Shown one piece after another: positions 1 through 64,000 of a DNA stretch of 64,000 nucleotides. The first letter of the stretch is position 1, and the number at the start of each line of letters is the position of its first letter. A program made the translations under genes and the position numbers. The notes below the pieces were generated by a model that saw only the letters and a list, made by a program, of their open reading frames with translations, did no database searches and was not told where the DNA came from. The stretch covers positions 1 to 64,000 of the forward strand of contig JAPPEF010000314.1 in NCBI GenBank assembly GCA_028875335.1. Direction: 5' to 3'. The DNA is from Gemmatimonadota bacterium. Lineage in GTDB: Bacteria > Latescibacterota > UBA2968 > UBA8231.

Positions 1-2
1 AC

Positions 3-170
3 ATCTATGAAAATGAAAAACTGACTAGCCTCGCAGGGCTAGCCAATCTCGTCAGCATTGGGGGCAACGTACTCATCGTCGAAAACGGCAACTTACCTAC
101 GAGCGAGGCCCAAGCCTTGGCCGATCGAGCCGCAGCGGGCGAGGTATCCATCGCCAACAACGCGGATTAA
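3..170 (+). CDS. C-terminal end of a receptor L-domain / leucine-rich surface protein (partial)
   Basis: An open frame enters from the left edge and ends at a TAA at 168-170, giving 55 residues. The readable part has the pattern LTSLAGLANL-SIGGNVLIVENGNL, which is the alternating Leu/Gly 'SLxGLxNLxxIGGxLxIxxN' spacing of receptor L-domain or LRR-like repeats found in exported bacterial proteins. It ends with a short Ala/Glu-rich tail and no sorting signal I can recognise. The start and most of the protein lie outside the window, so size and localisation cannot be judged. It is convergent with the ABC transporter operon, which ends 8 bases away. Confidence 0.6.
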   Translation: MYENEKLTSLAGLANLVSIGGNVLIVENGNLPTSEAQALADRAAAGEVSIANNAD

Positions 171-178
171 CCGCGAGA

Positions 179-931
179 TCAGCCCCTACCCATCCCCGTA
201 ATAACCTGCTCCACCTCGGCAACGGTCGTCTCCTTGGGATCGATGTCGTCGGCGACGACGCGGCCTTGGCGCAGCACCACGATCCGGTCCACAACTTGGA
301 AGACGTGGTGGATGTTGTGCGCGATGAAAATGCAGGAGTGGCCCGAATCGCGGGCGTTGCGGACGAAGCGCAAGACGCCCTGCGTCTCCGCGACGCCTAA
401 ATTGTTGGTCGGTTCGTCGAGAATGATGAGCTCGCTGTCGAAGTACATGGCCCGCGCAATGGCCACGGACTGACGCTCTCCGCCCGACAATGCGCCGACG
501 GGCGTTGTCGCGGGAATTTCCTTTTCAATGCCCACCTGCTTGAGCAAGGCACGAGCCACATTCGCCATAGCGTCTTGGTCCATGCGCCCTAAAAACGCCG
601 GACCTTTCAGGGGTTCGCGGCCCAAGAAAAAATTCCGCGCAATCGACAACTCCGCTACGAGAGCCGAGTCCTGATAGATGGTTTCAATGCCATAGTCAAT
701 GGCGTCGGCTGTGTTTTTGATATCAGCTTTTTCGCCGCGAATGAAGATATCGCCGCCGCTAGCGGCGACGGCCCCAGAGAGAATTTTGATCAGCGTGGAT
801 TTCCCGGCCCCATTGTCGCCGAGCAAGCCGACGATTTCGCGTTCGCCGACCGTCAAGTGGACGTCTTCGAGAGCGCATACTCTGCCGTAGAATTTGCTAA
901 TGCCGTGCATTTCAACTAGGGGAGCGGACAT
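179..931 (-). CDS. Sugar ABC transporter ATP-binding protein (single cassette, FrcA/RbsA-type)
   Basis: 250 residues forming one complete ABC ATPase. It has a Walker A GDNGAGKS near residue 38, the signature LSGGERQS near 149, a Walker B LIILDEP near 170 and a switch histidine (IAHN) near 205. The sequence is closest in style to the carbohydrate (CUT2) family. The usual RbsA/MglA protein is about 500 residues with two fused cassettes, so this is the half-size FrcA-like form that must act as a homodimer. It is the last gene of a three-gene minus-strand operon and starts three bases after the permease stop. It would energise uptake of the sugar captured by the upstream binding protein; the sugar is not identifiable. 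Confidence 0.88.
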   Translation of the reverse strand: MSAPLVEMHGISKFYGRVCALEDVHLTVGEREIVGLLGDNGAGKSTLIKILSGAVAASGGDIFIRGEKADIKNTADAIDYGIETIYQDSALVAELSIARNFFLGREPLKGPAFLGRMDQDAMANVARALLKQVGIEKEIPATTPVGALSGGERQSVAIARAMYFDSELIILDEPTNNLGVAETQGVLRFVRNARDSGHSCIFIAHNIHHVFQVVDRIVVLRQGRVVADDIDPKETTVAEVEQVITGMGRG

Positions 932-934
932 GGG

Positions 935-1915
935 TTATGCCTCCCTCTGTCGCCGGCGGTCAACCCACGAATGCAGGGCCATCATGCCCAAAATGATCGC
1001 GCCGATGAAAATGTTGTACGCCAGTCCAGGCACGCCGATGAGCACAATGCCGTTGCGCATCGAGCGCAAGATGAACACGCCGAGCACCGTGCCGATGATG
1101 GTGCCACGCCCGCCCGTCAGGGCCGTCCCTCCAATCACGACCATGGCGATGACCTCCAGCTCATAGCCAGTGCCGCTGTTGGGATTGGCCGCGGCCGTGC
1201 GAATGGAACTGATGATGCCAGCGAAACCCGCCATGACAGCCGAGAGTACAAAAAGCTTGACCTTGGTGCGCTCTACGGCCACGCCGCGGGCGCGTGCGGC
1301 TTCGGCATTGCCGCCCGCCGCTTGCAGCCAGTTTCCCATCTTGGTCTGCGTCAGCAAATAGCCGAGTAACAGCGCCGCCGCCACAAACCAAAACAGCGAC
1401 ATGTACACGCGCAGGCCACCCACGTTGAAATCCCCGACCAGCACCTCGGCGAGCAAGAGATCCGCGGCGTCCCAAGTCCGCTGCGGAAACCCACTCGTCA
1501 CCACCAGCGCACTGCCCCGCACGACCAACAACATGCCAAGCGTCACCAAGAACGAGGGAATCCGCAAACGCGTGACGAACAAGCCGCTGCACAGGCCGAT
1601 AGCCGCAGCCGTGCCCAAGGCGAGGACAAAGCCGACCTCAATGGATGTGACCCCAGTGTTGTACAGGGTCCACATGAGCACTGGACAAAACCCGAACAGC
1701 GAGCCGACCGAAAGGTCGAATTCGCCGGACGTCATCAGCAAGGTCATGGCCAGCGCGATCAGCCCCAGTTCCACCGTGAAAGCCAGCATGTTGCCGATGT
1801 TGCGCGACGACAGAAACGCCGGATTGATCTGCCAAAAGACAAAAACCATGACGATTAGCAGGACGAATGGGCCGAATTCTGGCCGCGACAAGATGCGCTG
1901 TACGGCTGCGTTCAT
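935..1915 (-). CDS. Sugar ABC transporter permease (RbsC-like, CUT2 family)
   Basis: 326 residues, almost entirely hydrophobic, with about nine to ten predicted membrane segments starting near residue 15. The family-typical stretch TSGEFDLSVGSLFG near residue 63 and the late loop VIGGTALTGGRGTIIGTVLG identify a BPD_transp_2 (RbsC/XylH/FrcC) permease. It would form the inner-membrane channel with the ATPase encoded immediately downstream. Its ATG follows the stop of the binding-protein gene directly, with no spacer, so the three genes are almost certainly co-transcribed and translationally coupled. Confidence 0.9.
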   Translation of the reverse strand: MNAAVQRILSRPEFGPFVLLIVMVFVFWQINPAFLSSRNIGNMLAFTVELGLIALAMTLLMTSGEFDLSVGSLFGFCPVLMWTLYNTGVTSIEVGFVLALGTAAAIGLCSGLFVTRLRIPSFLVTLGMLLVVRGSALVVTSGFPQRTWDAADLLLAEVLVGDFNVGGLRVYMSLFWFVAAALLLGYLLTQTKMGNWLQAAGGNAEAARARGVAVERTKVKLFVLSAVMAGFAGIISSIRTAAANPNSGTGYELEVIAMVVIGGTALTGGRGTIIGTVLGVFILRSMRNGIVLIGVPGLAYNIFIGAIILGMMALHSWVDRRRQREA

Positions 1916-2845
1916 CTATCCGTCCGACAGGATATCGTCGTATATCTGGGCCTTGTCGGCCTCGTAGAGCGCGCCAGTAATGACGTCGAAACCGGGCGGG
2001 ATGCCACTGGCGGCCATGGAGGCCAACGACAGCGCCATATAACTGATCGCCAGCGGATCTTGCCACATGGCCGCGTTGACGTAGCCGCTGAGGACTTCCC
2101 GAGTGGTGTCGAGCGAGTTGCCCCAGCCAACGACGGGAATGTCGCCAGGGGCGAAACCCGCTTGGTCAAAGACGCGCTTGATGCTGCCGGTGACTAGGTC
2201 CCCAAGGCCGATGATCGCGTCGATCTTGTCGCCGTTGGCCGTCATGTAGTCAACCATGCGGGAGATCACTTCGGCCTGATCGAGGGTCGCGTCGGTGACT
2301 TCCCACGTGATGCCCAACGGCTCAAAGACGCTGGCGACGCCCTGTTCTTCTTGGACGCCGTACGTCGCGCCCGGCACTTCCACCGGCATCCACACGAAGT
2401 CGCCGGATTTGACGTGGCCTTTATCGACCAGATACTGCGCCCACTGCCGACCGACCGCCACCAAATCACCGCCCACATACGCGTCAAAACTAGCGGTGGG
2501 GTCGGGCGTGTTCATGTTGATGATCGGAATGTTGGCTTCGTTGGCCTCTTTAGCGACCTGCACCAAACTGCCCGGATCGGGGCTGCTGGTGACAATGCCG
2601 TCGGCCCCAGCAGCAATGGCAGCGCGCACGGCCTCTTGGTGCGAGGCCACATCGCCGTTGTGGAAGGACGTGTTGACCTCGTGGCCGGTGTCTTGGCTCC
2701 ACTGTTGCGCCCCGGCCAGAAAATACGTCCACACCGGGTCGGCGGGTGAGCCGTGTGAAATCCAGTAGAAGGTCTTGGCCTCGGCCAAGGGCGCACTCAA
2801 GGCCAGCAACACGCTGGCAAGCGCAACAATCCTCATCTTAAACAT
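1916..2845 (-). CDS. Periplasmic sugar-binding protein of ABC importer (Peripla_BP_4)
   Basis: 309 residues with a clear Sec signal (positive start, Leu/Ala core, likely cleavage after LAEA near residue 23). The mature part follows the RbsB/type I periplasmic-binding pattern: GAQQW, then AIAAGADGIVTSSPDP, then NIPIINMNTPDP, then a late IGLGDLVTGSIKRVFDQAG and IPVVGWGNS. That is the LacI/RbsB two-lobe fold used for ribose, xylose and similar ligands. It is the first gene of the operon, as usual, and a GAGAGGAA ribosome site precedes it. A second in-frame ATG lies three codons in. The ligand cannot be told from sequence. Confidence 0.9.
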   Translation of the reverse strand: MFKMRIVALASVLLALSAPLAEAKTFYWISHGSPADPVWTYFLAGAQQWSQDTGHEVNTSFHNGDVASHQEAVRAAIAAGADGIVTSSPDPGSLVQVAKEANEANIPIINMNTPDPTASFDAYVGGDLVAVGRQWAQYLVDKGHVKSGDFVWMPVEVPGATYGVQEEQGVASVFEPLGITWEVTDATLDQAEVISRMVDYMTANGDKIDAIIGLGDLVTGSIKRVFDQAGFAPGDIPVVGWGNSLDTTREVLSGYVNAAMWQDPLAISYMALSLASMAASGIPPGFDVITGALYEADKAQIYDDILSDG

Positions 2846-3008
2846 CGGCGTTCCTCTCTAATTAAAATGGATGCTCGTCAGCGTCGCGCCGAGCGAATTG
2901 AGTCAATATAGGTTCGGATTTCTCTCCTTCCAATGCTCCTAGAGGACGCCAATAGCAGAAGAGAAAGTCTGCTACACTCCTTTTTTGTCGGTCAATAATC
3001 GCCAAAAC

Positions 3009-3038
3009 TTGACAGCGAATCCCCTTCTTTCCTATCAT
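3009..3038 (+). promoter_or_regulatory. Putative sigma70-type promoter for the first CBM9-like gene
   Basis: TTGACA at 3009-3014 is followed after 18 bases by TATCAT at 3033-3038, a good match to housekeeping -35/-10 boxes. It lies in the 275-base divergent gap (2846-3120) between the ABC operon and the CBM9-like gene at 3121. The remainder of that gap shows nothing else I can support. The two other CBM9-like paralogs have comparable boxes. Confidence 0.5.
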
Positions 3039-3120
3039 TGCCATAGACTTCCCTTAACCAGCCTCCTTATGGGCGTCCTCTCGTGGGCACCCCATATTCT
3101 CACACCGCAAAGGAGATAGG

Positions 3121-4062
3121 ATGAAACACGCGACGCTGTTTCTCATCCTCGCAGTCGCCTTTACCGGCACTGCCTTCGGCCACAACGGCCTAACCAATTT
3201 CCTGCCCACCGTTCCCGACCCGCTCGCCATAAACATCGACGGCATGGAAGACGATTGGGATTGGTACGACCGCGATTTTGCCAATACCGACATCATCTCC
3301 ATTCTGGGCCAGAAGAAAGGCCAAGGCGTCAATCCGGCACCGGACGATTTTAGCATGGCGTGGTTTATGGCCTGGAGCCCGCCTCCGGACAACGCCTTCT
3401 ACTTCTTCGCCCGCGTAAAGGACGATACCCTCCGCGCCGGGTGGGGGAACGAAAAGGCCAACTGGTGGGACGACGACAACCTCAACTTGATGTTCGACGC
3501 CGACCACGGCGGCGGGCCTGTTACGGGCAACGAGGACATCAACGAAATCTCCAACGGCTATCGCTATCACCTCAGCCCGCTCTATACCAACGAAGTCGGC
3601 CCCCACGCTGGTGGTCTAGCTGGCCCAGGCGAGAACGACGACTTCCAGCCCTTTAGCATCCAGCCACGCAACATGCGCTATCGCACCACAATCGCGCCGG
3701 CAGATGCTGGGCACCTTACGCCGAATGTGGAGTACACCTTTGAGCTGAAGGCAAAACTGTGGGACATATACGATGTCGCCGGGGAAGACGCGAGCACCCC
3801 GCACGTCTTTGCCCCCGACCAGGTCTTGCACATCGTAGTCCAGTTTGAGGAAGGCGATGAAGGGCCGCACGGCGAGTCGGATTTCTGGGGACAAGCCGGC
3901 GCTCCCGAAGTCAACGGCATGGTCGATGCCGACCAAGCCGCCGACGCCCTATGCCTGCTGACCGCAGACATCGAAAACTACCCCGACTCCTTTACCGCCA
4001 CGGGAACCGCAGTCGAGCACGTTACCTGGGCGCGCATCAAAAATCACTTCCGCGGCGAATAA
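3121..4062 (+). CDS. Secreted CBM9/DOMON-like protein with predicted N-terminal histidine (copy 1 of 3)
   Basis: 313 residues with a Sec signal ending AFG, so the mature chain is predicted to begin HNGLTNF. The family core is visible: NIDGMEDDWDWYDRDF near residue 38, FYFFARVKDD near 95, NWWDDDNL near 115, DADHGGG near 127, NGYRYH near 145, a VEYTFELK strand and a closing WARIKNH. The opening IDGxEDDW motif and beta-rich body resemble CBM9-like/DOMON sugar- or heme-binding sandwiches, but I cannot name a ligand. Paralogs lie at 27626-28561 and 33984-34904; all three keep the signal-His junction, NWW(D/N)DD and DxDH. A strong AAAGGAGATAGG ribosome site supports the start. It is flanked by its own promoter and hairpin, so it is probably monocistronic. 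Confidence 0.75.
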   Translation: MKHATLFLILAVAFTGTAFGHNGLTNFLPTVPDPLAINIDGMEDDWDWYDRDFANTDIISILGQKKGQGVNPAPDDFSMAWFMAWSPPPDNAFYFFARVKDDTLRAGWGNEKANWWDDDNLNLMFDADHGGGPVTGNEDINEISNGYRYHLSPLYTNEVGPHAGGLAGPGENDDFQPFSIQPRNMRYRTTIAPADAGHLTPNVEYTFELKAKLWDIYDVAGEDASTPHVFAPDQVLHIVVQFEEGDEGPHGESDFWGQAGAPEVNGMVDADQAADALCLLTADIENYPDSFTATGTAVEHVTWARIKNHFRGE

Positions 4063-4084
4063 GCTTCGCAGCAATACACAAAAA

Positions 4085-4110
4085 GGGGACGGGTCGATTG
4101 GCCCGTCCCT
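4085..4110 (+). terminator. Hairpin downstream of CBM9-like copy 1
   Basis: GGGACGGGTC and GGCCCGTCCC pair around a GATT loop (one G-T wobble), preceded by an A tract; the following bases are only moderately T-rich. It lies 22 bases after the stop of the CBM9-like gene and just beyond the end of the convergent VCBS gene, so it may serve both. Similar GGGGACG...CGTCCCC hairpins follow the other two paralogs. Confidence 0.6.
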
Positions 4111-4135
4111 GTTCTAATCCCGTTGCCCCTATCCC

Positions 4136-5644
4136 CTATCTCCCATCCGGTCCCTCCACGTCTAGGCGATTCAACCACAAACTCACCCGTCCCAAGTGGT
4201 CCGGCGGCGGCACCGGCGGAAAAATGTGCATCCCCCCGGTGATGATATCCGGCCGCCCATCGCCATCTAAATCTCCAAGATCAGCGGTCACGAAATTGGC
4301 CGGATCGCTGGTGATTGAGTGGCGCGAGAAGCGCTGCTGACCGTCGTTTTCCAGCCAAATCAAGCCCTGACGGGGCAAGGCTTCCCAACGGGCCGACTGA
4401 TCGGCGATGCAACTAGCCACGACAATATCCAAGTCGCCGTCTAAGTCGAGGTCGCCGGCATTGGCGGAGTATGCGCCGTAAAATCGAGTCAGATCCCGGT
4501 ACTCAAAGCGCAACGCGCCCACGTTCTCCAGCCACTGTACCCCGTGATACGGCTTGGCATCCGTGCCGTCGAAACCATCGCCATTGGTAAACAAAATGTC
4601 GAGATCGGCGTCCTGATCCAGATCGACCAACTCAATGCCCGACGAACCAAACGCCGGGTTGCGCGCTTCAAACAAGACGTGCTCGGTAAATGTGCCGCCA
4701 CCCTGGTTAATAAACGCGACAATCTGCTCAAACTCCTGCGTGATCAGAGCGACGATGTCGGGCTTGCCGTCGCCATTGAGGTCGCCGATGGGCACGTGCG
4801 TGCAGCCGCTTTTGCTCGACAAGGTGTGGAGTTCGTTGTATTGGTCGCCGGATTTGTATTCCAGCCACGCGACCTCGCCCGTGTGACGCCAGCCAAACAT
4901 GGCGAGTGCAAAGTCCCAGTCGCCGTCGCCATCCAAGTCCGCGGGCCGCACGTCCGCCACCCGAGGGACGCCCGTTGCCAGCGGAAAAGGCGTAAAGGAC
5001 TCGCGGCCGTCGTTGACCAGCAGTACCACTTGCCCGAGGAGTTCGTCCGTGGGCATCAATTGGCCCAACAGCGCGACGACGATATCCAAGTCGCCATCGC
5101 CCTCCAAATCGAAAACCTCTGACCGCGCGGGTGCCTTCAATTCCGCGAGCGGCGTTTCCACGCCCCGACTGCCCTCTTGGTGAATCCACGACAGGACATC
5201 GTACTGAGCGTCGCAGACCAGAATGTCGGGCTGGCGGTCCTGGTCTAAGTCGCCGACAGCGACGTTGCAAATCGCGGGACGCGACGCGGAGTCCTGCACA
5301 GGATGTCCCAAGGGAATTTTCCTGAAAAATTGCGCCACATCGCTCGTATCCGGGGGCAGAACAGCAAACGCTTCGGGCGCGTTTTCCACGTAGAAATCCA
5401 AACATATCCGGCGTTCCTCTTCAGATAGCTGTATATTCCTCTGCTGCCACAGCAAGTCGAACATCAGCGACATCTTCTCGGGCCACACCTGGCGCGTCAG
5501 CACGCTCGGCTCAGGTGTGGCGTGGCACATGCCGCAATAGGTCTGCACTACAGGGGGATACACAAGATCGGTGCGAGTTTCGGTCGCCTGTTCGCCGGCG
5601 CAGGCAACGACAAATGCAGATAGCAATCGGATAAAATTTCTCAC
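4136..5644 (-). CDS. VCBS/FG-GAP propeller lipoprotein with c-type heme motif (copy 1 of 2)
   Basis: I choose the GTG at 5644 (502 residues), because it gives a compact lipoprotein signal ending VVAC (Cys15); an upstream in-frame start exists at 5710. After the signal is CGMCH (residues 37-41), a CxxCH c-type heme-binding motif in a short helical domain. It is followed by FG-GAP/VCBS repeats with calcium-type loops such as DLDGDGDWDF, DLNGDGKPDI, DLDQDADLDI and DLDGDGRPDI, predicting an extracytoplasmic beta-propeller. The middle repeats are nearly identical at DNA level to the gene at 30615-32222. It is divergent from the FG-GAP/ASPIC gene 57 bases away. A redox or surface-binding role is plausible but unproven. 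Confidence 0.8.
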   Translation of the reverse strand: MRNFIRLLSAFVVACAGEQATETRTDLVYPPVVQTYCGMCHATPEPSVLTRQVWPEKMSLMFDLLWQQRNIQLSEEERRICLDFYVENAPEAFAVLPPDTSDVAQFFRKIPLGHPVQDSASRPAICNVAVGDLDQDRQPDILVCDAQYDVLSWIHQEGSRGVETPLAELKAPARSEVFDLEGDGDLDIVVALLGQLMPTDELLGQVVLLVNDGRESFTPFPLATGVPRVADVRPADLDGDGDWDFALAMFGWRHTGEVAWLEYKSGDQYNELHTLSSKSGCTHVPIGDLNGDGKPDIVALITQEFEQIVAFINQGGGTFTEHVLFEARNPAFGSSGIELVDLDQDADLDILFTNGDGFDGTDAKPYHGVQWLENVGALRFEYRDLTRFYGAYSANAGDLDLDGDLDIVVASCIADQSARWEALPRQGLIWLENDGQQRFSRHSITSDPANFVTADLGDLDGDGRPDIITGGMHIFPPVPPPDHLGRVSLWLNRLDVEGPDGR

Positions 5645-5701
5645 GAGCGGCCGCCCCTTAATCAAGGCAATCCAAAAGTCCCATACATCACAGTCTAGAC
5701 A

Positions 5702-8395
5702 ATGTACCACCTAAACGCAGTCAGCGCCGCATTGATCTTGCTCTTGGGATGCAACGACTCCCCCTCTCACAGTACGCTCCCACAATTCGTCGATATCGGT
5801 GCCCAAGCTGGCTTGCAGTTCACCAACGTCTCCGGCAGCGCCGAGCAACACTATATCGCCGAGTCCGCATCGGCTGGCAGCGCATTTTTCGATTACGATG
5901 GCGACGGGTATTTAGACCTCTTCTTCGTCAATGGAACCCGGCTGGAGCAGCCGTCGGCCGAGGCGCGGAACCGGCTTTTCCGCAACGAAGGTGGACGCTT
6001 CCGCGAGGTCCCAGTGGATTTAGGGCCGAGCGGTTGGGGCATGGGCTGTGCCGTGGGCGACTTTGACAACGACGGCGATCCCGATGTGTACGCCACCTAT
6101 TTAGGCCCCAATCGGCTCTATCGCAACGATGATGGGCAGGCTTTACCCGAGGTCGCCCAAGCGGCTGGCGTGGCGGACGAGAGTTGGGGCTCCAGCGCGG
6201 CCTTTGGCGATCTGGACGGCGATGGCCTCTTGGACTTGTACGTTGCCAATTACGTGGCCTTTGACGTGGAAAATCCCCCGAGCCCTGACGTCAAATGTCC
6301 CTACAAAGGACTAGAGGTATTTTGCGGCCCCGGCGGTTTCACCCGTCAGCCCGACCGAGTGTACGCCAATGCGGGCGCGGGCCGCTTTATCGACAAAAGC
6401 GCGGCCACCGGGCTGGACCAATACGCCTATCCGGGCCTCGGCGTGGTTTTCGGCGATCTCGATGCAGACGGCGATCTCGATATATACGTGGCCAATGATA
6501 CGGCCCCCAACCTGCTGCTGCGCAACGACGGCGCTTGGCAGCTAACCGAGGTCGGTGTCGAAGCGGGCGTGGCCTTTAGCGGCTATGGCAAAGACCAAGC
6601 CGGCATGGGGGTACACAGCGGCGACTTTGACCGCGACGGGCGGCTCGACCTGTTCGTGACGAACTTTTCCAACGACGTCAACACGCTCTACCGCAACGAG
6701 GGCACCTTGCGCTTTACCGATGCCACGTACGAGGCCGGTCTCGGGGGAATCGCGTTGCCCTACTTGGGGTGGGGTACCGGTTTTTTCGACTTTGACAACG
6801 ACGGCTGGCTAGACTTGTTCGTGGCCAATGGGCACCTCTATCCCCAGTTAAACAGCTATGCCTCCGGCCTGCGCTATGCCCAGCGCAACTTGTTGTACCA
6901 AAATCGCGAGGGACGCTTTGCCGAGGTCGGGGATCAGATGGGAGCGGGATGGGCCGTTGAAAAGGTCAGCCGGGCCGCCTCCCTCGGGGATGTGGACAAC
7001 GATGGGGACGTCGATCTGTTAATCGTCAATCTCAACGACACTCCAACCTTGCTGCGCAACGACGGAGGCAACCGCAACAACTGGCTGGGCCTAAAGCTAA
7101 TTGGCTCCGAGAGCAATCGGGACGCGATTGGTGCTCAAGTGCGCGTGCGAGTCGGTGGCTTAGACCTCGTGCGCGAGGTGCATCGCGGTTATGGCTTTCA
7201 AGCCGGGCACGACCAGCGACTGCTGATCGGCTTGGGAGCGCACGAGCAGATCGACGCGGTGGAAATCCGCTGGCCAGCGGGCCGGCGGCAGGTGTTGGAG
7301 TCGCCACCCTTGCGTCGCTACCTAGAAATTCGCGAGGGACGCGACGAGATAGCGGTTGTTCCACGAAGCGATGCCAAGGAACGCGAAGAGAAGATTCCAA
7401 CAGACCAGCCAACCGCGCTCCAAGAGCAGCCAACCACCGAGTCCTTGCCTGCAGTCGGCGAGCCACACTGGCAGGCCGACGATTACCTCAAGGCCAGCAA
7501 GGCCCTGTTCGCTGCGGCGCGCTACGGCGAGGTGCGAGCCGTGCTCGAACAGGGGCTGCGACAGACGCCAGATTCGCTGCCTTTGCGCTTTCACCTCGGG
7601 CTGTTGCTCGTCACCGGCCTAGGGCGTTACGAAGAAGGCGCTCAGGTGCTAAAAGACGCCGTGCGCGACTATCCCACCTCTGTGGATTCTCACTTCTATT
7701 TGGGCCGGGCCTATCTCGGCCTGAACCGCCTCGCCGAGGCCATTGAGTCGTTTGAGCGGGCCGTCGCCCTGGTGCCCTCGTCTTGGGAGTACCACACTTG
7801 GCTGGGGCTGGCGAACATGCGGGCCGATAGCTTGCAAGCCGCGGCGGCCGCCTTTGAACAGGCCGCAGAGCAGGCCCCTTGGGAGCCCAATCCCCACCTG
7901 CAACTAGTCAGCGCGTACAACAAGCTGGGGCGTACAGCAGACGCGCAAAAAGAGCAGCAGCTTTTCGAGCGCTTCTTTCCGCTGCACAAGAAGGTAAAAA
8001 ATCTTCAACAGCGGCTCGAAGTAATGCCGCAAGACGCTTCAGCGCACAGCGAGCTAGGCACGGCTTACGGTCGGCAGGGGCGTCTCGCAGAGGCACTGGC
8101 GTCTTTCCAGCGGGCTGTCGAACTGGACCCGCAGCACGGCTTGGCGCATTTGGGCATGGGCACGGTACTCTTTCGCATGGGGCAGCCGGATCGAGCTATA
8201 TTGTCGTATGAACAAGCGTGCCGGGTGCAGCCGGATTTGGTGGCAGCCTACCAAGACTTGGGATATGCCTATGCGGCGCGGGGGCGCTTGCGCGAGGCCA
8301 TTGCCACGTGGGAACAACTGCTGCTGCAAGTACCCGACCATCCCAACGCCCACCGCTGGATTCGCCAAGCTCGCGCGCAAAGCCAAAAGAAGTAG
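5702..8395 (+). CDS. FG-GAP/VCBS + ASPIC-UnbV (CRTAC1-like) + TPR fusion lipoprotein
   Basis: 897 residues. The N-terminus is a lipoprotein signal ending LLLGC (Cys17). Residues about 25-455 carry FG-GAP repeats with DYDGDGYLD, DLDGDGLLD and DFDNDGWLD loops. Residues about 455-545 match the ASPIC/UnbV domain seen in CRTAC1 (NNWLGLKLIGSESNRDAIGA, HRGYGFQAGHD, IRWPAGRRQ). After a charged linker, residues about 600-895 are at least six tetratricopeptide repeats. The predicted product is an anchored propeller with a protein-interaction tail. A PhyH gene follows 29 bases downstream and may be co-transcribed. No clear ribosome site precedes the ATG at 5702, so the start rests on the signal peptide. 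Confidence 0.85.
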   Translation: MYHLNAVSAALILLLGCNDSPSHSTLPQFVDIGAQAGLQFTNVSGSAEQHYIAESASAGSAFFDYDGDGYLDLFFVNGTRLEQPSAEARNRLFRNEGGRFREVPVDLGPSGWGMGCAVGDFDNDGDPDVYATYLGPNRLYRNDDGQALPEVAQAAGVADESWGSSAAFGDLDGDGLLDLYVANYVAFDVENPPSPDVKCPYKGLEVFCGPGGFTRQPDRVYANAGAGRFIDKSAATGLDQYAYPGLGVVFGDLDADGDLDIYVANDTAPNLLLRNDGAWQLTEVGVEAGVAFSGYGKDQAGMGVHSGDFDRDGRLDLFVTNFSNDVNTLYRNEGTLRFTDATYEAGLGGIALPYLGWGTGFFDFDNDGWLDLFVANGHLYPQLNSYASGLRYAQRNLLYQNREGRFAEVGDQMGAGWAVEKVSRAASLGDVDNDGDVDLLIVNLNDTPTLLRNDGGNRNNWLGLKLIGSESNRDAIGAQVRVRVGGLDLVREVHRGYGFQAGHDQRLLIGLGAHEQIDAVEIRWPAGRRQVLESPPLRRYLEIREGRDEIAVVPRSDAKEREEKIPTDQPTALQEQPTTESLPAVGEPHWQADDYLKASKALFAAARYGEVRAVLEQGLRQTPDSLPLRFHLGLLLVTGLGRYEEGAQVLKDAVRDYPTSVDSHFYLGRAYLGLNRLAEAIESFERAVALVPSSWEYHTWLGLANMRADSLQAAAAAFEQAAEQAPWEPNPHLQLVSAYNKLGRTADAQKEQQLFERFFPLHKKVKNLQQRLEVMPQDASAHSELGTAYGRQGRLAEALASFQRAVELDPQHGLAHLGMGTVLFRMGQPDRAILSYEQACRVQPDLVAAYQDLGYAYAARGRLREAIATWEQLLLQVPDHPNAHRWIRQARAQSQKK

Positions 8396-8424
8396 CGCCA
8401 CCATCCTGACAAAAGGAATCAGCG

Positions 8425-9210
8425 ATGACCGATTTCAAAGCGACCTATTTCAACGACGGCTTCGTCGTCGTCGATGACGCCGTAGAGCCGGACCTGCTCG
8501 ACCGCTTGGAGGCCGCGGGCCGACGGGTGGTAGATAAGGTGCGCTCGGGACAAGTCGATGTCTCCGGCCAAGGCCCCAACTCTACGGGCATCTTGGGCCT
8601 GATCGCCCCAGAATTCGCCGAACCCGCATTCGCCGAATACCTGATCTCCGCTCCAATCACCCGCTACGCCGAAGCCTTCTTAGGGCCGGAACTGCGGCTC
8701 GGACACGTGCATCTGTGGTGTACAGAACGTCCCTACGACACTGGATGGCACCGCGACATTGGCCAGCCGCCGGTCAATTACAGCGAAGCCGAGGAAATGG
8801 CCATCCTCAACGAGCCGTTCGTCAGCCTCAAATGGCAGACGGCCCTGCTCGACGACCCGTGCCTATGGGTGGTTCCGGGGAGCCAGCGGCGCTATCGCAC
8901 CGAGCCGGAAGCCGAAGTGCTGTTCGGCAACACGCGCCAGCCAATTCCCGGCGGAGTGCTGGTAGATTTGCGGCGAGGGCAAACCGTGTTTTGGAACGGC
9001 AAAATCATTCACCGCGGCCATAAACCCGACGACTTGGAACGGCGGCTGAGCGTCACTGGCGGCCTGCGGCGCTACGATCCCCAAGAGCCAATGGATTATG
9101 TAGGTAGCGACTGGGAATGGCGTCTGTCCGACCGAGTGCGAGCAGCGCTGCCGGAGAAAGCGCAACTTTACTACGATCGCTGGCGCGGCTTGCCTCGGGA
9201 CGCCAACTAA
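8425..9210 (+). CDS. Phytanoyl-CoA dioxygenase (PhyH) family protein, HxD present
   Basis: 261 residues of the Fe(II)/2-oxoglutarate PhyH fold. The metal triad is visible as His109-Arg-Asp111 (TGWHRDIG) and a distal His196 (IIHRGH), with Arg206/207 ten to eleven residues later for the 2-oxoglutarate carboxylate. It therefore looks catalytically complete. The enzyme would be cytoplasmic; the substrate is unknown because this family hydroxylates very diverse small molecules. It follows the FG-GAP/ASPIC/TPR gene closely and its stop overlaps that of the convergent membrane-protein gene (shared CTAA at 9207-9210). An AAAGGAATC ribosome site precedes the ATG. It is one of six PhyH genes in this window. 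Confidence 0.85.
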   Translation: MTDFKATYFNDGFVVVDDAVEPDLLDRLEAAGRRVVDKVRSGQVDVSGQGPNSTGILGLIAPEFAEPAFAEYLISAPITRYAEAFLGPELRLGHVHLWCTERPYDTGWHRDIGQPPVNYSEAEEMAILNEPFVSLKWQTALLDDPCLWVVPGSQRRYRTEPEAEVLFGNTRQPIPGGVLVDLRRGQTVFWNGKIIHRGHKPDDLERRLSVTGGLRRYDPQEPMDYVGSDWEWRLSDRVRAALPEKAQLYYDRWRGLPRDAN

Positions 9211-10838
9211 TCTGCAAACGCTTCTTTAGCGTCTCCGGAAGACACCACGCGATAAATCCTCACGCCCGCCGTCCCCTTCTCCAGCGCGAGATGCTCTTCC
9301 CACACCTCAAACTGCTCGGCGCGCTCTGCAAACCAATCGCTCTCCACCAGCACGTGACTGATCTGGAGGCGGCGCAGCGCCGAAATGCTGCTCGCGCTCG
9401 GAAACCCTTCCATGATATGTGACAGGGCGTGAACATGCTGCGGCACAAAGCTGGCAAATCCATTGGCCATTGGCCGCCCGTGATACATCTGACAGTTCAT
9501 CCAATGCGTCGTCTGATCAAAGCGGTCGGCTCGGCCACTGGCGACCATGGGCACGTGGACGATGCGAGTATCCGGCGGAGCCTCTCGCAGCCACTGAACC
9601 CATTCCTGCGTCGGCACTTCCCACTTGAGCAGCGGTACTGGCGCGGACAGCCAATCGACAGCCACGATCAAAACAACCAAGCACTGCGCCCACCGGCGGC
9701 GACCCAACCAAGCCAGCCCCAAGACCGAGAGCAAGACGACAAAAAGCTGCGCCAGCCCGGCAAAACGCCACAAATTGCGCGCGTACTCAAACCCTACATA
9801 ACACATCCGCAGCAACTCGTACGGAGCGCTCCACGGCGCGTCTAGGCGAGGTCCAAAAGACAGCAATACACAACCCAGCGCCGCGCCGAGACAGAATAAC
9901 ATCCAGCGCCGATAGCAGCGGTTTGCCAGACCAAACCAAATTCCTGCCAAGGCCAACGGCCACACGGCCACCCCAAAGCCCAGCGCATGACCTCGCCAAT
10001 CGGGTGGACGTTGCCGCAGCCAGTTGGTGGCCGGCATCTTCGCGTAGTCGTCAACGCGAGCACTCGTGCGGCGAATCGTCTCTTCCGAGCGATACCGCTC
10101 CATATCCAATTCGCTCAGCACGCCCAGTTGCCCAACGGCTATAGGCGCGCCCAACGCGCCGCACAAGCCGAGCGCTGCAATGGGCGCGAGAAGACGCCGA
10201 GGCGGCCAGCACAGGACGAGGTAACCCGCCACCGCTACCGGCCCGAACAACAGGGCCGTGTGCGACGCCGTGTGAAAGCACACGGCCATCCAAACGCCGC
10301 ACTTTAGCAGCGGGCCGAACCCTCCGTCGCGCCGGAACTGGACCGTGTAGGCCAGTGCCATGATGCAGGGAAACAGGACGACCGTCTGGACGACGCCGAG
10401 CTGATCGGCGGCCAAGGGCAGCATCTCCACGAGGACGCCCCCGGCCAAGGCCGTCCCCAGCGGAAAGCGCAATTGGCGCAACAAGAAAAAGCCGCTCCAG
10501 CCATTCAGCGCCAGAATCGCCAGCAAAATTGCGTTGTATGCTAGGGGTGGGGAGTCGGCAATTAGCAGAACGATGCCAAAGGCCAAACCGGTCAGCCATT
10601 GCGGTTCCGAATAGGCAAAGGCTGCTGGATCGGGATGGAAAATCGGCGCGTTCCAGTAGTCGAGATACCCGTGCGCCAGCCGGTCGCTGTTCCACCACAG
10701 CGTCCACATCTCCCAGCGCACCGTGGTCGCGGTCGGGTAATTTCCAAAGGGAACGTGCGTGGTCAGATGCAAACCCAACGGCGCAGTTTGGACGAAAGCG
10801 ACGGCGACAAATAGGGCCGGGATGGTCACGCGGCGCAT
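9207..10838 (-). CDS. Polytopic membrane protein, GT-C/YfhO-like
   Basis: 543 residues with about ten to twelve hydrophobic segments and a soluble C-terminal part of roughly 140 residues. The first loop contains FGNYPTATTVRWEMWTLWW and later PIFHPDP, an arrangement like the long first extracytoplasmic loop of GT-C glycosyltransferases and related hypothetical membrane proteins, but I see no decisive catalytic motif. It starts one base after the stop of the SDR gene at 10840, so the pair is an operon. A role in surface glycan assembly is an inference only. Confidence 0.6.
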   Translation of the reverse strand: MRRVTIPALFVAVAFVQTAPLGLHLTTHVPFGNYPTATTVRWEMWTLWWNSDRLAHGYLDYWNAPIFHPDPAAFAYSEPQWLTGLAFGIVLLIADSPPLAYNAILLAILALNGWSGFFLLRQLRFPLGTALAGGVLVEMLPLAADQLGVVQTVVLFPCIMALAYTVQFRRDGGFGPLLKCGVWMAVCFHTASHTALLFGPVAVAGYLVLCWPPRRLLAPIAALGLCGALGAPIAVGQLGVLSELDMERYRSEETIRRTSARVDDYAKMPATNWLRQRPPDWRGHALGFGVAVWPLALAGIWFGLANRCYRRWMLFCLGAALGCVLLSFGPRLDAPWSAPYELLRMCYVGFEYARNLWRFAGLAQLFVVLLSVLGLAWLGRRRWAQCLVVLIVAVDWLSAPVPLLKWEVPTQEWVQWLREAPPDTRIVHVPMVASGRADRFDQTTHWMNCQMYHGRPMANGFASFVPQHVHALSHIMEGFPSASSISALRRLQISHVLVESDWFAERAEQFEVWEEHLALEKGTAGVRIYRVVSSGDAKEAFAD

Positions 10839-10839
10839 A

Positions 10840-11733
10840 TTACTTCAACCCGCAACACCGCCGCTGCACAATGAGATCGACCGGCGTGCGTTCTATCCCC
10901 AAGTGTTGCAAGACATCCGGCTCTTCTTTTTTTCTTACTTCTGTAAGAGCAACGAGGAAATCAATCGGCACTTGGGTTTGGGGTCTGAGCCGCAACAAGG
11001 CTCTACCCGGCCACGTAATGCACTGCACGGGGAACGGCACCAACAGGGGCTTGTTGCCTTGGGCGCGAGCTAACTGGCGCATCAAGTCCACAAAGCGGAT
11101 GGACGCTCCATACATGGACCAAACGCCTTGATCCGCATCCTGTCCCCGGCGGCCAATCAAGGCGTGCAAAACTTGGACGATGTCGCCTATCCACAGCGGC
11201 CGCACCAAGAACCGGCCCCCATTGGGAATGGGCAACACCTTTAGCCGCGACAGTTTGGTCAGCGCATCAAAGGTCGCCGCCAGCGGCCCTCCCTTCTCGC
11301 CGACGATCATGCTCGCCCGCAGGCAAACCGCGTCTAAGGCACTTGCGCCGATGAGCTGTTCGGCGCGATTCTTCGAGCGGCCGTAGAGCGAGTACTCAGA
11401 GGTAGCCAAGTCCGTAGTAAAAAAAATAAGCCGCGCATCAGGGTTATATTTTTCCATCAGGCCAATGAGACCGCTCGTCAGCTCGACGTTGGCAGCAGTC
11501 ATGGCACCTTGGTCGCGCCCGCGCACAGCCGCTGCCAAATGAATGACCACATCGGCCGACCGCACGTATTCCGCCAAGGACTCTTCGTCATAGCGGCGGA
11601 TGCGGGTGTAGTTAGCGGTCGCAATATCCTTTCGGCCCAACCACACGGCTTGCTCCCAAGCCGCTGCCGCCATTAGTTGTTGACCCACGTAACCGCTTGC
11701 GCCCGTAATCAATAAACGCGGAGAATCCGCCAT
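10840..11733 (-). CDS. NAD(P)-dependent epimerase/dehydratase family protein (extended SDR)
   Basis: 297 residues with a Rossmann nucleotide-binding motif TGASGYVGQ at residues 10-18, the VIHLAAAV strand near 65 and a catalytic YGRSK (YxxxK) near 134. This is the extended short-chain dehydrogenase fold typical of nucleotide-sugar epimerases and related reductases, though the protein is a little short. It is the first gene of a two-gene operon with the membrane protein at 9207-10838, and it is divergent from the radical SAM gene. The likely role is modifying a sugar or lipid-linked precursor, an inference from the pairing. Confidence 0.8.
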   Translation of the reverse strand: MADSPRLLITGASGYVGQQLMAAAAWEQAVWLGRKDIATANYTRIRRYDEESLAEYVRSADVVIHLAAAVRGRDQGAMTAANVELTSGLIGLMEKYNPDARLIFFTTDLATSEYSLYGRSKNRAEQLIGASALDAVCLRASMIVGEKGGPLAATFDALTKLSRLKVLPIPNGGRFLVRPLWIGDIVQVLHALIGRRGQDADQGVWSMYGASIRFVDLMRQLARAQGNKPLLVPFPVQCITWPGRALLRLRPQTQVPIDFLVALTEVRKKEEPDVLQHLGIERTPVDLIVQRRCCGLK

Positions 11734-11757
11734 CTCGTCTCAGTCCTGATTGCGCCG

Positions 11758-13092
11758 ATGAACATAGCACTCGTCCACGTCCTGAACAAAAGCAAAAAGT
11801 ACGGCCTCAATAAGGACCTAAACGGCGGCCTCGGCACGGCCGACGACTTTGGCGATTCCCTGGCGTTTGGCATACTAAAGCGAATCCGCCGGAGGTGGGT
11901 CCGCATTCCCATCGTCGAGTTCGCGTTCTTGCAAAGCGTCCTCGCGGAACAGGGCCACGCGGTATCCTATTTTGAAGGCACCCTGCCGCAAGGCGACGTG
12001 GATTTGGTATTGTTGTACGGCTCGCTCGTCGATTACCAGCGCGAAAACCAAGTGTGCCAATCGCTCAAAGAGAAGCTGCCCAAAGCCAAAGTAGGTTTCT
12101 GGGGGCCTTTCCCTTCGCGATTTCCCCAGCTATTTGACAGCGGAGACTTCGTCCTCCAAGGCGAGCCAGAAGCCTTCTTCGCACACCAATTCGAGCACCT
12201 CGGCCAACTCAAAGGCCACGTGGCGGTCACCTCGCTTGCCGACATGGAGGCGCTGCCCGCACCTTCGTTTGACAACTTTCCCATCGATCAATACCGCTAT
12301 CTTCCCGCCATTGCCAAGCGGCCATTTGTCGCGCTGCAAGCGAGCCGCGGATGCCCCTTTAGCTGCCGCGCCTATTGCGCGTACGGCGAGTACCAAGGAG
12401 CAAAAATCCGCTTGCGGCCCGCGCGCAAAGTCGTCGATGACATCGTCCGGCTAAAGGAACAACACCGCATAAAGGCCATTCAGTTCAGGGACCCCCTCTT
12501 CGGCCTCCACAAGCCGTTTGTCCGCGAACTATGCGAAGAACTAAAACGGAGAAACGTCCAGATTGAATGGGGTATGGAAACCCGCCTCGACTTGCTCGAC
12601 GAAGACAACTTGCAACAGATGTTCGCCGTGGGGCTGCGCAACATCAACGTCGGCATCGAGACTCCCAACGCGGCCATCGCAAAAATCAACAAAAGGCCGC
12701 TGGTCGAAGAGCAGCACCAAGAGCACATGATTGCGTTCTGCAAAAAGCTAGGCATCAAGGTCGCCGCCTTCTACATTTTGGCCCTAGAGGGCGACACCGA
12801 AGAAACCATCCGCGAAGCCGTGCAATACGCCATCAAGCTCAACACCTATCTGGCCCGCTTTTCCGTTGCCACCCCGTACCCCGGAACGGCCTTTTACGAC
12901 CGGCTCGACCGCGCGGGCAGGATATCGACCTATGACTACGAAAAATACACGCAATTTCACCTCGTATTTGAGCACGAAAACTTGTCGGCACCCCAAGTCA
13001 GACGCCTGCTCGAAAAGGCTTATCTCCGCTACTATTGCCGTCCCGCTTACTGGGCCATGTTTGTCAAATGGAAGATGAAAAATTGGCGCTAG
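11758..13092 (+). CDS. B12-binding-type radical SAM protein with CX3CX3C cluster motif
   Basis: 444 residues. The first ~170 residues look like a variant B12-binding Rossmann domain (GHAVSYFEG, then VDLVLLYGS, then FVLQGEPE), and residues ~185-400 are a radical SAM TIM barrel. The cluster loop reads SRGCPFSCRAYCAYG: cysteines 199, 203 and 207, giving CX3CX3C rather than the canonical CX3CX2C. Downstream RDPLFG, METRLDLLDE, NVGIETPN and ATPYPGTAFY fit the family. It probably performs a radical methylation or rearrangement; substrate unknown. The downstream TPR lipoprotein gene overlaps its 3' end by 25 bases. Confidence 0.82.
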   Translation: MNIALVHVLNKSKKYGLNKDLNGGLGTADDFGDSLAFGILKRIRRRWVRIPIVEFAFLQSVLAEQGHAVSYFEGTLPQGDVDLVLLYGSLVDYQRENQVCQSLKEKLPKAKVGFWGPFPSRFPQLFDSGDFVLQGEPEAFFAHQFEHLGQLKGHVAVTSLADMEALPAPSFDNFPIDQYRYLPAIAKRPFVALQASRGCPFSCRAYCAYGEYQGAKIRLRPARKVVDDIVRLKEQHRIKAIQFRDPLFGLHKPFVRELCEELKRRNVQIEWGMETRLDLLDEDNLQQMFAVGLRNINVGIETPNAAIAKINKRPLVEEQHQEHMIAFCKKLGIKVAAFYILALEGDTEETIREAVQYAIKLNTYLARFSVATPYPGTAFYDRLDRAGRISTYDYEKYTQFHLVFEHENLSAPQVRRLLEKAYLRYYCRPAYWAMFVKWKMKNWR

Positions 13093-14429
13093 CGCGTCCT
13101 CAGTGGCTCGCCGCGCTCGCGCTATGGCTCGTGGCCGCGTGCGCCGACGGCCCCGGCCAAATCCACTACGCCGAGTGCCAACGCCAAGCCGACGCCAAAA
13201 ACTACCTGCCGGCCATCCAAGCCTGTCAGCAGGCTCTCGACAGCGAGCCAGAGCACGTGCAAGCGCGGATGCTGTTGGGGAGGCTGTTGCTCAAACACGG
13301 CCAGCTCGACGTGGCCATCCAGCACTTCGAGTACATCATCCAACGCGACCCACAGCACCTAGCAGCCTACGAGTCCCTCGGCGACTTGTACGTGCGGCAG
13401 CGGCGCAACGACCAAGCCATCACCGCATACCAAACGGCCCTTCAGCACGCGCCCGACCAGCCAGTCTTTTACCGCAAACTAGCCCTCGTCTATGGCGATC
13501 AAAACCGCTACGCCGATGCCGTTGAGGTACTGCATAAAGCCATAGAGTTGGAGCCACAACACGTGGCCACCCACTACAACTTGGGGCTAGTCTATCAGCG
13601 GCAAGCTCGCTACGCAGAGGCGCGGACGCAGCTACAGCAGGCCGTCCGGCTAGATTCCACGAGCGCGGACGCTCACTACCGGCTAGGGCAGATTGAGGCT
13701 CAGTTGGGTCAGTACTCGGCAGCCGAGGCCAGCCTGCGGGCGGCGTTGATGTACCAACCCAGTCACGCCTTGGCCCTTGCCGCGCTCGGGCATGTCCTGC
13801 TCCAACAAGGGCAGTCGCGCGAAGCCGAAACCGCGCTGGTGCAAGCCGTAGCAGCCGACCCGTTTGAACCCGAAGCCCTGCACCGGCTGGGAACGCTCTA
13901 TTTGCGGGAAGGGCGGCCCGAAGAAGGGCGCAAGCTGCTGGCGGCGTTTGCGCGCTTGCAGCCAGTGCGCGAGCAGATCGAGCACTACCGCTACCTGCTC
14001 ACGCTCTACCCAGAAGACGCAGACGCTTACTATAATTTGGGAGTGCTCTACGGGGGGTTGGGACACCGCGAAGCTGCGGCTGGCGAGTATCGCCGCGCCT
14101 TGGCCATCAATCCAGCCGATCTCGGGGCGCGCAACAACCTCGCCAACATCCTGCTGAACACCGGGCAGATCAACGCGGCCATCCAGCAATACGAACAGCT
14201 CTTGGCCCTATACCCGCGCTATGCCCAAGGCTACAACAATTTGGGCGCGGCCTATCTGCGACTCGGCAACGAGGAAGCGGCAATCCGCATGTTCCAAAAG
14301 GCCCTGTGGGCCGATCCAGAGTACGCGGATGCTCACTACAACTTGAGTATGCTGTACTTCAGGCAGGGACGACAAGCCGAAGGTCAGGCCGCCCTCGATA
14401 AGTATCGCTCCTTAACGGCAGGAAAATAA
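13068..14429 (+). CDS. TPR-repeat lipoprotein (copy 1 of 2)
   Basis: I place the start at the ATG at 13068, which gives a clean lipoprotein signal ending LVAAC (Cys25) and 453 residues; an earlier in-frame ATG at 13035 would add eleven residues of no signal character. The mature protein is built from about eleven to twelve tetratricopeptide repeats (for example AHYRLGQIEAQLGQY and YYNLGVLYGGLGHREAA). It should be a periplasm-facing protein-protein scaffold. The gene at 32556-33887 is a full-length paralog with the same repeat layout and shared phrases such as DPFEPEA and FARLQ. It overlaps the radical SAM gene, implying co-transcription. Partner unknown. Confidence 0.82.
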   Translation: MEDEKLALARPQWLAALALWLVAACADGPGQIHYAECQRQADAKNYLPAIQACQQALDSEPEHVQARMLLGRLLLKHGQLDVAIQHFEYIIQRDPQHLAAYESLGDLYVRQRRNDQAITAYQTALQHAPDQPVFYRKLALVYGDQNRYADAVEVLHKAIELEPQHVATHYNLGLVYQRQARYAEARTQLQQAVRLDSTSADAHYRLGQIEAQLGQYSAAEASLRAALMYQPSHALALAALGHVLLQQGQSREAETALVQAVAADPFEPEALHRLGTLYLREGRPEEGRKLLAAFARLQPVREQIEHYRYLLTLYPEDADAYYNLGVLYGGLGHREAAAGEYRRALAINPADLGARNNLANILLNTGQINAAIQQYEQLLALYPRYAQGYNNLGAAYLRLGNEEAAIRMFQKALWADPEYADAHYNLSMLYFRQGRQAEGQAALDKYRSLTAGK

Positions 14430-14430
14430 C

Positions 14431-15198
14431 TTACTGCTCGGCTGGGCGCGGCCTGCGGGCCTTATAGACCTCTCGATCGAACGAATAGGCGATGTTTACG
14501 GTTTCCATGGGTTCGTCCCGGAAGTCGAAGCGCAGGGCTAGGTCTTCGATCTCCACCACAAAGGAGGACACGTCTCTGTGCAAGGGCGGAAACACGATGA
14601 AGCCGGTGGATTCCTGGCCGCTGAAGACGAACTCGTCGGTCTTGTACATGGTCTCCTGCAGGATGTCCTTCCGCTCTTCGGTCTTCAAATACACGTTGCC
14701 GCCATAGCCGACGGCATAGGGCCAATAGTACTCGACCATGGCGGCCAAGCTCAGCGCCTGATATTGGCGGCCATTGGCGGCCGTCAGCGAGATTTTCTCT
14801 GGGTTCAACCACACCTTGGGGAATTCGTAGTTTTTCACCTTTAAGCTGAAGACCGTAAAGCGGGAGGGAGTCCACGACTGCTCCGGCGGATTCCAGTCCG
14901 AATACGTATAGGGGTTGAGTTCCATTTCGTATGGATTGAGATAAAAACTCGACTTATCCGGGCTGTGGGCAGCGAGCTGTCGGTTGAGGATTTCATCGGT
15001 CAGAGGGCGCAGATTGACCTCCAGCCGGCCCTCGGTATAGGTAATGCTGCGGTCGTCGCCAATCGACAACTCGGAGCTCTGCTGTTCGGTGGCTGGTTGG
15101 ATGGGGCCGGCAAAATGCCGCATCCCGAGCCGGTGGCCGCAACTAAGGAGGGGTAGCGCGATGGCCGTTAAGACGAGGATATAGCCCGTTCTTTTCAT
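14431..15198 (-). CDS. Hypothetical lipoprotein ending the surface cassette
   Basis: 255 residues with a lipoprotein signal ending LLSC (Cys20). The rest has beta-type alternation with no family I recognise; readable features are FTVFSLKVKNYEFPKVWLNP near 110, a short hydrophobic AMVEYYWPYAVGYGG near 153 and FVFSGQESTGFIVFPP near 190, the last resembling Ig-like repeats that limit surface exposure. An AGGAGC ribosome site precedes the ATG. It is the last gene of the six-gene minus-strand run that includes the PPIase, the outer-membrane-like protein and three discoidin/FlgD-like proteins. By context it is an envelope accessory of that set. Confidence 0.65.
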   Translation of the reverse strand: MKRTGYILVLTAIALPLLSCGHRLGMRHFAGPIQPATEQQSSELSIGDDRSITYTEGRLEVNLRPLTDEILNRQLAAHSPDKSSFYLNPYEMELNPYTYSDWNPPEQSWTPSRFTVFSLKVKNYEFPKVWLNPEKISLTAANGRQYQALSLAAMVEYYWPYAVGYGGNVYLKTEERKDILQETMYKTDEFVFSGQESTGFIVFPPLHRDVSSFVVEIEDLALRFDFRDEPMETVNIAYSFDREVYKARRPRPAEQ

Positions 15199-15211
15199 GA
15201 TACTGCTCCTA

Positions 15212-16879
15212 TTACAATTCCAGGTCCACTATATGCTCCTCAAACACCTCCACTCGCGCTGCGTATTGCTCTCGCAGCCTGACGATCAATTCCTCGAAGT
15301 ACTTGTTCTCCTCGGACTTCCGCAGCCAGTACTTGGCCCGCCGCACCGTCTGAGGAAAAGGCTCGGGCCGGTCGGGGATGCGCTCCTCGACCTTGAATAT
15401 GGAAAAGCCTTCCTCTAGCGCTAAGGGGCCTTTCAACTCGCCAACGGGAGCTTTTTCCATCGCCTCGTCGTGGAGCGGACCGAATAAGGCCCGCTCGTAC
15501 GCGTGCAGGTGAATCCGCCCCTGTTGCTGTTTGGCAAACTGTCGCGTGGTGTGGCGCACGGCGAGCGTTTCCATATCCGCTCCGCCCTCGATTTCCTTCA
15601 GCAGCGAATCGGCCACGGCCCGAGTGGGCACCAAAATCTCCAAAATCACGGTCGCGCGCGGCTCCATGAACTTGTGCAGGTTGTTCTCGTAATAGCGGCG
15701 CGCCGAGGCGTCGGTAGTATCGATCAGGGCCTGAACTGCGCGCTCTTTGAGCGCTTCGAGCAGCAGGGCCTCTCTCTTGTTGTGCAACCAAGCCACGACC
15801 GCCGGGTCCTCGTCCAAGCCCTCCTCAAGGGCTTCGAGGTAAAACAGCCGGAGCGACAGGATGTGCGTATCAATGAACTCGGCGATGCCCTCGCGACTGA
15901 ATTCGAGCCGGTACTGGAAGCGGGCCTGCCAGTGCGCATTCATCAAGTCCTCGATGGTGAAGTGCCCGCGGTCGTAGCGGCCCAGAATCCGCTCTCGGTC
16001 TGCCAGCGCAATTTCCCACAAGGCATTACTGCCCTTGGTCCCCTCGGCAATGAGGAATGCGACGGCGGTTGTGTCCACCTCGACCATGTACTTGGGCTTG
16101 AGTCCGGCCACCCGCTCCTGCTGGGCGCGATCGTAATTCTGCCGAAAGAGCCACTGGGCGAATACTTGCAGGTAGTAGTCGGGCGCAGGAGCTTCGTCCA
16201 GCACCTTGAAAATCTCGTACGCGCCCCGCAGTTGAAGGGGCTGGCTGACCTCGCCCTCTGGCACCTCGAACAAGACGTGGGCGATGGACAGCGGGAGTTG
16301 CAAGTCCCGCAAGTTCTCTCGGCCTATGAAGTGATCGCTCAGGAGGCCGCCGTTAGCTGCCGTGACCCGGTGTGCGGAGCGTTCCGCAGCCACTTCTGCG
16401 AACGGGCGTCCCCGTTCCAATTCCTCGACGACTTGTTGGGCTTGCTCTTCGGTTTCCACCCGAATGTGCGCCAGCTTGAGCAGGCGGCTCCACTTGCTCT
16501 TGGCGAATTGCTCCCGGACTTCCTGCTCCGAGGGCTGGCTCTCGGGCAGCACGTGTCGCTCTAGGTACTCTTTGACGATTCTATTCTGCTGCTCCTGCTC
16601 CCATTGCGCGGTGAATTGCGCCTCTTTGTCCAAGCCTTTGGCGCGGGCCTCCACGAGCATCAATTCCATGTCGATCAGGGTCTGGAGATAATCCTTGGCC
16701 GCGTCAATGCCAGCAGCTTCCGATCTCAGCAGGGCCGGGGTCTCTGCGGCGAAAAGGGTTAGGTCCTCGCGGGTAATTTCTTTGTCGCCGACTCGGGCGG
16801 CCACATTGTCGGCAACATCGCTAGGACTGCCGCACTGAATCAAGGCGAGCGCGGCGAGGATCGAGATACTTCTGAGCAT
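15212..16879 (-). CDS. Periplasmic peptidyl-prolyl isomerase, SurA/PrsA-like, lipoprotein
   Basis: 555 residues. A lipoprotein signal ends ALIQC (Cys16). A SurA-N-like helical region follows (GDKEITREDLTLFA). Two parvulin-like segments are visible: about residues 135-235 (LAHIRVETEEQAQQVVEEL, NGGLLSDHFI) and about 405-505 (ATVILEILVPTRAVADSLL, FSIFKVEER). Two parvulin units in one chain match SurA architecture, whose known role is chaperoning outer-membrane proteins. Its ATG overlaps the stop of the 891-residue outer-membrane-like gene (TAATG at 16879), so the two are translationally coupled. I infer a dedicated folding factor for that protein or for the discoidin proteins upstream. Confidence 0.8.
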   Translation of the reverse strand: MLRSISILAALALIQCGSPSDVADNVAARVGDKEITREDLTLFAAETPALLRSEAAGIDAAKDYLQTLIDMELMLVEARAKGLDKEAQFTAQWEQEQQNRIVKEYLERHVLPESQPSEQEVREQFAKSKWSRLLKLAHIRVETEEQAQQVVEELERGRPFAEVAAERSAHRVTAANGGLLSDHFIGRENLRDLQLPLSIAHVLFEVPEGEVSQPLQLRGAYEIFKVLDEAPAPDYYLQVFAQWLFRQNYDRAQQERVAGLKPKYMVEVDTTAVAFLIAEGTKGSNALWEIALADRERILGRYDRGHFTIEDLMNAHWQARFQYRLEFSREGIAEFIDTHILSLRLFYLEALEEGLDEDPAVVAWLHNKREALLLEALKERAVQALIDTTDASARRYYENNLHKFMEPRATVILEILVPTRAVADSLLKEIEGGADMETLAVRHTTRQFAKQQQGRIHLHAYERALFGPLHDEAMEKAPVGELKGPLALEEGFSIFKVEERIPDRPEPFPQTVRRAKYWLRKSEENKYFEELIVRLREQYAARVEVFEEHIVDLEL

Positions 16880-19551
16880 TAGAGGTCTCCGGTAGCGGCA
16901 AATAGGCGGATGAAGGCCACGGTCTCCGTTATGTTGAGGTCGCCTTTGTCAAAGTTTTTTTGTTCGCGTTGAAACCCGGCGTTCAGGGTGAGTTTGTAGC
17001 CTATGTACGCCGAGGTATTGGAAAATACGAAAGCAAAGACAAAGCTGTTGAAATCGTCCTCCTCGCCCGAGCGCAAGTTCTGCTGATCTTTCAGATTGTC
17101 GAAATTGCTGAACTCCAGCCCAATATCGACCCAAGTCTGCGGCAGAAAATTGTAGCGGGAGACCAAAAAAAGGATCTCCTCGCGGTCGCGGGAAATGCTC
17201 AGTTCCTTGGGCACAGCTCGGGTGGAGGGCAACTGACGCCGGTAGATGCTCTTGAACTTGGGCCACAGAGTCAGCGTGGCAAAGGGCTTGATTTCGTAAT
17301 CGGCCTTGTTGATCAAACCAAAAAAGGAGCGGTCGCGCTTGCGCTCGGCCTCCTCACCTTGCTGGAAGAACTTTTCAAACTTCAGCTTGGACGTCACGTG
17401 GAAGTTGGCCAGCGGTGCGTACTTGGCGTGGGTGTAGAAGCTGTTGATGAACGTGTCTTGAGCGTCGAGCGGGTCGTTGAAGGGTCGCTGGCCCTCGGGG
17501 TCCTCCCAGATAAGGCGATCTTCGCGGATGGCGTCTTGGGTGCGGCGGGCCAGTTCAAAAACGGCGATTTGCAGGTTGGGGAAATCCCACTCAGCGGTCA
17601 ACAGCCCATAGCTAGTGTGATTCCGATTGCCGCTGCTGATCTCGCGCTGCCGCAGTTGGCCCAAGACCAAGTTAATGTCCTCGCTGAGAGCCAAGCCGGC
17701 GTAGGCATTGTACCCGGTGCGGTCGCGCTCATACGGCAAGTCAGCCACTAAATCGTCCTCGTAGCGGTCGATGATGGTGTTGTTGTTCATGTCCATGCCG
17801 AAGAGAAACTCGGGCGCATCAACCGCATAGCGCAGGAAGGGTTCGGCGTAGTCGGGTTTGCTGTTCTGATTCTGGTTGAAGTCCGAGATGAAGTCGTTGT
17901 TCTCGTCGAGGCCGGGAAAGACCTGGCGATCTCCTCCAGAGCCTGTGCCCAATTCCTCGGTCAGCGTTACGGTGACGCCCTGGGACTGACGAATCCAATC
18001 CGGGTTTATGTCTTGGTCGTCGTTGTCATCGACGAACTCAAACAAATGCCGGCTGGCGTTGCCGTAGTCGATGTTGCCGCCAGCGTCGGACATGAAAGCC
18101 GTAGTGCTGTAGTCGGGATCTAGGTAGAACGACTCGCCGTACGCAAAAAACGGATACAGCGAATAGGACGAGGTCAGGTAAAAGGCTTGGGCCGTTTTCC
18201 GCGTGGGGGGCAGCTTGCGGAACCTGCCGTCTATTATGCGTTGGAAATTCTGGTTGGGGAACCGCTGAAAGCGCCGGTTGACCACGTACTCGCTTCTCAG
18301 ATCAAAGCCCTTGAGATTCTTGATGTTGAAATCGAGGCCAATTAGCTCCGTGGCCGTGGGCAGACCGTACTCGAAGCGGAGGAAGCGCTGGTTCGACCCG
18401 TCGGTGATGTTGTGCTCGGCCTGAAACACCGGCAGAAAGACCTCGTTGCCGAGCCGGTCGAGCTGTTTGTTGGAGCTGACTTCCACCCGGTAGTCGTTGG
18501 CCATAATCAGCTCGAATTCCATCTTCTGGACATCCTTGAAGCTGGGGGTCGTTTCGGTGGGCTGGAAGTCGTTGCGGATGTCGTAGGTCAGCAAGATGGC
18601 GTCTGTGCCCTTGGCCTTGAGCACCCCTTCTTCCCGAATGCCTCCTTCCACCAGCGGCACGATGCCCTCCTGCACTTGGCCGTCAATCAGGATTCGCTCC
18701 AAGAACAGAACCGCCCCTTCGTCCGGCGAATCGGGCGAATCGTCGGAGATGCGGATGATTACCTCTTCCACGTTGCCCAAGTTCTGCGGCCGCGTCAGCA
18801 CGCCTTGGAGCGAATTCTGGCCCAAGTTGAACTCGCTGTCCGCGTGATGGGCATTCACCCAAGTAAAGCCGACCTCGCCGAAGTCGCCCACCTGCGCCAG
18901 CCCCCGGCCGCCCAGCAGCCGCGTGGAGCTCACCGCGGTATTGCCGGTGGAACTCTGGGTTATCGCGCCAAAACCAGGCGAGCTGACCCGCGACGCGATC
19001 AAGGTCGCCGCGTACTTGTCGGACAGGAAGTCCCACTGCAAACCGTTAAAAGAGGGCTTGGAAAACGTGAGGGGAGTCAGCGTCGTGCGGATGGCGTCGC
19101 CCACCGTAAGCGTCGAGTGGAACTGGCCCTTGCTGGCCGAGGAGATGACCAAGCTGCTGAAAAAGCGGCCAAAGCGCGGGCTTTTGAAGATCTCGCTGCC
19201 AAAGGACTGGGGGTTGTTCTCGGTCCAATCGTAGATCCGCCACCCGCGGGCGATGTAGTTGCCCAAGGGGTCGTATTGGCGCGTGCCTTCTAGCAGAATG
19301 CTCACGTAGCGCTGGTAGTGTTCGCGGGCGTAGTTGCTGTACTCCCAGCCGCGCCAGCGGTACTCGTAGTAAAGCTGTTGTGGCAGATACCACTTCCTCA
19401 GCGTGGGAGCCAGCGCACCCGGGTGGATGCGAGTGCCATGTACCCCGGGTTCGGATATTTCCCTGAAGGCTTTGGGCGGCTGGGCCACCACAGCGGAAAC
19501 GCCTAAGATTGCGCTCAACAAGATGAGTACATCCCATCTCTTGTTGTACAT
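16879..19551 (-). CDS. Large outer-membrane-like beta-rich protein of the surface cassette
   Basis: 890 residues from the ATG at 19551, chosen because AGGAGG sits seven bases upstream and the signal peptide (core LILLSAILGV, likely cleavage at VVA/QPP) starts there. The body is rich in alternating aromatic/polar strands (for example FNSFVFAFVFSNTSAYIGYK near the end) and in long polar loops. Around residues 540-615 is a run of acidic calcium-type loops (DDNDDQDINPD, DENNDFISDFNQ, DMNNNTIIDRYEDD). I recognise no named family; it looks like a surface protein or barrel of the outer membrane. It sits between three exported discoidin-like proteins and a SurA-like isomerase. An export or anchoring partner is the natural guess. 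Confidence 0.65.
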   Translation of the reverse strand: MYNKRWDVLILLSAILGVSAVVAQPPKAFREISEPGVHGTRIHPGALAPTLRKWYLPQQLYYEYRWRGWEYSNYAREHYQRYVSILLEGTRQYDPLGNYIARGWRIYDWTENNPQSFGSEIFKSPRFGRFFSSLVISSASKGQFHSTLTVGDAIRTTLTPLTFSKPSFNGLQWDFLSDKYAATLIASRVSSPGFGAITQSSTGNTAVSSTRLLGGRGLAQVGDFGEVGFTWVNAHHADSEFNLGQNSLQGVLTRPQNLGNVEEVIIRISDDSPDSPDEGAVLFLERILIDGQVQEGIVPLVEGGIREEGVLKAKGTDAILLTYDIRNDFQPTETTPSFKDVQKMEFELIMANDYRVEVSSNKQLDRLGNEVFLPVFQAEHNITDGSNQRFLRFEYGLPTATELIGLDFNIKNLKGFDLRSEYVVNRRFQRFPNQNFQRIIDGRFRKLPPTRKTAQAFYLTSSYSLYPFFAYGESFYLDPDYSTTAFMSDAGGNIDYGNASRHLFEFVDDNDDQDINPDWIRQSQGVTVTLTEELGTGSGGDRQVFPGLDENNDFISDFNQNQNSKPDYAEPFLRYAVDAPEFLFGMDMNNNTIIDRYEDDLVADLPYERDRTGYNAYAGLALSEDINLVLGQLRQREISSGNRNHTSYGLLTAEWDFPNLQIAVFELARRTQDAIREDRLIWEDPEGQRPFNDPLDAQDTFINSFYTHAKYAPLANFHVTSKLKFEKFFQQGEEAERKRDRSFFGLINKADYEIKPFATLTLWPKFKSIYRRQLPSTRAVPKELSISRDREEILFLVSRYNFLPQTWVDIGLEFSNFDNLKDQQNLRSGEEDDFNSFVFAFVFSNTSAYIGYKLTLNAGFQREQKNFDKGDLNITETVAFIRLFAATGDL

Positions 19552-19573
19552 AGTGCCTCCTGAATTCTGGAAC

Positions 19574-21898
19574 TTAGTACGCGAGGCCAATGGTCCGGCT
19601 GATTTGTTGTTCCCCGAGTTGAGTCTTGAGGCGAATGTGGCACACGTAGAGGCCGGGTGGGCTCAGGCGATTCGCATCGTCGTGGCCCGACCAAGTGAAC
19701 AAATAGCCCGTTGCTCCGCGGCCCCCGTCGAGGCGGCGGACGCGCCGTCCATCCAGCGAGTAGATCCACACCTCCGGCTCGACCTCCACATTCAGGACCA
19801 AGAAGCGTATGTGGACTTGGTCGCCGACTCCGTCTCCGTTGGGGGTGGCGATACGAGGCGCAATCGAGAGGTTGGCAAGCAAGCGATCAGACTTGGGAAC
19901 ATCCGGGAAAAAAACTTGCGTCGCGCGCGGCACGCTACTGGTAGGCAGCACCTCCTGCCACAGATCGGGCACCTCGGTGCGGGCCACAAAGGCCCGGAAC
20001 AGCGTGGGGTTTTGCTCTATCTGGACGCGCAACTGCACCCGCACGGTATCCGCGTCTTGCTCCACGGCCTGCGGCAACTGAATCAACAGAGAATCGACCG
20101 TGGTCTGCTCCCACTCCACCGCGGGCAGCGCGACGCCGCCCACCCACACTTGGAGGCTGTGGGGATCGATTTGGGACGGGGTTTCAAATAGGAGTTGGTC
20201 GAAGCCGCCGCCCTCTGTAAAGTCGCCCCACAGCTTGTAGGTAAAGGTCTCGGGCACACCTGGGGCAGCCACTTGGGGCGCAATGCGGCCTTCAATGCCT
20301 CGTATTAAGGCGTTGATGAATCGCACTTCGAGGTTTCTCACGGTCGGAGCCGCTTCGGGGTGATCCGAAGTGAGCAGGAGTTGGAGTTGTAATAGCCGTC
20401 GCGGACTCGGCGAGAAAAAAAGGCCCTGTTCGAGGTACTCCGTGCTCCAAGCACTCCAGTCGGAGCCGGCGACGATGCTAGTATCGGTCTTGCCGCGCAG
20501 GAATTTGTTCGTGCTTTCGTAGGCCGCTTTGTCGGCCAGCAGGGTCCCGTCCTTTTTGTAGTAATCAATTTTCTCAGTCAACTGGTGGCCGGTGCGGCTC
20601 CGCACCAACACATGGGTGCCTTCGGGTTCATCGGCATCCCAGTGGATCCCCAAGATCTGCTTGGAGCGCCTGTCTCCGGCGAATTTCCCAAGGTCGATAA
20701 AACCGGATTCTAAGGCCACCCCGGCCACGTGTCCGGTGGGAAAGACCATGATCTCCGACATATCCCCGCTCCGGTTCTTGTAAACCCCTGCCAAATAGCG
20801 GAAGGCGCGTGGCGTGGGCAGAAAGTACTGGAGATCGTAGCGGCCACCGCCGAGAGGCGTGAGAAACTCGTGGACCACGGCAAAATCTATGTCGCCGACC
20901 TCCAGCTTGCTCTCTTCGGCCGAGCCTAGCAGCAGGTGATCCGCAACCATGTCGCCGATCGCGTAGCCGCGCTTTTCCGCCCCCAGCATGAGGATGTTCT
21001 TGACCCAATAGCGCGCGCCTAGGTCCAACACCCAGATTACGTCGCGGCCCCCGGTGACGGATTGCGACCAACTCGTGTTTTGATCGCCGTCTATCATCAC
21101 CGCGCCGCGGCCGGATTGTTCCTCCACTTGACCACCCCGCCGGATGGCCTGTAAGGCCACGTTCTCGCCGAGGGTGTAGGCTTCTACCTCGGCGAGGGCC
21201 GCGTCTTCGCTCTTGGAATCGGCCCGGATGCGGATGTACTGCACGGGCTGGAAGGGCGGGGGCGTTATATCCGTGGCGCTTTCCGCGCCCGTGTACAGGA
21301 TGCGCGTGGTCAATTCCCGCCAAGGGCTTAGTTCGTATTCCACGACCGTCTGGTCGTTGTAGCGGGTGGTCCCGCCCAACACGCTGTACGCAAACAGATC
21401 CTGGCCAATGGCTTCGCGATAGCCCCGCGTCCCAAAGACCCGGAAGTCGCGCAGGGGCCGTGCCCCTTCCTCGTCGGGGAAAATTAGCTGGATCTTGGTC
21501 AGCGGCACCACGCGCCCTAGATTGACCTCAATCCACCAGTCCTCGAGCGGGGCGTTCGGATCGGGTTTCCAGAAGGTTTGATAGTCGCCGTCAATGATGT
21601 TGCCGGCGGCGATCCCGGCCGCGCGGGCCGTAGAGCCCGCCCGCCGCACGCCGCCTTGGATCTCTGTGTTGCCCGCTCCTATATGCGTGTACTCGGGAGC
21701 GTCGAGTGCGGCATTGACCGTATCTGGGAACGCTACTAGCGTGAAGGCGCCGTCCGGGTCGAATTGGAGGAGACCTGGGGGAAAGGTCCATTCCTCCCAT
21801 TGGGCCTGGCGATCCAGGCGATAGGCTTGGTGCTGGCCCCAAGCGGCACTGCCCGCCAACAGGGCCAGCAACAGAGGAAACACTGCGATCCGGTTCAT
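19574..21898 (-). CDS. Secreted discoidin-like protein with FlgD-like C-terminal domain (tandem copy 3)
   Basis: 774 residues from the ATG at 21898; a TTG at 21913 in the same frame would overlap the upstream stop. A signal peptide ends near AAWGQ. Residues ~90-190 form an F5/8-type C (discoidin) jelly-roll with IIDGDYQTFWKPD and WWIEVNLGRVVPLTKIQLIF, and a second similar region lies near 265-385 (MIDGDQNTSWSQS, WVLDLGARYWVKNILML). The last ~90 residues carry IATPNGDGVGDQ and WSGHDDANRLSPPGLYVCHI, the FlgD-Ig-like/sorting-type C-terminus. It is the third of three tandem relatives in one operon. Likely extracellular, possibly glycan binding. Confidence 0.72.
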   Translation of the reverse strand: MNRIAVFPLLLALLAGSAAWGQHQAYRLDRQAQWEEWTFPPGLLQFDPDGAFTLVAFPDTVNAALDAPEYTHIGAGNTEIQGGVRRAGSTARAAGIAAGNIIDGDYQTFWKPDPNAPLEDWWIEVNLGRVVPLTKIQLIFPDEEGARPLRDFRVFGTRGYREAIGQDLFAYSVLGGTTRYNDQTVVEYELSPWRELTTRILYTGAESATDITPPPFQPVQYIRIRADSKSEDAALAEVEAYTLGENVALQAIRRGGQVEEQSGRGAVMIDGDQNTSWSQSVTGGRDVIWVLDLGARYWVKNILMLGAEKRGYAIGDMVADHLLLGSAEESKLEVGDIDFAVVHEFLTPLGGGRYDLQYFLPTPRAFRYLAGVYKNRSGDMSEIMVFPTGHVAGVALESGFIDLGKFAGDRRSKQILGIHWDADEPEGTHVLVRSRTGHQLTEKIDYYKKDGTLLADKAAYESTNKFLRGKTDTSIVAGSDWSAWSTEYLEQGLFFSPSPRRLLQLQLLLTSDHPEAAPTVRNLEVRFINALIRGIEGRIAPQVAAPGVPETFTYKLWGDFTEGGGFDQLLFETPSQIDPHSLQVWVGGVALPAVEWEQTTVDSLLIQLPQAVEQDADTVRVQLRVQIEQNPTLFRAFVARTEVPDLWQEVLPTSSVPRATQVFFPDVPKSDRLLANLSIAPRIATPNGDGVGDQVHIRFLVLNVEVEPEVWIYSLDGRRVRRLDGGRGATGYLFTWSGHDDANRLSPPGLYVCHIRLKTQLGEQQISRTIGLAY

Positions 21899-21909
21899 GC
21901 TCACTCGTC

Positions 21910-24012
21910 TCAATAGACCAAGGCCACGGACTGGGTGCGTTCAAAGCGGCCCCGGCCGGTCTGGGCCTGCACTTGGCACAAGTACAACCCCGGTCTAAAC
22001 AGCCGGCCGGCCGCATTGCGACCAGTCCACAATGCGGTGTGAACACCGCCGCCTTGGTGCTCGGCGAGAATGCGATCTACGGGTTCGCCCGCGAGCGTGA
22101 AAAACGTGATTTCCACGGCCGCGTCCAAAACCCCGAACAAGGTGTACTTAATTTTTAGCAGGTCGTTGTGCCCGTCTCCGTTGGGAGTGAACGTGCGGGG
22201 CGCGATTTCCAGCCCGCCGAGGACCTGCTCGACGGCGCGGCCCGCAGCGACCACTTGTAGCTGTTGGGTGCCGATCGCCGCGACTGCATCGCCTTCTTCA
22301 ACCTGCTGGCGCAAGACGCTATTGGCGCGGTTGAAAACCTCGCCGCGCAACTGGGCCGAGACCGTATAGAGCGCGGTCTTGAGGCCGATCCGCAAGGTCT
22401 CGTCGGCGCGAATCGGCTCGGGCAGATACAGGGTCAAGCCTGCGGCATCGGTCCGCGCGCTGTCGGGTTGGACGGCCTCATCGGCAGCATCCCTCAGATA
22501 CAAAAACTCTGGCTCGGCTGGCGTGGCGATGTGCAAGGCGTCGAAGCCGGCTGCCGCCCCGCCGCCAAAGCCAGCGCGGATGGCGTATGCGAACTCGGTT
22601 GGCTCGCCTATGGGCACTTGGGCCAGTATTGCAAGGGAATCGCCAAGCAGGCCGACCTCGCCGACTAGGGTGGGAACCAGCAGCGGGAATAGTTCAATGG
22701 ACAGCGAATCCACCCGCGCCATTTCTACCGAGCTGGCCGTCGTCATTTGCACCTCTAACTGGAAGAACCGGCGGCTGGGCAGGTCGAGGCGCGTGCCAGA
22801 TTGATTCACCGCGCCAGACCAAGGCGTCCACTCTTCTCGATCCTCGGTGACGGGCCCCCGCCAGCCCACGAAGCTCGGGTCGCTGTCGTTGGTCCGCAAC
22901 TTGAGTGCTTCCCATGCAGTCCGCTCGATCTCGGCCAATTCGCCTAGGTCGTTCCAAGTGAAGTACGTCAGGGGATCGGCGTCCGTGCCGTTTTTGAGGC
23001 GGAAGACGACGTCCACTTCGGCGTCCGGCGCTTCGACCAGTTCGCCGACCTGCCAGCGGCGCTCGCCATCTGCGGTTTCGCTCCACCCAGCGCCTTGTCG
23101 CCGCCACTTGCTGACCGCCATGAACACCCTTCCCAGCGTGGCCGGCTGACCCAAGTCTTGGACGTGGCTTACGTAGCGAGTCTGGCCGGCAAAGCCGCGG
23201 CCGTACAGCTCGAACTCGCCATACGCGAGGGCGAAGTTGATCTTCACCCCGGGAGCATCCGGGTTATCCGGGAAGGTTCGCCAACGCACGAAGCGCAGGT
23301 ATTGCAACGGAAAGTCGATGATGATGGGGGCGACTAAGTGCTGCTCCACGCTGCCCAAGCGGATCGGCAGAGGCTTATAATGCTCGCCGTACCGGTTCTG
23401 AGAGCGGCCTTCGAGCAACATATCCGTGGTCTCAATGAGGCTGCCCGTCAGCTCGCCTTGGTGGGGAATGTAGTGGGTCCAGGGCTTGCCAAACTGATCG
23501 CAGCAGTCTGGGTTGGCCGCGCCGGTCTTGGGATCGAATTCGGGCGGCAGGTGGATCTCAAAGCGCTCCACCGGCACGGGAGCACCTGGGTCAATCGTGT
23601 AAAATTCGCTATTGGTCTTGCTGCCGCCGGGGCCGAAGTTGGTGTTCCAATTGAAGGTCTGGGGATCGCCGTCAACGTACGTGGATATGGGCTGGAATTG
23701 CTGAGCGAACTGCTGGTTGCCAGGCCCCCGCCAGAGCCGAGGGATACCCTCCGTCCAGAACGGATCGAGGGGAAACTGCCAGCGATCCCAGCTAAAGCGC
23801 TGAGACACTAGGGGGAGGAAGTTGACATCGGGCCGCAACTCCCACGGCTGCAGCGCACCGGGCGCACTGGTCTCGTCGCCCATCACGTTGAGCGCAGCAG
23901 TTTCGGTCCAGGAACGGCCGCCTTGGCCCCCTAGTTTCCACAGATCCTGCGCCCACGCTGGCTGCGCCTGCCAAGCCCAGAGGGCGGCCCATAGTGCGAT
24001 CCACCGCAACAT
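21910..24012 (-). CDS. Secreted discoidin-like protein with FlgD-like C-terminal domain (tandem copy 2)
   Basis: 700 residues from the ATG at 24012, which overlaps the upstream stop by one base (TGATG) and begins a signal peptide ending QPAWAQ; a longer frame to 24132 is embedded in the upstream gene. A discoidin-like region is readable around residues 95-250 (YVDGDPQTFNWN, PVPVERFEIHLP, PLQYLRFVRWRTFP), then a second beta domain beginning YVSHVQDLGQP. The C-terminus has FTPNGDGHNDLLKIKYTL and WTGRNAAGRLFRPGLYLCQV, matching the FlgD-like domain of its neighbours. Pairwise the three proteins share layout more than sequence. Extracellular function inferred. Confidence 0.72.
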   Translation of the reverse strand: MLRWIALWAALWAWQAQPAWAQDLWKLGGQGGRSWTETAALNVMGDETSAPGALQPWELRPDVNFLPLVSQRFSWDRWQFPLDPFWTEGIPRLWRGPGNQQFAQQFQPISTYVDGDPQTFNWNTNFGPGGSKTNSEFYTIDPGAPVPVERFEIHLPPEFDPKTGAANPDCCDQFGKPWTHYIPHQGELTGSLIETTDMLLEGRSQNRYGEHYKPLPIRLGSVEQHLVAPIIIDFPLQYLRFVRWRTFPDNPDAPGVKINFALAYGEFELYGRGFAGQTRYVSHVQDLGQPATLGRVFMAVSKWRRQGAGWSETADGERRWQVGELVEAPDAEVDVVFRLKNGTDADPLTYFTWNDLGELAEIERTAWEALKLRTNDSDPSFVGWRGPVTEDREEWTPWSGAVNQSGTRLDLPSRRFFQLEVQMTTASSVEMARVDSLSIELFPLLVPTLVGEVGLLGDSLAILAQVPIGEPTEFAYAIRAGFGGGAAAGFDALHIATPAEPEFLYLRDAADEAVQPDSARTDAAGLTLYLPEPIRADETLRIGLKTALYTVSAQLRGEVFNRANSVLRQQVEEGDAVAAIGTQQLQVVAAGRAVEQVLGGLEIAPRTFTPNGDGHNDLLKIKYTLFGVLDAAVEITFFTLAGEPVDRILAEHQGGGVHTALWTGRNAAGRLFRPGLYLCQVQAQTGRGRFERTQSVALVY

Positions 24013-25976
24013 CAGTACACAACCCCTATGGTGCGGGTCTCGGCGAAGGACTCCACGGCTCCTTCGACTGCGACCCTGAGCAGATACAGTCCCACGGGCA
24101 CCAAGCGACCGTCCACGTTGCGGCCATCCCAAGTGGCAGTGTGCGGGCCTCGACCCCGATCCTCGCGGAAGGCGTACACGCGTCGGCCCGATAAGTCGAA
24201 GACCTCCAGCGTATTGGGAGCGTCGTTGAGAAGCTGGAGCAGGCTGTATTGAACGGTAATCCGGTCGTTCACTCCATCGCCATTGGGGGTTATCACCCGG
24301 GGACTGAAATCCGCGATGCGCAGCACGTCGTTCCGCGACTCGGGCGACGTGAGGACTTGCAGCTTGTTGGTCGTAACCTGCGAGTTGGGATCGTCTACGG
24401 GGCGCAAAGGGCGGGGCGGCGGCAAGACCGGCTGGGGCAATTCCTCGCTTTCAGTATCTAGGGCCTGGGCATTGAAAAACGTGGACTGCACGAGTAACTC
24501 GGCATCGAAAATAACCCGCAGCGAGGTCGGAGCGGCGATCCGGTTGTCCGGAAAATACAGCGTCAGGCCGTCGGACGCCTCTTCAACGGCACTAGGAGTG
24601 ACCAGACTCCGGCTGCTCTCGTCGGCACCCAGCAAAAGCTCGACAAAAGTCGGGCGCGTTGGCGTGATAATTTTCAGCGCGTCGATCCCCACATCCGCGT
24701 CGCGGACATCGGCCAACAGGTCGTACGCGAATCGGGAGGGCACGCCTACGGGCACCATGGCAAAACCGTCTTGGGGCGCGGGGTCGGCCAGCAGGGAAAT
24801 TTCGCCGAACAACCTCCGCGCCAAGGGGGGGGAGGCAATTTCCAAGGTCAGGTCGTCAACGCGGAGGCCGTCTGAGATCTGGCCGCTTTTCATGATGACG
24901 CGGAACTGGACGTAGCGCCGCGGGCTGGGCAACGCGACCGCCTGACCCGAAGCAGTGAACGGCTCCGACCAAGTGCTCCAATTTACCTGATCGGCCTCAA
25001 CGCCACCTTTGACATCAGCGGTCAGAGATTTATAGGCGTCTTCGGTGACTACGGTTAGCTCGTTGAGAAACTTGTTGGTAATCTCGTAATAGACCTCTGG
25101 CGAATCGTCGAGTCCCGAGCGCATCTGAAAACTGAGCGAGACATCTGCTTGAGGAGTCTCAACTAAGTCACCAGTGTCCGCATCAACCCGCAGCGCGACC
25201 GCGCTCCAGTTCAGGGTACCGAAATTGGTGGGTTCGCCGAGGTCGATGACCTTGGACAGGTACTCTCCCTTGGGCACGAAACCCGAGCCGTAGATTTCGA
25301 TCTCGGCGATCTCAAAGGGGTTTTTCGACAGCACCCGCAGCGCGACATAGCGGATGAACTGGTTGGGAAATTCAACCACGGCAATGCTGTCGCGGGAGAA
25401 TTCTACCCGCTTCATAAGCTGGTAGATGGGCTGGTTGTCCTCGCCGAATTCGAGGCCGTTATTGACGTATAGCTCATAGCCCCGAATGTAATCCTCCCAA
25501 TAGGGAATACCCTCGTCGTCAACGCCCGTCAGACGCGGAAAGAACGCAATGCGGTTGACCGGGAAGCGGCTTCCTAGATCGAGGGAAAAACGCCGACCCG
25601 TTTGGTTGGAGCCGAAGCGTTTGAAGCGGTCCGCGGTGGAGGTGTTGGGATCGCCATCTACGAGGGGAATGTCCGATTCCTTGAGCGGGTAGTTATTCCA
25701 GATGTGGGCTTGGGAGCGCTCGGGGATGTACCCTTCTATGGGGAAGGCCGAAACCCACGTGAGGGCTTGGATGATGTTATCTGTCGGCTTGAATCCGGCG
25801 ATCTGGATCGCGCCGGGTACGCTGAAATCAATGGCCGTAGTGGCCCGAGCCTCGGATTGCCAGCTCCGATCGTCCTCGTTGATCCCCCACGTCCGCAACT
25901 CGGCATCGGCGCTGCTCCAAAAGACCACGGCCAGCAGCGCGGCGCTGACTAGGGGTCGCCGTCTGGGTGCTCGCAA
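24012..25976 (-). CDS. Secreted discoidin-like protein with FlgD-like C-terminal domain (tandem copy 1)
   Basis: 654 residues with a signal peptide (cleavage likely after SSADA near residue 26). The N-terminal third has LVDGDPNTSTADRFKR and RFSLDLGSRFPVNRIAFFPR, typical of F5/8-type C galactose-binding jelly-rolls, followed by YLSKVIDLGEPTNFGTLNW, a motif shared with the next gene. The C-terminus has VITPNGDGVNDRITVQYSLL, LEVFDLSGRRV and WDGRNVDGRLVPVGLYLLRV, a textbook FlgD-Ig-like module used as a secretion or anchoring domain in other phyla. It is the first gene of the six-gene minus-strand cassette; its promoter should lie in the 81-base divergent gap before the HTTM gene. Confidence 0.75.
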   Translation of the reverse strand: MRAPRRRPLVSAALLAVVFWSSADAELRTWGINEDDRSWQSEARATTAIDFSVPGAIQIAGFKPTDNIIQALTWVSAFPIEGYIPERSQAHIWNNYPLKESDIPLVDGDPNTSTADRFKRFGSNQTGRRFSLDLGSRFPVNRIAFFPRLTGVDDEGIPYWEDYIRGYELYVNNGLEFGEDNQPIYQLMKRVEFSRDSIAVVEFPNQFIRYVALRVLSKNPFEIAEIEIYGSGFVPKGEYLSKVIDLGEPTNFGTLNWSAVALRVDADTGDLVETPQADVSLSFQMRSGLDDSPEVYYEITNKFLNELTVVTEDAYKSLTADVKGGVEADQVNWSTWSEPFTASGQAVALPSPRRYVQFRVIMKSGQISDGLRVDDLTLEIASPPLARRLFGEISLLADPAPQDGFAMVPVGVPSRFAYDLLADVRDADVGIDALKIITPTRPTFVELLLGADESSRSLVTPSAVEEASDGLTLYFPDNRIAAPTSLRVIFDAELLVQSTFFNAQALDTESEELPQPVLPPPRPLRPVDDPNSQVTTNKLQVLTSPESRNDVLRIADFSPRVITPNGDGVNDRITVQYSLLQLLNDAPNTLEVFDLSGRRVYAFREDRGRGPHTATWDGRNVDGRLVPVGLYLLRVAVEGAVESFAETRTIGVVY

Positions 25977-26057
25977 GGCGTGTGCTCCTCTGGGATTTGT
26001 ATTACTTCTTCAATTGACGGAATTTAATTCAACTTTTGCTAGGGAACAAATTTTTAA

Positions 26058-27566
26058 ATGACCCGGGAGAGCTTTCACAACGTCTTCGCCGTCGATCTGC
26101 GCTCCCTCGCGCTCTTGCGCGTGGTCTTGGCCGCATTGGGCCTCATCGACCTCGTCATCAGAGCGGGGGACTTGGGCGCGTTCTACACGGACCAAGGGGC
26201 CTTTCCGCGCCAAGCAGCCCTCGAGTACTACCGCAGCAAGACGGTCGTCTCGCTGCATCTGCTGAGCGGCGACAACGCCATTCAGACGGCGCTCTTCCTC
26301 GTCGCCGGTGTGGCCTTGGTGGCCTTGCTGTTGGGGTATCGCACCCGGTTGGCCGCGTTTTGGGCGTTTGTCTTGTTGGCGTCCATCCACGTGCGTACCC
26401 CGCCTCTGCTCCAAGCCGGGGACACCTTGTTGCGGGTGCTGTTCTTTTGGTCCCTCTTTCTGCCGCTGGGCGCGCGCTGCTCGCTGGACGCCGTCCTCAA
26501 CCCGCGCCCCAACCCGCCGAGCAGTCCGTCGCCACCCTTGGCGACGCACCGACATTTTTCCGTCGGCAGTGCCGCACTGCTCCTCCAAGTGGCCATGATG
26601 TACGTGTGCAGTGCCCTGTTCAAAACCGGCGCTGAGTGGCGCGTCGATGGTACAGCCATTCACTACGCGCTCCAACTCGACTACATGGTGACTCCCGTCG
26701 GCGCGTGGCTGCGGCAATGGAGCGACCTGCTGCCGGTGCTGACTCGCCTCGTCTATTACTTTGAACTCGTGGCCCCTTTCTTCCTCTTCTGCCCCCTATT
26801 TTCCACCGCGCTGCGCGGGCTGCTCCTGCCAGCTTTCGCCGTCATGCACTTGGCTTTTGGCCTGTGCCTGCAAATCGGCCTCTTCCCCTGGGTCAGCGCG
26901 GCGGCCTTGATTCCCTTTATTCCGGCCGTGGCGTGGGACTGGCTGGGCCGGCGCATCGCCGCCAAAGGTGTGAGGCTCGGCGAATTCGCCCGCGCGTTCC
27001 TGCCCTTGCGTGACTCGTCCCATCAGACCGGCCGCATTGGTTCGGTTGCGTGCGCGTTCTTTTTGCTCTATACCGCAGCTTGGAACGCGGCGTCCCTGCC
27101 GCGAACGGCCTTTGCTATGCCCGCCTCGCTCAAGTGGATTGGCGAGTTGGTGCAGCTAGAGCAGACTTGGGACATGTTCGCGCCGCAGCCCTCGCAATCC
27201 AATGGCTGGTTCGTCATGCCCGGCCTCCTAGCGGATGGGACGACCGTGGATGTGTACCGTCGGACCGTATCACCACCTGAGCGGAAGAAGCCCCGAGACG
27301 GCTCGGCTTATTTTGCCAATTATCGGTGGAGGAAGTTTCTGCTGACGTTGGCGCACAAAAAGCACGAGGATTACCGATTTTACTACGGCCGCTACCTGTG
27401 CCAGCAGTGGAATGCCGGCCGCCGCGGCGACGAGCGGCTAAAGACCTTTAGCATCTACTTCGCCGAAGAAAAAACCCTGCTGTACCCGGCGGCTGAGCAG
27501 ACTGTCGAAGTGCTTCTGTGGCGTCACGACTGCTTCAAACGGGCCGTGACCATCCACCGCCCCTGA
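26058..27566 (+). CDS. HTTM domain protein (vitamin K gamma-carboxylase-like membrane protein)
   Basis: 502 residues. The N-terminus has the HTTM/VKG-carboxylase opening DLRSLALLRVVLAALGLIDL followed by GDLGAFYTDQGAFPR, then about seven to eight membrane segments to residue ~365, including RTPPLLQAGDTLLRVLFFW. A soluble tail of about 135 residues follows (ETWDMFAPQPSQ-type motif near 373, then RKFLLTLAHKKHEDYRFYYG). In other bacteria HTTM proteins are often genetically linked to DCC-family thiol proteins; one is encoded at 50512-50940. The reaction is not established for bacterial members. The gene is divergent from the surface cassette. Confidence 0.82.
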   Translation: MTRESFHNVFAVDLRSLALLRVVLAALGLIDLVIRAGDLGAFYTDQGAFPRQAALEYYRSKTVVSLHLLSGDNAIQTALFLVAGVALVALLLGYRTRLAAFWAFVLLASIHVRTPPLLQAGDTLLRVLFFWSLFLPLGARCSLDAVLNPRPNPPSSPSPPLATHRHFSVGSAALLLQVAMMYVCSALFKTGAEWRVDGTAIHYALQLDYMVTPVGAWLRQWSDLLPVLTRLVYYFELVAPFFLFCPLFSTALRGLLLPAFAVMHLAFGLCLQIGLFPWVSAAALIPFIPAVAWDWLGRRIAAKGVRLGEFARAFLPLRDSSHQTGRIGSVACAFFLLYTAAWNAASLPRTAFAMPASLKWIGELVQLEQTWDMFAPQPSQSNGWFVMPGLLADGTTVDVYRRTVSPPERKKPRDGSAYFANYRWRKFLLTLAHKKHEDYRFYYGRYLCQQWNAGRRGDERLKTFSIYFAEEKTLLYPAAEQTVEVLLWRHDCFKRAVTIHRP

Positions 27567-27575
27567 AGCAAAAAA

Positions 27576-27603
27576 AGGGGACGAAGCGTGCGCCCCGTCC
27601 CCT
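27576..27603. terminator. Hairpin between HTTM gene and CBM9-like copy 2
   Basis: AGGGGACG at 27576-27583 pairs with CGTCCCCT at 27596-27603. A poly-A tract on the left becomes a U tract when read on the minus strand, so it can end the minus-strand CBM9-like transcript; it lies in the 59-base convergent gap and could also affect the HTTM transcript. It uses the same GGGGACG/CGTCCCC core as the hairpins after the two paralogs. Confidence 0.7.
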
Positions 27604-27625
27604 GCAAAGCAACCTGCAGTAACGC

Positions 27626-28561
27626 TCAATCGAGCAGGCTATGCGTGCGGCTCTTGATCCGTCCCCAAGTGACGTTTTCCACCGCAGATTCCACCTCAGC
27701 AGGATCGTGCGTCAGAATGGTCTGGAAGTCGGCGGCTTGATCGCCGTCGGCCTGTCCGTCGAACGCACCGCCTACGTACCCGTACATGCCGGCACCACCG
27801 CCGCCTTCCGGGTTATCGACGTCGTTGAGGCGCGGCGTCGTGTGGGTGATCTGGTCGGGCGCGAAGGTGTAGCGCTGGTTCAAATCACCGTCCGGACCAG
27901 CCGGATCGTACGAGGCCCACAAGGCCAGCTTTATCTCATAGGTGTACTCGACGTTCGTCGACCCGTGAGTGGCGTCTGGTGGGGTCAGTTGCGTAGCAGC
28001 CAAGCCCCAAGGCGGCTGCCCTCCCCAGTCTCCCTCGGGGAAGTCGCCTCCGCCTAGAATACCGCCGTAGTCAATGCCAAATTCATTGCTGGCCAGCGAG
28101 TTGACTACGATGCGATAGCCGTTTTGCGCCTCCTCTATATTTTCGTTCACCAAGATCGACCCCCCAGAGTGGTCGGCATCGACCCCGATCATCATGGTGT
28201 CGTCGTCCCACCAGTTCCGCAGGTTGTCTCCCCAGCTACTCTTGAGGCTGTCGTCGGCCACCCGAGCAAAGAAGTAGAGGGCGTTGTCTGGGGGTAGGCT
28301 CCAAGCCATGAAATAGCTCGCTTGGTAGTCGTCGCCCTGGGCTCCCGGCCCCTGACCGACGAATTGCCCAGCCCAAGCCTCAATGCCGTCGGGCCCTACG
28401 GCAAAGTCTCGGTCGAACCAACCCCAGTCGTCTTCTGAGCCATCTATGTTCATAGACGAAGGATCGGGCACTGAAGGGAGGAAGAAAATTGCCCCGGTGT
28501 GAGCCGTAGCTGCGCTAGCGAGAGCCAGCGCTAAAAGCACTGCAAGGGCGGATGTTTTCAT
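27626..28561 (-). CDS. Secreted CBM9/DOMON-like protein with predicted N-terminal histidine (copy 2 of 3)
   Basis: 311 residues from the ATG at 28561, supported by AAAGGAG upstream and by a signal peptide that starts there and ends ATA, giving a mature N-terminus HTGAIFF. The family core is kept: NIDGSEDDWGWFDRDF, ALYFFARVADD, NWWDDDTM, DADHSGG, NGYRI, VEYTYEIK, FAPDQ and VTWGRIK. This copy has a Gly-rich insertion (DNPEGGGGAGMYGYVGG) not found in the others and lacks the VEH histidine (VEN instead), which narrows the fully shared histidines to the mature first residue and DADH. It is monocistronic between its own promoter and terminator. Ligand unknown. Confidence 0.75.
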   Translation of the reverse strand: MKTSALAVLLALALASAATAHTGAIFFLPSVPDPSSMNIDGSEDDWGWFDRDFAVGPDGIEAWAGQFVGQGPGAQGDDYQASYFMAWSLPPDNALYFFARVADDSLKSSWGDNLRNWWDDDTMMIGVDADHSGGSILVNENIEEAQNGYRIVVNSLASNEFGIDYGGILGGGDFPEGDWGGQPPWGLAATQLTPPDATHGSTNVEYTYEIKLALWASYDPAGPDGDLNQRYTFAPDQITHTTPRLNDVDNPEGGGGAGMYGYVGGAFDGQADGDQAADFQTILTHDPAEVESAVENVTWGRIKSRTHSLLD

Positions 28562-28616
28562 CCTGCACTCCTTTCTGAAAACAATGGCTTGCTGCTTGCG
28601 CGAGATACTCCGTAAA

Positions 28617-28645
28617 TATCTACGTGTGGTGCAACGAGTTGTCAA
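28617..28645 (-). promoter_or_regulatory. Putative sigma70-type promoter for CBM9-like copy 2
   Basis: Read on the minus strand, TTGACA (28645-28640) is followed after exactly 17 bases by TAGATA (28622-28617). It lies about 55 bases upstream of the ATG at 28561 and overlaps the divergent gap before the DUF6785 gene. The match to a housekeeping promoter is good. Confidence 0.6.
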
Positions 28646-28671
28646 GAAAAATGTAACGCGAGGAATCCCGA

Positions 28672-30618
28672 ATGACCGCCGATCAGCAAAAAATTAACAC
28701 GTCCTCACACCGGCCCTCCGGGCTGACCTTGCGGGCCTTAGTCCTCGGCTTGATCCTCTCGCTACTGGTCGGCGCGGTCGGGCCCTATCTCTCGCTGTAT
28801 ATCCAAGGAGCCAATGCCAGCAGCTATTTTACCAGCCAGATAGCCCTTTGCCTCTTGTTCATCCTCATCGTCGGCTGCAACGGGGTGCTGGGGGCTATGC
28901 GGCGCACTTGGGTCTTGCAAAAGGGCGAGTTACTCGTCGTCTTCATCCTAACCAGCTTGGCCAATGCGACCCACGTCTTGGTGCAGCAGTGGGTGCCCGT
29001 GGTATCCAGTCCTTTTTACTACGCCCGTTCCGAAAACAACTGGCTGGAGCTGATCAATCCCCACATTCCCCCCTGGCTCGGGCCGCGCGATCCCGAAGCC
29101 ATCCGCGCCTTTTTTGAAGGCACCGAAGGAGAAGCAGCGGGCATTCCCTGGCAGGTCTGGTTCGAGCCGATAGCAGGCTGGCTGCCCATGGTCGTGGCCA
29201 TGCACGTGGCCACCCTGTGCTTGATGGTGATCCTGCGGCGGCGCTGGGTAGAGCACGAGCGGCTGATCTATCCGGTGATGCAAGTGCCCCTCGCCATGGT
29301 GCAAGACGACGAGCGGGGGTCGCTCATCAAGCCGTTTTTTCGCAATCCAGTGATGTGGGTCGGCTTTGCCGTGTCTGCAATCACCGGAGCCGTGGCCGGC
29401 CTGCACGCGTACTTTCCCTTTGTCCCGGCGGTGCAGTTGCACGCCAGCATCCCGCTTTTCGGCGGCGTCCGGCTGAGTTTTGCCACGCTGGGCTTTTTCT
29501 TTGTAATCCAGCGCGAGGTGGCGCTCGGGCTGTGGGTATTCACCTTGCTCAACAACTTACAGGAATACATCTATCGAGAAATCGGCTGGGGGGTGAGTGC
29601 TGCGCCCGCGGTGAGCGTGTGGAGCTACGGCCTGCCCAGCCTCGTCCATCAGGGCATGGGGGCGATGATCGCGCTGGTCATCGGCGGCTTCTGGGTGGGC
29701 CGCGAGCACCTGTGGAACGTCTGTCGCAAGGCATTCGGCCGCGCGCCGGACGTCGATGACAGCGACGAGGTCCTGTCCTATCGCGCCGCAGTCTTCGGGC
29801 TACTGGGCAGCACCGGAGTCATGGTGTTGTGGCTGTGGAATTTGGGCATGCCGCTGTGGGGGGTCGCGGTCTTCTTGTTTTTCGCGCTGGTGATCTTCGT
29901 CGCTCTGACCCGGGTAATCGCCGAAGGAGGGGTCGCCCTAATCTACACCCCCATGGTCGCGGCCGACGCGGCCGTGTCAGCCGTTGGCACGTCGGCCTTT
30001 TTCGGGCCAGCGGGGTTGGTCGGCCTCGCTTTCACCCGCATCTTGGGCAATGACCTGCTCAATTTCGCCATGCCGCACGTGGCCAACGGACTAAAGCTGA
30101 GCGAGCAGATCGAAGGGCGGCGGCGACGGCTGTTCTGGGGCATGTTGGCGGCTATCCTGCTGGGCATGGCCGGGTCGCTGTGGATGCTGCTGCACTTGGC
30201 CTACACCCACGGGGCGATCAATCTGCGGCCAGTGCATTTTATCTGGCTGCCGACCTATCTAGGGGATTATACGGCCGCGCGCATCGCCAACCCCTCGGGG
30301 CCGTACTGGCTGGGCTGGTTCCACGCCGGGGTCGGCAGCACGGCCATGGGACTTTTGATGTTGGCGCGGCGTTACTGGGGCTGGTGGCCGCTGCATCCCA
30401 TCGGCTTTCCCATCAGCTCTACCTTCCACTGGATGGCTTTCAACGCCTTTTTAGCTTGGCTTTTCAAGACGCCAATCCTGCGCTACGGTGGGGTAAACGC
30501 ATACCGGACGGTGCGGCCGTTTTTTCTCGGGCTGGTGCTCGGGCAATTCGCCATCTACGGCGTGTTCTGGGTGATAGACGGTCTGACCGGCATGATCGGC
30601 AACGGCCTGTTCGTCTAG
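28672..30618 (+). CDS. DUF6785/DUF6784-type polytopic membrane protein (OPT-like)
   Basis: 648 residues with about fourteen hydrophobic segments. The opening LRALVLGLILSLLVGAVGPY and the closing PFFLGLVLGQFAIYGVFWVIDGLTG match the DUF6785/DUF6784 proteins common in Planctomycetes- and Poribacteria-like genomes, which resemble oligopeptide (OPT) transporters in layout. Internal readable pieces are ERLIYPVMQVPLAM near 200 and ALTRVIAEGGVALIY near 412. Transport is likely but the substrate is unknown. Its stop shares the palindrome CTAG at 30615-30618 with the convergent heme-VCBS gene, so the two ends overlap by four bases. Confidence 0.75.
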   Translation: MTADQQKINTSSHRPSGLTLRALVLGLILSLLVGAVGPYLSLYIQGANASSYFTSQIALCLLFILIVGCNGVLGAMRRTWVLQKGELLVVFILTSLANATHVLVQQWVPVVSSPFYYARSENNWLELINPHIPPWLGPRDPEAIRAFFEGTEGEAAGIPWQVWFEPIAGWLPMVVAMHVATLCLMVILRRRWVEHERLIYPVMQVPLAMVQDDERGSLIKPFFRNPVMWVGFAVSAITGAVAGLHAYFPFVPAVQLHASIPLFGGVRLSFATLGFFFVIQREVALGLWVFTLLNNLQEYIYREIGWGVSAAPAVSVWSYGLPSLVHQGMGAMIALVIGGFWVGREHLWNVCRKAFGRAPDVDDSDEVLSYRAAVFGLLGSTGVMVLWLWNLGMPLWGVAVFLFFALVIFVALTRVIAEGGVALIYTPMVAADAAVSAVGTSAFFGPAGLVGLAFTRILGNDLLNFAMPHVANGLKLSEQIEGRRRRLFWGMLAAILLGMAGSLWMLLHLAYTHGAINLRPVHFIWLPTYLGDYTAARIANPSGPYWLGWFHAGVGSTAMGLLMLARRYWGWWPLHPIGFPISSTFHWMAFNAFLAWLFKTPILRYGGVNAYRTVRPFFLGLVLGQFAIYGVFWVIDGLTGMIGNGLFV

Positions 30619-32222
30619 GGCTGTGGAGCCGTGGAGATGCGGTTCACCCACAAGCTCACGCGGCCGAGGCGATCGGGCGGGGGAAAGGGCGGAAAGACGT
30701 GCATCCCACCGGCGACGATGTCGGGCCGGCCATCGCCGTCTAGATCGCCCAGATCCGTGGTGATGAAATGAGAGGGGTCGCGGGTAATGGCGTGGCGCGT
30801 GAAGCGCTGCTGGCCGTCGTTTTCCAGCCAGATCAATCCTTGGCGGGGCAAGTGCTCCCAGTAATTGGCCGTGCTGCTCATAAAGCAATTGGCCGCCACA
30901 ATGTCCAAGTCGCCGTCCAAATCCAAGTCGGCAGCATTCGCCGAGTACGCTCCGTAGAACCGGGTGAGATCGTGGTACACAAAGCGCAACGCGCCCACGT
31001 TCTCCAGCCACTGCACCCCGTGATACGGCTTGGCATCCGTGCCGTCAAAACCGTCGCCGTTGGTAAACAAAATGTCGAGGTCGGCGTCCTGATCCAGATC
31101 GACCAACTCAATGCCCGATGAACCAAACGCCGGATTGCGCGCTTCAAACAAAACGTGCTCGGCAAACGCACCGCCGCCTTGGTTGATAAACGCGACGATC
31201 TCTTCAAACTCTTGGGTTATCAGAGCGACGATGTCGGGCTTGCCATCGCCATTGAGGTCGCCGATGGGCACGTGCGTGCAGCCGCTTTTGCTCGACAAGG
31301 TGTGGACCTTGTTGTGCGGGCTGCCCGTCACTTGCTCCAGCCACGCGACTTCGCCCGTGCGATACCAGCCAAACATGGCGAGCGCAAAGTCCCAGTCGCC
31401 GTCGCCGTCCAAATCCGCGGGTCGCACGTCCGCGATGCGGGGCATGTCCTTTAATACGACAATGGGCCTGAAAGACTGGCGGCCGTCGTTGACCAGCAGG
31501 ACCACTTGCCCGAGGAGGTCGTCTGTGGGCATCAATTGGCCCAGCAGCGCGACGACGATGTCCAAGTCGCCATCGCCTTCAAAGTCAAACACCGCAGAAC
31601 GGGCCGGAGCCTTAAAGCCCGGCAGGGGAGTGCGCAACCCCGCGAGGACGGTTTCCTCCCAGCGGCCTCCCTGCTGATGGATCCAAGACAACAGGTGATA
31701 TTGGGCGTCGCAGACCAAGGCATCCAATTGGCGATCGCGGTTCAGATCCACGACGTTGACATTGGCGATCTTGGGCCACGAGGTCCACTCCTCGGGATCG
31801 AAATCCCGCACGGGCTGGCCGAGGACGTACTTCCGAAAGGGCGGCGCGGGTTCTTCGGGATCCGATGGCAAGACCGCGAAGGCTTCGGGGCTATTTGCGA
31901 CGTAGAAATCCAAGCATTCCTTTTTATGTGTTTCGGATATGGCAATCTCTTGTTGCTCCATCAAATCAAACATCAACTGCATTTTTTGCGGCCACAGTTC
32001 CTGCGTCAGGACTTGTGGGTGAGGCACGGCATGGCACATGCCGCAATAGGCCAAAACAGGTGGAGGGAGGGAGTCGGGGGCTGCGACTATGGGAGGATGC
32101 GCCGGCATGGGGGGATAGGTCGCGGGCGAGTGCAGAGCATCCCAAAGGCCGGCTTTCTTTATTGCAATAGCGAGCGCGATTAGGGCTAGGCCGGCTAGAA
32201 GGATTTGCATTAATTTTCTCAT
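30615..32222 (-). CDS. Membrane-anchored VCBS/FG-GAP propeller with c-type heme motif (copy 2 of 2)
   Basis: 535 residues from the ATG at 32222. Residues 6-22 form a membrane anchor rather than a lipobox, followed by a Pro-rich linker and the heme motif CGMCH at residues 60-64 (AVPHPQ follows, as in copy 1). FG-GAP repeats with DLDGDGDWDF, DLNGDGKPDI and DLDGDGRPDI loops fill residues ~130-530. From roughly the second repeat onward it is almost identical to the gene at 4136-5644, including at silent positions, while the N-terminal 130 residues differ clearly. Copy 1 is a lipoprotein; this one is a single-pass anchor. Predicted periplasmic or surface location; redox role inferred from CxxCH. 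Confidence 0.8.
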   Translation of the reverse strand: MRKLMQILLAGLALIALAIAIKKAGLWDALHSPATYPPMPAHPPIVAAPDSLPPPVLAYCGMCHAVPHPQVLTQELWPQKMQLMFDLMEQQEIAISETHKKECLDFYVANSPEAFAVLPSDPEEPAPPFRKYVLGQPVRDFDPEEWTSWPKIANVNVVDLNRDRQLDALVCDAQYHLLSWIHQQGGRWEETVLAGLRTPLPGFKAPARSAVFDFEGDGDLDIVVALLGQLMPTDDLLGQVVLLVNDGRQSFRPIVVLKDMPRIADVRPADLDGDGDWDFALAMFGWYRTGEVAWLEQVTGSPHNKVHTLSSKSGCTHVPIGDLNGDGKPDIVALITQEFEEIVAFINQGGGAFAEHVLFEARNPAFGSSGIELVDLDQDADLDILFTNGDGFDGTDAKPYHGVQWLENVGALRFVYHDLTRFYGAYSANAADLDLDGDLDIVAANCFMSSTANYWEHLPRQGLIWLENDGQQRFTRHAITRDPSHFITTDLGDLDGDGRPDIVAGGMHVFPPFPPPDRLGRVSLWVNRISTAPQP

Positions 32223-32381
32223 AAGGAACAATCACTCGTAGGGACGATCACAGGGGATGCTCCGTTGGTCCCAAAACCAATCGCGCGGGATTCGTCCATT
32301 CGTCTAACTGCGGAACATCAGCTTATTAAGATAGCCTTACTACACGACAGTAATCTAATAGACGTTACGCATAGACATCTA

Positions 32382-32479
32382 GGTATGAGATGCTTCGACT
32401 CCGCTTCGCTTCGCTCAGCATGACAGGTGCTAGCACTCTGTTTGCCGGTCATGCTGAGCGAAGCGAGGCATCTCATACC
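32382..32479. repeat. Large imperfect palindrome of the 'CATGCTGAGCGAAGCGA' type
   Basis: The left arm (GGTATGAGATGCTTCG..., ending TCGCTCAGCATGACAGG) is the reverse complement of the right arm (CCGGTCATGCTGAGCGA, ending GGCATCTCATACC) apart from a short insertion, with a loop of about 17 bases. Frames through it give the well-known spurious peptide HAERSEA. It lies in the 333-base gap (32223-32555) between the heme-VCBS gene and the TPR lipoprotein gene; nothing else in that gap is supportable. It is an intergenic REP-like element; I see only this one copy in the window. Confidence 0.8.
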
Positions 32480-32555
32480 ACTTCTACTGTCGGGTAGCTT
32501 TATAATGCTCCGATCATTGTCAAGTACGATAAGGTCGCCCAATCGAGGCAGGCAA

Positions 32556-33887
32556 ATGCAAAGGGGCCCGTTCTTCATCTGGGGGGCGTTGATGTGGGCA
32601 TGTGGAGATGCATCAGAACTTCATTACGACGCCTGCAATCGCCACGCCGAAGAAGGGCGCTATGTCCAGGCCATTGCGGAGTGTCGCCGCGCCGTGGCAG
32701 CCGATTCCTCGCGCGCGGAAGCCCACCTGCTGCTCGCGCGCTTGCTACTCAAACACGGCCAGCCCGAATTGGCAGCACAGCACTGCCAGCGGGTGATCGA
32801 ACTCGAGCCGCAGCGCGCCGAGGGCTATTTCGCGCTCGGCAGGGCATTTGCGCGCCAGCGCCGCAACGACGAGGCCGAAGCTGCGTATCGACAGGCCATC
32901 CGGCTAGACTCCAGTCGCGCCGCAACCTACCACCAACTCGCGGTCGTCCTCATCGACGACGACCGCTATGCGGCCGCAGGCGACGCGCTCCAAAAGGCCC
33001 TGTCGCTCCAGCCAGAAAGTGCGGTCATGCAGTACAGCCTAGGCATGATCTGCGAGCGCCAAGGTCAGTACGAAGCGGCCATTGCCCACTGGCAAAAGGC
33101 CGCGCAGCTCGATTCCAGCTATGCTCAAGCTCACTACCAACTAGGGCAGATCTTCGCGAAAATCGGACGCGGCCAAGAAGCAGAGGCCAGCTTGCGCGCG
33201 GCACTGCGCCAGCAGCCCGCCCACGCCAAGGCGCGCATTGCGCTGGGACAGGTGCTGCTGCAACAGGGGCAACTCGCCGCAGCCGCGGCCGCTTGGCAGC
33301 AAGCCATTGCGTCCGACCCCTTTGAACCCGAGGCATTTCACCGGCTCGGCGCGCTCTATCTCCGGCAGGGGAAGGAAGCGGAAGGAGAACGATTACTCGC
33401 AGCTTTCGCGCGACTCCAAACCGCGAGCGAAGAAATCGGGCACTACCGCTACCTGCTACAGCTCTACCCAGAGGACTCGCACGCCCACTACAATCTCGGC
33501 GTACTCTACGCCGACCAAGGGCATCCCCAAGCCGCGATCGCCGAGTATCGCAAAGCACTGTCCATCAACCCAGCCGACCTCAGTGCGCGCAACAACCTAG
33601 CCAACATCCTCCTCAAGCAGGGGCGGTTGGCCGAGGCCATACAAGAGTACGAGACCATCCTCCGCTACCACCCGCTCTACGTCCGCGCTTACAACAACTT
33701 AGGCATCACGTACATGCGCAGGGGCCAGCTAGACGCTGCGGCCCAAGCCCTGCAAAAGGCTCTCAGAATAGACCCCAATTTCGCGGACGCCCACTACAAC
33801 TTGGGGCTGATTTATCTCAAACAGGGGCAAACGGCCCGCGGCGAGGCAGCCATGGCGACCTACCGGCATTTGCAGGCGCGGCCATGA
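32556..33887 (+). CDS. TPR-repeat lipoprotein (copy 2 of 2)
   Basis: 443 residues from the ATG at 32556, chosen because it begins a lipoprotein signal ending LMWAC (Cys16); the longer frame from 32427 runs through the palindromic repeat and is not credible. About eleven to twelve TPR units follow, aligned end to end with the gene at 13068-14429: both have LLLARLLLKHGQ or LLGRLLLKHGQ, DPFEPEA, HYRYLL, YPED and ARNNLANILL. It would be a periplasmic scaffold. A CBM9-like gene follows 96 bases later with its own promoter. Copy 1 is also within 10 kb of a CBM9-like and a heme-VCBS gene, hinting at a repeated gene set. Confidence 0.82.
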   Translation: MQRGPFFIWGALMWACGDASELHYDACNRHAEEGRYVQAIAECRRAVAADSSRAEAHLLLARLLLKHGQPELAAQHCQRVIELEPQRAEGYFALGRAFARQRRNDEAEAAYRQAIRLDSSRAATYHQLAVVLIDDDRYAAAGDALQKALSLQPESAVMQYSLGMICERQGQYEAAIAHWQKAAQLDSSYAQAHYQLGQIFAKIGRGQEAEASLRAALRQQPAHAKARIALGQVLLQQGQLAAAAAAWQQAIASDPFEPEAFHRLGALYLRQGKEAEGERLLAAFARLQTASEEIGHYRYLLQLYPEDSHAHYNLGVLYADQGHPQAAIAEYRKALSINPADLSARNNLANILLKQGRLAEAIQEYETILRYHPLYVRAYNNLGITYMRRGQLDAAAQALQKALRIDPNFADAHYNLGLIYLKQGQTARGEAAMATYRHLQARP

Positions 33888-33907
33888 GGCAAATGCCCAT
33901 TTTCTTG

Positions 33908-33936
33908 TTGACAAATACAAATATAGACTTTTATAT
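33908..33936 (+). promoter_or_regulatory. Putative sigma70-type promoter for CBM9-like copy 3
   Basis: TTGACA at 33908-33913, 17 bases, then TTATAT at 33931-33936, within an unusually AT-rich stretch between the TPR lipoprotein and the gene at 33984. The -35 box is a perfect consensus match. Confidence 0.6.
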
Positions 33937-33983
33937 CAACAAAAGTTTAGCCCTCCCACCTCATTCAAGAAAGGGACCTCAGG

Positions 33984-34904
33984 ATGAAACGCTCGTATCT
34001 CGCCCTGATCCTAGTGCTCGCCGTCGCTGGAGTGGCCTTGGCCCACAACGGCGTAACGGGTTTTATCCCTACGATTCCAGATCCCAATGCTATGGTCATC
34101 GACGGCTCTGAAGACGACTGGGCCTGGATCGATCCAGACTTCATCATCGCGCCCGAGCAGATCGAGGCTCAAAGCGGCGACGGCACTGGCCTCGGCGGCA
34201 ACGGCGTCCCGGACGACTTCTCGGCCAGCTATCGCATGGGTTGGAGTCCGCCGCCGGACAACTCCCTCTATTTATTCGCCCGCGTCACCGACGACACCCT
34301 CGGTGCAGCCGAGTCCGAGGTAAAGCGCAATTGGTGGAACGACGACACCCTTGAGTTCAACATGGACATGGACCACTCGGGCGGGCCGATGTCCTGGACG
34401 AGCACCGAGGAGGTGTACAACGGGTATCGCATCAACATCCACCCGCTGTTCGACTCCCAGCTCGGCGGCACCATTTCCATCGACTTGCAGGAGCCTGGCC
34501 TAGAGGATTGGGGAGCACTGCCGCCGTATTGCACCACCGCGGCCACTCTCCTGCCAACGGACGCCGGCCACCTGTCGCCCAATGTCGAATACACGTACGA
34601 AATGAAAATCTCGCCCCCGTTCGTGCGCTACGACATCCTCGGCCCAGAGTCCAGCATTCCGCACGTGTTCGCACCCGATCAGGTGATCGGTCTGCACACC
34701 CTGTGGATGGATCGCGACCGGGAAGCCCACGGTCAGCAGAGCATCTTTGGGCGCACGGGCAGCGGCTTCAACACCGCTGCAAACGGCGACCATCTGTGCG
34801 ACTACGTGATCGTCGAAACCGTCGATTTGGCCAACTACCCGACCGTATCCACGGCCGTAGAGCACACCACCTGGGGCCGCATCAAAAACCACATCGGCCA
34901 CTAG
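33984..34904 (+). CDS. Secreted CBM9/DOMON-like protein with predicted N-terminal histidine (copy 3 of 3)
   Basis: 306 residues with a signal peptide ending ALA, so the mature chain is predicted to begin HNGVTGF. Family motifs in order: VIDGSEDDWAWIDPDF, SLYLFARVTDD, NWWNDDTLEF, DMDHSGG, NGYRINIHP, VEYTYEMK, FAPDQV, VEHTTWGRIKNH. It is closest to copy 1 in the C-terminal VEHxTWxRIKNH and in the GHLxPNVEYT segment. An AAAGGGA ribosome site, a good promoter and a perfect terminator mark it as an independent transcription unit, likely well expressed. A carbohydrate- or metal-binding secreted role is inferred. Confidence 0.75.
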   Translation: MKRSYLALILVLAVAGVALAHNGVTGFIPTIPDPNAMVIDGSEDDWAWIDPDFIIAPEQIEAQSGDGTGLGGNGVPDDFSASYRMGWSPPPDNSLYLFARVTDDTLGAAESEVKRNWWNDDTLEFNMDMDHSGGPMSWTSTEEVYNGYRINIHPLFDSQLGGTISIDLQEPGLEDWGALPPYCTTAATLLPTDAGHLSPNVEYTYEMKISPPFVRYDILGPESSIPHVFAPDQVIGLHTLWMDRDREAHGQQSIFGRTGSGFNTAANGDHLCDYVIVETVDLANYPTVSTAVEHTTWGRIKNHIGH

Positions 34905-34931
34905 CGCTCTGCATACCGGCAAGGCAGCAAA

Positions 34932-34966
34932 AAAGGGGACGAGGTTCAACGCACCTCGTCCCCTTT
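34932..34966 (+). terminator. Perfect rho-independent-type hairpin after CBM9-like copy 3
   Basis: AAAGGGGACGAGGT at 34932-34945 and ACCTCGTCCCCTTT at 34953-34966 form a 14-pair stem with a seven-base loop, with A on one side and T on the other, so it can stop transcription from both directions. The convergent DapA-family gene ends at 34996. Confidence 0.85.
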
Positions 34967-34995
34967 CCATATCTTTCAATCCCGTCTATAGTCCG

Positions 34996-35877
34996 CTATG
35001 AGGTAATCTCAAGAGCCTCCACCTGCGCCAACAGGATCTCGCGCTCGTCGGGGCTCACAGATCGCAACGGCCGCCGAGGTGCACCGCACTCTATCCCTAT
35101 GCGCTGACTGACTACGGCCAAAATGCTGCCGAAATAGCCGAATTGCGTCACCGTGTTGTGAAAGGCATTGGCCCTTTTTTGGGCCGCTTGGGTGGCGGCC
35201 AGATCACCCGCTTGGTACGCATTCCAAACGTCCATCCACAGTTCCGGAGCCGCGCACAAAGGACCATCGACCGACCCAACGGCTCCGACGGTCATAGCTG
35301 GCAACATCAGCTTGCCGCTGCCGATAAAGGCATCTAGCCCCATGCCAACGAATTCGAGCAGGTTGGCGAACACCGGCGACGAGTGTTTCAAACCGGTAGT
35401 CTGAGGCACTTCCTCAACTAGGCGCTGCATCAGGGCCGGACTGACATCGAGACCGGTGCAGCCAGGCAAATTGTAGATGAACAGCGGCCGGTCGGCCGCA
35501 GCCCCCACGGCCCGATAGTATTCTACCACGCCATCGTCGTCGCCCTGGTAGAAAAAGGGAGGCACCGCGCAGATGGCTTCCACTCCAGCTTGGGCTGCGT
35601 GGGCCGCCAGTTTTTCGGCCCTCACCGTGGTGTTGGCCCCTACGTGCATGATGACCTGGGTGCGTCCCGCATTCTGGTCGGCGGAGATCTCGGCAATGCG
35701 CTGGTTCTCCTCGTCGTCGAGCAGGACGCTCTCGCCAGTGCCGCCGGCGACCCAAAAGCCGTGTACGCCGGCTTGTATATTGAACTCCATGGTGGCGCGG
35801 AAGGCCTCTTCGTTTAGAGTGCCATCCTCATTTTTCGGACTGATAATCGCCGGCACCACCCCTTGAAATTGTCCCAT
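34996..35877 (-). CDS. DapA/NanA-family aldolase (dihydrodipicolinate synthase family)
   Basis: 293 residues from the ATG at 35877, supported by TAAGGAGGAAA upstream; the longer frame crosses the promoter of the divergent gene. Family landmarks are GGTGES (residues 45-50), IMHVGANTT, the tyrosine of YNLPG (Tyr135) and the Schiff-base lysine in GLKHSS (Lys164). YNLPGCTG is more typical of the sialate-lyase/keto-acid aldolase side of the family than of lysine biosynthesis. It is divergent from a Gfo/Idh/MocA oxidoreductase with a 122-base promoter gap, so cleavage of a sugar-acid-derived 2-keto compound is a reasonable inference. Confidence 0.85.
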   Translation of the reverse strand: MGQFQGVVPAIISPKNEDGTLNEEAFRATMEFNIQAGVHGFWVAGGTGESVLLDDEENQRIAEISADQNAGRTQVIMHVGANTTVRAEKLAAHAAQAGVEAICAVPPFFYQGDDDGVVEYYRAVGAAADRPLFIYNLPGCTGLDVSPALMQRLVEEVPQTTGLKHSSPVFANLLEFVGMGLDAFIGSGKLMLPAMTVGAVGSVDGPLCAAPELWMDVWNAYQAGDLAATQAAQKRANAFHNTVTQFGYFGSILAVVSQRIGIECGAPRRPLRSVSPDEREILLAQVEALEITS

Positions 35878-35999
35878 GTTTTCCTCCTTAGTACCTCTAT
35901 TGTTATAATACCTCTGCACCCTTGTGCGCCGAGGCAGACTACGCTCAATATAGGCGTCGCTTTCTCGGCTTCCAACACTCAGACCGCTAGGAGGATAGT

Positions 36000-37172
36000 A
36001 TGAAAACCTATCGCGTGGCCATACTGGGTTGCCGAGGCCGTGGCACGGCCGCAGCACGCGCGTACCACGCCCACCCCCGCACGGAAATCGTCGCCCTCTG
36101 CGACCTCGAGCAAGACCTGCTCGACACCCTAGGCGACGAACTCGGAGTCGCGGCTCGCTACACCGACCTAGACGCGATGATCAGCCAGCACCAACCCGAC
36201 ATCGTCGCCATTCCCACCGGCACGGAATTCCACCACTCGCTGGCCCTGCGCGTACTCGAATACGGTGCCCACATCGACATTGAAAAACCCCTGTGCGTCG
36301 ATTGCCAGGAAGCCGACGAGGTGCTAGCTAAGGCCCGCGAGAAAAACGCGCGCATCGCCGTGCATCACCAAGGGCGCGTCGGCGTCTATATGAAAGCCGT
36401 GGCCAAAGCCCTTGCCGAGGGGCGCATCGGCCAATTGCGCCACATCCACGGCCACGGCAAGACCTACTACGGCGGCTACAACCTAATGAACATCGGCACG
36501 CACATGATCAACAACATGCTCAAGGTCGCCGGCCCGTGCCACAGCGTCGTGGCCACCGCCACCACCGATGGCCATCCCATCACCCCGACGGATGTGGTGC
36601 CCTCTCCGCAAGGCATGGGCACCATCGCTGGCGAACACATCACGGCGACGCTCAGCTTTGCCGATGGCATCACCGCAACCCTCCTGCAACACCGCTTTCC
36701 CACCCCGGTCAATCCGGTGATAGAATTCTGCGGCAGCGAAGGCCGCTTAGTGCTCTCGCAGCTCGTCTGGAAAAGGGACCTCGGCGCGTTCCTGCTGCCG
36801 CAGCCCCACTACGCCCTCAACGACCAAAGGGAACCTTGGGAAGTGCTCCCGCCCATCTACTGCGAGAGCTACGATCCGCAGAGTTCGGCCCACCCAGACG
36901 ACTACGCCTATGTAGAGGAGTATGTCGCGGCACTCGATGAGGGCCGCGAGCACGAATGCAGCGGCCAAGCCGGCCATCACATCGTGGAAATCATGATGGG
37001 CATCTTCGAATCTGCCGCGTACGGCAAACGAGTAGATTTACCCCAGCAGGACCGCGCCCATCCCCTCCTGCGCTGGCGGCGCGAAAACGGCCTGCCCCCA
37101 CCCGATCCCATGCCGCGTCCCTACGCCGAGTGGCTGGCGGCAGAGGATGTGCGCTTGGGGCGGAGTGGTTAA
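36000..37172 (+). CDS. Gfo/Idh/MocA family oxidoreductase
   Basis: 390 residues. An N-terminal Rossmann domain has the dinucleotide loop GCRGRG (residues 10-15) and the family EKP motif (residues 95-97, catalytic Lys96). A C-terminal alpha/beta substrate domain follows, with GYNLMNIGTHMINNML where the family keeps its His/Asp region. The protein is cytoplasmic and would oxidise or reduce a sugar, inositol or related alcohol with NAD(P). A strong TAGGAGGATAGT ribosome site fixes the ATG. A PhyH gene follows after 30 bases, probably in the same transcript, and a DapA-family gene is divergent. Confidence 0.88.
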   Translation: MKTYRVAILGCRGRGTAAARAYHAHPRTEIVALCDLEQDLLDTLGDELGVAARYTDLDAMISQHQPDIVAIPTGTEFHHSLALRVLEYGAHIDIEKPLCVDCQEADEVLAKAREKNARIAVHHQGRVGVYMKAVAKALAEGRIGQLRHIHGHGKTYYGGYNLMNIGTHMINNMLKVAGPCHSVVATATTDGHPITPTDVVPSPQGMGTIAGEHITATLSFADGITATLLQHRFPTPVNPVIEFCGSEGRLVLSQLVWKRDLGAFLLPQPHYALNDQREPWEVLPPIYCESYDPQSSAHPDDYAYVEEYVAALDEGREHECSGQAGHHIVEIMMGIFESAAYGKRVDLPQQDRAHPLLRWRRENGLPPPDPMPRPYAEWLAAEDVRLGRSG

Positions 37173-37202
37173 TTCAACGACTGATGGGAGGTCAGAATCG
37201 AC

Positions 37203-38039
37203 GTGAACGACACTGAAAAATTTCTCTTCGACTTGCAGGGCTTCATCGTCGTCCGCGAGTTCCTCTCGCAGGGCGAAGTCAAAGCGCTCAACGACGCTTT
37301 TGACGCCAACTGGGACCAGCGCCGCGAAGACCCAATCGGCGACCCCAGCGGCAACATGGCTGGGCTGCATAAGCGCAGCATCTTCACCGGCATGCTCGCT
37401 TGGGAGCAGCCTCATTGCCAGCCATTCCGCGACCTGCTCGCGCACCGCAAGCTCCTCCCCTACCTCAACACCCTGCACGGACGCGGCTGGAAGCTCGACC
37501 ACGAGCCGTTAATGATTAACGGTTCCAAGGGGATCGAAGGTCTGCGCATCCACGGCACCACCAACGTCCTCTTCAACGGCTCCCGCTTCTACGCGTACAC
37601 CAACGGCCAGATGCGCTGCGGCCTGCTCGTCGTCCAGTACACTTTGCACGACCAAAATCCCGGCGACGGCGGCCTCTGCGTCATCCCAGGCAGCCACAAA
37701 GTGAACTTTTCCTGCCCGCCGAAAATCACCACTTGGGAGGAGCACCAAGAGGTCGTGTACCAAGTGCCCTTGAAGGCCGGCGACATGGTCATCTTCAGCG
37801 AGAACACCTTGCACGGTGCCCTGCCGTGGCAGGCGGACCACGACCGCCGCGCTCTGCTCTATCGATACACGCCGAAGTATCTGCACTACGCCGGCGGCAC
37901 GTACGAGGTCAACCAGCCAGCATGGGTGTCGGAATTGACCGAGGCGCAGCAGGCAGTACTCGAGCCGCCCTACATCTACCACCACCCCCTCATCGAACCG
38001 GACGGCGAAACCGTGGTCCGTCCACGCCGCGAGGATTAG
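37203..38039 (+). CDS. PhyH family protein with HGT in place of the HxD iron motif
   Basis: 278 residues from a GTG at 37203, with GGGAGG eleven bases upstream. The fold markers are present: PGDGGLCVIPGSHK, LKAGDMVIFSENTLHGALPW with distal His204, and Arg215/216 eleven residues on. The first iron-ligand position reads LRIHGTTN (His117-Gly-Thr119), so the expected Asp is missing. The 87-residue gap from His117 to His204 is the spacing expected for the real triad. The paralog at 44009 has the same feature (HGG) and shares GMLAWE, PGDGG and LHGALPW/THGTLPW. Either these bind iron differently or the alignment hides another acid ligand. It is paired with a Gfo/Idh/MocA enzyme. Confidence 0.8.
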   Translation: MNDTEKFLFDLQGFIVVREFLSQGEVKALNDAFDANWDQRREDPIGDPSGNMAGLHKRSIFTGMLAWEQPHCQPFRDLLAHRKLLPYLNTLHGRGWKLDHEPLMINGSKGIEGLRIHGTTNVLFNGSRFYAYTNGQMRCGLLVVQYTLHDQNPGDGGLCVIPGSHKVNFSCPPKITTWEEHQEVVYQVPLKAGDMVIFSENTLHGALPWQADHDRRALLYRYTPKYLHYAGGTYEVNQPAWVSELTEAQQAVLEPPYIYHHPLIEPDGETVVRPRRED

Positions 38040-38049
38040 CCCCGATCAG

Positions 38050-38919
38050 TCAGCCCTGCCACTCCAAATTGATGCTCGTGTACCCGTCCGTATAGCGGCG
38101 CAAATGCTCGGGTAGGTTGGCCAAAAACCACTGGCCTTCCTCGGGGATTTCCCAGGGGATGTCGATGCGGTGGCTACGGGCGCGGAAGCCGATTCCGCAG
38201 GAGAGGCGCGTTTCTTCAATGCGATTGGGAAACGCGCCGTGATACGTGCGATGGGCGAAGACGATCATGTCGCCGCCGTTGGTGAACAAGGGGACGAGGC
38301 CGGGGATGTCAAAGCCGTTGTACGCGCGTTCCTCCGTGCCCTCCGGGTAAAAGGAGCGCCGGTCAGTCGTCATGCTAAATCCCTCCGGCCCTTCCCAATT
38401 TTCAACGTGGGAATCCTCAATGACGCACAGGCCGCCGTGCTCGGGCCGCGACCCGGTCAGGTAGAACCACTTGCCCGACGGCCACAACCCGCGATTGAGC
38501 ACATCGCCCGAATTTTTGATCTCGGTCGAATAGCCGCACCAATCCGTATGCCACGTTACAGGGGCGGAACCGGTCCGGCGGATGATAGCAGCCGAGCGGT
38601 GGAGTGTCAGCTCGTCCGTGCCGATCAGGTGCCGGTGAATGTCCATGAAAGGCTCGTAGTCGAGCACCTCCCAGGCACCGGGACCGGACTCGACCCAAGC
38701 GTGCCGCGTGCGGCTCTCGCCCGGCTGCAACGTGCGCTCTGGGTCCGCGCCGTCCCACACCGCCTGCTTGAGCTTGGCGACGGTCTCCGGCGGCAGCACA
38801 TCTTTGATTATCGCGAAGCCGTGCGCCGCCAAGCACTCGTCCATCGCGTCGAGCTCGTCGGTGGCGAACTCATAGCAGTAACCCAAATCCGGCTTCTGAA
38901 TGTGCGAATAGTCTTTCAT
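38050..38919 (-). CDS. PhyH family dioxygenase, HxD present
   Basis: 289 residues. The Fe(II)/2-oxoglutarate triad is complete: His124-Thr-Asp126 (TWHTDWCG), His227 (TYHGAF) and Arg238. The chain also has a long insert, FSMTTDRRSFYPEGTEERAY, between the HxD strand and the distal histidine. It is convergent with the gene at 37203 (10 bases between stops) and preceded by AAGGAGGAAAG, so the ATG is secure. Two palindromes sit immediately upstream of it, between it and the PQQ-like propeller gene. Substrate unknown. Confidence 0.85.
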   Translation of the reverse strand: MKDYSHIQKPDLGYCYEFATDELDAMDECLAAHGFAIIKDVLPPETVAKLKQAVWDGADPERTLQPGESRTRHAWVESGPGAWEVLDYEPFMDIHRHLIGTDELTLHRSAAIIRRTGSAPVTWHTDWCGYSTEIKNSGDVLNRGLWPSGKWFYLTGSRPEHGGLCVIEDSHVENWEGPEGFSMTTDRRSFYPEGTEERAYNGFDIPGLVPLFTNGGDMIVFAHRTYHGAFPNRIEETRLSCGIGFRARSHRIDIPWEIPEEGQWFLANLPEHLRRYTDGYTSINLEWQG

Positions 38920-38934
38920 GACTTTCCTCCTTAC

Positions 38935-39007
38935 GTAGGGGACGGTTTGTAAACGCCCCCTACGGGCATATTAAATTTGTAGGGGACGGTTTCAAACCGT
39001 CCCCTAC
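38935..39007. repeat. Two tandem palindromes GTAGGGGACGGTTT/AAACCGTCCCCTAC
   Basis: 38979-39007 is a perfect 29-base palindrome (14-base arms, one-base centre). 38935-38963 is an imperfect copy with the same left arm and a right arm AAACGCCCCCTAC. They are 15 AT-rich bases apart. The second copy contains the TAG stop of the propeller gene ending at 39004. They could act as a terminator or be a mobile intergenic repeat; the GGGGACG core also occurs in the terminators near the CBM9-like genes. Confidence 0.8.
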
Positions 39008-40530
39008 ATGGCACCGTCTGCCAGCGCCAACTCGTAGCAGGCGGCCTCGCTGTCGGTGCGCACCAACAGATAGGGTGTGGCAAAGGCCGGGGGATTCCAA
39101 GTTTTGCCACTGAAGGCCATCATGCGCGCTAGTTCGACGTGGCGGTCGGGGCGGGCCTCAACCAGCACCACGTCGCCCGATTCGCTCATTATCAGCAAGA
39201 CATCGTCTATCAGAATGAGCTGGCCGTGGCCGTAGCGCCCGTGCTTCCAGCGGCGCTTGCCATCTTGCGGGTCGAGGCAGACCAGCACCCCATCGTCGAG
39301 GCCATAGACAAAACCATCGCGATAGACCATGTTGGCAAATTTGGCCTTGAGCCGGGGGCTTTTCCAGACGATATCGCTCGTCAAGCCGCCGTCGGGCGCG
39401 GCGCTCACTTGATACAGCTTGGCACCAATGCCGTAGCCACTAGAGACCAAAACCTGGTCCCCGGGCAAGGGCAGGGGGTTGGCAACGCATTCGACCTGAT
39501 CCCAGGGCTGACGCCAAAGGGGAGCTCCGCTCTGCGGATCGTGCGCGACAACGCTGTAGCTGTTGAAAATCAGGATCTGCTCGCGTCCAGCCAAAGTGAC
39601 CAGACGCGGCGAGCTGAAGCCGGCCTTGTCCGTACCCCCGCCCCAGACAAACGCGCCGGTTTGGCGGTGATAGGCCACTAGCGAGCGCTCATCTGGGCCT
39701 CCGGCACTGACCACGACTAAGCTGTCGAGGACCAACGGCGAACAGCTAATGCCCCACATATGGGCCTTTGCCTGATTGCCGGTGATAATGTCCTGCGACC
39801 AAACCAACTTCCCAGTGTCCAGCTCTAAGCAGTTGAGGATGCCAGTAGCGCCCAGCGTGAAAACCCGGTCTCCAGCGATGGTGGGCGTAGCGCGCGGGCC
39901 GATGCCGGCTATGGCGGTCTCGTAGCGGGTCGAATCGGCGTGTTGCCAGAGCTTGCGGCCCGTGGCCAAGTCGTAGCAGACGACCTGCTCCTCGGGGCCG
40001 TGTTGCTCCTGAGTTACGGCCCGGCCATCGACAATGGCAAAGGAGGACCAAGCGGCACCGACGGGGCGACGCCAGACTTCGCGCGGCGGGTGCTTGGTCC
40101 AGTCGCGCTCGAGGTGAACGCCGCGCAGGCGGTTGTTGCGCTCGGGGCCGAGAAATTGCGGCCAATCGCGGGCGTCGAGCGCGGTTGCGTCCCCTCCTTC
40201 GACCGCAGTGGCTTCGTCCTCAGTACTCCAACGCCATTCGAGGACCGGTATGAAGTCGCCGCTCATACCCTTAATGCGAAAAAGTCCGACACCAAGCGCA
40301 ATGACTAGGACGGCACCGCCAAAATAGCGCAGGCGACGTCCCCAGGCTAGCCGCGACGCAAAGAGCAACCAGAGCAACGCGAAGAAAATGGCGAGCATGA
40401 AGGTGGCCATGGTGCGCATAACCTGTTGCTGGCGATGAGGGGCTTCGGGCAACCAGATCCACAGGAGCGCCAAGACGACAACGCCTCCGAGCAGATAGAG
40501 GGGCCATAAACGAGGACCAGTTGAGGACAT
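39004..40530 (-). CDS. Membrane-anchored PQQ-like beta-propeller protein
   Basis: 508 residues from the ATG at 40530; a longer frame reaches into the upstream gene and lacks sense. Three membrane segments (about residues 10-28, 38-58 and 68-86) are followed by DWPQFLGPERNNR near 123 and then PQQ-like WD-type blades (for example VCYDLATGRKLWQH, NCLELDTGKLVWSQD, VCLDPQDGKRRWKHG). This is the common planctomycete-type outer-wall 'PQQ-binding-like' propeller. No calcium/PQQ catalytic Asp-Asn set is obvious, so a binding rather than dehydrogenase role is more likely. It starts five bases after the Gfo/Idh/MocA stop, as the last gene of a four-gene operon. Its stop lies in a palindromic repeat. Confidence 0.82.
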   Translation of the reverse strand: MSSTGPRLWPLYLLGGVVVLALLWIWLPEAPHRQQQVMRTMATFMLAIFFALLWLLFASRLAWGRRLRYFGGAVLVIALGVGLFRIKGMSGDFIPVLEWRWSTEDEATAVEGGDATALDARDWPQFLGPERNNRLRGVHLERDWTKHPPREVWRRPVGAAWSSFAIVDGRAVTQEQHGPEEQVVCYDLATGRKLWQHADSTRYETAIAGIGPRATPTIAGDRVFTLGATGILNCLELDTGKLVWSQDIITGNQAKAHMWGISCSPLVLDSLVVVSAGGPDERSLVAYHRQTGAFVWGGGTDKAGFSSPRLVTLAGREQILIFNSYSVVAHDPQSGAPLWRQPWDQVECVANPLPLPGDQVLVSSGYGIGAKLYQVSAAPDGGLTSDIVWKSPRLKAKFANMVYRDGFVYGLDDGVLVCLDPQDGKRRWKHGRYGHGQLILIDDVLLIMSESGDVVLVEARPDRHVELARMMAFSGKTWNPPAFATPYLLVRTDSEAACYELALADGAM

Positions 40531-40535
40531 AGGCA

Positions 40536-41609
40536 CTATACGCCTCCGGTGACGGCCTCCAAGCGGACCCAATCGCCGCTGGCGACCGAGCGGGCAATGG
40601 CGGCCATGGCCCGCATCGTTTGAGTTCCATCCTCCACATCGGCCCCCATTTGGGACGCACCGTGCAGGACGACGTCGGCAAAACCTTCGAGTTGCAGCCG
40701 GTAAAAATGCGCGTCGGCCCCTAGCGGCCGGCGATATTGGCCATCGCGCGTAGAGAAGCACTCGACATCGCTGGATTTCAAAAACCACGGCAGGTAGGTT
40801 TTGCCGACGACGCTGCCGTGCTCTCCGTAGATGTGAAAACCCTCGTAGTAGTCCATGCGCACGGCGACCGTCAAGTCGAGATGTCCCTGTCCACCGCTGG
40901 CGAACTCCACTTCGACAAACCAAGAATACGCCTCGAACATCTCCTTGCACCGCCCGCGCACGGCCGCGAGCGGGCCGCCCAAAAAGCGGGCTAGGTCGAT
41001 GAGATGCGAGCCGTGAGTCAGCATGAAGTAGCGCCGCTTGTCGCCCTTGGGATCGCCCGCTGGCTTGCGCGCCGCTTCACTGCGCAGGGGCAGCGGCTGA
41101 AGGTTGTCGGTCATAGTATAGCGATAGGTCGAATCGCAATACCATGCCTTCAGGGCCAACAGCGATCCCATCTCCTCGCAGATGAACTGTCGGGCAAAAG
41201 CAATGCCGGGATCAAAGCGCTTCATGTGGCCGACCTGGAGCGTACAGCCCGAATCGGCGACAGCCCGGCGCAATTCCTCGCACTCCTCCACACTTGTGCC
41301 CATCGGCTTCTCTACAAAGACGTGTTTGTCCGCGGCCAATGCCTGCAAGCTGAGCGGGACGTGGAACTGATCAGCCGTGGCGATGATGACCGCCTCTACC
41401 TGCGGATCCGCGAGCATGTCGGCAAAGTCGGCGTAGGTTTTCTCCGGCTGGTGAACGGCCGCCATGCGCTCGACTAAGTCCGGCGCTTGGTCGCAGATCG
41501 CGTACAGGCGCGTATTGCGGGCCTTAATGCACGACTCAAAGTGGGCGAATTGGGCAATGGGGCCGCAGCCCAACACGCCGATGGACAGGACCTGACTATC
41601 TTTGTTCAC
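40536..41609 (-). CDS. Gfo/Idh/MocA family oxidoreductase
   Basis: 357 residues from a GTG at 41609 whose GTGA overlaps the stop of the RidA-like gene. The Rossmann loop is GCGPIA (residues 14-19), and EKP lies at residues 100-102 (Lys101). A second-domain region LTHGSHLIDLARFLGG follows, as in sugar dehydrogenases of the family. Cytoplasmic, NAD(P)-dependent; substrate unknown. It lies in a chain ABC-F, RidA-like, Gfo/Idh/MocA, PQQ-like propeller, all within four-base overlaps or a five-base gap. It is only distantly like the gene at 36000. Confidence 0.88.
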   Translation of the reverse strand: MNKDSQVLSIGVLGCGPIAQFAHFESCIKARNTRLYAICDQAPDLVERMAAVHQPEKTYADFADMLADPQVEAVIIATADQFHVPLSLQALAADKHVFVEKPMGTSVEECEELRRAVADSGCTLQVGHMKRFDPGIAFARQFICEEMGSLLALKAWYCDSTYRYTMTDNLQPLPLRSEAARKPAGDPKGDKRRYFMLTHGSHLIDLARFLGGPLAAVRGRCKEMFEAYSWFVEVEFASGGQGHLDLTVAVRMDYYEGFHIYGEHGSVVGKTYLPWFLKSSDVECFSTRDGQYRRPLGADAHFYRLQLEGFADVVLHGASQMGADVEDGTQTMRAMAAIARSVASGDWVRLEAVTGGV

Positions 41610-41986
41610 GCGCCGGGCAAAATGGCGTACGCTTCGATCTCGACGACCAGATGCGGCTTGAGCAGCGCGGCTATCACGACCAAGGTCGAGGCCGGCAAAA
41701 TCTCGCCAAACACCTCGCGGTGAGCGCGGGTGACGCCATCAGCATGGTCCACATCCGTGATGTACACGACCGTCCGCACCACATCTTCAAGACTGGCACC
41801 GGTCTCGTCGAGCGCTTTGGCGATGATCTGCAACGCGCTCTTGGCCTGCTCGTAGGCATCGCCCTGATCATGCGGCGGCTGGGCGCAGGTGCCAGCGACG
41901 TGGACGTGACGGTCCATGCGCACGGCGCGCGAATAACCAAACTCCGCACCAAACGGGCTACTGGTCGGTATGTTTCTACGTTTCAT
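41606..41986 (-). CDS. RidA/YjgF/UK114-family protein lacking the catalytic arginine
   Basis: 126 residues, the usual length of this trimeric family. Typical parts are VHVAGTCAQ, YEQAKSALQIIAKALDETGAS, EDVVRTVVYITDV and the closing VVEIEAYA. Where E. coli RidA has Arg105 (PARSCVEV) this protein has PASTLVVI, with Ser100, so it should not be a standard enamine/imine deaminase and falls among the Arg-less Rid subgroups. AAGGAGACCC precedes the ATG, and ATGA overlaps the ABC-F stop, so it is translationally coupled. The role may be tied to the adjacent oxidoreductase. Confidence 0.85.
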   Translation of the reverse strand: MKRRNIPTSSPFGAEFGYSRAVRMDRHVHVAGTCAQPPHDQGDAYEQAKSALQIIAKALDETGASLEDVVRTVVYITDVDHADGVTRAHREVFGEILPASTLVVIAALLKPHLVVEIEAYAILPGA

Positions 41987-43914
41987 GGGTCTCCTTTATC
42001 CATAGTTTCCTCGACCTCCGCCCACTCTTCCAACAGGGCCGCCAACTCGCGCTCGATATCCGCGTGTTCGCATTCGAGGGCCTTAATTTGGTCGGGCGGG
42101 GTCTTTGCGTAATACGTTGGCTCGCAGCGCAGGGCGTCGATTTCCGCCAGCCGGGCTTCTGCTTTCTCGATGCGCGCCATGCGCTTTTCTTGCTGGGCCG
42201 CAGTGCGACGCTGCTTGTTTTTTCCCTTGCGATTGGAGCGCGGGGCTGGCGATGAATTAGTCTCCTCTTTTTTCTTTTTCGCCTGCCTAGCCTTGAGGAT
42301 GACTTGGTCGGCGTCGAGGTGGTCGTCGCCGCAGAAGTGAACGTAATCCTCGTATGTGCCGCGAAAGTCGAGGATCTCTTCAGGTTTGATCTCGACGACG
42401 CGGGTGGCTAGCTGGCTGATGAACCAGCGATCGTGCGAGACGATGAGCAGCGTGCCCGGATAACTCTTAAGCGCCTCGACCAATGCCTCGATCGATTCGA
42501 GGTCGAGGTGGTTGGTCGGCTCGTCTAACACCAGCACATTGGGTTGGGCAATGGCCAGCCGGCAGAAGACGAGTCGCGCCGCCTCGCCACCCGAAAGCGC
42601 ACCCAAGCGCTTCTTGCCGTCGTCGCCGGAAAAGAGCATCCGCCCCATCTGACTGCGCACGAAGCCGAGTCCCTGGTCCTGACAGCACTCCCACACCCAA
42701 TCCTCAGCCGTTTGGTTGGCAGGGCTGACCTGTTCGCGGTGGTCTTGGGCAAAGTACCCGGGATGGGTCTCGTACCCCCACTCGACTTCTCCGGCATCGG
42801 CGGCCAACTCGCCCATCGCGATCTTGAGCAGCGTTGATTTGCCAATACCATTCGGCCCCATAATCGCCAAGCGGTCCCCCTTCTGCACGAGCAGATCGAC
42901 CCCGTGCAGCACTTCGTTGTCGCCGAACGCCTTTTTGACGCCTTTGAGCGCGAGTACATCGCGCCCGCTAGCGCGCCGCTGCTCAAAGCGAAAAACCGGA
43001 TAGCGGCGCGAGCTGCGCGGCAACTCGACCATCTCCTCTTCCCGCTTCTCAATTAGCCGCAGCTTGCTCTGGGCCTGGCGAGCCTTGGTCGCCTTGGCGC
43101 GGAAGCGATCCACGAACTGCTGGTGATGGGCGATTTCGCGTTCGCGATTGGCAATTTCCTTTTCCCGCCGCGTGCGTTCGGCCTGCTTGGCTGCTAGGAA
43201 GGCCGTGTAATCGCCCCGATAGAGTTGGACCGTCTCGTAGTCAATGTCGAGGATACAGGTGCTAATGTTGTCGAGGAAGCGGTGATCGTGCGAGATGATC
43301 ACCACCGGCCCGGCAAAGTCGCACAGAAAGGTCTCTAGCCAGCGAATCGAGAGGATGTCGAGGTGGTTGGTTGGCTCGTCGAGCAGCAGCACATCTGGGG
43401 CACTGGCCAACACCTGCGCGAGCAAGACCCGCAACTTGAAGCCGCCGGACAGCGTTGAGAGCGGGTCGTCGTGAATGTGGGCCGGCAGCCCAAGACCCTC
43501 CAAAATCGTGCCGGCACGGGCTTGTGCGGTGTACCCATCGCAGTGGAGAAAGGTCTCTTCGAGCTGGGCGAACTTGTCTGCGTCGAATTCCTCAGCGGAC
43601 GCGGCGAGGAGCCGCTCCTTGGCGACCGTCACCTCCCACAACTCGGCATTGCCCATCAGCGCGACATTGAGAATCGACTCGTCCTCGTAGAGGAACTGAT
43701 CCTGTTGCAAGACCCCCAAGCGCAGGCGCTGCGGAACCGCAATCGCGCCCTCGCTGGCTTCGATGTCGCCGGACAGCATGTTGAGGAGCGTGGTCTTGCC
43801 GGACCCATTGGCCCCCACCAAGCCATAGCGCTCTCCGGCGTTGAGTTGGAGCGATACACTGGCGAAGAGCGTCTGCTCGCCGTAGAACTTGCCGACATTG
43901 GATAGCGTAATCAT
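41983..43914 (-). CDS. ABC-F ATPase, YbiT-like with Uup-like C-terminal extension
   Basis: 643 residues from the ATG at 43914. Two ABC cassettes are present without membrane segments: Walker A GANGSGKT (34-41) and GPNGIGKS (about 356), with LLLDEPTNHLD and LVLDEPTNHLD. The linker after the first cassette is the ABC-F hallmark region. QDQFLYEDESIL and ELWEVTVAKER resemble YbiT. The last ~100 residues are a basic, Lys-rich stretch and a coiled coil, as in Uup, which YbiT itself lacks. Family members act on the ribosome during translation. It is the first gene of the four-gene minus-strand operon ending with the PQQ-like propeller. Confidence 0.88.
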   Translation of the reverse strand: MITLSNVGKFYGEQTLFASVSLQLNAGERYGLVGANGSGKTTLLNMLSGDIEASEGAIAVPQRLRLGVLQQDQFLYEDESILNVALMGNAELWEVTVAKERLLAASAEEFDADKFAQLEETFLHCDGYTAQARAGTILEGLGLPAHIHDDPLSTLSGGFKLRVLLAQVLASAPDVLLLDEPTNHLDILSIRWLETFLCDFAGPVVIISHDHRFLDNISTCILDIDYETVQLYRGDYTAFLAAKQAERTRREKEIANREREIAHHQQFVDRFRAKATKARQAQSKLRLIEKREEEMVELPRSSRRYPVFRFEQRRASGRDVLALKGVKKAFGDNEVLHGVDLLVQKGDRLAIMGPNGIGKSTLLKIAMGELAADAGEVEWGYETHPGYFAQDHREQVSPANQTAEDWVWECCQDQGLGFVRSQMGRMLFSGDDGKKRLGALSGGEAARLVFCRLAIAQPNVLVLDEPTNHLDLESIEALVEALKSYPGTLLIVSHDRWFISQLATRVVEIKPEEILDFRGTYEDYVHFCGDDHLDADQVILKARQAKKKKEETNSSPAPRSNRKGKNKQRRTAAQQEKRMARIEKAEARLAEIDALRCEPTYYAKTPPDQIKALECEHADIERELAALLEEWAEVEETMDKGDP

Positions 43915-44008
43915 GAGCAATAATTACGGAAAATTAGCGATTATGGGCTACTCTGCCGCCCGCTAATTTACCATCTTCTCAGCCTACCTTTCTCCAAAGG
44001 AGCCCCCC

Positions 44009-44797
44009 ATGAACACAGACGACAAATACCTCTTTGACCTGACGGGCTATTTGGTCCTCAAAGACGTGCTGACCGCCGAGGAAGTAGCCCAGCTCAACGC
44101 CGGCATCGACCGCCACCGCGACCTTATGAGCGAGATCGACCGCCCGCTGTCCGGCGACTCAAAGACGATGCAAGGCACCTCGCGACGCAAGGACTTAGGC
44201 GGTATGCTCGCCTGGGAGCATCCCTGGTGCGAGCCGTTCCGCAAGTTGCTGGTACACCCTCGTATCAAGCCCTATCTCGAAGAAATCTTAGGCCGGGGGT
44301 ACCGCCTCGACCACGGGCCGGGGCTGATCGCCATGGACACAGGCTGCGAGGGTGGGCTTTTGCACGGCGGCGGGGTGGAGCGCGGGGATATATCGGAAGT
44401 GTACTTCTTTAAAAACGACCGCATCTTCACCGGACTGACCGTAGTCGAGTATCTACTGGCCGACGAGGGGCCGGGCGACGGGGGCGTGGCGGTGGTACCA
44501 GGTAGCCACAAGGCCAACCTCGCCTGTCCAAAGAGCATGATTAAGTGGGAAAAGCACCAAGAGCACGTGCTCGAAGTAAACGGCAAAGCCGGCGACGCAG
44601 TGATATTTACCGAGACCTTGACGCACGGCACGCTGCCGTGGACAGCCGCGCACGAGCGGCGGGCCCTGCTGTACAAGTTCAGCCCAGGCACCCTGTCCTA
44701 TGGCTCGGGCGCGCACCAAACGGCGTATTCCGAGTACATCGAGGACATGACCGAGGAGGAGCGGGCCGTGATGGAAGCGCCGCACATTAGGCGGTAA
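44009..44797 (+). CDS. PhyH family protein with HGG in place of the HxD iron motif
   Basis: 262 residues, start fixed by AAAGGAG. It aligns along its whole length with the gene at 37203: [62 protein letters not shown] and THGTLPW. The first metal site reads LLHGGGVE (His119-Gly-Gly121), without Asp; the distal His206 and Arg217/218 are kept and the spacing is again 87. An HxG arrangement is known from iron/2-oxoglutarate halogenases, where chloride replaces the acid. That is only a possible reading here. A threonine-aldolase gene follows after 71 bases and may share the transcript. Confidence 0.8.
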
Positions 44798-44868
44798 AAG
44801 TAGTCCGAGTAAGCTACGTGAAAGGGCGACCGATAATTGGTCGGCAAAGGCCCGGCGAGGAGCATTCC

Positions 44869-45909
44869 ATGACAGAGCGAAGGGTGGATTTGCGCAGCGA
44901 TACAGTGACTCGACCGACCGAGGCAATGCGGGCGGCCATGATGGCGGCACCCGTGGGCGACGATGCGTACGGCGAAGATCCCACGGTCAATCGGCTGGAG
45001 GAACTAGCGGCCGCCAAAGTGGGCATGGAGGCGGGGCTATACGTGCCTTCTGGCTCCATGGGCAACCGCTGTGCCTTAGAGGCGCACACGCGGCCGGGCG
45101 ACGAGGTATTGTACGGGGCCGGGGCACATGTCTTTGGCGGATACCGGGCCCAATCCGCGGCCGAAGCCTGTCTAGCCGCGCGCTCAGTACCGCTGGAATT
45201 TGGCGTCATGCGGCCCGAGCAAGTAGAAGAGATCGTGGCCCAAGCCAACCCCAACCGCGCCCGCCCCTCGCTGGTGTGGATTGAGAATCCGCACAATTTG
45301 AGCGGCGGCTCGGCCTGGTTGCCCGCCCAAGTGGAAGCCGTGGCCGCAGCCGCCCACAAACACGGGCTCAATTTGCACATTGACGGAGCGCGCATCTTCA
45401 ACGCGGCCGTAGCCGTGGGCGTGGACGTGCGCGCCTATACCGAACACGCTGATTCAGTGATGTTCTGCGCCTCCAAGGGGCTCAGCGCGCCCGTGGGCTC
45501 GCTGTTGTGCGGGCGGCGCGAGTTTATCGAGCGGGCCCGGCAGGTGCGCTCGCGCCTAGGCGGGGCCATGCGACAGGCCGGGATTGTCGCGGCCGGGGCC
45601 ATTGTGGCCATAGAGACCATGGTCGAGCGCCTAGTCGAAGACCAAGCCCACGCCCAATTGTTGCACGAAGGTCTAGCCGACATTGACGGGCTCGAATCCA
45701 TCCAACCGCCGCACCCGACCAATTTTGTGACCGTGGATTGCAGCCGTCTGGGCTGGAGCGGCCAGGAATTGGTCGATCGCTGGAAGGCTTGCGGCATCCT
45801 GAGCCACCCCCGCCCGCCGCACCGGGTGCGCCTAGTTTTTCACCGCCACATCAAGGCGGACGATGTCGAGTACGTCCTGGCTTGTACCCGGCGCATAGTG
45901 GAACATTGA
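44869..45909 (+). CDS. ltaE: Low-specificity L-threonine aldolase
   Basis: 346 residues from the ATG at 44869, preceded by GGCGAGGAG; a longer frame from 44818 lacks support. This is a fold-type I PLP enzyme: [30 protein letters not shown], then [11 protein letters not shown] with the PLP Asp182-region, and the Schiff-base lysine in CASKGLSAP (Lys203). The family cleaves L-threonine and other beta-hydroxy amino acids to glycine plus an aldehyde. It lies downstream of a PhyH gene, an arrangement in which a hydroxylated amino acid could be made and then cleaved, but that link is inference. Confidence 0.9.
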
Positions 45910-45913
45910 AAAA

Positions 45914-47761
45914 TCACCTAGCGCTGCGCAGCAGGAACACGCGATCGGTGTTGAAGTAGTCGCCGACCCGCTTGTCGCGGTACGCACCACCGGCGATCAG
46001 TAGGCGGCCGTTGACAACAGCAGCAGCAGCCCAGCTAACCGGCGAGGGCAAGTCGGGACCGCGACGCCACTCGCCGGTATCCGGCGCGTAGGCAAAGCTC
46101 GCCGTCTGGCCGCTTTTGGCCCCTCGTCCTCCCATGACCCAGACGCTGCCGTTGAAAGCCGTGCACAGAGGAGCGCCGGGAGGCCGCGACGGATGCTCAA
46201 TCTGCCCCCAACTATCCTGCTCGGGATCATAGACGAACAGACCTGGGCACTGAGACGAGGGCCCCGCGGCAATGTAGATCTTGCCATTCAGAACGCAGCC
46301 GCTGGCCTGCATCACTGGGCCGGGCGCGGGCGCGTCAACCCGCCAACTCGTCTCCCCAACTCCGATGCTCAGAACCTCTGTCGTTGGGCCTTCGTCGTCG
46401 GCACCGCCCACGGCGTACAACCGGCCATTGACCGTGAGAGCCACCACTTGACCTGCTTTGCGCGGTAGCGGCGGACCGAGGCGATAACTCCGCGTACTAG
46501 GATCAAAAATTTCGACGGTCTCCGTCGCTCGCGTCCCTCTGCCCGCGCGGAAGAGGCCCCCCAAGAGCCAAAGCTCGTCGTCGAGAGCGGCGATGCCGGA
46601 GTAAGCCTTGCCCGGCTCCAGCATAGGCGGCTCCACGCGCCACGTACCCGAGGGGATGTGATAGGACCACACGTGGTCGAGGTTTACCCACTCCGCCGCG
46701 GGCCAGCCGAAGAAGGTCTTGCCTCCGGCGGTGTACAGACGGTCGCCGATGCGAGCAAAAATGTGGTCGTGGTTGCCCGCTGGCATCCTCGGCTGCTCGT
46801 CCCAGTGTTCGTGCCAAGCTTGCTCAAGGTCGGCGAGACGCTGGACTTTCCCCGCCCTCAACACCCAAAGACTGCCGGAGCGAGCGTGCAGCAGCGCCTG
46901 CACCGGACCATCCCCGCCCGTCTGAATCGCCCGCCAATCCGGCGGACCATCGGCATCCACAGTCAGCTTGCGCAAGCTGCCATCGGCAAAGCCGACTACG
47001 ATCTGATCACCGCCGCGCGCAATCGCGGTAATGCGAGCATCGACGGGGTTGGCAAAGGAGCGATGAGGCCCGGACGAGCGGGGATCGACGCGCAGGACGG
47101 AGGCCTCCAAGGCCACCCAGACGAAGCCGGCGTCGTCGGTGACAGCACCCTGCCAAGAGCCAGCGAGTTGATTCGCAGGCAGGTCGAGGCGCTGCCAGCC
47201 GTGGGGACGTTGGTCCGTCAGGACGGCGACATCCCGCCGCTGGCCATCGTCAGCAACAGCCCACACATTGCCGAAGGGATCGTCGCATACCGGCGTAATC
47301 TCCCAGCCGGACGGGGAGACAGGCGCGGCCTCGAACATGGCGTCACCCCGACGCACGGCACCGCACCCGGCGCACCAAACATCGCCCCAGCGCGTCGCCA
47401 GCAACGGTCCCGGCGATCCTTGGAGCAGGAAGGAAGGCGTCCGAGAAACCGGCTCGCCCCCCTGGCGCGGGAAGCGCAAGACCTCGTCGTCGCGGGCCAT
47501 CCACACATCCCCGTCAGGGGCAATCTGCAGGCCCTCGACGCGCCCCTCAGCGACAACCTCCCAAGTGTCGGCGTCATCAGGGGCGTTGCGGGCGACAATC
47601 CCTTCGGAGCCAAGGACGGCAACATATATTCGTCCGTCGCGATCTTCGAGGAGAAGGCCCGGCCCGGCGGGCAAGGTGTCGGCCGCGGCAAGTCCAGCGG
47701 AAATGACCATGAGGCAACCTATTCGATAGAGGGATCGGAGGGAGATGAAATCAAGTAGCAT
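45914..47761 (-). CDS. Secreted two-propeller protein with C-terminal Kelch repeats
   Basis: 615 residues from the ATG at 47761; a TTG three codons earlier shares the frame. A signal peptide ends near LAAADT. Residues ~30-320 are irregular beta blades of the kind found in two-component-regulator/YVTN-type propellers (GLLLEDRDGRIYVAVLGSEG, DGDVWMARDDEVLRFP). Residues ~335-610 carry Kelch repeats (GDRLYTAGGK, LDDELWLLGGLFRAGRG, VNGRLYAVGGADDEG, LNGKIYIAAG, VNGRLLIAGGAY). It would be extracytoplasmic. It is convergent with the threonine-aldolase gene, four bases between stops, and divergent from the PhyH-Nudix gene across a 201-base gap in which I see nothing definite. Confidence 0.75.
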   Translation of the reverse strand: MLLDFISLRSLYRIGCLMVISAGLAAADTLPAGPGLLLEDRDGRIYVAVLGSEGIVARNAPDDADTWEVVAEGRVEGLQIAPDGDVWMARDDEVLRFPRQGGEPVSRTPSFLLQGSPGPLLATRWGDVWCAGCGAVRRGDAMFEAAPVSPSGWEITPVCDDPFGNVWAVADDGQRRDVAVLTDQRPHGWQRLDLPANQLAGSWQGAVTDDAGFVWVALEASVLRVDPRSSGPHRSFANPVDARITAIARGGDQIVVGFADGSLRKLTVDADGPPDWRAIQTGGDGPVQALLHARSGSLWVLRAGKVQRLADLEQAWHEHWDEQPRMPAGNHDHIFARIGDRLYTAGGKTFFGWPAAEWVNLDHVWSYHIPSGTWRVEPPMLEPGKAYSGIAALDDELWLLGGLFRAGRGTRATETVEIFDPSTRSYRLGPPLPRKAGQVVALTVNGRLYAVGGADDEGPTTEVLSIGVGETSWRVDAPAPGPVMQASGCVLNGKIYIAAGPSSQCPGLFVYDPEQDSWGQIEHPSRPPGAPLCTAFNGSVWVMGGRGAKSGQTASFAYAPDTGEWRRGPDLPSPVSWAAAAVVNGRLLIAGGAYRDKRVGDYFNTDRVFLLRSAR

Positions 47762-47962
47762 CGCGTCCAACTTTCATCGTTTGCAGGGTATGCCTTCTGT
47801 CGTTTCAATACTTGAGAGGTTGCAATAATAGATACCTGCCCAGAGGCGGTCAATCTCGACGATAATTGCACAAGATGGGCTTTTTCGTTCTATTGACCTC
47901 GTGGGTCCCATTCGACATTCAATTTCGATAACTTCGCACTGATACCACATGGCAAGGCCCTT

Positions 47963-49150
47963 ATGACCAGACCCCTGACCAATCAACAAATCGCCGATTA
48001 CCGCGCAAACGGCTACCTCATCATCCGCGATGTCGTCTCCTCGCAGGAGACTTCCCAACTGCGAAGCATCGTCCAGCGGATGGCCCGCGCAGGAGCGTAC
48101 CCATCCTCTCTGAAATACCCCGCACCCGGCAAGTACACCATCAGCGGCAACCGGATCGCCGAACCCGGATTGTCCCCCATTGCCGAGCACCCTGCGGTCG
48201 TCGATGCGGTCGAAGCCATACTTGGGCAACCCGCTCATCTGACCGCGTACGTCGCCTATCTGCGCTCCCCAGGCGACAAAGGCGGCGGCGCTCACTGCGA
48301 CTACAAGCGCTGGCGTCCCGTGGGTTCTTCCATGCGTTGGCTCTTCGCCATCATCCCACTAAACGACTTCAACCGCGAATACGGCCCACTGCTGGTCTCG
48401 CCCGGATCGCACAAACTCGCGCAAGTCATCGACCCAGATGCGCACATCTTGGACCTCACGCGCCCCGATCCCGAGCAACTGCCCGACTTCGTCGATCCCG
48501 AGCTAAAAGCCGGCGACCTGCTGCTGATGGACATGCATACTTGGCACAAGGCACCGGGAGGGACCACTTCTGACGACCGCGTTGGGATATTCAACAAGTA
48601 TTGTGCCGTCAACGCACCGCCCGCCGCCGGCTACTATCCATACGACCGCACCGCCTACGATGCGTTGAGCGACGCTGGCAAGCGGCTAATACCCCTCCAC
48701 TTCGACCAACCGATCACCGACACCCGCCTGCTCATCGAATCGACATCCTATTCAGAGTCTCGTTATCTCCTCACCAGCACTGACGGGAATGGGAATTGGA
48801 AACTGCCCGGCGGTGCAGGTTGGGAAGAAGAAAAGGTGGGCTGGGACATCGGCGCTCGAATCGGCTCCTTGCAGTCGCTCGTCAAGAATCAGTTAAACGT
48901 CGATATCCCTTGGGCATCCTACATCGAAGATGTCGTAACCGATGGCGGAGTCTCCCGCGTCTACGGGTATGCAGACGCCGAAGTGGATCGCGGATCACTC
49001 GGCGATAGAAACTGGTTCACGCAAGACCAGTTTCTGAACATGTTCGGCGAGTCGCACGCCATCTGCCGCGCTGTCTCGACTTGGCACAGAGAGGATCTAA
49101 TTCGGGGCAGGGGCAAGGCGGTCAGCCAGAGCCGACAGCAGTTCGAGTAG
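47963..49150 (+). CDS. PhyH dioxygenase fused to a degenerate Nudix-like domain
   Basis: 395 residues. Residues 1-230 are a PhyH domain with a complete triad: His111-Cys-Asp113 (GGAHCDYK), a distal His192 or His195 (MHTWHKAP) and Arg206. Residues ~250-390 resemble a Nudix hydrolase: SRYLLTSTDGNGNWKLPGG, the strand-loop that precedes a Nudix box, then GWEEEKVGWDIGARIGSLQS where the box should be. The REx2EE core is missing, so the Nudix half is probably a binding or structural domain. Domain order and linker (YYPYDRTAYDALSDAGK) suggest a real fusion, not two genes. AAGGCCC upstream is a weak ribosome site. Confidence 0.72.
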   Translation: MTRPLTNQQIADYRANGYLIIRDVVSSQETSQLRSIVQRMARAGAYPSSLKYPAPGKYTISGNRIAEPGLSPIAEHPAVVDAVEAILGQPAHLTAYVAYLRSPGDKGGGAHCDYKRWRPVGSSMRWLFAIIPLNDFNREYGPLLVSPGSHKLAQVIDPDAHILDLTRPDPEQLPDFVDPELKAGDLLLMDMHTWHKAPGGTTSDDRVGIFNKYCAVNAPPAAGYYPYDRTAYDALSDAGKRLIPLHFDQPITDTRLLIESTSYSESRYLLTSTDGNGNWKLPGGAGWEEEKVGWDIGARIGSLQSLVKNQLNVDIPWASYIEDVVTDGGVSRVYGYADAEVDRGSLGDRNWFTQDQFLNMFGESHAICRAVSTWHREDLIRGRGKAVSQSRQQFE

Positions 49151-49166
49151 GGCACTGCTTAGAAGT

Positions 49167-50504
49167 TCATCGAGGTTCGAGGCGATCGATGCGCCCCTCT
49201 TGGAAATCCACTTCCAACCAAGGGTCGGCCGTGTCGCGGCGGAACTGGTAGAGTTGCGCGCGCATCTGGGCGGCTACCTCCTGCAAATGGGGGTCGGCGA
49301 TCCGATTGACGCTTTCGGTGGGATCGGCATCCAAGTTGTATAACTCCTCGGGCTCCCGCGTGAGCACGTGGCGAGTGGGACGCTCGCCCATGGAGGGAAT
49401 CGCGTCGCGCCGCACCGCCGTCCACGTAGTCGAGCGGAATAGATCCGTGGGCAGCATGGTGGTGAGACCAGCGGCCAAGTTGCGCACGAATTTGTAGCGC
49501 CGTCCACGCAGCACCCGGTAGGGATTGTAATCGACCACCTCGTGAAAGCAGTGCGAAAAGAACGTGTACTCCCAGTCGGGGACGGACGGATCGGCTAGGC
49601 CCGGCAGGAGGGAACGGCCAGGCAAGTCCTCGGGGACGGGTACTCCGCACCAGTCGTGCAAGGTGGGGCGGATATCGGTCCAATTGATGAGGGACTGACT
49701 ACGGGTACCGGGGGCAGAGATGCCCGGTACCCGCAGGATAAAGGGGCAGTGGTGGCCGCTGTCGAAGAAGGAGGCCTTGGCCCCTGGGAAGGGCATGGCG
49801 TGGTCGGTTGTGACGATGACCAAGGTCTCGTCGGCCCGTCCCGATTCCTCCAGTGCGTCGAGCAGACAGCCCACGCCAAAGTCGAAGCGGGAGACCGCTT
49901 GATAGTACTCGGCGAGATCAGCGCGCACGTCGGGTACATCGGGCAAATAAGGCGGCACCACCACGTCGTCGGGGCTGTACTGGGTTTCCGGCACGTCGGA
50001 GTAGGGACGCTCATTGCCAAAACCCCGACCCGTGCGGTGGGGATCGGTAAACCCCACGTGCATGTAGAACGGCTGATCGGGATGAGCGGCCCAAAAGTCG
50101 CGTGCGGCGCGGGCCAATTCGACGCCGTTTCTGGCATTGACTTCAGGCTCAAAGTCGAACGGGTACACGCTAGGCGGTTCTACGTGCTTTTTGCCGATGC
50201 AGGCCGTGGCATAGCCATGCGCCTGCAGACTGGAAAGTGTGGAGGTAATGTGGGGGTGCGTAGAGAAGCCGTTGATGCCGTGGCAGTGGCCGTACTGGCC
50301 GTGGGTGTGGCTGTGATATCCCGTGAGGATACAGGCGCGGCTGACCGCGCACGAAGGGCTAGTGCAGAAGGCTTGTTCAAAGACCGTGCCCTCGCGGGCA
50401 AACGCATCAATGCGCGGCGTGTGGACAACGCTATTGCCGTAGCAATCGGCAATGCGGCTCCAGTCGTCGGCGATGAGGAATAGGACGTTGCGCTGGGAGG
50501 TCAT
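49167..50504 (-). CDS. Sulfatase, N-sulfoglucosamine sulfohydrolase (SGSH)-like, with variant CAVSR motif
   Basis: 445 residues from the ATG at 50504. Family landmarks are LFLIADD (metal Asp13/Asp14), the formylglycine site SCAVSR (Cys52), GKKHVEPPSVYPFDF, DPHRTG, VTTDHAMPFPGAK, and the closing SEEL-like EELYNLDADPTESVNR. GKKH followed by YPFDF, and the overall order, match heparan N-sulfatases. The normal sulfatase motif is CxPxR or CxAxR; here the third position is Val. No signal peptide is obvious, so the protein may be cytoplasmic. The DCC-family thiol gene starts the same transcript, ending seven bases upstream. Confidence 0.85.
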   Translation of the reverse strand: MTSQRNVLFLIADDWSRIADCYGNSVVHTPRIDAFAREGTVFEQAFCTSPSCAVSRACILTGYHSHTHGQYGHCHGINGFSTHPHITSTLSSLQAHGYATACIGKKHVEPPSVYPFDFEPEVNARNGVELARAARDFWAAHPDQPFYMHVGFTDPHRTGRGFGNERPYSDVPETQYSPDDVVVPPYLPDVPDVRADLAEYYQAVSRFDFGVGCLLDALEESGRADETLVIVTTDHAMPFPGAKASFFDSGHHCPFILRVPGISAPGTRSQSLINWTDIRPTLHDWCGVPVPEDLPGRSLLPGLADPSVPDWEYTFFSHCFHEVVDYNPYRVLRGRRYKFVRNLAAGLTTMLPTDLFRSTTWTAVRRDAIPSMGERPTRHVLTREPEELYNLDADPTESVNRIADPHLQEVAAQMRAQLYQFRRDTADPWLEVDFQEGRIDRLEPR

Positions 50505-50511
50505 AGGGCAA

Positions 50512-50940
50512 TCAGACAGAAGCCGATTCAGAGGTGCCCTTGTGCCGCTCGCCGTACGGAATTTCGCACGCCTCATCGGCGCATTCGACCCGGCCAAACC
50601 GATGCCGATTGCGCGCGACGAGATCGTAGCCAGCGCGAAAGAGCTGCTTCAGCCCCGGAATGCGGTACACCCCGGTGAACAGATTCCAAGGAGGAAGCCG
50701 GCGATAAATCTGGTACACAGCATCCGCCCCAACATCAATCTGCCCGCCAGCGTGAATGAGGCGCAGGCCGGTGTTAAAATCAGACCTGGACAAGATGGGA
50801 AACCGCTCTTCAATGCCGGTCGTTTGGCGCGGCAGGTACTCGAAGCGGCCATTGCGGTCAAAGCGGCGAATGCGGCCGACACTCCACAGGCAGAAGCGGC
50901 ATTCGCCATCGTACACGATTACGGGACGGGTTTCGTTCAT
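50512..50940 (-). CDS. DCC-family thiol-disulfide oxidoreductase-like protein (DUF393)
   Basis: 142 residues with the family signature YDGECRFC (Asp11, Cys14, Cys17: DxxCxxC) just after the first beta strand, as in a thioredoxin-like fold. Later IYRRLPPWNLFTGVYRIPG and YDLVARNRHRF are typical of DUF393 members. The usual context for this family in bacteria is next to HTTM proteins; here the HTTM gene is 23 kb away and the immediate partner is a sulfatase gene seven bases downstream. It lacks a signal peptide. Redox activity is inferred from CxxC. Confidence 0.85.
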   Translation of the reverse strand: MNETRPVIVYDGECRFCLWSVGRIRRFDRNGRFEYLPRQTTGIEERFPILSRSDFNTGLRLIHAGGQIDVGADAVYQIYRRLPPWNLFTGVYRIPGLKQLFRAGYDLVARNRHRFGRVECADEACEIPYGERHKGTSESASV

Positions 50941-50969
50941 ATTTTTAAGGTTCCCTTTGTATCTGTGGC

Positions 50970-51236
50970 TTGAATGCCACGGCGGCCTTGGTCGGGGTAT
51001 CCAAAGAGGCGGTTGGCCGCCTGCTGCGCGTGAGCGGACCGGTCAGCTATCAGTTGTTCGGATACCCCAAGGCTTGGTCTACGCCCAGATTGTCAAGCAT
51101 TGGCACGGAGGACGGGTCCAACGGGTCGAGATCCGCCCCCGCTTTGGTAAGGGCCGCTTGGCTCAGGTCGTGGCGTGCTTGGGCTGGACGAAAGCCAATA
51201 CCAGGGCCATTTTCAACAGAGCAACTCGAGAACTAA
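50970..51236 (+). pseudogene. Degenerate transposase remnant, IS1-like
   Basis: The frame starting at 50970 reads LNATAALVGVSKEAVGRLL, like the helix-turn-helix of IS1-family transposases. It then loses sense, and a second frame from about 51075 reads YAQIVKHWHGGRVQRVE and VVACLGWTKANTRAIFN, resembling the C-terminal catalytic region of the same group. Most of the catalytic domain is missing between the two, so the element is dead. No inverted ends or target duplication are readable. It occupies most of the 503-base gap (50941-51442) together with the terminator at 51269-51308; the rest of the gap shows nothing. Family assignment is by memory of motif and is moderate. Confidence 0.45.
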
Positions 51237-51268
51237 AAAATATTTTTTTGACGAAGGCTGTTTTAAAG

Positions 51269-51308
51269 AAAAACCCCCGTGCCGGGAAGATTTGGCACGG
51301 GGGTTTTT
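51269..51308. terminator. Bidirectional rho-independent-type terminator
   Basis: AAAAACCCCCGTGCC at 51269-51283 is the exact reverse complement of GGCACGGGGGTTTTT at 51294-51308, with a ten-base loop. A tract on one side and T tract on the other allow use in both directions. It lies just after the transposase remnant and 135 bases beyond the 3' end of tRNA-Lys. Confidence 0.9.
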
Positions 51309-51442
51309 CGGGTCTCTCAGATTTCAAGATAGCCCACGACCGGATGGCAACAACGACTTGAACAGTGTTAGCTGGTGAGATAGTGGTGACATAGCCTTTT
51401 CGCCGTTGTAGTATATTTGCCGTAAGTCCTTGTTTTTTTTAA

Positions 51443-51518
<76 letters not shown>

Positions 51519-51549
51519 AGAGAAAATATCTGCACGAGGGGGCTGGTCG

Positions 51550-52362
51550 TCAATGCCGCGCCAGGTCTGGAAAGAGTTCGTCGTGGACTTCGGCGCATTG
51601 GCGCAAGTGCACCATGCGCTCTGGGCTGGCGGTATCGAGCATGGTGGGATAGAACATGCCGCCGCCGGTTACTACTTGGTAGCCGCCGGGAGAATGCCGG
51701 CTGAGATAGTCCCTGAGAGTGGCTAGGTCGGCGTCGTTGGTGCAGGGGCGGGTGAGGTTCATGGTAAACATGCGCCGCCGCTGGTCGCCGCCGAAGGAGG
51801 CGTGATAGAGGTCGTGGTTGAAGATGACGAGGTCGCCGGGGGTCGTCTCGAGCGCGAGGTTGCTGGGAAAGTCGCGCGGCTCGATGCCGAACAGCTCCAC
51901 GGAGTTGTTGAGGTCAATGCCCTCGGCGCGGACGAAGTGGTTGGGGTGGTGGCTACCGGGAATTATGCGCAGACAGCCGGTGTCGCGGGTAAGGTCGTCT
52001 AAGTAGAAGGCGATTTTGACCGAGAAAAGCTGGCCCCAATTGCCATCGGGGTGCCAGCCGGTATCGCCGCTGTAGTAGTTGCCGTCGCCGCTGGCGTAGT
52101 TGAAGTTTTCGCCGAGGACGCCGTTGCAGATCCCGACGATGCGCTCGTCATCTACGAGGGTACACAGCCGCTCGCGGTGCTCGATGGGGCCGCCGAACAT
52201 GGTGCGCTTGCTGCCGTCGTGTTGCGCGCCGTTGCCGCAGGCTTGGATGGAGAGTTCAAACTCCTCGGTGATCCAGGCGATCTCGTCGGGGGCAAAAAGC
52301 TGTGGGAAGTAGAGATAGCCGAAGCTCTTGAAGAAGCGAATTTGCGCGGGCGAAAGTTCCAT
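51550..52362 (-). CDS. PhyH family dioxygenase, HxD present
   Basis: 270 residues from the ATG at 52362; the longer frame to 52563 is translation of the upstream gap and part of the small gene there. Iron ligands are His104-Pro-Asp106 (GWHPDGNW) and His187 (DLYHASF), with Arg195-197 for 2-oxoglutarate. YFPQLFAPDEIAWITEEFE at the start is the usual first helix. It therefore looks active; substrate unknown. A tRNA-Lys gene lies directly downstream. Of the six PhyH genes in the window this is the most classical in sequence. Confidence 0.87.
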   Translation of the reverse strand: MELSPAQIRFFKSFGYLYFPQLFAPDEIAWITEEFELSIQACGNGAQHDGSKRTMFGGPIEHRERLCTLVDDERIVGICNGVLGENFNYASGDGNYYSGDTGWHPDGNWGQLFSVKIAFYLDDLTRDTGCLRIIPGSHHPNHFVRAEGIDLNNSVELFGIEPRDFPSNLALETTPGDLVIFNHDLYHASFGGDQRRRMFTMNLTRPCTNDADLATLRDYLSRHSPGGYQVVTGGGMFYPTMLDTASPERMVHLRQCAEVHDELFPDLARH

Positions 52363-52415
52363 GCGGGATCGTCTCCGAGTTAGAGGCACCACGGAAAATA
52401 CCGCTTCTGCGCAGG

Positions 52416-52664
52416 TCAGCCAAGAGATTCGACGGAAGCGATCTCCATGGTGCGTAGGTACTCGCAGAGGGCGCGACCGTCTAAAGGCAGGTCGAGCACG
52501 TCGGAAAAGGGCCACATGTCCCCTGAGAGGAAGTCGATAGCCGTCTGCCGCTCTTGGTTGCAATCTGTAGTCTGCACGTCTTTGACGGCTTGGATGATGA
52601 CTGCGGCAGCGAGCCGCCGGTGGCCGTCAAACCGGGCGCGATAGGTCGTCTTTTTTGTCTTCAT
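52416..52664 (-). CDS. Small hypothetical protein
   Basis: 82 residues, rich in Arg and Ala near the start (GHRRLAAAVIIQAVKD) with an acidic, aromatic end (FLSGDMWPFSDVLDLPLDG). The composition is protein-like and it fills the gap between the CNT transporter and PhyH genes. I recognise no family for certain; the WPFSDVLDLP pattern resembles small phage- or plasmid-type proteins with a C-terminal 'FL...W...' motif. No strong ribosome site is visible. It is oriented like its neighbours and lies 53 bases upstream of the PhyH gene. Confidence 0.5.
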   Translation of the reverse strand: MKTKKTTYRARFDGHRRLAAAVIIQAVKDVQTTDCNQERQTAIDFLSGDMWPFSDVLDLPLDGRALCEYLRTMEIASVESLG

Positions 52665-52724
52665 CTGTTTTCTGCTTCAGCTTTCAGCTAGAATAGTATA
52701 TAACGCCCGAAGTGCCACTGAGTT

Positions 52725-53981
52725 TCACAGGTATAGCCCAATCACGCAGCCGGTCGCCATGGTCGCGAGCGTACCGCCCACCAGCGAGCGCAGCCCCAAG
52801 CGCGCCAAGTCGCCGCGCCGCTCGGGCGCGATGCCGCCGATGCCGCCGATCATAATGGCCACGGAGCCGAAGTTGGCAAAGCCGCAGAGGGCGTACGTGG
52901 CGATGATGAACGAGCGCGTGCTCAAAGCGGCATTGCCTTCCATCTGCTGAGCGAGCGCTAGGTACGCGACGAATTCGTTGAGAATGGTCTTCAAGCCCAT
53001 GAGTTCGCCGACGAGCCGCGCTTCTGCCCAAGGTATGCCCATCAACCACGTCAGGGGGTGGAAGAGGACGCCCGCTATGGTTTGCAAGCTCCAGCCACTT
53101 GGGGTGCCGTTGAACAGGGCGTCGAGATAGCTCAGGCCATAGTTGACCAAGGCGACTAAGCCGAGAAAGGCGATGAGCATGGCGAGGACATTCAGCACCA
53201 AGTGCATGCCTTCGGCCGCGCCGCGGGCAGCCGCATCGAGGCCATTGAGGGTGTCCCTCGGCGGCAGCTCTACCGTCTCTTGGGCTGTTTCCGCTTGTGC
53301 CGTTTCCGGGATCATGAGCTTGGATACGGCAATGGCGGCCGGAGCGCTGATCAGCGAAGCCACGAAGAGATGACCGGCAATATCCGGGTGAATCGCCCCG
53401 AGCATGGTCGCGTAGATGGTCATCACGGTGCCGGCGATGGTGGCCATGCCGCCGATCATCAGGCACAGCAGTTCGCTTTCGGTGAGGCGGGCCACATAGG
53501 GGCGGATTAGGAGCGGGGCTTCGGTCATGCCGAGAAAAATATTGCCGGTCATGCCGACGCTCTCGGCTGAGCTGATGCCCATGGACTTCTGCATGAACCG
53601 GCTGAGCCGGGCGATGACCCAAGGGAGAAGCCGGTAGTGGTAGAGCACCCGCGAAAGCGAAGCGACAAAGATGAGAATCGCCGCGATTTCGAGGGCGACC
53701 ATCGGCCCGTGTTCGCGGGCAAACGACTCGGCGCTGATGCCGCTAAACAGCAGCGACTCATTGGCGGTGAGCGCGGTTTTTTTTAGCAGGGTCGTCAAGT
53801 CGCTGGCGAGGCCAAATACCAGCGAGCGAATGGCTGGTTGCAGCAGGATAGCGGCCAGCAGAAGCTGGAGCACTGTGGCTACGCCGAGAGTCTTCCAGGG
53901 AATGGAGCGGGTGCGGCGACCGATGAGATAGGCGATGGCGAGAAGAACGCAGTAACCTAAGGCACTGTGGACGATTAACAT
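52725..53981 (-). CDS. Concentrative nucleoside transporter (NupC/CNT family)
   Basis: 418 residues with eight to ten hydrophobic segments. Family markers are FLGMTEAPLLIRPYVARLTESE near 180 and GLKTILNEFVAYLALAQQ near 325, and the closing FANFGSVAIMIGGIGGIAPERR near 375, all typical of CNT proteins that import nucleosides with Na+ or H+. Length is normal for bacterial members (about 400). It is an inner-membrane protein. It lies between the small gene and the P-loop protein gene, all on the minus strand, but with 66 bases to the next gene it may have its own promoter. Confidence 0.9.
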   Translation of the reverse strand: MLIVHSALGYCVLLAIAYLIGRRTRSIPWKTLGVATVLQLLLAAILLQPAIRSLVFGLASDLTTLLKKTALTANESLLFSGISAESFAREHGPMVALEIAAILIFVASLSRVLYHYRLLPWVIARLSRFMQKSMGISSAESVGMTGNIFLGMTEAPLLIRPYVARLTESELLCLMIGGMATIAGTVMTIYATMLGAIHPDIAGHLFVASLISAPAAIAVSKLMIPETAQAETAQETVELPPRDTLNGLDAAARGAAEGMHLVLNVLAMLIAFLGLVALVNYGLSYLDALFNGTPSGWSLQTIAGVLFHPLTWLMGIPWAEARLVGELMGLKTILNEFVAYLALAQQMEGNAALSTRSFIIATYALCGFANFGSVAIMIGGIGGIAPERRGDLARLGLRSLVGGTLATMATGCVIGLYL

Positions 53982-54047
53982 AACATCCTAAAAAATAAAG
54001 GGTAAAACCGAAAAAAGTCAACCGCAGCGCGTCCGGTCCGCGCGCCT

Positions 54048-54698
54048 TCAGTCGAGGGCGTTGAGGGCGCGTTGGACGACCGAGTGCAGGGGGCCGTCGG
54101 TCTGGATGCGGACGGCTCCGGCCCAGACGGGGAGATTGCCTAGGGCCTGCGCGAGATGGGCAAAGTAGGAAGCGTCGGCACGGGAGCCGCGGCTGGCCAT
54201 GCGGTCGCGCCAAATGTCCAAGGGCGGCGGATCGAGGTGGAGGACGCAGAGAGCGGCTGGGGCGATGTTTGCGGCTAGCCCTTCCCAGAGAGCGTCCACA
54301 CCCAATTCGGGGCCAAAGCCGCCGGCGAGGAGGACTTGGCGGGTGCCGACGAGGTTAGCGCAAGCGGAAGAGAGGGCGCTGGCGTATTCGAGGGGACGAA
54401 GCTTTTGCCAGTAGTGCGGCGCACCGTAGGCCGCGTCGGGCGCGTCGCCTCGCAGCGCGGCCGCTTCGAGGATAAAACCAGCGGCCGTTTGGTCTTTGTC
54501 GAGGAGAAAGGTGTTTGGGCAAAGCGCGAGGAGTGCTCGGGCGACGGCGGTTTTGCCGACTCCGGGCGGCCCGCCCAAGACCACGAGGCGGGAAGACGGG
54601 CTGCCGGGACGGGCGGCTTGCAGAAGAGCTGCTATGGTGGGGCCGGGGTCGGGTGCGGAGTCTGCGTAGCCGCCGCCCAAGTGGGCCACATCCGTCAC
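54048..54698 (-). CDS. P-loop ATPase/kinase-like protein (AAA_33-type)
   Basis: 216 residues from a GTG at 54698, whose GTGA overlaps the stop of the NAD-epimerase gene by four bases; a longer frame to 54764 exists but is inside that gene. A Walker A motif GGPPGVGKT lies at residues 42-50, preceded by RLVVL. The body has LLDKDQTAAGFI, and a possible kinase base-binding part CVLHLDPPPLDIWRDRM, all typical of small zeta-toxin-like/shikimate-type kinases of AAA_33. An HxD or lid motif is not clear. Coupling with a sugar epimerase suggests a sugar or small-molecule kinase; inference. Confidence 0.65.
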   Translation of the reverse strand: MTDVAHLGGGYADSAPDPGPTIAALLQAARPGSPSSRLVVLGGPPGVGKTAVARALLALCPNTFLLDKDQTAAGFILEAAALRGDAPDAAYGAPHYWQKLRPLEYASALSSACANLVGTRQVLLAGGFGPELGVDALWEGLAANIAPAALCVLHLDPPPLDIWRDRMASRGSRADASYFAHLAQALGNLPVWAGAVRIQTDGPLHSVVQRALNALD

Positions 54699-55429
54699 GG
54701 CGAGGGCGCACCGCGGTCTTGGGGCTCCCAGCCGACGAGTTCTTTGGCGTTGGCGAGGTCCCACTTTTTGTCTGCGCCCAGTGAGACCCCGTAGATGATG
54801 CCGAATTGGGGCCGGGGGGCCTCAATGCAGCAGGCGGTCAGTTCGGAGACATCGCGGGCGCTGAGCCAGCGGTTTTCGCCGGGGGGATAGGTGCTGTTGA
54901 CTTCCTCGGTGTCCGGGTAGTTGGCGATGCGGAGGCAGTAAGAGGAGATGCCGTACTCGTCGTAGTAAAAGCGGCCGAGGGCTTCGCCGAATGCCTTGCT
55001 GACGCCGTACATGCTGTCGGGGCGGATCGGCATCTCGGGGGTGGTGTAGATTCCTTCTTGCTCGTAGAAACCCGTTACGTGGTTGGTGCTGGCGAAGACG
55101 ACGACCGGGACCTTGTTGATGCGGGCGGCCTCAAAAATGTTGTAGGTGCCTTGGATGTTGGTCTCCATGATCATCTGGTTGTAGCGCGTGCGCGGATAGC
55201 CCCGCTGGACGATGGCGATGCCGAGGTGGACGATGGTGTCGATGCCTTCGCAGGCCTCGACCATGTTCTCGAAGTTGGCGAGGTCGGAGACCACGATTTC
55301 GTCGTTTGGTTCGACTTCGGGGATGTTGCGGTGGAAGAGCAGGCGGAAGTCGTAGCGGTCTTTGAGGTGGCGGCGCAGGCCGGACCCGACTTTGCCGGCG
55401 GCACCGGTGATGAAAAGTTTCTTCTTCAT
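54695..55429 (-). CDS. NAD-dependent epimerase/dehydrogenase, uronate dehydrogenase-like
   Basis: 244 residues. The Rossmann motif TGAAGKVGSG is at residues 8-17, the acidic strand end VVSDLANFENM near 46, HLGIAIV near 68 and the catalytic YGVSK near 140. The length and the absence of a long C-terminal lobe match uronate dehydrogenases (Udh) better than nucleotide-sugar epimerases, but FASTNHVTGFY alone does not prove it. AAGGAAGAG precedes the ATG. It is translationally coupled to the P-loop protein gene (GTGA). A part in hexuronate use would fit the other sugar genes here. Confidence 0.78.
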   Translation of the reverse strand: MKKKLFITGAAGKVGSGLRRHLKDRYDFRLLFHRNIPEVEPNDEIVVSDLANFENMVEACEGIDTIVHLGIAIVQRGYPRTRYNQMIMETNIQGTYNIFEAARINKVPVVVFASTNHVTGFYEQEGIYTTPEMPIRPDSMYGVSKAFGEALGRFYYDEYGISSYCLRIANYPDTEEVNSTYPPGENRWLSARDVSELTACCIEAPRPQFGIIYGVSLGADKKWDLANAKELVGWEPQDRGAPSP

Positions 55430-55662
55430 GTCTCTTCCTTGTGTTTGGCGGCGTCGCGGGATTGCGGTCTATACTATTTGCTTGGGTTGCGGGGCGCAAG
55501 TCATTTGGGGGTGGTCGAGTCCTCATCCGGGGTAACGCCGCTTATCCTTTTCGATTTAATTTTATTATATTTAACTTTCTGTGTGTAAAGTGGTACTGCC
55601 AGATTGATCCGCTGAAAGATGGGGTGCCTGAAGGTGTTTTATCCCGAAAGGAGAAGTAGTTC

Positions 55663-58035
55663 ATGCGTAGTATGATCTATATGTCGATCTCGGCGGCTTT
55701 GTTAGCCGTCCATCCTCTAACGGCCCAGACAGCCAGTCTAAGTGGTACGGTAACCGACGCGGACAGCGGTACGCCGCTGCCAGGGGCCAACATTCGCCTC
55801 GTCGATACCCTGCTTGGAGTTGTCACGGATTTAGAAGGTCATTTCGTATTGCCGGCCGTGCCTGTAGGCACCCACGAAGTGGAAATCAGTATGATCGGTT
55901 ATGCCACCCTTACCGATACTGTGCAGGTGGTTTCTGGCGAGCAGGCTCGCTTGACTGCCGCCCTGACTCCCAGCCCCGTACACATGGGCGAAATGCTGAT
56001 CCAAGCCGACCGGGCCTTTTCTGCGGCCTCCTCACGGGCAGTGCGCCAATTTGACCTGCAAACCCGGCCCAGCCGCACGGCCCATCAGATGCTGCAACTG
56101 GCCCCCGGCCTCATTATCGCCCAACACGCTGGCGGCGGCAAAGCCGAACAGATTTTTCTACGCGGTTTTGACGCCGATCACGGCACAGATGTAGCTATTT
56201 CGGTGGATGGGGTGCCCGTGAATATGGTCTCCCACGGGCACGGGCAAGGCTACGCCGACCTGCACTTCCTCATTCCCGAAGTCATTGAGCAACTAGACGT
56301 CAAGAAAGGGCCGTACTTTGCCGAATTCGGCAATCTGGCTACGGCCGGGGCCATCGCCTACCGCACCCGCGACCACCTCGACGGCAATGCCATTCACCTC
56401 GAAGGGGGCGGTTTCAACACGGCCGAGTACACTATGCTCTATCAGATTCCGCTGGTCGATACCGAGCAAAGTGCCTATTTCGCGGGCAAGTACTACCACA
56501 CCGATGGTCCGGTCAATCGGCCCCAGGGCCTGCAGCGCCTCAATCTCTTCGGCAAATACCACAACCACCTCTCCGACCGCTCCACCCTTACCTTGACCAC
56601 CAGTGGGTTTAGTTCGGCTTGGGATGCCTCCGGGCAGATCCCGCAACGGGCCGTAGAACAGGGCCTCATTGACCGCTGGGGTGCCATTGATGATCTGGAA
56701 GGAGGCACCACCGGTCGCCAAGATTTCCACCTCAATCTCCACGTTCAAGAGGCCGGCACGAGCACCTTCGATCTGCAGGCCTACTTGGTTAGCTATCAGT
56801 TTAAGCTGTTTTCCAACTTCACCTTCTTCCTCGACGACCCCGAGCGCGGCGACACCATCGAACAGACCGATGACCGCCAAGTTACCGGGATCAACAGCCG
56901 GTATTCCTTCTTCCACAACTGGGGCCCGTACTTGGCTCATACCTCGATAGGGGGCGGCCTGCGCGCTGATAATGCGGCCGTGGGTTTGTGGAAAAGCCCC
57001 GACCGCCAACGTCTGGCGTCGCTGGTCAATGCCGATGTGTTGGAGGGCAACCTATTCCTGTGGGTCCAAGAAGAGCTTGCCCTCACCCCGCGCTTGAAAA
57101 TGATCCTAGGGCTGCGCGGCGATTACTTTACCTTCAATGTTGACGACCACCGCGAAGGGTTCCCCAGCGAGTTGCCCCACGCTTCGGGCTTTGCCCAAGC
57201 CTCCATACTCAGCCCGAAAGCAACCTTGGTGTATAGCCCCAACCGCGCCTTGGATCTTTTTGCCAATGTCGGCACCGGATTCCATTCCAACGACGCCCGC
57301 AACAACGTCATCGACGCTCGCGCCGCGCAGATTCGTCGGGTCATGCGGCGCGATGGGCGCAGCGAAGCTGACATTGCCGTTGAGTTAGCGGGACGATACA
57401 TCGATCCGGGTCACCTTGAAGAAGGGATCTTGCCACGGGCGGTAGGGGCCGAAACCGGCCTGCGGACTCGGTTGTTCGAGCGGTTGAACGTAGGGGCGGC
57501 TCTGTGGTGGCTGGACCTGGAGAGCGAATTCGTTTTTGTCGGCGATGCTGGCACTACCGAAGCCAGTGGAAGAACCCGGCGGGCAGGGCTGGATCTGGAA
57601 GCCCGTCTGCAACTGCATCCATGGCTGTGGGCCGATGTGGACCTCAATCTCGCCCGTGGTGAGGCCGTGGACGAACCCGCCGCCGCCAATGAGATCCCGT
57701 TGGCCCCCCAACGGACCTCTACCGGAGGCTTGACTTGGTACCATCCCAATGGCGTAGAAGGTAGCTTGCGCTACCGACACATCGGCGACCGGCCCGCCAA
57801 CGAGGACGGTAGCATCACAGCCGAGGGCTATACCGTCGTCGATTTCAATGGAGCCTATAGTCTAGGGGCTTGGCGATTGAATTTGGGCGTAGAGAACGTG
57901 CTAAATACGACGTGGAACGAGGCGCAATTCGACACTGAGTCCCGTCTGCGAGACGAAGAGCAACCTGTTTCGGAAATCCACTTCACCCCAGGGAATCCCG
58001 TCAATTTGTGGCTGGGGGTGAGTTTTTCGTTCTAA
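55663..58035 (+). CDS. TonB-dependent receptor with N-terminal carboxypeptidase-regulatory-like domain
   Basis: 790 residues. A signal peptide ends near LTAQT; residues ~25-110 form a CarboxypepD_reg-like beta sandwich (LSGTVTDADSGTPLPGANI). The plug follows at ~115-245 with TAHQMLQLAPGLIIAQH, FLRGFDADHG, VSHGHGQGYADLHFLIPEVI and VKKGPYFAEFG. The remaining ~540 residues form the barrel, ending NLWLGVSFSF with a terminal Phe. AAAGGAGAAG gives the ATG. The HGTD and SHGHGQGYADLH motifs recall an unnamed receptor subfamily with conserved His, so a metal or siderophore-type substrate is possible. It is convergent with a second receptor; no terminator in the 113-base gap is convincing. Confidence 0.88.
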   Translation: MRSMIYMSISAALLAVHPLTAQTASLSGTVTDADSGTPLPGANIRLVDTLLGVVTDLEGHFVLPAVPVGTHEVEISMIGYATLTDTVQVVSGEQARLTAALTPSPVHMGEMLIQADRAFSAASSRAVRQFDLQTRPSRTAHQMLQLAPGLIIAQHAGGGKAEQIFLRGFDADHGTDVAISVDGVPVNMVSHGHGQGYADLHFLIPEVIEQLDVKKGPYFAEFGNLATAGAIAYRTRDHLDGNAIHLEGGGFNTAEYTMLYQIPLVDTEQSAYFAGKYYHTDGPVNRPQGLQRLNLFGKYHNHLSDRSTLTLTTSGFSSAWDASGQIPQRAVEQGLIDRWGAIDDLEGGTTGRQDFHLNLHVQEAGTSTFDLQAYLVSYQFKLFSNFTFFLDDPERGDTIEQTDDRQVTGINSRYSFFHNWGPYLAHTSIGGGLRADNAAVGLWKSPDRQRLASLVNADVLEGNLFLWVQEELALTPRLKMILGLRGDYFTFNVDDHREGFPSELPHASGFAQASILSPKATLVYSPNRALDLFANVGTGFHSNDARNNVIDARAAQIRRVMRRDGRSEADIAVELAGRYIDPGHLEEGILPRAVGAETGLRTRLFERLNVGAALWWLDLESEFVFVGDAGTTEASGRTRRAGLDLEARLQLHPWLWADVDLNLARGEAVDEPAAANEIPLAPQRTSTGGLTWYHPNGVEGSLRYRHIGDRPANEDGSITAEGYTVVDFNGAYSLGAWRLNLGVENVLNTTWNEAQFDTESRLRDEEQPVSEIHFTPGNPVNLWLGVSFSF

Positions 58036-58148
58036 AAGAAATTCCAGACTCTCATTCCCGTTGGTTGGGTGTCGAGCGCTGGGCTGTCAGAGGTAGAGCA
58101 GACGCTGGGTCTGCACGCCACCTAGATGCTTGTCCCTTCTTGCTCCGG

Positions 58149-60716
58149 TCAAAAAGAAACCGTCGCGGTCATTGAAACCGTCCGCGGCGCGCCGAGCCAG
58201 GCCGCGTTCTCAGTGATGGCGGACAGATAGGCCTTGTCGAGCAGATTGTTGGCCACGAGCGAGAACTCCGTTGATCGGAGCAAGGGATCGAGCGCCGCGC
58301 CTGAGAAACTGACATACGCGTCCACCAGCCAATAGGCGTCTGTGTACCATTCCGCCGTCAGGCTGACGCGACGCGACGATGTGTACTTGGCCGTTAGTCC
58401 CGTGCGGACAGGCCCAGTCTGATCGAGCGAGACGACCCACAGCTTGTCCGGTACACCGGTGACATCGGTCCCCGCAACGATGTTCTGGCTTTCGTCGACG
58501 AGGGGATCACCGCTTCCGATATACTCCGAGTTGTTGAGTGTGGCGGCCGTGTAGAAGGATATCTGCTGTGGCATCCGCACCGTTGCCGAGAACTCCAAGC
58601 CGTTCGTTTGGAGGCCGCCGGCGTTGAAATAGGCACCACCGCCCGGGATGAGGTAGTTGGGACCGGCGGCCGTCGTCGGGCCGAGGTAGAAGATACGGTT
58701 CTCGAAGTCGATGGTGTACCACGTGGCGCTCAGCGCCAGGCGTTCCCCTGCATACTGCAGCCCGACATCGATGTTCGAGGCGGTCTCGGGCTCAAGCAGA
58801 TCTAGGCTCCGGCCCGGCACCTCGAGGAGCGTAGCGCTGATTGCCCTGAAGTTCTCCGAATAGCCGGCGAACAGGTCGAGGCCCTTGACTGGCGTCTCGT
58901 ATGTGATGCCGCCGGAGAAGAGCAGATCCGAATCCGAATCGACCAGTAGGTCCGGGTCGACGTTGAACTGGTCTTCACGCGACACGCCGACTAGGAACTG
59001 CTTGACGCCGCCGCTCAGGGCCAACGGGCCGGTGAAGATCGTCTCCTCGGCGTACCACTTGAAGATATGTTGCGGGAAATCCCACTCATACTGGTGCCAG
59101 TAGGCCTGCTCGTTCCAGTCGAAGCTGAGCGCCGGATCCAGCATCTGATGCCAGTCCCGACCCAGGTGCCGCCGTGAATCCTCGTACCAGATGCCGGCGC
59201 GCAGTGTGCTGCCGGCGGTGCCAATGGTGGTAAACCACTCCTCGTCGAGAGTGATGCCGACGCGGTCCTTCCCGTAGTGGCTGTGGCGGTACGACTGTAC
59301 CGCAGTAGCATCCGGGTGGCACGCCGGATTGACCTCCGGGCCGCCCGCTCCGTAGTAGTTGTAGATGTAGGACGACGTGCACCCGTCGACCGGCCCGACT
59401 GCGACGCCGTCCCGGTTCACAAAGCGAATCAGTCCAAGCTGGGTGCCGCCCTGCACGGGTGCGAGGCCCATCAGCTCCGATTCTGGGCCACCGCCGTCGT
59501 CGGTGACGTCGACGATATAGGGGGGCAGCCAATCGCCGCGGCCCCGGTTGCGATGGAAATAGAGTCCGCCGCTCATGGATATGGCGTCGAGCGACCAGTC
59601 CGCCTTCAGGTAGGCCAAGGTGTTGTTTCGCCGGGTCTGCCAGCCGGGCCGGTAGAACTGATTCAGGTACGGGACGCCGGGCCAGTCCCCGACTAGGCGG
59701 TCCCAGCGCGGGTTCGCCCGGAAGTTGGCCTCGCTGTAGAGCCGCTGGTAGGCGTCCTCGTGGATGCTGTCGTACGAGAGGTAGCTCGTAAGGTCAAGGC
59801 GTCCGTGCGACGAGACGAACTTGGCGGCGACGTGCTCCCGCTCGTTCCGCGCGGAGCCCTGCATCCAATCGGTCGACTCTTGGTAGACCGCAGCGATCCA
59901 AGTGCGCGTCTCACTGCCGAACAACGGTCCAGTGTCGAGGCGCATGTAGAGCCGCTGGCCTTCGTTCTCGCCGATCGTGGCCGACGCAGTGTAGGTCCGC
60001 TCGGCCTCTGGATCGTCTGTCAGGTAGTTGAAGGTGCCGCCCAGCGCCTCGACCGAGCGGGAGGCGATGTCGGCCGTCCCCTGGGACACCTCGACGCCGC
60101 CGAGGTTCATCGGGTCGATGAACCGGTTGGCCTTGGCACCGCTGAAGTAGTCGGAGGTGCCGTTCGGGAACCCATCGATGGTCGTGCCGATCTGCGCCTC
60201 GCTGATGGTCACCTGGAAGCCGCGCACGGCGACGTTGCTCGACCAGTCGTCGAAGCCGTATGCATCGCCCTCCTGGATGGATACTCCGGGCAGGTTGTCG
60301 ACCACTGACGTCACGCTGGTGATGTTCGACTGCTGCAGGATCATCGGCTCGGCGACGACGTTGCTCGCGAAGATTCGAGGTTCCTCGGCAACGACGCTGA
60401 TTCCCTCGAGGCCGACGACGCTCGGTTCCAAACGAACATCAAGCGTAGTGACGCCCGGACTTATCGTCAGCCGTTTGGTCTGGAATCCCACAAAGGAAAA
60501 AATTAGAATGTCCTCTGGAGACCGAAGGTCAATCGAATAGGCCCCGTCTTGGTCTGTCATCGTCCCGATGTATGTGCCCTCAATGACGACTGTTGCGCCT
60601 GGTAAGGCATCGCTGGTTTCATCCGAAACCACGGTCCCTGAAACTGCAATCTGCCCATGGGCATCTTGGGCTAGTTGTACAGCGAGTATGACGGCAATGG
60701 TGCGGACGAATTTCAT
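58149..60716 (-). CDS. TonB-dependent receptor with carboxypeptidase-regulatory-like domain
   Basis: 855 residues. A signal peptide ends near DAHGQ. A CarboxypepD_reg-like domain follows (VSGTVVSDETSDALPGATV, TMTDQDGAYSIDL) and then the plug (SVVDNLPGVSIQEGDAYGF, VAVRGFQVTISEAQIG, VEVSQGTADIASRSVEALGG). The barrel runs to the terminal APRTVSMTATVSF. AGGAGGTCC supports the start. It is probably served by TonB-ExbBD encoded elsewhere. An MFS transporter gene lies upstream in the same direction after 89 bases. Substrate unknown. Its plug is only distantly like that of the receptor at 55663. Confidence 0.9.
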   Translation of the reverse strand: MKFVRTIAVILAVQLAQDAHGQIAVSGTVVSDETSDALPGATVVIEGTYIGTMTDQDGAYSIDLRSPEDILIFSFVGFQTKRLTISPGVTTLDVRLEPSVVGLEGISVVAEEPRIFASNVVAEPMILQQSNITSVTSVVDNLPGVSIQEGDAYGFDDWSSNVAVRGFQVTISEAQIGTTIDGFPNGTSDYFSGAKANRFIDPMNLGGVEVSQGTADIASRSVEALGGTFNYLTDDPEAERTYTASATIGENEGQRLYMRLDTGPLFGSETRTWIAAVYQESTDWMQGSARNEREHVAAKFVSSHGRLDLTSYLSYDSIHEDAYQRLYSEANFRANPRWDRLVGDWPGVPYLNQFYRPGWQTRRNNTLAYLKADWSLDAISMSGGLYFHRNRGRGDWLPPYIVDVTDDGGGPESELMGLAPVQGGTQLGLIRFVNRDGVAVGPVDGCTSSYIYNYYGAGGPEVNPACHPDATAVQSYRHSHYGKDRVGITLDEEWFTTIGTAGSTLRAGIWYEDSRRHLGRDWHQMLDPALSFDWNEQAYWHQYEWDFPQHIFKWYAEETIFTGPLALSGGVKQFLVGVSREDQFNVDPDLLVDSDSDLLFSGGITYETPVKGLDLFAGYSENFRAISATLLEVPGRSLDLLEPETASNIDVGLQYAGERLALSATWYTIDFENRIFYLGPTTAAGPNYLIPGGGAYFNAGGLQTNGLEFSATVRMPQQISFYTAATLNNSEYIGSGDPLVDESQNIVAGTDVTGVPDKLWVVSLDQTGPVRTGLTAKYTSSRRVSLTAEWYTDAYWLVDAYVSFSGAALDPLLRSTEFSLVANNLLDKAYLSAITENAAWLGAPRTVSMTATVSF

Positions 60717-60805
60717 GGGACCTCCTGCGATTAGGTGATAATACCTATACCTATAACAAATTTGGCAGGACGCGTGAAGCGGTCAAACTAGAAAGCACTG
60801 GTCTC

Positions 60806-62065
60806 TCATTTGGCCGAGTGCTGGGCCGTCAGGGACGCGAGGCTGCCCAAGTTTCTCAGCGAGGGGAAAAGGCCCGTCCAAGCGGCGACGACGAGCAACG
60901 TGCCGATGCCGCCGCTGACGACGGAGAAGACCGGATTGAAGAGCTGGGCCACCAGCCCGGACTCAAAGCCGCCGATTTCGTTGGACGCGCCGACGAAGAT
61001 GGCGGAGACGGCTTGGACCCGGCCCCGCATCTCGTTGGGCGTACCCATTTGCGAGATGACGCGGCGGATGACCATGCTGACGTTGTCGAAGGCTCCGGTC
61101 AGCGCTAGCATTAGCAGCGAGAACCAGAAGTTTTGCGAGAGGCCAAAGAGAATGGTCGCCGCGCCAAAGCCGGCCACGCACCACAGCAGGGTCTTGCCGG
61201 AGCGGCGGATCGGCGGCAAATGGGCGATGGCCAAGGCGGTGATGCTGGCGCCGATGGCGGGGGCCGCGACCAGCCAGCCGAGCGCAGCTTCAGGTGCGAG
61301 GCCGACGGAGCTGAGGTCGATGATTTCGCGGGCGAAGATGGGCAAGAGGTACACTGCGCCGCCTAAAAGGACGGCGAACAGATCGAGCGAGATCGCGCCG
61401 AGTAGGAGCGGCTGGTCGCGGACGAAGCGCAGGCCGACGGCGATTTGCGCGAACATATTGCCCCCTTGGATACGCGGGGCGGGCGGCAAGACCATGGTGC
61501 TGAGGAAGAGGATGAAGGCCGCGGAGGAAATGGCGCTGAGGACATAGGCGATTTGGAGATTGAAGGCGATGACAAAACCGCCGATGGCTGGTCCGGCGAT
61601 GCCGATGATCTGCTGCAAGCTGGTTGCCCACTTGGCGGCATTTTCAAAGAGCGCGTCCGGCACCAGCAAGGGCGCGATGGCCCGTTGTGCGGGCCAGCCT
61701 AGGCGGAGGAAGGACGAGTCCAAGAAGAGTAGCAAGTACATCCAGTGGATCGGCATCTGGTACCAGCTAAAGACAGCCAAGGCCAGCGAGCATAACGTCG
61801 CGCCGGCTAGACTGAGCATCATCAGCTTGCGGCGGTCGAACACATCGGCTAGATACCCGGCCGGCAGGGTCAATAGCAGCATGGGGATGGCTTGGACGAG
61901 GCCGACCATGCCGAGGGAGAGCGCCTGGCCGGTGCGGTCGTACACCTCCCAACCGATGGCCAAACCCTGGGCGGCCGTACCCATCCGCACCAGCGAGGAG
62001 GCGATGAGATAACGCCGGAAGAGCGGGACGCGCAGGCTGGAATAGGGGTCGTGTCTTTTGTGCAA
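60806..62065 (-). CDS. MFS transporter (MFS_3, EntS-like)
   Basis: 419 residues with twelve predicted membrane segments. The first loop has LSLGMVGLVQAIPMLLLTLPAGYLADVFDRRKLM, the MFS A-motif region, and the pattern PLFRRYLIASSLVRMGTAAQGLA is that of MFS_3 exporters. The best start in frame is a TTG at 62065; the first internal ATG would delete part of the first helix. No ribosome site is clear. EntS relatives export siderophores and other small compounds, but here the adjacent gene is a TonB receptor, a pairing that could also be iron or metabolite uptake. Substrate not known. Confidence 0.82.
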   Translation of the reverse strand: MHKRHDPYSSLRVPLFRRYLIASSLVRMGTAAQGLAIGWEVYDRTGQALSLGMVGLVQAIPMLLLTLPAGYLADVFDRRKLMMLSLAGATLCSLALAVFSWYQMPIHWMYLLLFLDSSFLRLGWPAQRAIAPLLVPDALFENAAKWATSLQQIIGIAGPAIGGFVIAFNLQIAYVLSAISSAAFILFLSTMVLPPAPRIQGGNMFAQIAVGLRFVRDQPLLLGAISLDLFAVLLGGAVYLLPIFAREIIDLSSVGLAPEAALGWLVAAPAIGASITALAIAHLPPIRRSGKTLLWCVAGFGAATILFGLSQNFWFSLLMLALTGAFDNVSMVIRRVISQMGTPNEMRGRVQAVSAIFVGASNEIGGFESGLVAQLFNPVFSVVSGGIGTLLVVAAWTGLFPSLRNLGSLASLTAQHSAK

Positions 62066-62172
62066 ATCAGTAGCGGTGTATAGTTATGGGCGGCGAGCGG
62101 TGCGATCTCGCTAAATTACTGGCGTGTCTCTGGCTAGCGCCAGAGGCATACCGTCGAGAAAGGAAGTTTGTA

Positions 62173-63405
62173 ATGTTGGCAATAGATGGGGGTCCCAAGG
62201 TCCGCGAGACGCCATTTCCCAAGCGGCATCTGTTCGGGGCTGAGGAGCACGAAGTCGCGATGCGGCTATTCTCTGAAGTGCAGGAGAGCGGCAATGCAAT
62301 CGGCTACAGCGGGCCAGAGGAATTGGCCTATGAGCGGGAGTTCGCCGCATTCATGGGGGGTGGGTACGCCGATTTGGTCAACTCGGGTACTGCGGCGCTC
62401 TACGCGGCATTGGGGGCTCTAAAGTTAGAAGCGGCTGGCGAGGTCGTGATCCCGCCGATTACGGATCCGGGTGGGGCGATGCCCGCGGCGCTGTTGTGCC
62501 AAGTGCCAGTGGTCGCCGATGCTGCGCCGGGGTCGTTCAACGCCGGTGCGGAGCAGATCGCGGCGGTGCTGACGCCCCACACCCGCGCTATTGTCGTGGC
62601 CCATATTGCCGGCGAATCAGTGGATATGACGCCGATTTTGGCGCTGGCCGAGGAGCGCGGCATCCCGGTCATCGAGGATTGCGCCCAAGCCCACGGGGCG
62701 CGCTACAAGGGGCAGCTAGCGGGATCGTTGGGCGCGGTGGCGGCCTTTTCGACCATGAGCGGCAAGCACCACGCAACGGGTCCGCAGGGTGGGGTGGTCT
62801 TTACCCGCGACGAAGAACTCTGCTGGGAGGCCAAGCGCTTTGCCGACCGGGGCAAGCCTTTTAATACAGAGGCGACCTCCAATCTGCGCGCTGGGCTCAA
62901 TCTCAACGGCAACGACTTGTCGGCTGCTATTGGGCGAGTGCAACTGAGAAAGCTCGATGGGATGATTGCCAAGCGGCGGCGGGTAGCGGCGCAAATCGAA
63001 GAGGCCATTGCCGAGTGCAAGGCGGTGCGGTTGGGATGGCAGGTGGCCGAGTCGGAGGGGGTGTACTGGTTTATGCGCTTCCACGTGGATGCTGACAAGC
63101 TCCGGGTGGACAAAGACGGCTTTGCCCGGGCCGTGGCCGCCGAGGGCATTCCGCTGACAGCTACGTATCGCTATATCGCCTCCGAGATGATCTGGTTTAA
63201 GGAGCGGCAGGTCTTCCCCGGCAGCGACTATCCGTGGGGATTGCCAGCGTATGGGGGAGACCGCAATGCGAAGTTCCCCTGTCCCAACGCCGTCGCCTCA
63301 GTTGAGAGCCACTTCATCATGTCGATTCACGAGAATTTTGCCGCGCGGGAAGTGGCGGATATTGCCGAGGCCTTTGCGAAGGTGGAGCAGGCGTATTTGC
63401 GGTAG
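62173..63405 (+). CDS. DegT/DnrJ/EryC1/StrS family aminotransferase
   Basis: 410 residues from the ATG at 62173, with AAAGGAAG upstream; a longer frame from 62086 is not supported. The PLP-binding Asp169 in EDCAQAHGA and Schiff-base Lys198 in STMSGKHHATG are both present, with the usual VNSGTAALYAALGAL near 69-83 and GYSGPEELAYEREFAAFMG near 44. Family members form amino sugars from keto sugars for surface glycans or antibiotics. It is divergent from the MFS gene. No nucleotide-sugar genes flank it, so the target sugar cannot be proposed. Confidence 0.88.
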   Translation: MLAIDGGPKVRETPFPKRHLFGAEEHEVAMRLFSEVQESGNAIGYSGPEELAYEREFAAFMGGGYADLVNSGTAALYAALGALKLEAAGEVVIPPITDPGGAMPAALLCQVPVVADAAPGSFNAGAEQIAAVLTPHTRAIVVAHIAGESVDMTPILALAEERGIPVIEDCAQAHGARYKGQLAGSLGAVAAFSTMSGKHHATGPQGGVVFTRDEELCWEAKRFADRGKPFNTEATSNLRAGLNLNGNDLSAAIGRVQLRKLDGMIAKRRRVAAQIEEAIAECKAVRLGWQVAESEGVYWFMRFHVDADKLRVDKDGFARAVAAEGIPLTATYRYIASEMIWFKERQVFPGSDYPWGLPAYGGDRNAKFPCPNAVASVESHFIMSIHENFAAREVADIAEAFAKVEQAYLR

Positions 63406-63507
63406 ACAGCTAAAAACGAGACGACCGGCGTGCCGACCCCAGTAACGTCGGTAAACCCATCGGCAAGCCGATCCGAATTCCGGTGGAATGTTTCGGAAAC
63501 CAACCGG

Positions 63508-63855
63508 TCACGCGGGGATGATGTCATCCACTGCTACCTCAAGGACATCGGCCAGCTTGCGAAGGGTGTACACAGACCCGCTGTTGCGGCCCGTCTCGAT
63601 CTCGACGATCTGCACTCGGTTGACACCAGAGGCGCGCGCTAAGGCGGATTGAGACAGCCCACGGTATTCACGCCACACCCGCAAAGGGGATTCTCGGTCG
63701 ATGAGCCGGTCGGCCACATGCGCTGGTACGAGTTCTTCCACACCGCTGGCAATCCTCGCTTCGACGGTCCGCGCCGCCACCATATCCGCGAAATCTTCTT
63801 CTATAGCACACAGGCGCTCATACTCAACCTTGGGGATCGTCACAGTCTCGTTCAT
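63508..63855 (-). CDS. XRE-type helix-turn-helix antitoxin
   Basis: 115 residues from the ATG at 63855, with AGGGAG eight bases upstream. A GTG at 63864 in the same frame would overlap the toxin stop by GTGA, so either start is possible. The N-terminal half (VTIPKVEYERLCAIEEDFADM) looks like an antitoxin toxin-binding arm, and the C-terminal half is a helix-turn-helix (VWREYRGLSQSALARASGVNRVQIVEIETGRN). It lies directly after a RelE/ParE-like toxin gene, so this is a toxin-first type II module, probably autoregulated. Confidence 0.85.
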   Translation of the reverse strand: MNETVTIPKVEYERLCAIEEDFADMVAARTVEARIASGVEELVPAHVADRLIDRESPLRVWREYRGLSQSALARASGVNRVQIVEIETGRNSGSVYTLRKLADVLEVAVDDIIPA

Positions 63856-63860
63856 GGCTT

Positions 63861-64000
63861 TCACTCCCTGTAGGTGCTGCCTCGGCTGGTCACGTACAGA
63901 ACCTGCAGTACGTTTTCGTCTCTCATCACGACGCGCCAGTCTCCCACTCGAAGCCGCACCAATCCATCTTGGCTCTTCAGGCGTTTGACGTTGTTGGCCA
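63861..64000 (-). CDS. C-terminal part of RelE/ParE-like toxin (partial, enters from right edge)
   Basis: The last 45 codons of an open frame on the minus strand, ending in TGA at 63863-63861. It reads VKRLKSQDGLVRLRVGDWRV, then VMRDENVLQVLYVTSRGSTYR, the RLRxGDWRVxY and DxxLxVLxVxxRxxxYR pattern of RelE/ParE toxins. The N-terminus lies outside the window. It is the upstream gene of the toxin-antitoxin pair with the XRE protein at 63508-63855. Toxin target (ribosome-bound mRNA or gyrase) cannot be told from this end. Confidence 0.78.
   Translation of the reverse strand, partial: ANNVKRLKSQDGLVRLRVGDWRVVMRDENVLQVLYVTSRGSTYRE

Follow-up and report, generated by a model that had tools for sequence, protein, structure and literature searches.

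A multi-copy cassette of Latescibacterota in which candidate type IX secretion cargo is encoded beside a predicted outer-membrane barrel

Within the window, i.e., the whole 64,000-nucleotide stretch of DNA that was analysed, six minus-strand open reading frames (ORFs) occupy positions 14431-25976. These genes, their most informative domains and their neighbours are as follows:

24012..25976, minus strand: D1, a 654-residue paralogue with a signal peptide recognised by eye and a tail matching CHU_C and FlgD_ig
24066..24302, minus strand: C-terminal domain of D1 (residues 559-637), the best CHU_C stretch
21910..24012, minus strand: D2, the second paralogue; start moved to the ATG at 24012, overlapping the D1 stop by one base
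19574..21898, minus strand: D3, the third paralogue, with a discoidin domain and the same kind of tail; start moved to the ATG at 21898
21437..21625, minus strand: best-scoring discoidin stretch of D3 (PF00754; residues 97-159 of the 779-residue frame)
16879..19551, minus strand: B, an 890-residue predicted outer-membrane beta-barrel of no named family
17740..18039, minus strand: very conserved Asp/Asn-rich loop of B, with invariant columns and a motif
15212..16879, minus strand: P, 555 residues with two parvulin-type PPIase stretches, a possible lipoprotein
14431..15198, minus strand: L, a 255-residue putative lipoprotein with a predicted Ig fold
13035..14429, plus strand: TPR protein, a convergent neighbour with blastp matches in 53 of 130 compared loci, mostly cluster c4
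27626..28645, minus strand: c3 neighbour-family protein, with blastp matches in 46 of the 130 loci (cluster c3)
28672..30618, plus strand: DUF6785/DUF6784 protein, a recurrent neighbour (c7) with blastp matches in 29 of the 130 loci

The most plausible starts were taken to be the TTG at 25976 and the ATGs at 24012, 21898, 19551, 16879 and 15198, which yield gene-to-gene spacings of -1, 11, 22, -1 and 13 and confirm the original prediction of six minus-strand genes spaced by -1 to 22 bases. A scan for promoter-like (1 versus 2.6 expected) and terminator-like sites (11 versus 11.9 expected) was uninformative as regards a single transcript. Rfam returned no match at the gathering threshold between positions 13000 and 29000, and a search of the ORFs of the window revealed no second copy of the cassette. 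The TPR protein belongs to a family shared with a frequent neighbour of other cassettes. The protein at 27626..28645 received no hit in a Pfam scan, and the representative of its c3 family has a CBM9-like match below cut-off.

Profile comparison by hhalign aligned 621 columns of D1 and D2 (E 1e-142) and 498 columns of D1 and D3 (E 5e-74), by which measure D1, D2 and D3 are true paralogues. The FlgD-like tail that had been predicted for all three is recovered, since FlgD_ig matches each of them, though below its cut-off of 27 (23.6, 20.1 and 14.1 bits for D1, D2 and D3, respectively). The same tail region is matched by CHU_C (PF13585) at 36.1, 17.6 and 17.4 bits, of which only D1 passes the cut-off of 27; in D2, FlgD_ig outscores CHU_C. 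Family sets were composed of the D1 of the window plus 29 of 73 D1-type ORFs (A3), its D2 plus 27 of 40 D2-type ORFs (A4) and its D3 plus 29 of 58 D3-type ORFs (A5), in which CHU_C was detected at E<=0.1 in 30/30, 26/28 and 30/30 members and FlgD_ig in 30/30, 28/28 and 26/30. We considered dropping the FlgD label for the tail and did not do so, FlgD_ig and CHU_C being about equal over this region. The NCBIfam type A/type B models of the type IX secretion system (T9SS), TIGR04131 and TIGR04183, score below cut-off for the D proteins. These scores do not make the tail a firm T9SS signal, and its match to CHU_C, a T9SS domain, suggests a possible export route. Discoidin regions had likewise been ascribed to all three proteins; of these, only D3 exceeds the PF00754 cut-off (42.4 versus 28.2 bits), and no PF00754 match is listed at E<=1 for D1 or D2 of the window. 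Among the scanned family members, discoidin (F5/8-C) is present at E<=0.1 in 30/30 D3, 13/30 D1 and 3/28 D2 proteins.

The suggestion that the 890-residue protein is outer-membrane-like is supported by a structure model of P0001, a protein 99% identical to B (pLDDT 76.4, pTM 0.74), in which our own count from the DSSP listing gives ~22 long strands; B is thus predicted to be an outer-membrane beta-barrel and not a soluble protein. None of 25 scanned members of the B family has any Pfam hit, and the B of the window has none in NCBIfam, and a search of PDB sequences gave no more than a pair of antibody chains (E 0.6), a chance result. The top Foldseek and VIA rows for the model are those of proteins that we take to be barrels. 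Since the fifty VIA rows shown are unrelated barrels of similar score (Z 11-14, rmsd 5-12), no fold family stands out for the modelled protein and none is either assigned or excluded. SlpA or S-layer-complex proteins (8ae1, 7zgx, 8agd) account for three of the top four Foldseek rows; the barrels of SlpA and of the S-layer deinoxanthin-binding complex are large, as is B, but the query-normalised TM-score of 0.27-0.30 and rmsd of about 17 A indicate that B shares only the barrel class with them. Conservation of B is concentrated in one loop: residues 505-606 of P0001 hold 41 of the 133 invariant columns of a 25-sequence alignment (A1), and a D[ND]D[DEN]xD motif occurs in 41/41 B genes of one genome. 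This alignment and a larger one, A2, hold 25 and 67, respectively, of the 120 B homologues among the matches listed. Kinship of B with SprA was rejected, an hhalign comparison of A2 with one SprA sequence of the relative G001 giving a probability of 0.1.

The protein P carries a PPIC-type rotamase domain by Pfam and exceeds PPIase cut-offs (PF13145 73.0 bits, PF00639 65.0 bits; PF13616 45.3 bits). Its original description as a SurA-like, two-domain parvulin lipoprotein stands as to the two parvulin stretches, and falls as to a SurA-level match: PF13624 (SurA_N_3) scores 17.6 against a cut-off of 27.2 and the SurA equivalog 21.9 against 394, and, with no SurA cut-off reached in Pfam or NCBIfam, identity with SurA was discarded. 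In its two stretches (PF13145, PF00639) P resembles the parvulin foldases EpsD, PrsA, SurA, PpiD and PpiC, yet none of the nine NCBIfam models listed is matched at its curated cut-off and, unlike these foldases, P is encoded inside many cassettes. A lipobox-like match occurs in only 15/45 members of the P family. For L, the predicted lipoprotein character is supported by a lipobox seen by eye, and its structure model is Ig-like; its alignment (A6) comprises the L of the window and 69 of the 120 L homologues among the matches listed.

Conservation of the gene set was assessed at the best 80 of 403 related loci, which include orthologous cassettes of related genomes and are not 80 independent events. 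The two outcomes named beforehand as contrary to the prediction, namely genes lying apart in relatives and a soluble B, were not what was found: D-type genes are present at 78/80 loci, and B is a predicted barrel. Where B is flanked by 7.5 kb or more on either side (32 loci), at least two D genes are present in 32/32, a parvulin in 27/32 (none seen at 5/32) and a lipoprotein in 25/32 (none at 7/32), while at least three D genes, a parvulin and a lipoprotein are found together in 19/32. Gene order is variable: the lipoprotein often comes first, and the PPIase may stand at the end, at another position or on the opposite strand. The six-gene cassette is confirmed as real and conserved: its genes do occur together as foreseen, though in varying order, and the idea of a single unit comprising substrates, a conduit or anchor and a folding factor survives at its core, shorn of the SurA class and the fixed order. 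By analogy, D would be the substrate that B holds. Loci labelled Aminicenantes, Desulfobacterales and Thermoplasmata were also retrieved; these lie on contigs of 3-13 kb with only 2, 1 and 1 matches per genome, and are for this reason read as mis-binned and not as transfer to other phyla.

Its relatives place the window in Latescibacterota. The cassette is one copy of a putative surface set that occurs dozens of times per genome in this phylum, dozens of B genes being located on each of two single-contig chromosomes of relatives (G001 and G002). On one of these, 38/41 B genes have a same-strand D within three genes, the nearest being at one, two or three genes in 25, 8 and 5 cases, with none within three in 3/41. 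Of the 41 B genes of G001, 23 directly follow a same-strand D gene, and another 10 have a B upstream. Thirty regions chosen for containing or adjoining B hold 70 D genes, 20 parvulins and 6 lipoproteins, compared to no parvulin of the P family, six weak D matches (39-73 bits) and one lipoprotein match in 14 control regions of G001 (280 kb). CHU_C matches number 122 in G001 and 148 in G002.

Across the phylum, B was detected in 39/64 genomes (E<=1e-3), and these 39 are also the genomes with D3 (E<=1e-20), in searches that scored only ~14 to 16 candidates per genome, enough for presence and not for copy number. With the threshold relaxed to E<=1e-10, a single weak D3 match appears in each of two B-less genomes (1.8e-11 and 6.1e-11) out of eight tested, and four genomes scored as positive (G008-G011) contain only distant B and D. 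The B-less genomes form mostly one consecutive block of the genome listing, and the phyletic match may for this reason represent a single event. Untyped pairing of each B with its nearest D gave a Mantel r of 0.20 (-0.10 for the last 110 residues); as this mixed D types, the analysis was repeated by type, each B being paired with a single D or P and B genes lacking a partner of that type being omitted. Within one genome, the typed pairs gave r 0.83 for B-D3 (n 23), 0.80 for B-D1 (n 28) and 0.64 for B-parvulin (n 20), values reached in 0/2000 permutations, and 0.46 and 0.54 for the last 110 residues. Such co-divergence is also expected from duplication of whole cassettes, and it is conceivable that B is an ordinary porin and that B and D are neighbours without contact, belonging to a lineage-specific expansion of surface or S-layer families co-duplicated as operons. 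The SlpA and S-layer rows among the best Foldseek matches would agree with this, as would those D3 genes for which no B was present in the regions retrieved around them. Co-duplication does not, however, require that B and D be shared by the same members of a 64-genome set or that they follow a directional order, D then B, at 66/80 loci, and we regard this explanation as improbable.

The relatives possess T9SS genes. In G001, SprA scores 617 bits (cut-off 200), PorU 629 (420) and the PorV/PorQ family 238 (90), the PorV equivalog remaining at 158, under its cut-off of 250; the PorU and PorV/PorQ-family genes are adjacent. SprA_N is present in 60/64 genomes of the phylum, including 36/39 that bear B (the full SprA model having been matched in one) and 24/25 that do not, so that possession of a T9SS does not set the B-bearing genomes apart. 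Searches for PorP_SprF in G001 and G002 (0/2) and for GldM (0/6) returned nothing, but their controls were also without any signal, so that these negatives do not amount to absence. It could further be supposed that B is both carrier and conduit and moves D itself in a two-partner or usher-like manner, the T9SS serving other cargo only and the tail being a FlgD-type Ig domain. In keeping with this, the structural matches of B include FimD, an usher, and the FhaC/TamA barrels, a parvulin is part of many cassettes and FlgD_ig fits the D tails about as well as CHU_C family-wide; nevertheless, those barrels do not stand out among the fifty VIA rows, no POTRA or plug domain was matched by Pfam and B genomes nearly always possess SprA, which together make such a conduit quite improbable.

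The main rival explanation is SusCD-like uptake, in which B would form a substrate-specific outer-membrane channel and the D proteins, possibly still delivered by the T9SS, would bind glycans as its lids or act as binders at the surface; the many copies would then correspond to many substrates, as for SusC/SusD of Bacteroidota. The SusC barrel is similar in strand number to the one predicted for B, the SusCD complex 5fq6 is among the Foldseek rows (E 1.8e-4), possible sugar binding is suggested by the discoidin and CBM9-like matches, and the large paralogue expansion (dozens of copies per genome) and adjacent partner gene are features common to both systems. Furthermore, the ABC importer permease PF00528 was found in 6/88 sampled neighbour proteins compared to at most 1/88 controls (88 of 107 eligible neighbours, 88 of 161 controls), a signal from few loci that is not decisive. 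Conversely, no TonB plug or carboxypeptidase-like domain was matched in 25/25 B members, and plug-bearing receptors exist separately in these genomes (20 matches in G001, 28 in G002); a crude lipobox pattern is rare in D (3/74, 8/41 and 1/59), no SusD family is listed for D-family members in the Pfam scan, and no glycoside hydrolase, nor any clear enzyme neighbourhood, is seen among the 25 of 102 cassette-neighbour families shown (25 of 125 for the controls). On balance, uptake of this kind appears somewhat unlikely.

The explanation that we prefer, and to which we assign a little under an even chance, is that of a surface-assembly cassette whose D proteins are exported by the T9SS and then accepted or retained by the B of their cassette, with help from the parvulin and the lipoprotein. 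Starting from the computed gene content, multi-copy nature, co-occurrence, co-divergence, T9SS genes of relatives and predicted barrel, we infer that D1-D3 would enter the periplasm via their signal peptides and, upon recognition of the C-terminal domain, be passed across the outer membrane by SprA, the translocon of the T9SS, whereupon B, encoded directly downstream, would receive and/or anchor the D proteins of its cassette at the cell surface. The parvulin may be a periplasmic folding aid for B or D, and the lipoprotein with its Ig fold may be an accessory of the complex. The role of B would be akin to that which SprF/PorP-type carriers of Bacteroidota have towards type B substrates of the T9SS, for example SprF towards SprB. 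Such substrates are described as each having a dedicated outer-membrane carrier to which they remain bound (PMC12635249; PMC9143113), with the carrier commonly encoded directly downstream of the substrate (PMC12618676). As in the SprB-SprF and PG1035-PorP pairs, the gene of a putative surface protein with a C-terminal domain lies directly upstream of that of a presumed dedicated outer-membrane barrel, a same-strand D immediately preceding B at the 66 of 80 loci mentioned above. Further likenesses in the accounts given by these sources are the occurrence of several pairs in a genome, a T9SS translocon encoded at another site and, in one complex, an outer-membrane lipoprotein (PorE) (PMC9143113; PMC12618676; PMC12635249). 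Nevertheless, B differs from PorP, SprF and PorV in matching none of their models (PF11751 and TIGR03519 being absent from the Pfam hits of 25/25 members and the NCBIfam hits of the window's B) and in having a predicted ~22 long strands (mean pLDDT 76) rather than the 14 of a FadL-type barrel. The cassette, moreover, has up to three D paralogues per B and often a parvulin, and B is present in dozens of copies, compared to ten PorP-like proteins reported for F. johnsoniae in PMC9143113.

Our literature search, which covered few subscription journals, found no paper joining Latescibacteri or Latescibacterota with type IX secretion; in excerpts from PMC4454575, Latescibacteria porins and TonB import are mentioned, and 'secretion' refers to type VI. 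Statements in PMC12618676 and PMC4793230 call the T9SS exclusive or restricted to Bacteroidota, and one in PMC11205867 extends it to the Fibrobacteres-Bacteroidetes-Chlorobi superphylum; the SprA, PorU and PorV-family genes described here are placed outside Bacteroidota, contrary to the former two. A broader and more tentative proposal, which we consider possible though on the unlikely side, is that Latescibacterota harbour a second and far larger class of dedicated T9SS carrier, a ~22-strand barrel unrelated in sequence to PorV, PorP and SprF, which would gather several paralogous cargoes at a time and hold them as a surface complex, with dozens of such cassettes operating side by side in each cell and a parvulin included in many of them. 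If so, this would to our knowledge be the most heavily multiplied cargo-carrier system. Should B indeed be a cargo carrier, cognate T9SS cargo-carrier pairing would not be bound to the FadL-type fold, and each genome would offer dozens of natural pairs from which to learn a recognition code that five conserved motifs are, according to PMC12618676, not sufficient to explain. With dozens of copies per genome and no Pfam match, the B family represents a sizeable unannotated share of the surface of these bacteria.

The six-gene minus-strand cassette of the original prediction was confirmed, its ORFs being tightly packed with intergenic spacings (holding with corrected start codons) of -1, 11, 22, -1 and 13 bases. 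Three further genes in the window are related by blastp to families that recur beside such cassettes:

14431-25976, minus strand: six ORFs, encoding three tandem proteins (D1, D2, D3), an 890-residue protein (B), a parvulin-type PPIase protein (P) and a 255-residue lipoprotein (L)
13035-14429: TPR-family member
27626-28645: CBM9-like-family member
28672-30618: DUF6785-family member

The families recurring around cassettes of relatives are TPR, CBM9-like (so labelled from a family representative's match under the cut-off), FG-GAP/ASPIC and DUF6785, and, given the TPR, CBM9-like and DUF6785 neighbours, more than these six genes may belong to the unit. An 897-residue protein at 5702-8395, with FG-GAP, ASPIC/UnbV and TPR regions, is related to two recurrent cassette-neighbour families. 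The gene of an HTTM-domain protein (26058-27566), transcribed away from D1, returned no blastp match (E<=1e-8) among genes of 130 related loci.

Protein B has no match in Pfam or NCBIfam, and none by sequence in the PDB. An AlphaFold2 model of a 99% identical homologue (P0001, whose residue numbers are used here), made with 67 sequences, predicts a barrel (mean pLDDT 76, pTM 0.74) of ~22 long strands, as counted manually from the DSSP listing, interrupted by a shorter-strand stretch (~residues 240-395) and by a poorly predicted Asp/Asn-rich loop (~residues 505-606). This loop accounts for 41 of the 133 invariant columns; that it binds ions would be a guess. A SusCD-like uptake function of the cassette is a possible reading; that B has no plug match, that the genomes have separate plug-bearing receptors and that glycoside hydrolases are absent from the neighbour families listed count against it, if not decisively. 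Two loci of relatives (L138 and L139) carry divergent B-like genes (309-361 bits) in tandem groups of three, adjoined by one or two D-type genes; these perhaps represent an older branch of the family. In three genomes a B gene with an identical profile span (47-877) contains one internal TAA, which may be a conserved trait or a sign that the gene has decayed:

G001:C1:732824-735328
G002:C1:4469322-4471826
G046:C349:7499-10003

Profile comparison identifies D1, D2 and D3 as paralogues along most of their length, and D3 has a clear discoidin domain (Pfam). Their tails are matched over one common region by FlgD_ig and by CHU_C, which Pfam annotates as a signal domain for type IX secretion. The D1 tail passes the CHU_C cut-off, while those of D2 and D3 fall under the Pfam cut-offs of both families, FlgD_ig being the better fit for D2. 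At E<=0.1, CHU_C was found in 30/30 D1, 26/28 D2 and 30/30 D3 family members scanned, and FlgD_ig in 30/30, 28/28 and 26/30, respectively. D3-type genes also occur without B in retrieved windows (L147-L158) of the single-contig chromosome G001, where a mandelate-racemase/enolase-family gene shares three of these windows (L152, L156, L157). P has two parvulin stretches (Pfam), and L is predicted from its model to be an Ig-like lipoprotein, for which no Foldseek match at E<=0.001 was found.

Searching proteins at E<=0.001 gave 519 homologues of B. Of the 120 listed, a few carry an organism name, and these come from Latescibacteria and Handelsmanbacteria. Relatives are encoded by 403 of 484 stretches in the genome collection. 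Among the best 80 of these 403, D-type genes are present in 78 loci, the order D then B in 66, P-type genes in at least 46 and L-type genes in at least 51, the last two being lower bounds because many contigs end early. Where at least 7.5 kb flanks B on either side (32 loci), two or more D genes are always present (32/32), three or more in 26, P in 27, L in 25 and both P and L in 24; this presence of P in many cassettes suggests folding help for B or D. The recurring order in related loci is L-D1-D2-D3-B with P nearby, with variations. The two single-contig chromosomes gave 53 and 59 B matches, some of which are parts of a single gene. Among the retrieved loci of G001, 41 B ORFs reach 700 residues or more, and 38 of the 41 have a same-strand D gene at most three genes away; 14 control regions of that chromosome (280 kb), also without B, as opposed to the 30 cassette windows picked around B, contain no P of the cassette family and six weak D matches (39-73 bits).

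Across 64 genomes of the phylum, B (E<=1e-3) and D3 (E<=1e-20) occur in an identical set of 39; G008-G011, counted positive, have distant B only, with one to three D3 matches. At a looser E<=1e-10, a single weak D3 match appeared in each of two (G018, G020) among eight B-less genomes examined. As the 25 genomes without B are mostly one consecutive block (G018-G041, plus G016 of 0.8 Mb), the B/D distribution may reflect a single loss or gain. Co-divergence within one genome gave r 0.83 for B and D3 (23 pairs), 0.80 for B and D1 (28 pairs) and 0.64 for B and P (20 pairs), values reached by none of 2000 permutations. The last 110 D residues alone gave r 0.46 and 0.54 against B in typed pairs; pairing each B with the closest D regardless of type gave r 0.20, with -0.10 for its last 110 residues. 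The typed correlations indicate that cassettes diverged as sets, which whole-cassette duplication would also produce.

All results on type IX secretion (T9SS) come from relatives of the window's genome. In G001, SprA (617 bits, cut-off 200) and PorU (629 bits, cut-off 420) were detected, the latter adjoining a PorV/PorQ-family protein (238 bits, over its cut-off of 90 yet short of that of the PorV equivalog), and both single-contig chromosomes have a Peptidase_C25 match. The loci are:

L159:6017-12337 and L160:6597-11445 (on a Latescibacterota chromosome assembled as one contig): genes for SprA, PorU and a PorV-family protein

Searches of relatives for GldM and PorP_SprF gave no match, but neither did their controls, so these blanks are no evidence of absence. 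SprA_N is found in 60/64 genomes (36/39 with B, 24/25 without), and, being about equally common in both, points to a T9SS that is present yet is not what sets B-bearing genomes apart. Passages of two papers call the T9SS exclusive or restricted to Bacteroidota (PMC12618676, PMC4793230); judged by sequence matches, SprA, PorU and PorV-family genes occur outside that phylum, in Latescibacterota.

In Bacteroidota, type B T9SS substrates are described, in passages of two reports, as each staying bound to a dedicated outer-membrane carrier (PMC12635249, PMC9143113), which a passage of another places commonly directly downstream (PMC12618676). The cassette order D then B matches this arrangement. 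B does not belong to the known carrier family, having a different strand number and no model match. By this analogy, the D proteins would be exported by the T9SS and B would then receive or anchor its own D proteins; receipt or anchoring is the likeliest role for B, although we give it slightly less than an even chance. The original idea of an assembly of substrates, a possible conduit or anchor and a folding factor is partly supported, by cassette content and the predicted barrel, with D putatively held by B. FlgD_ig and CHU_C suit the D tail about equally, which lowers confidence in B as a carrier, slightly raises that in each of the three rival readings, and keeps the broader proposal, of a second, larger class of dedicated T9SS carrier with several D per barrel and dozens of cassettes, speculative and rather doubtful. 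The main finding is a multi-copy, co-diverging cassette centred on a predicted barrel of no named family, in a phylum where T9SS genes are also present.
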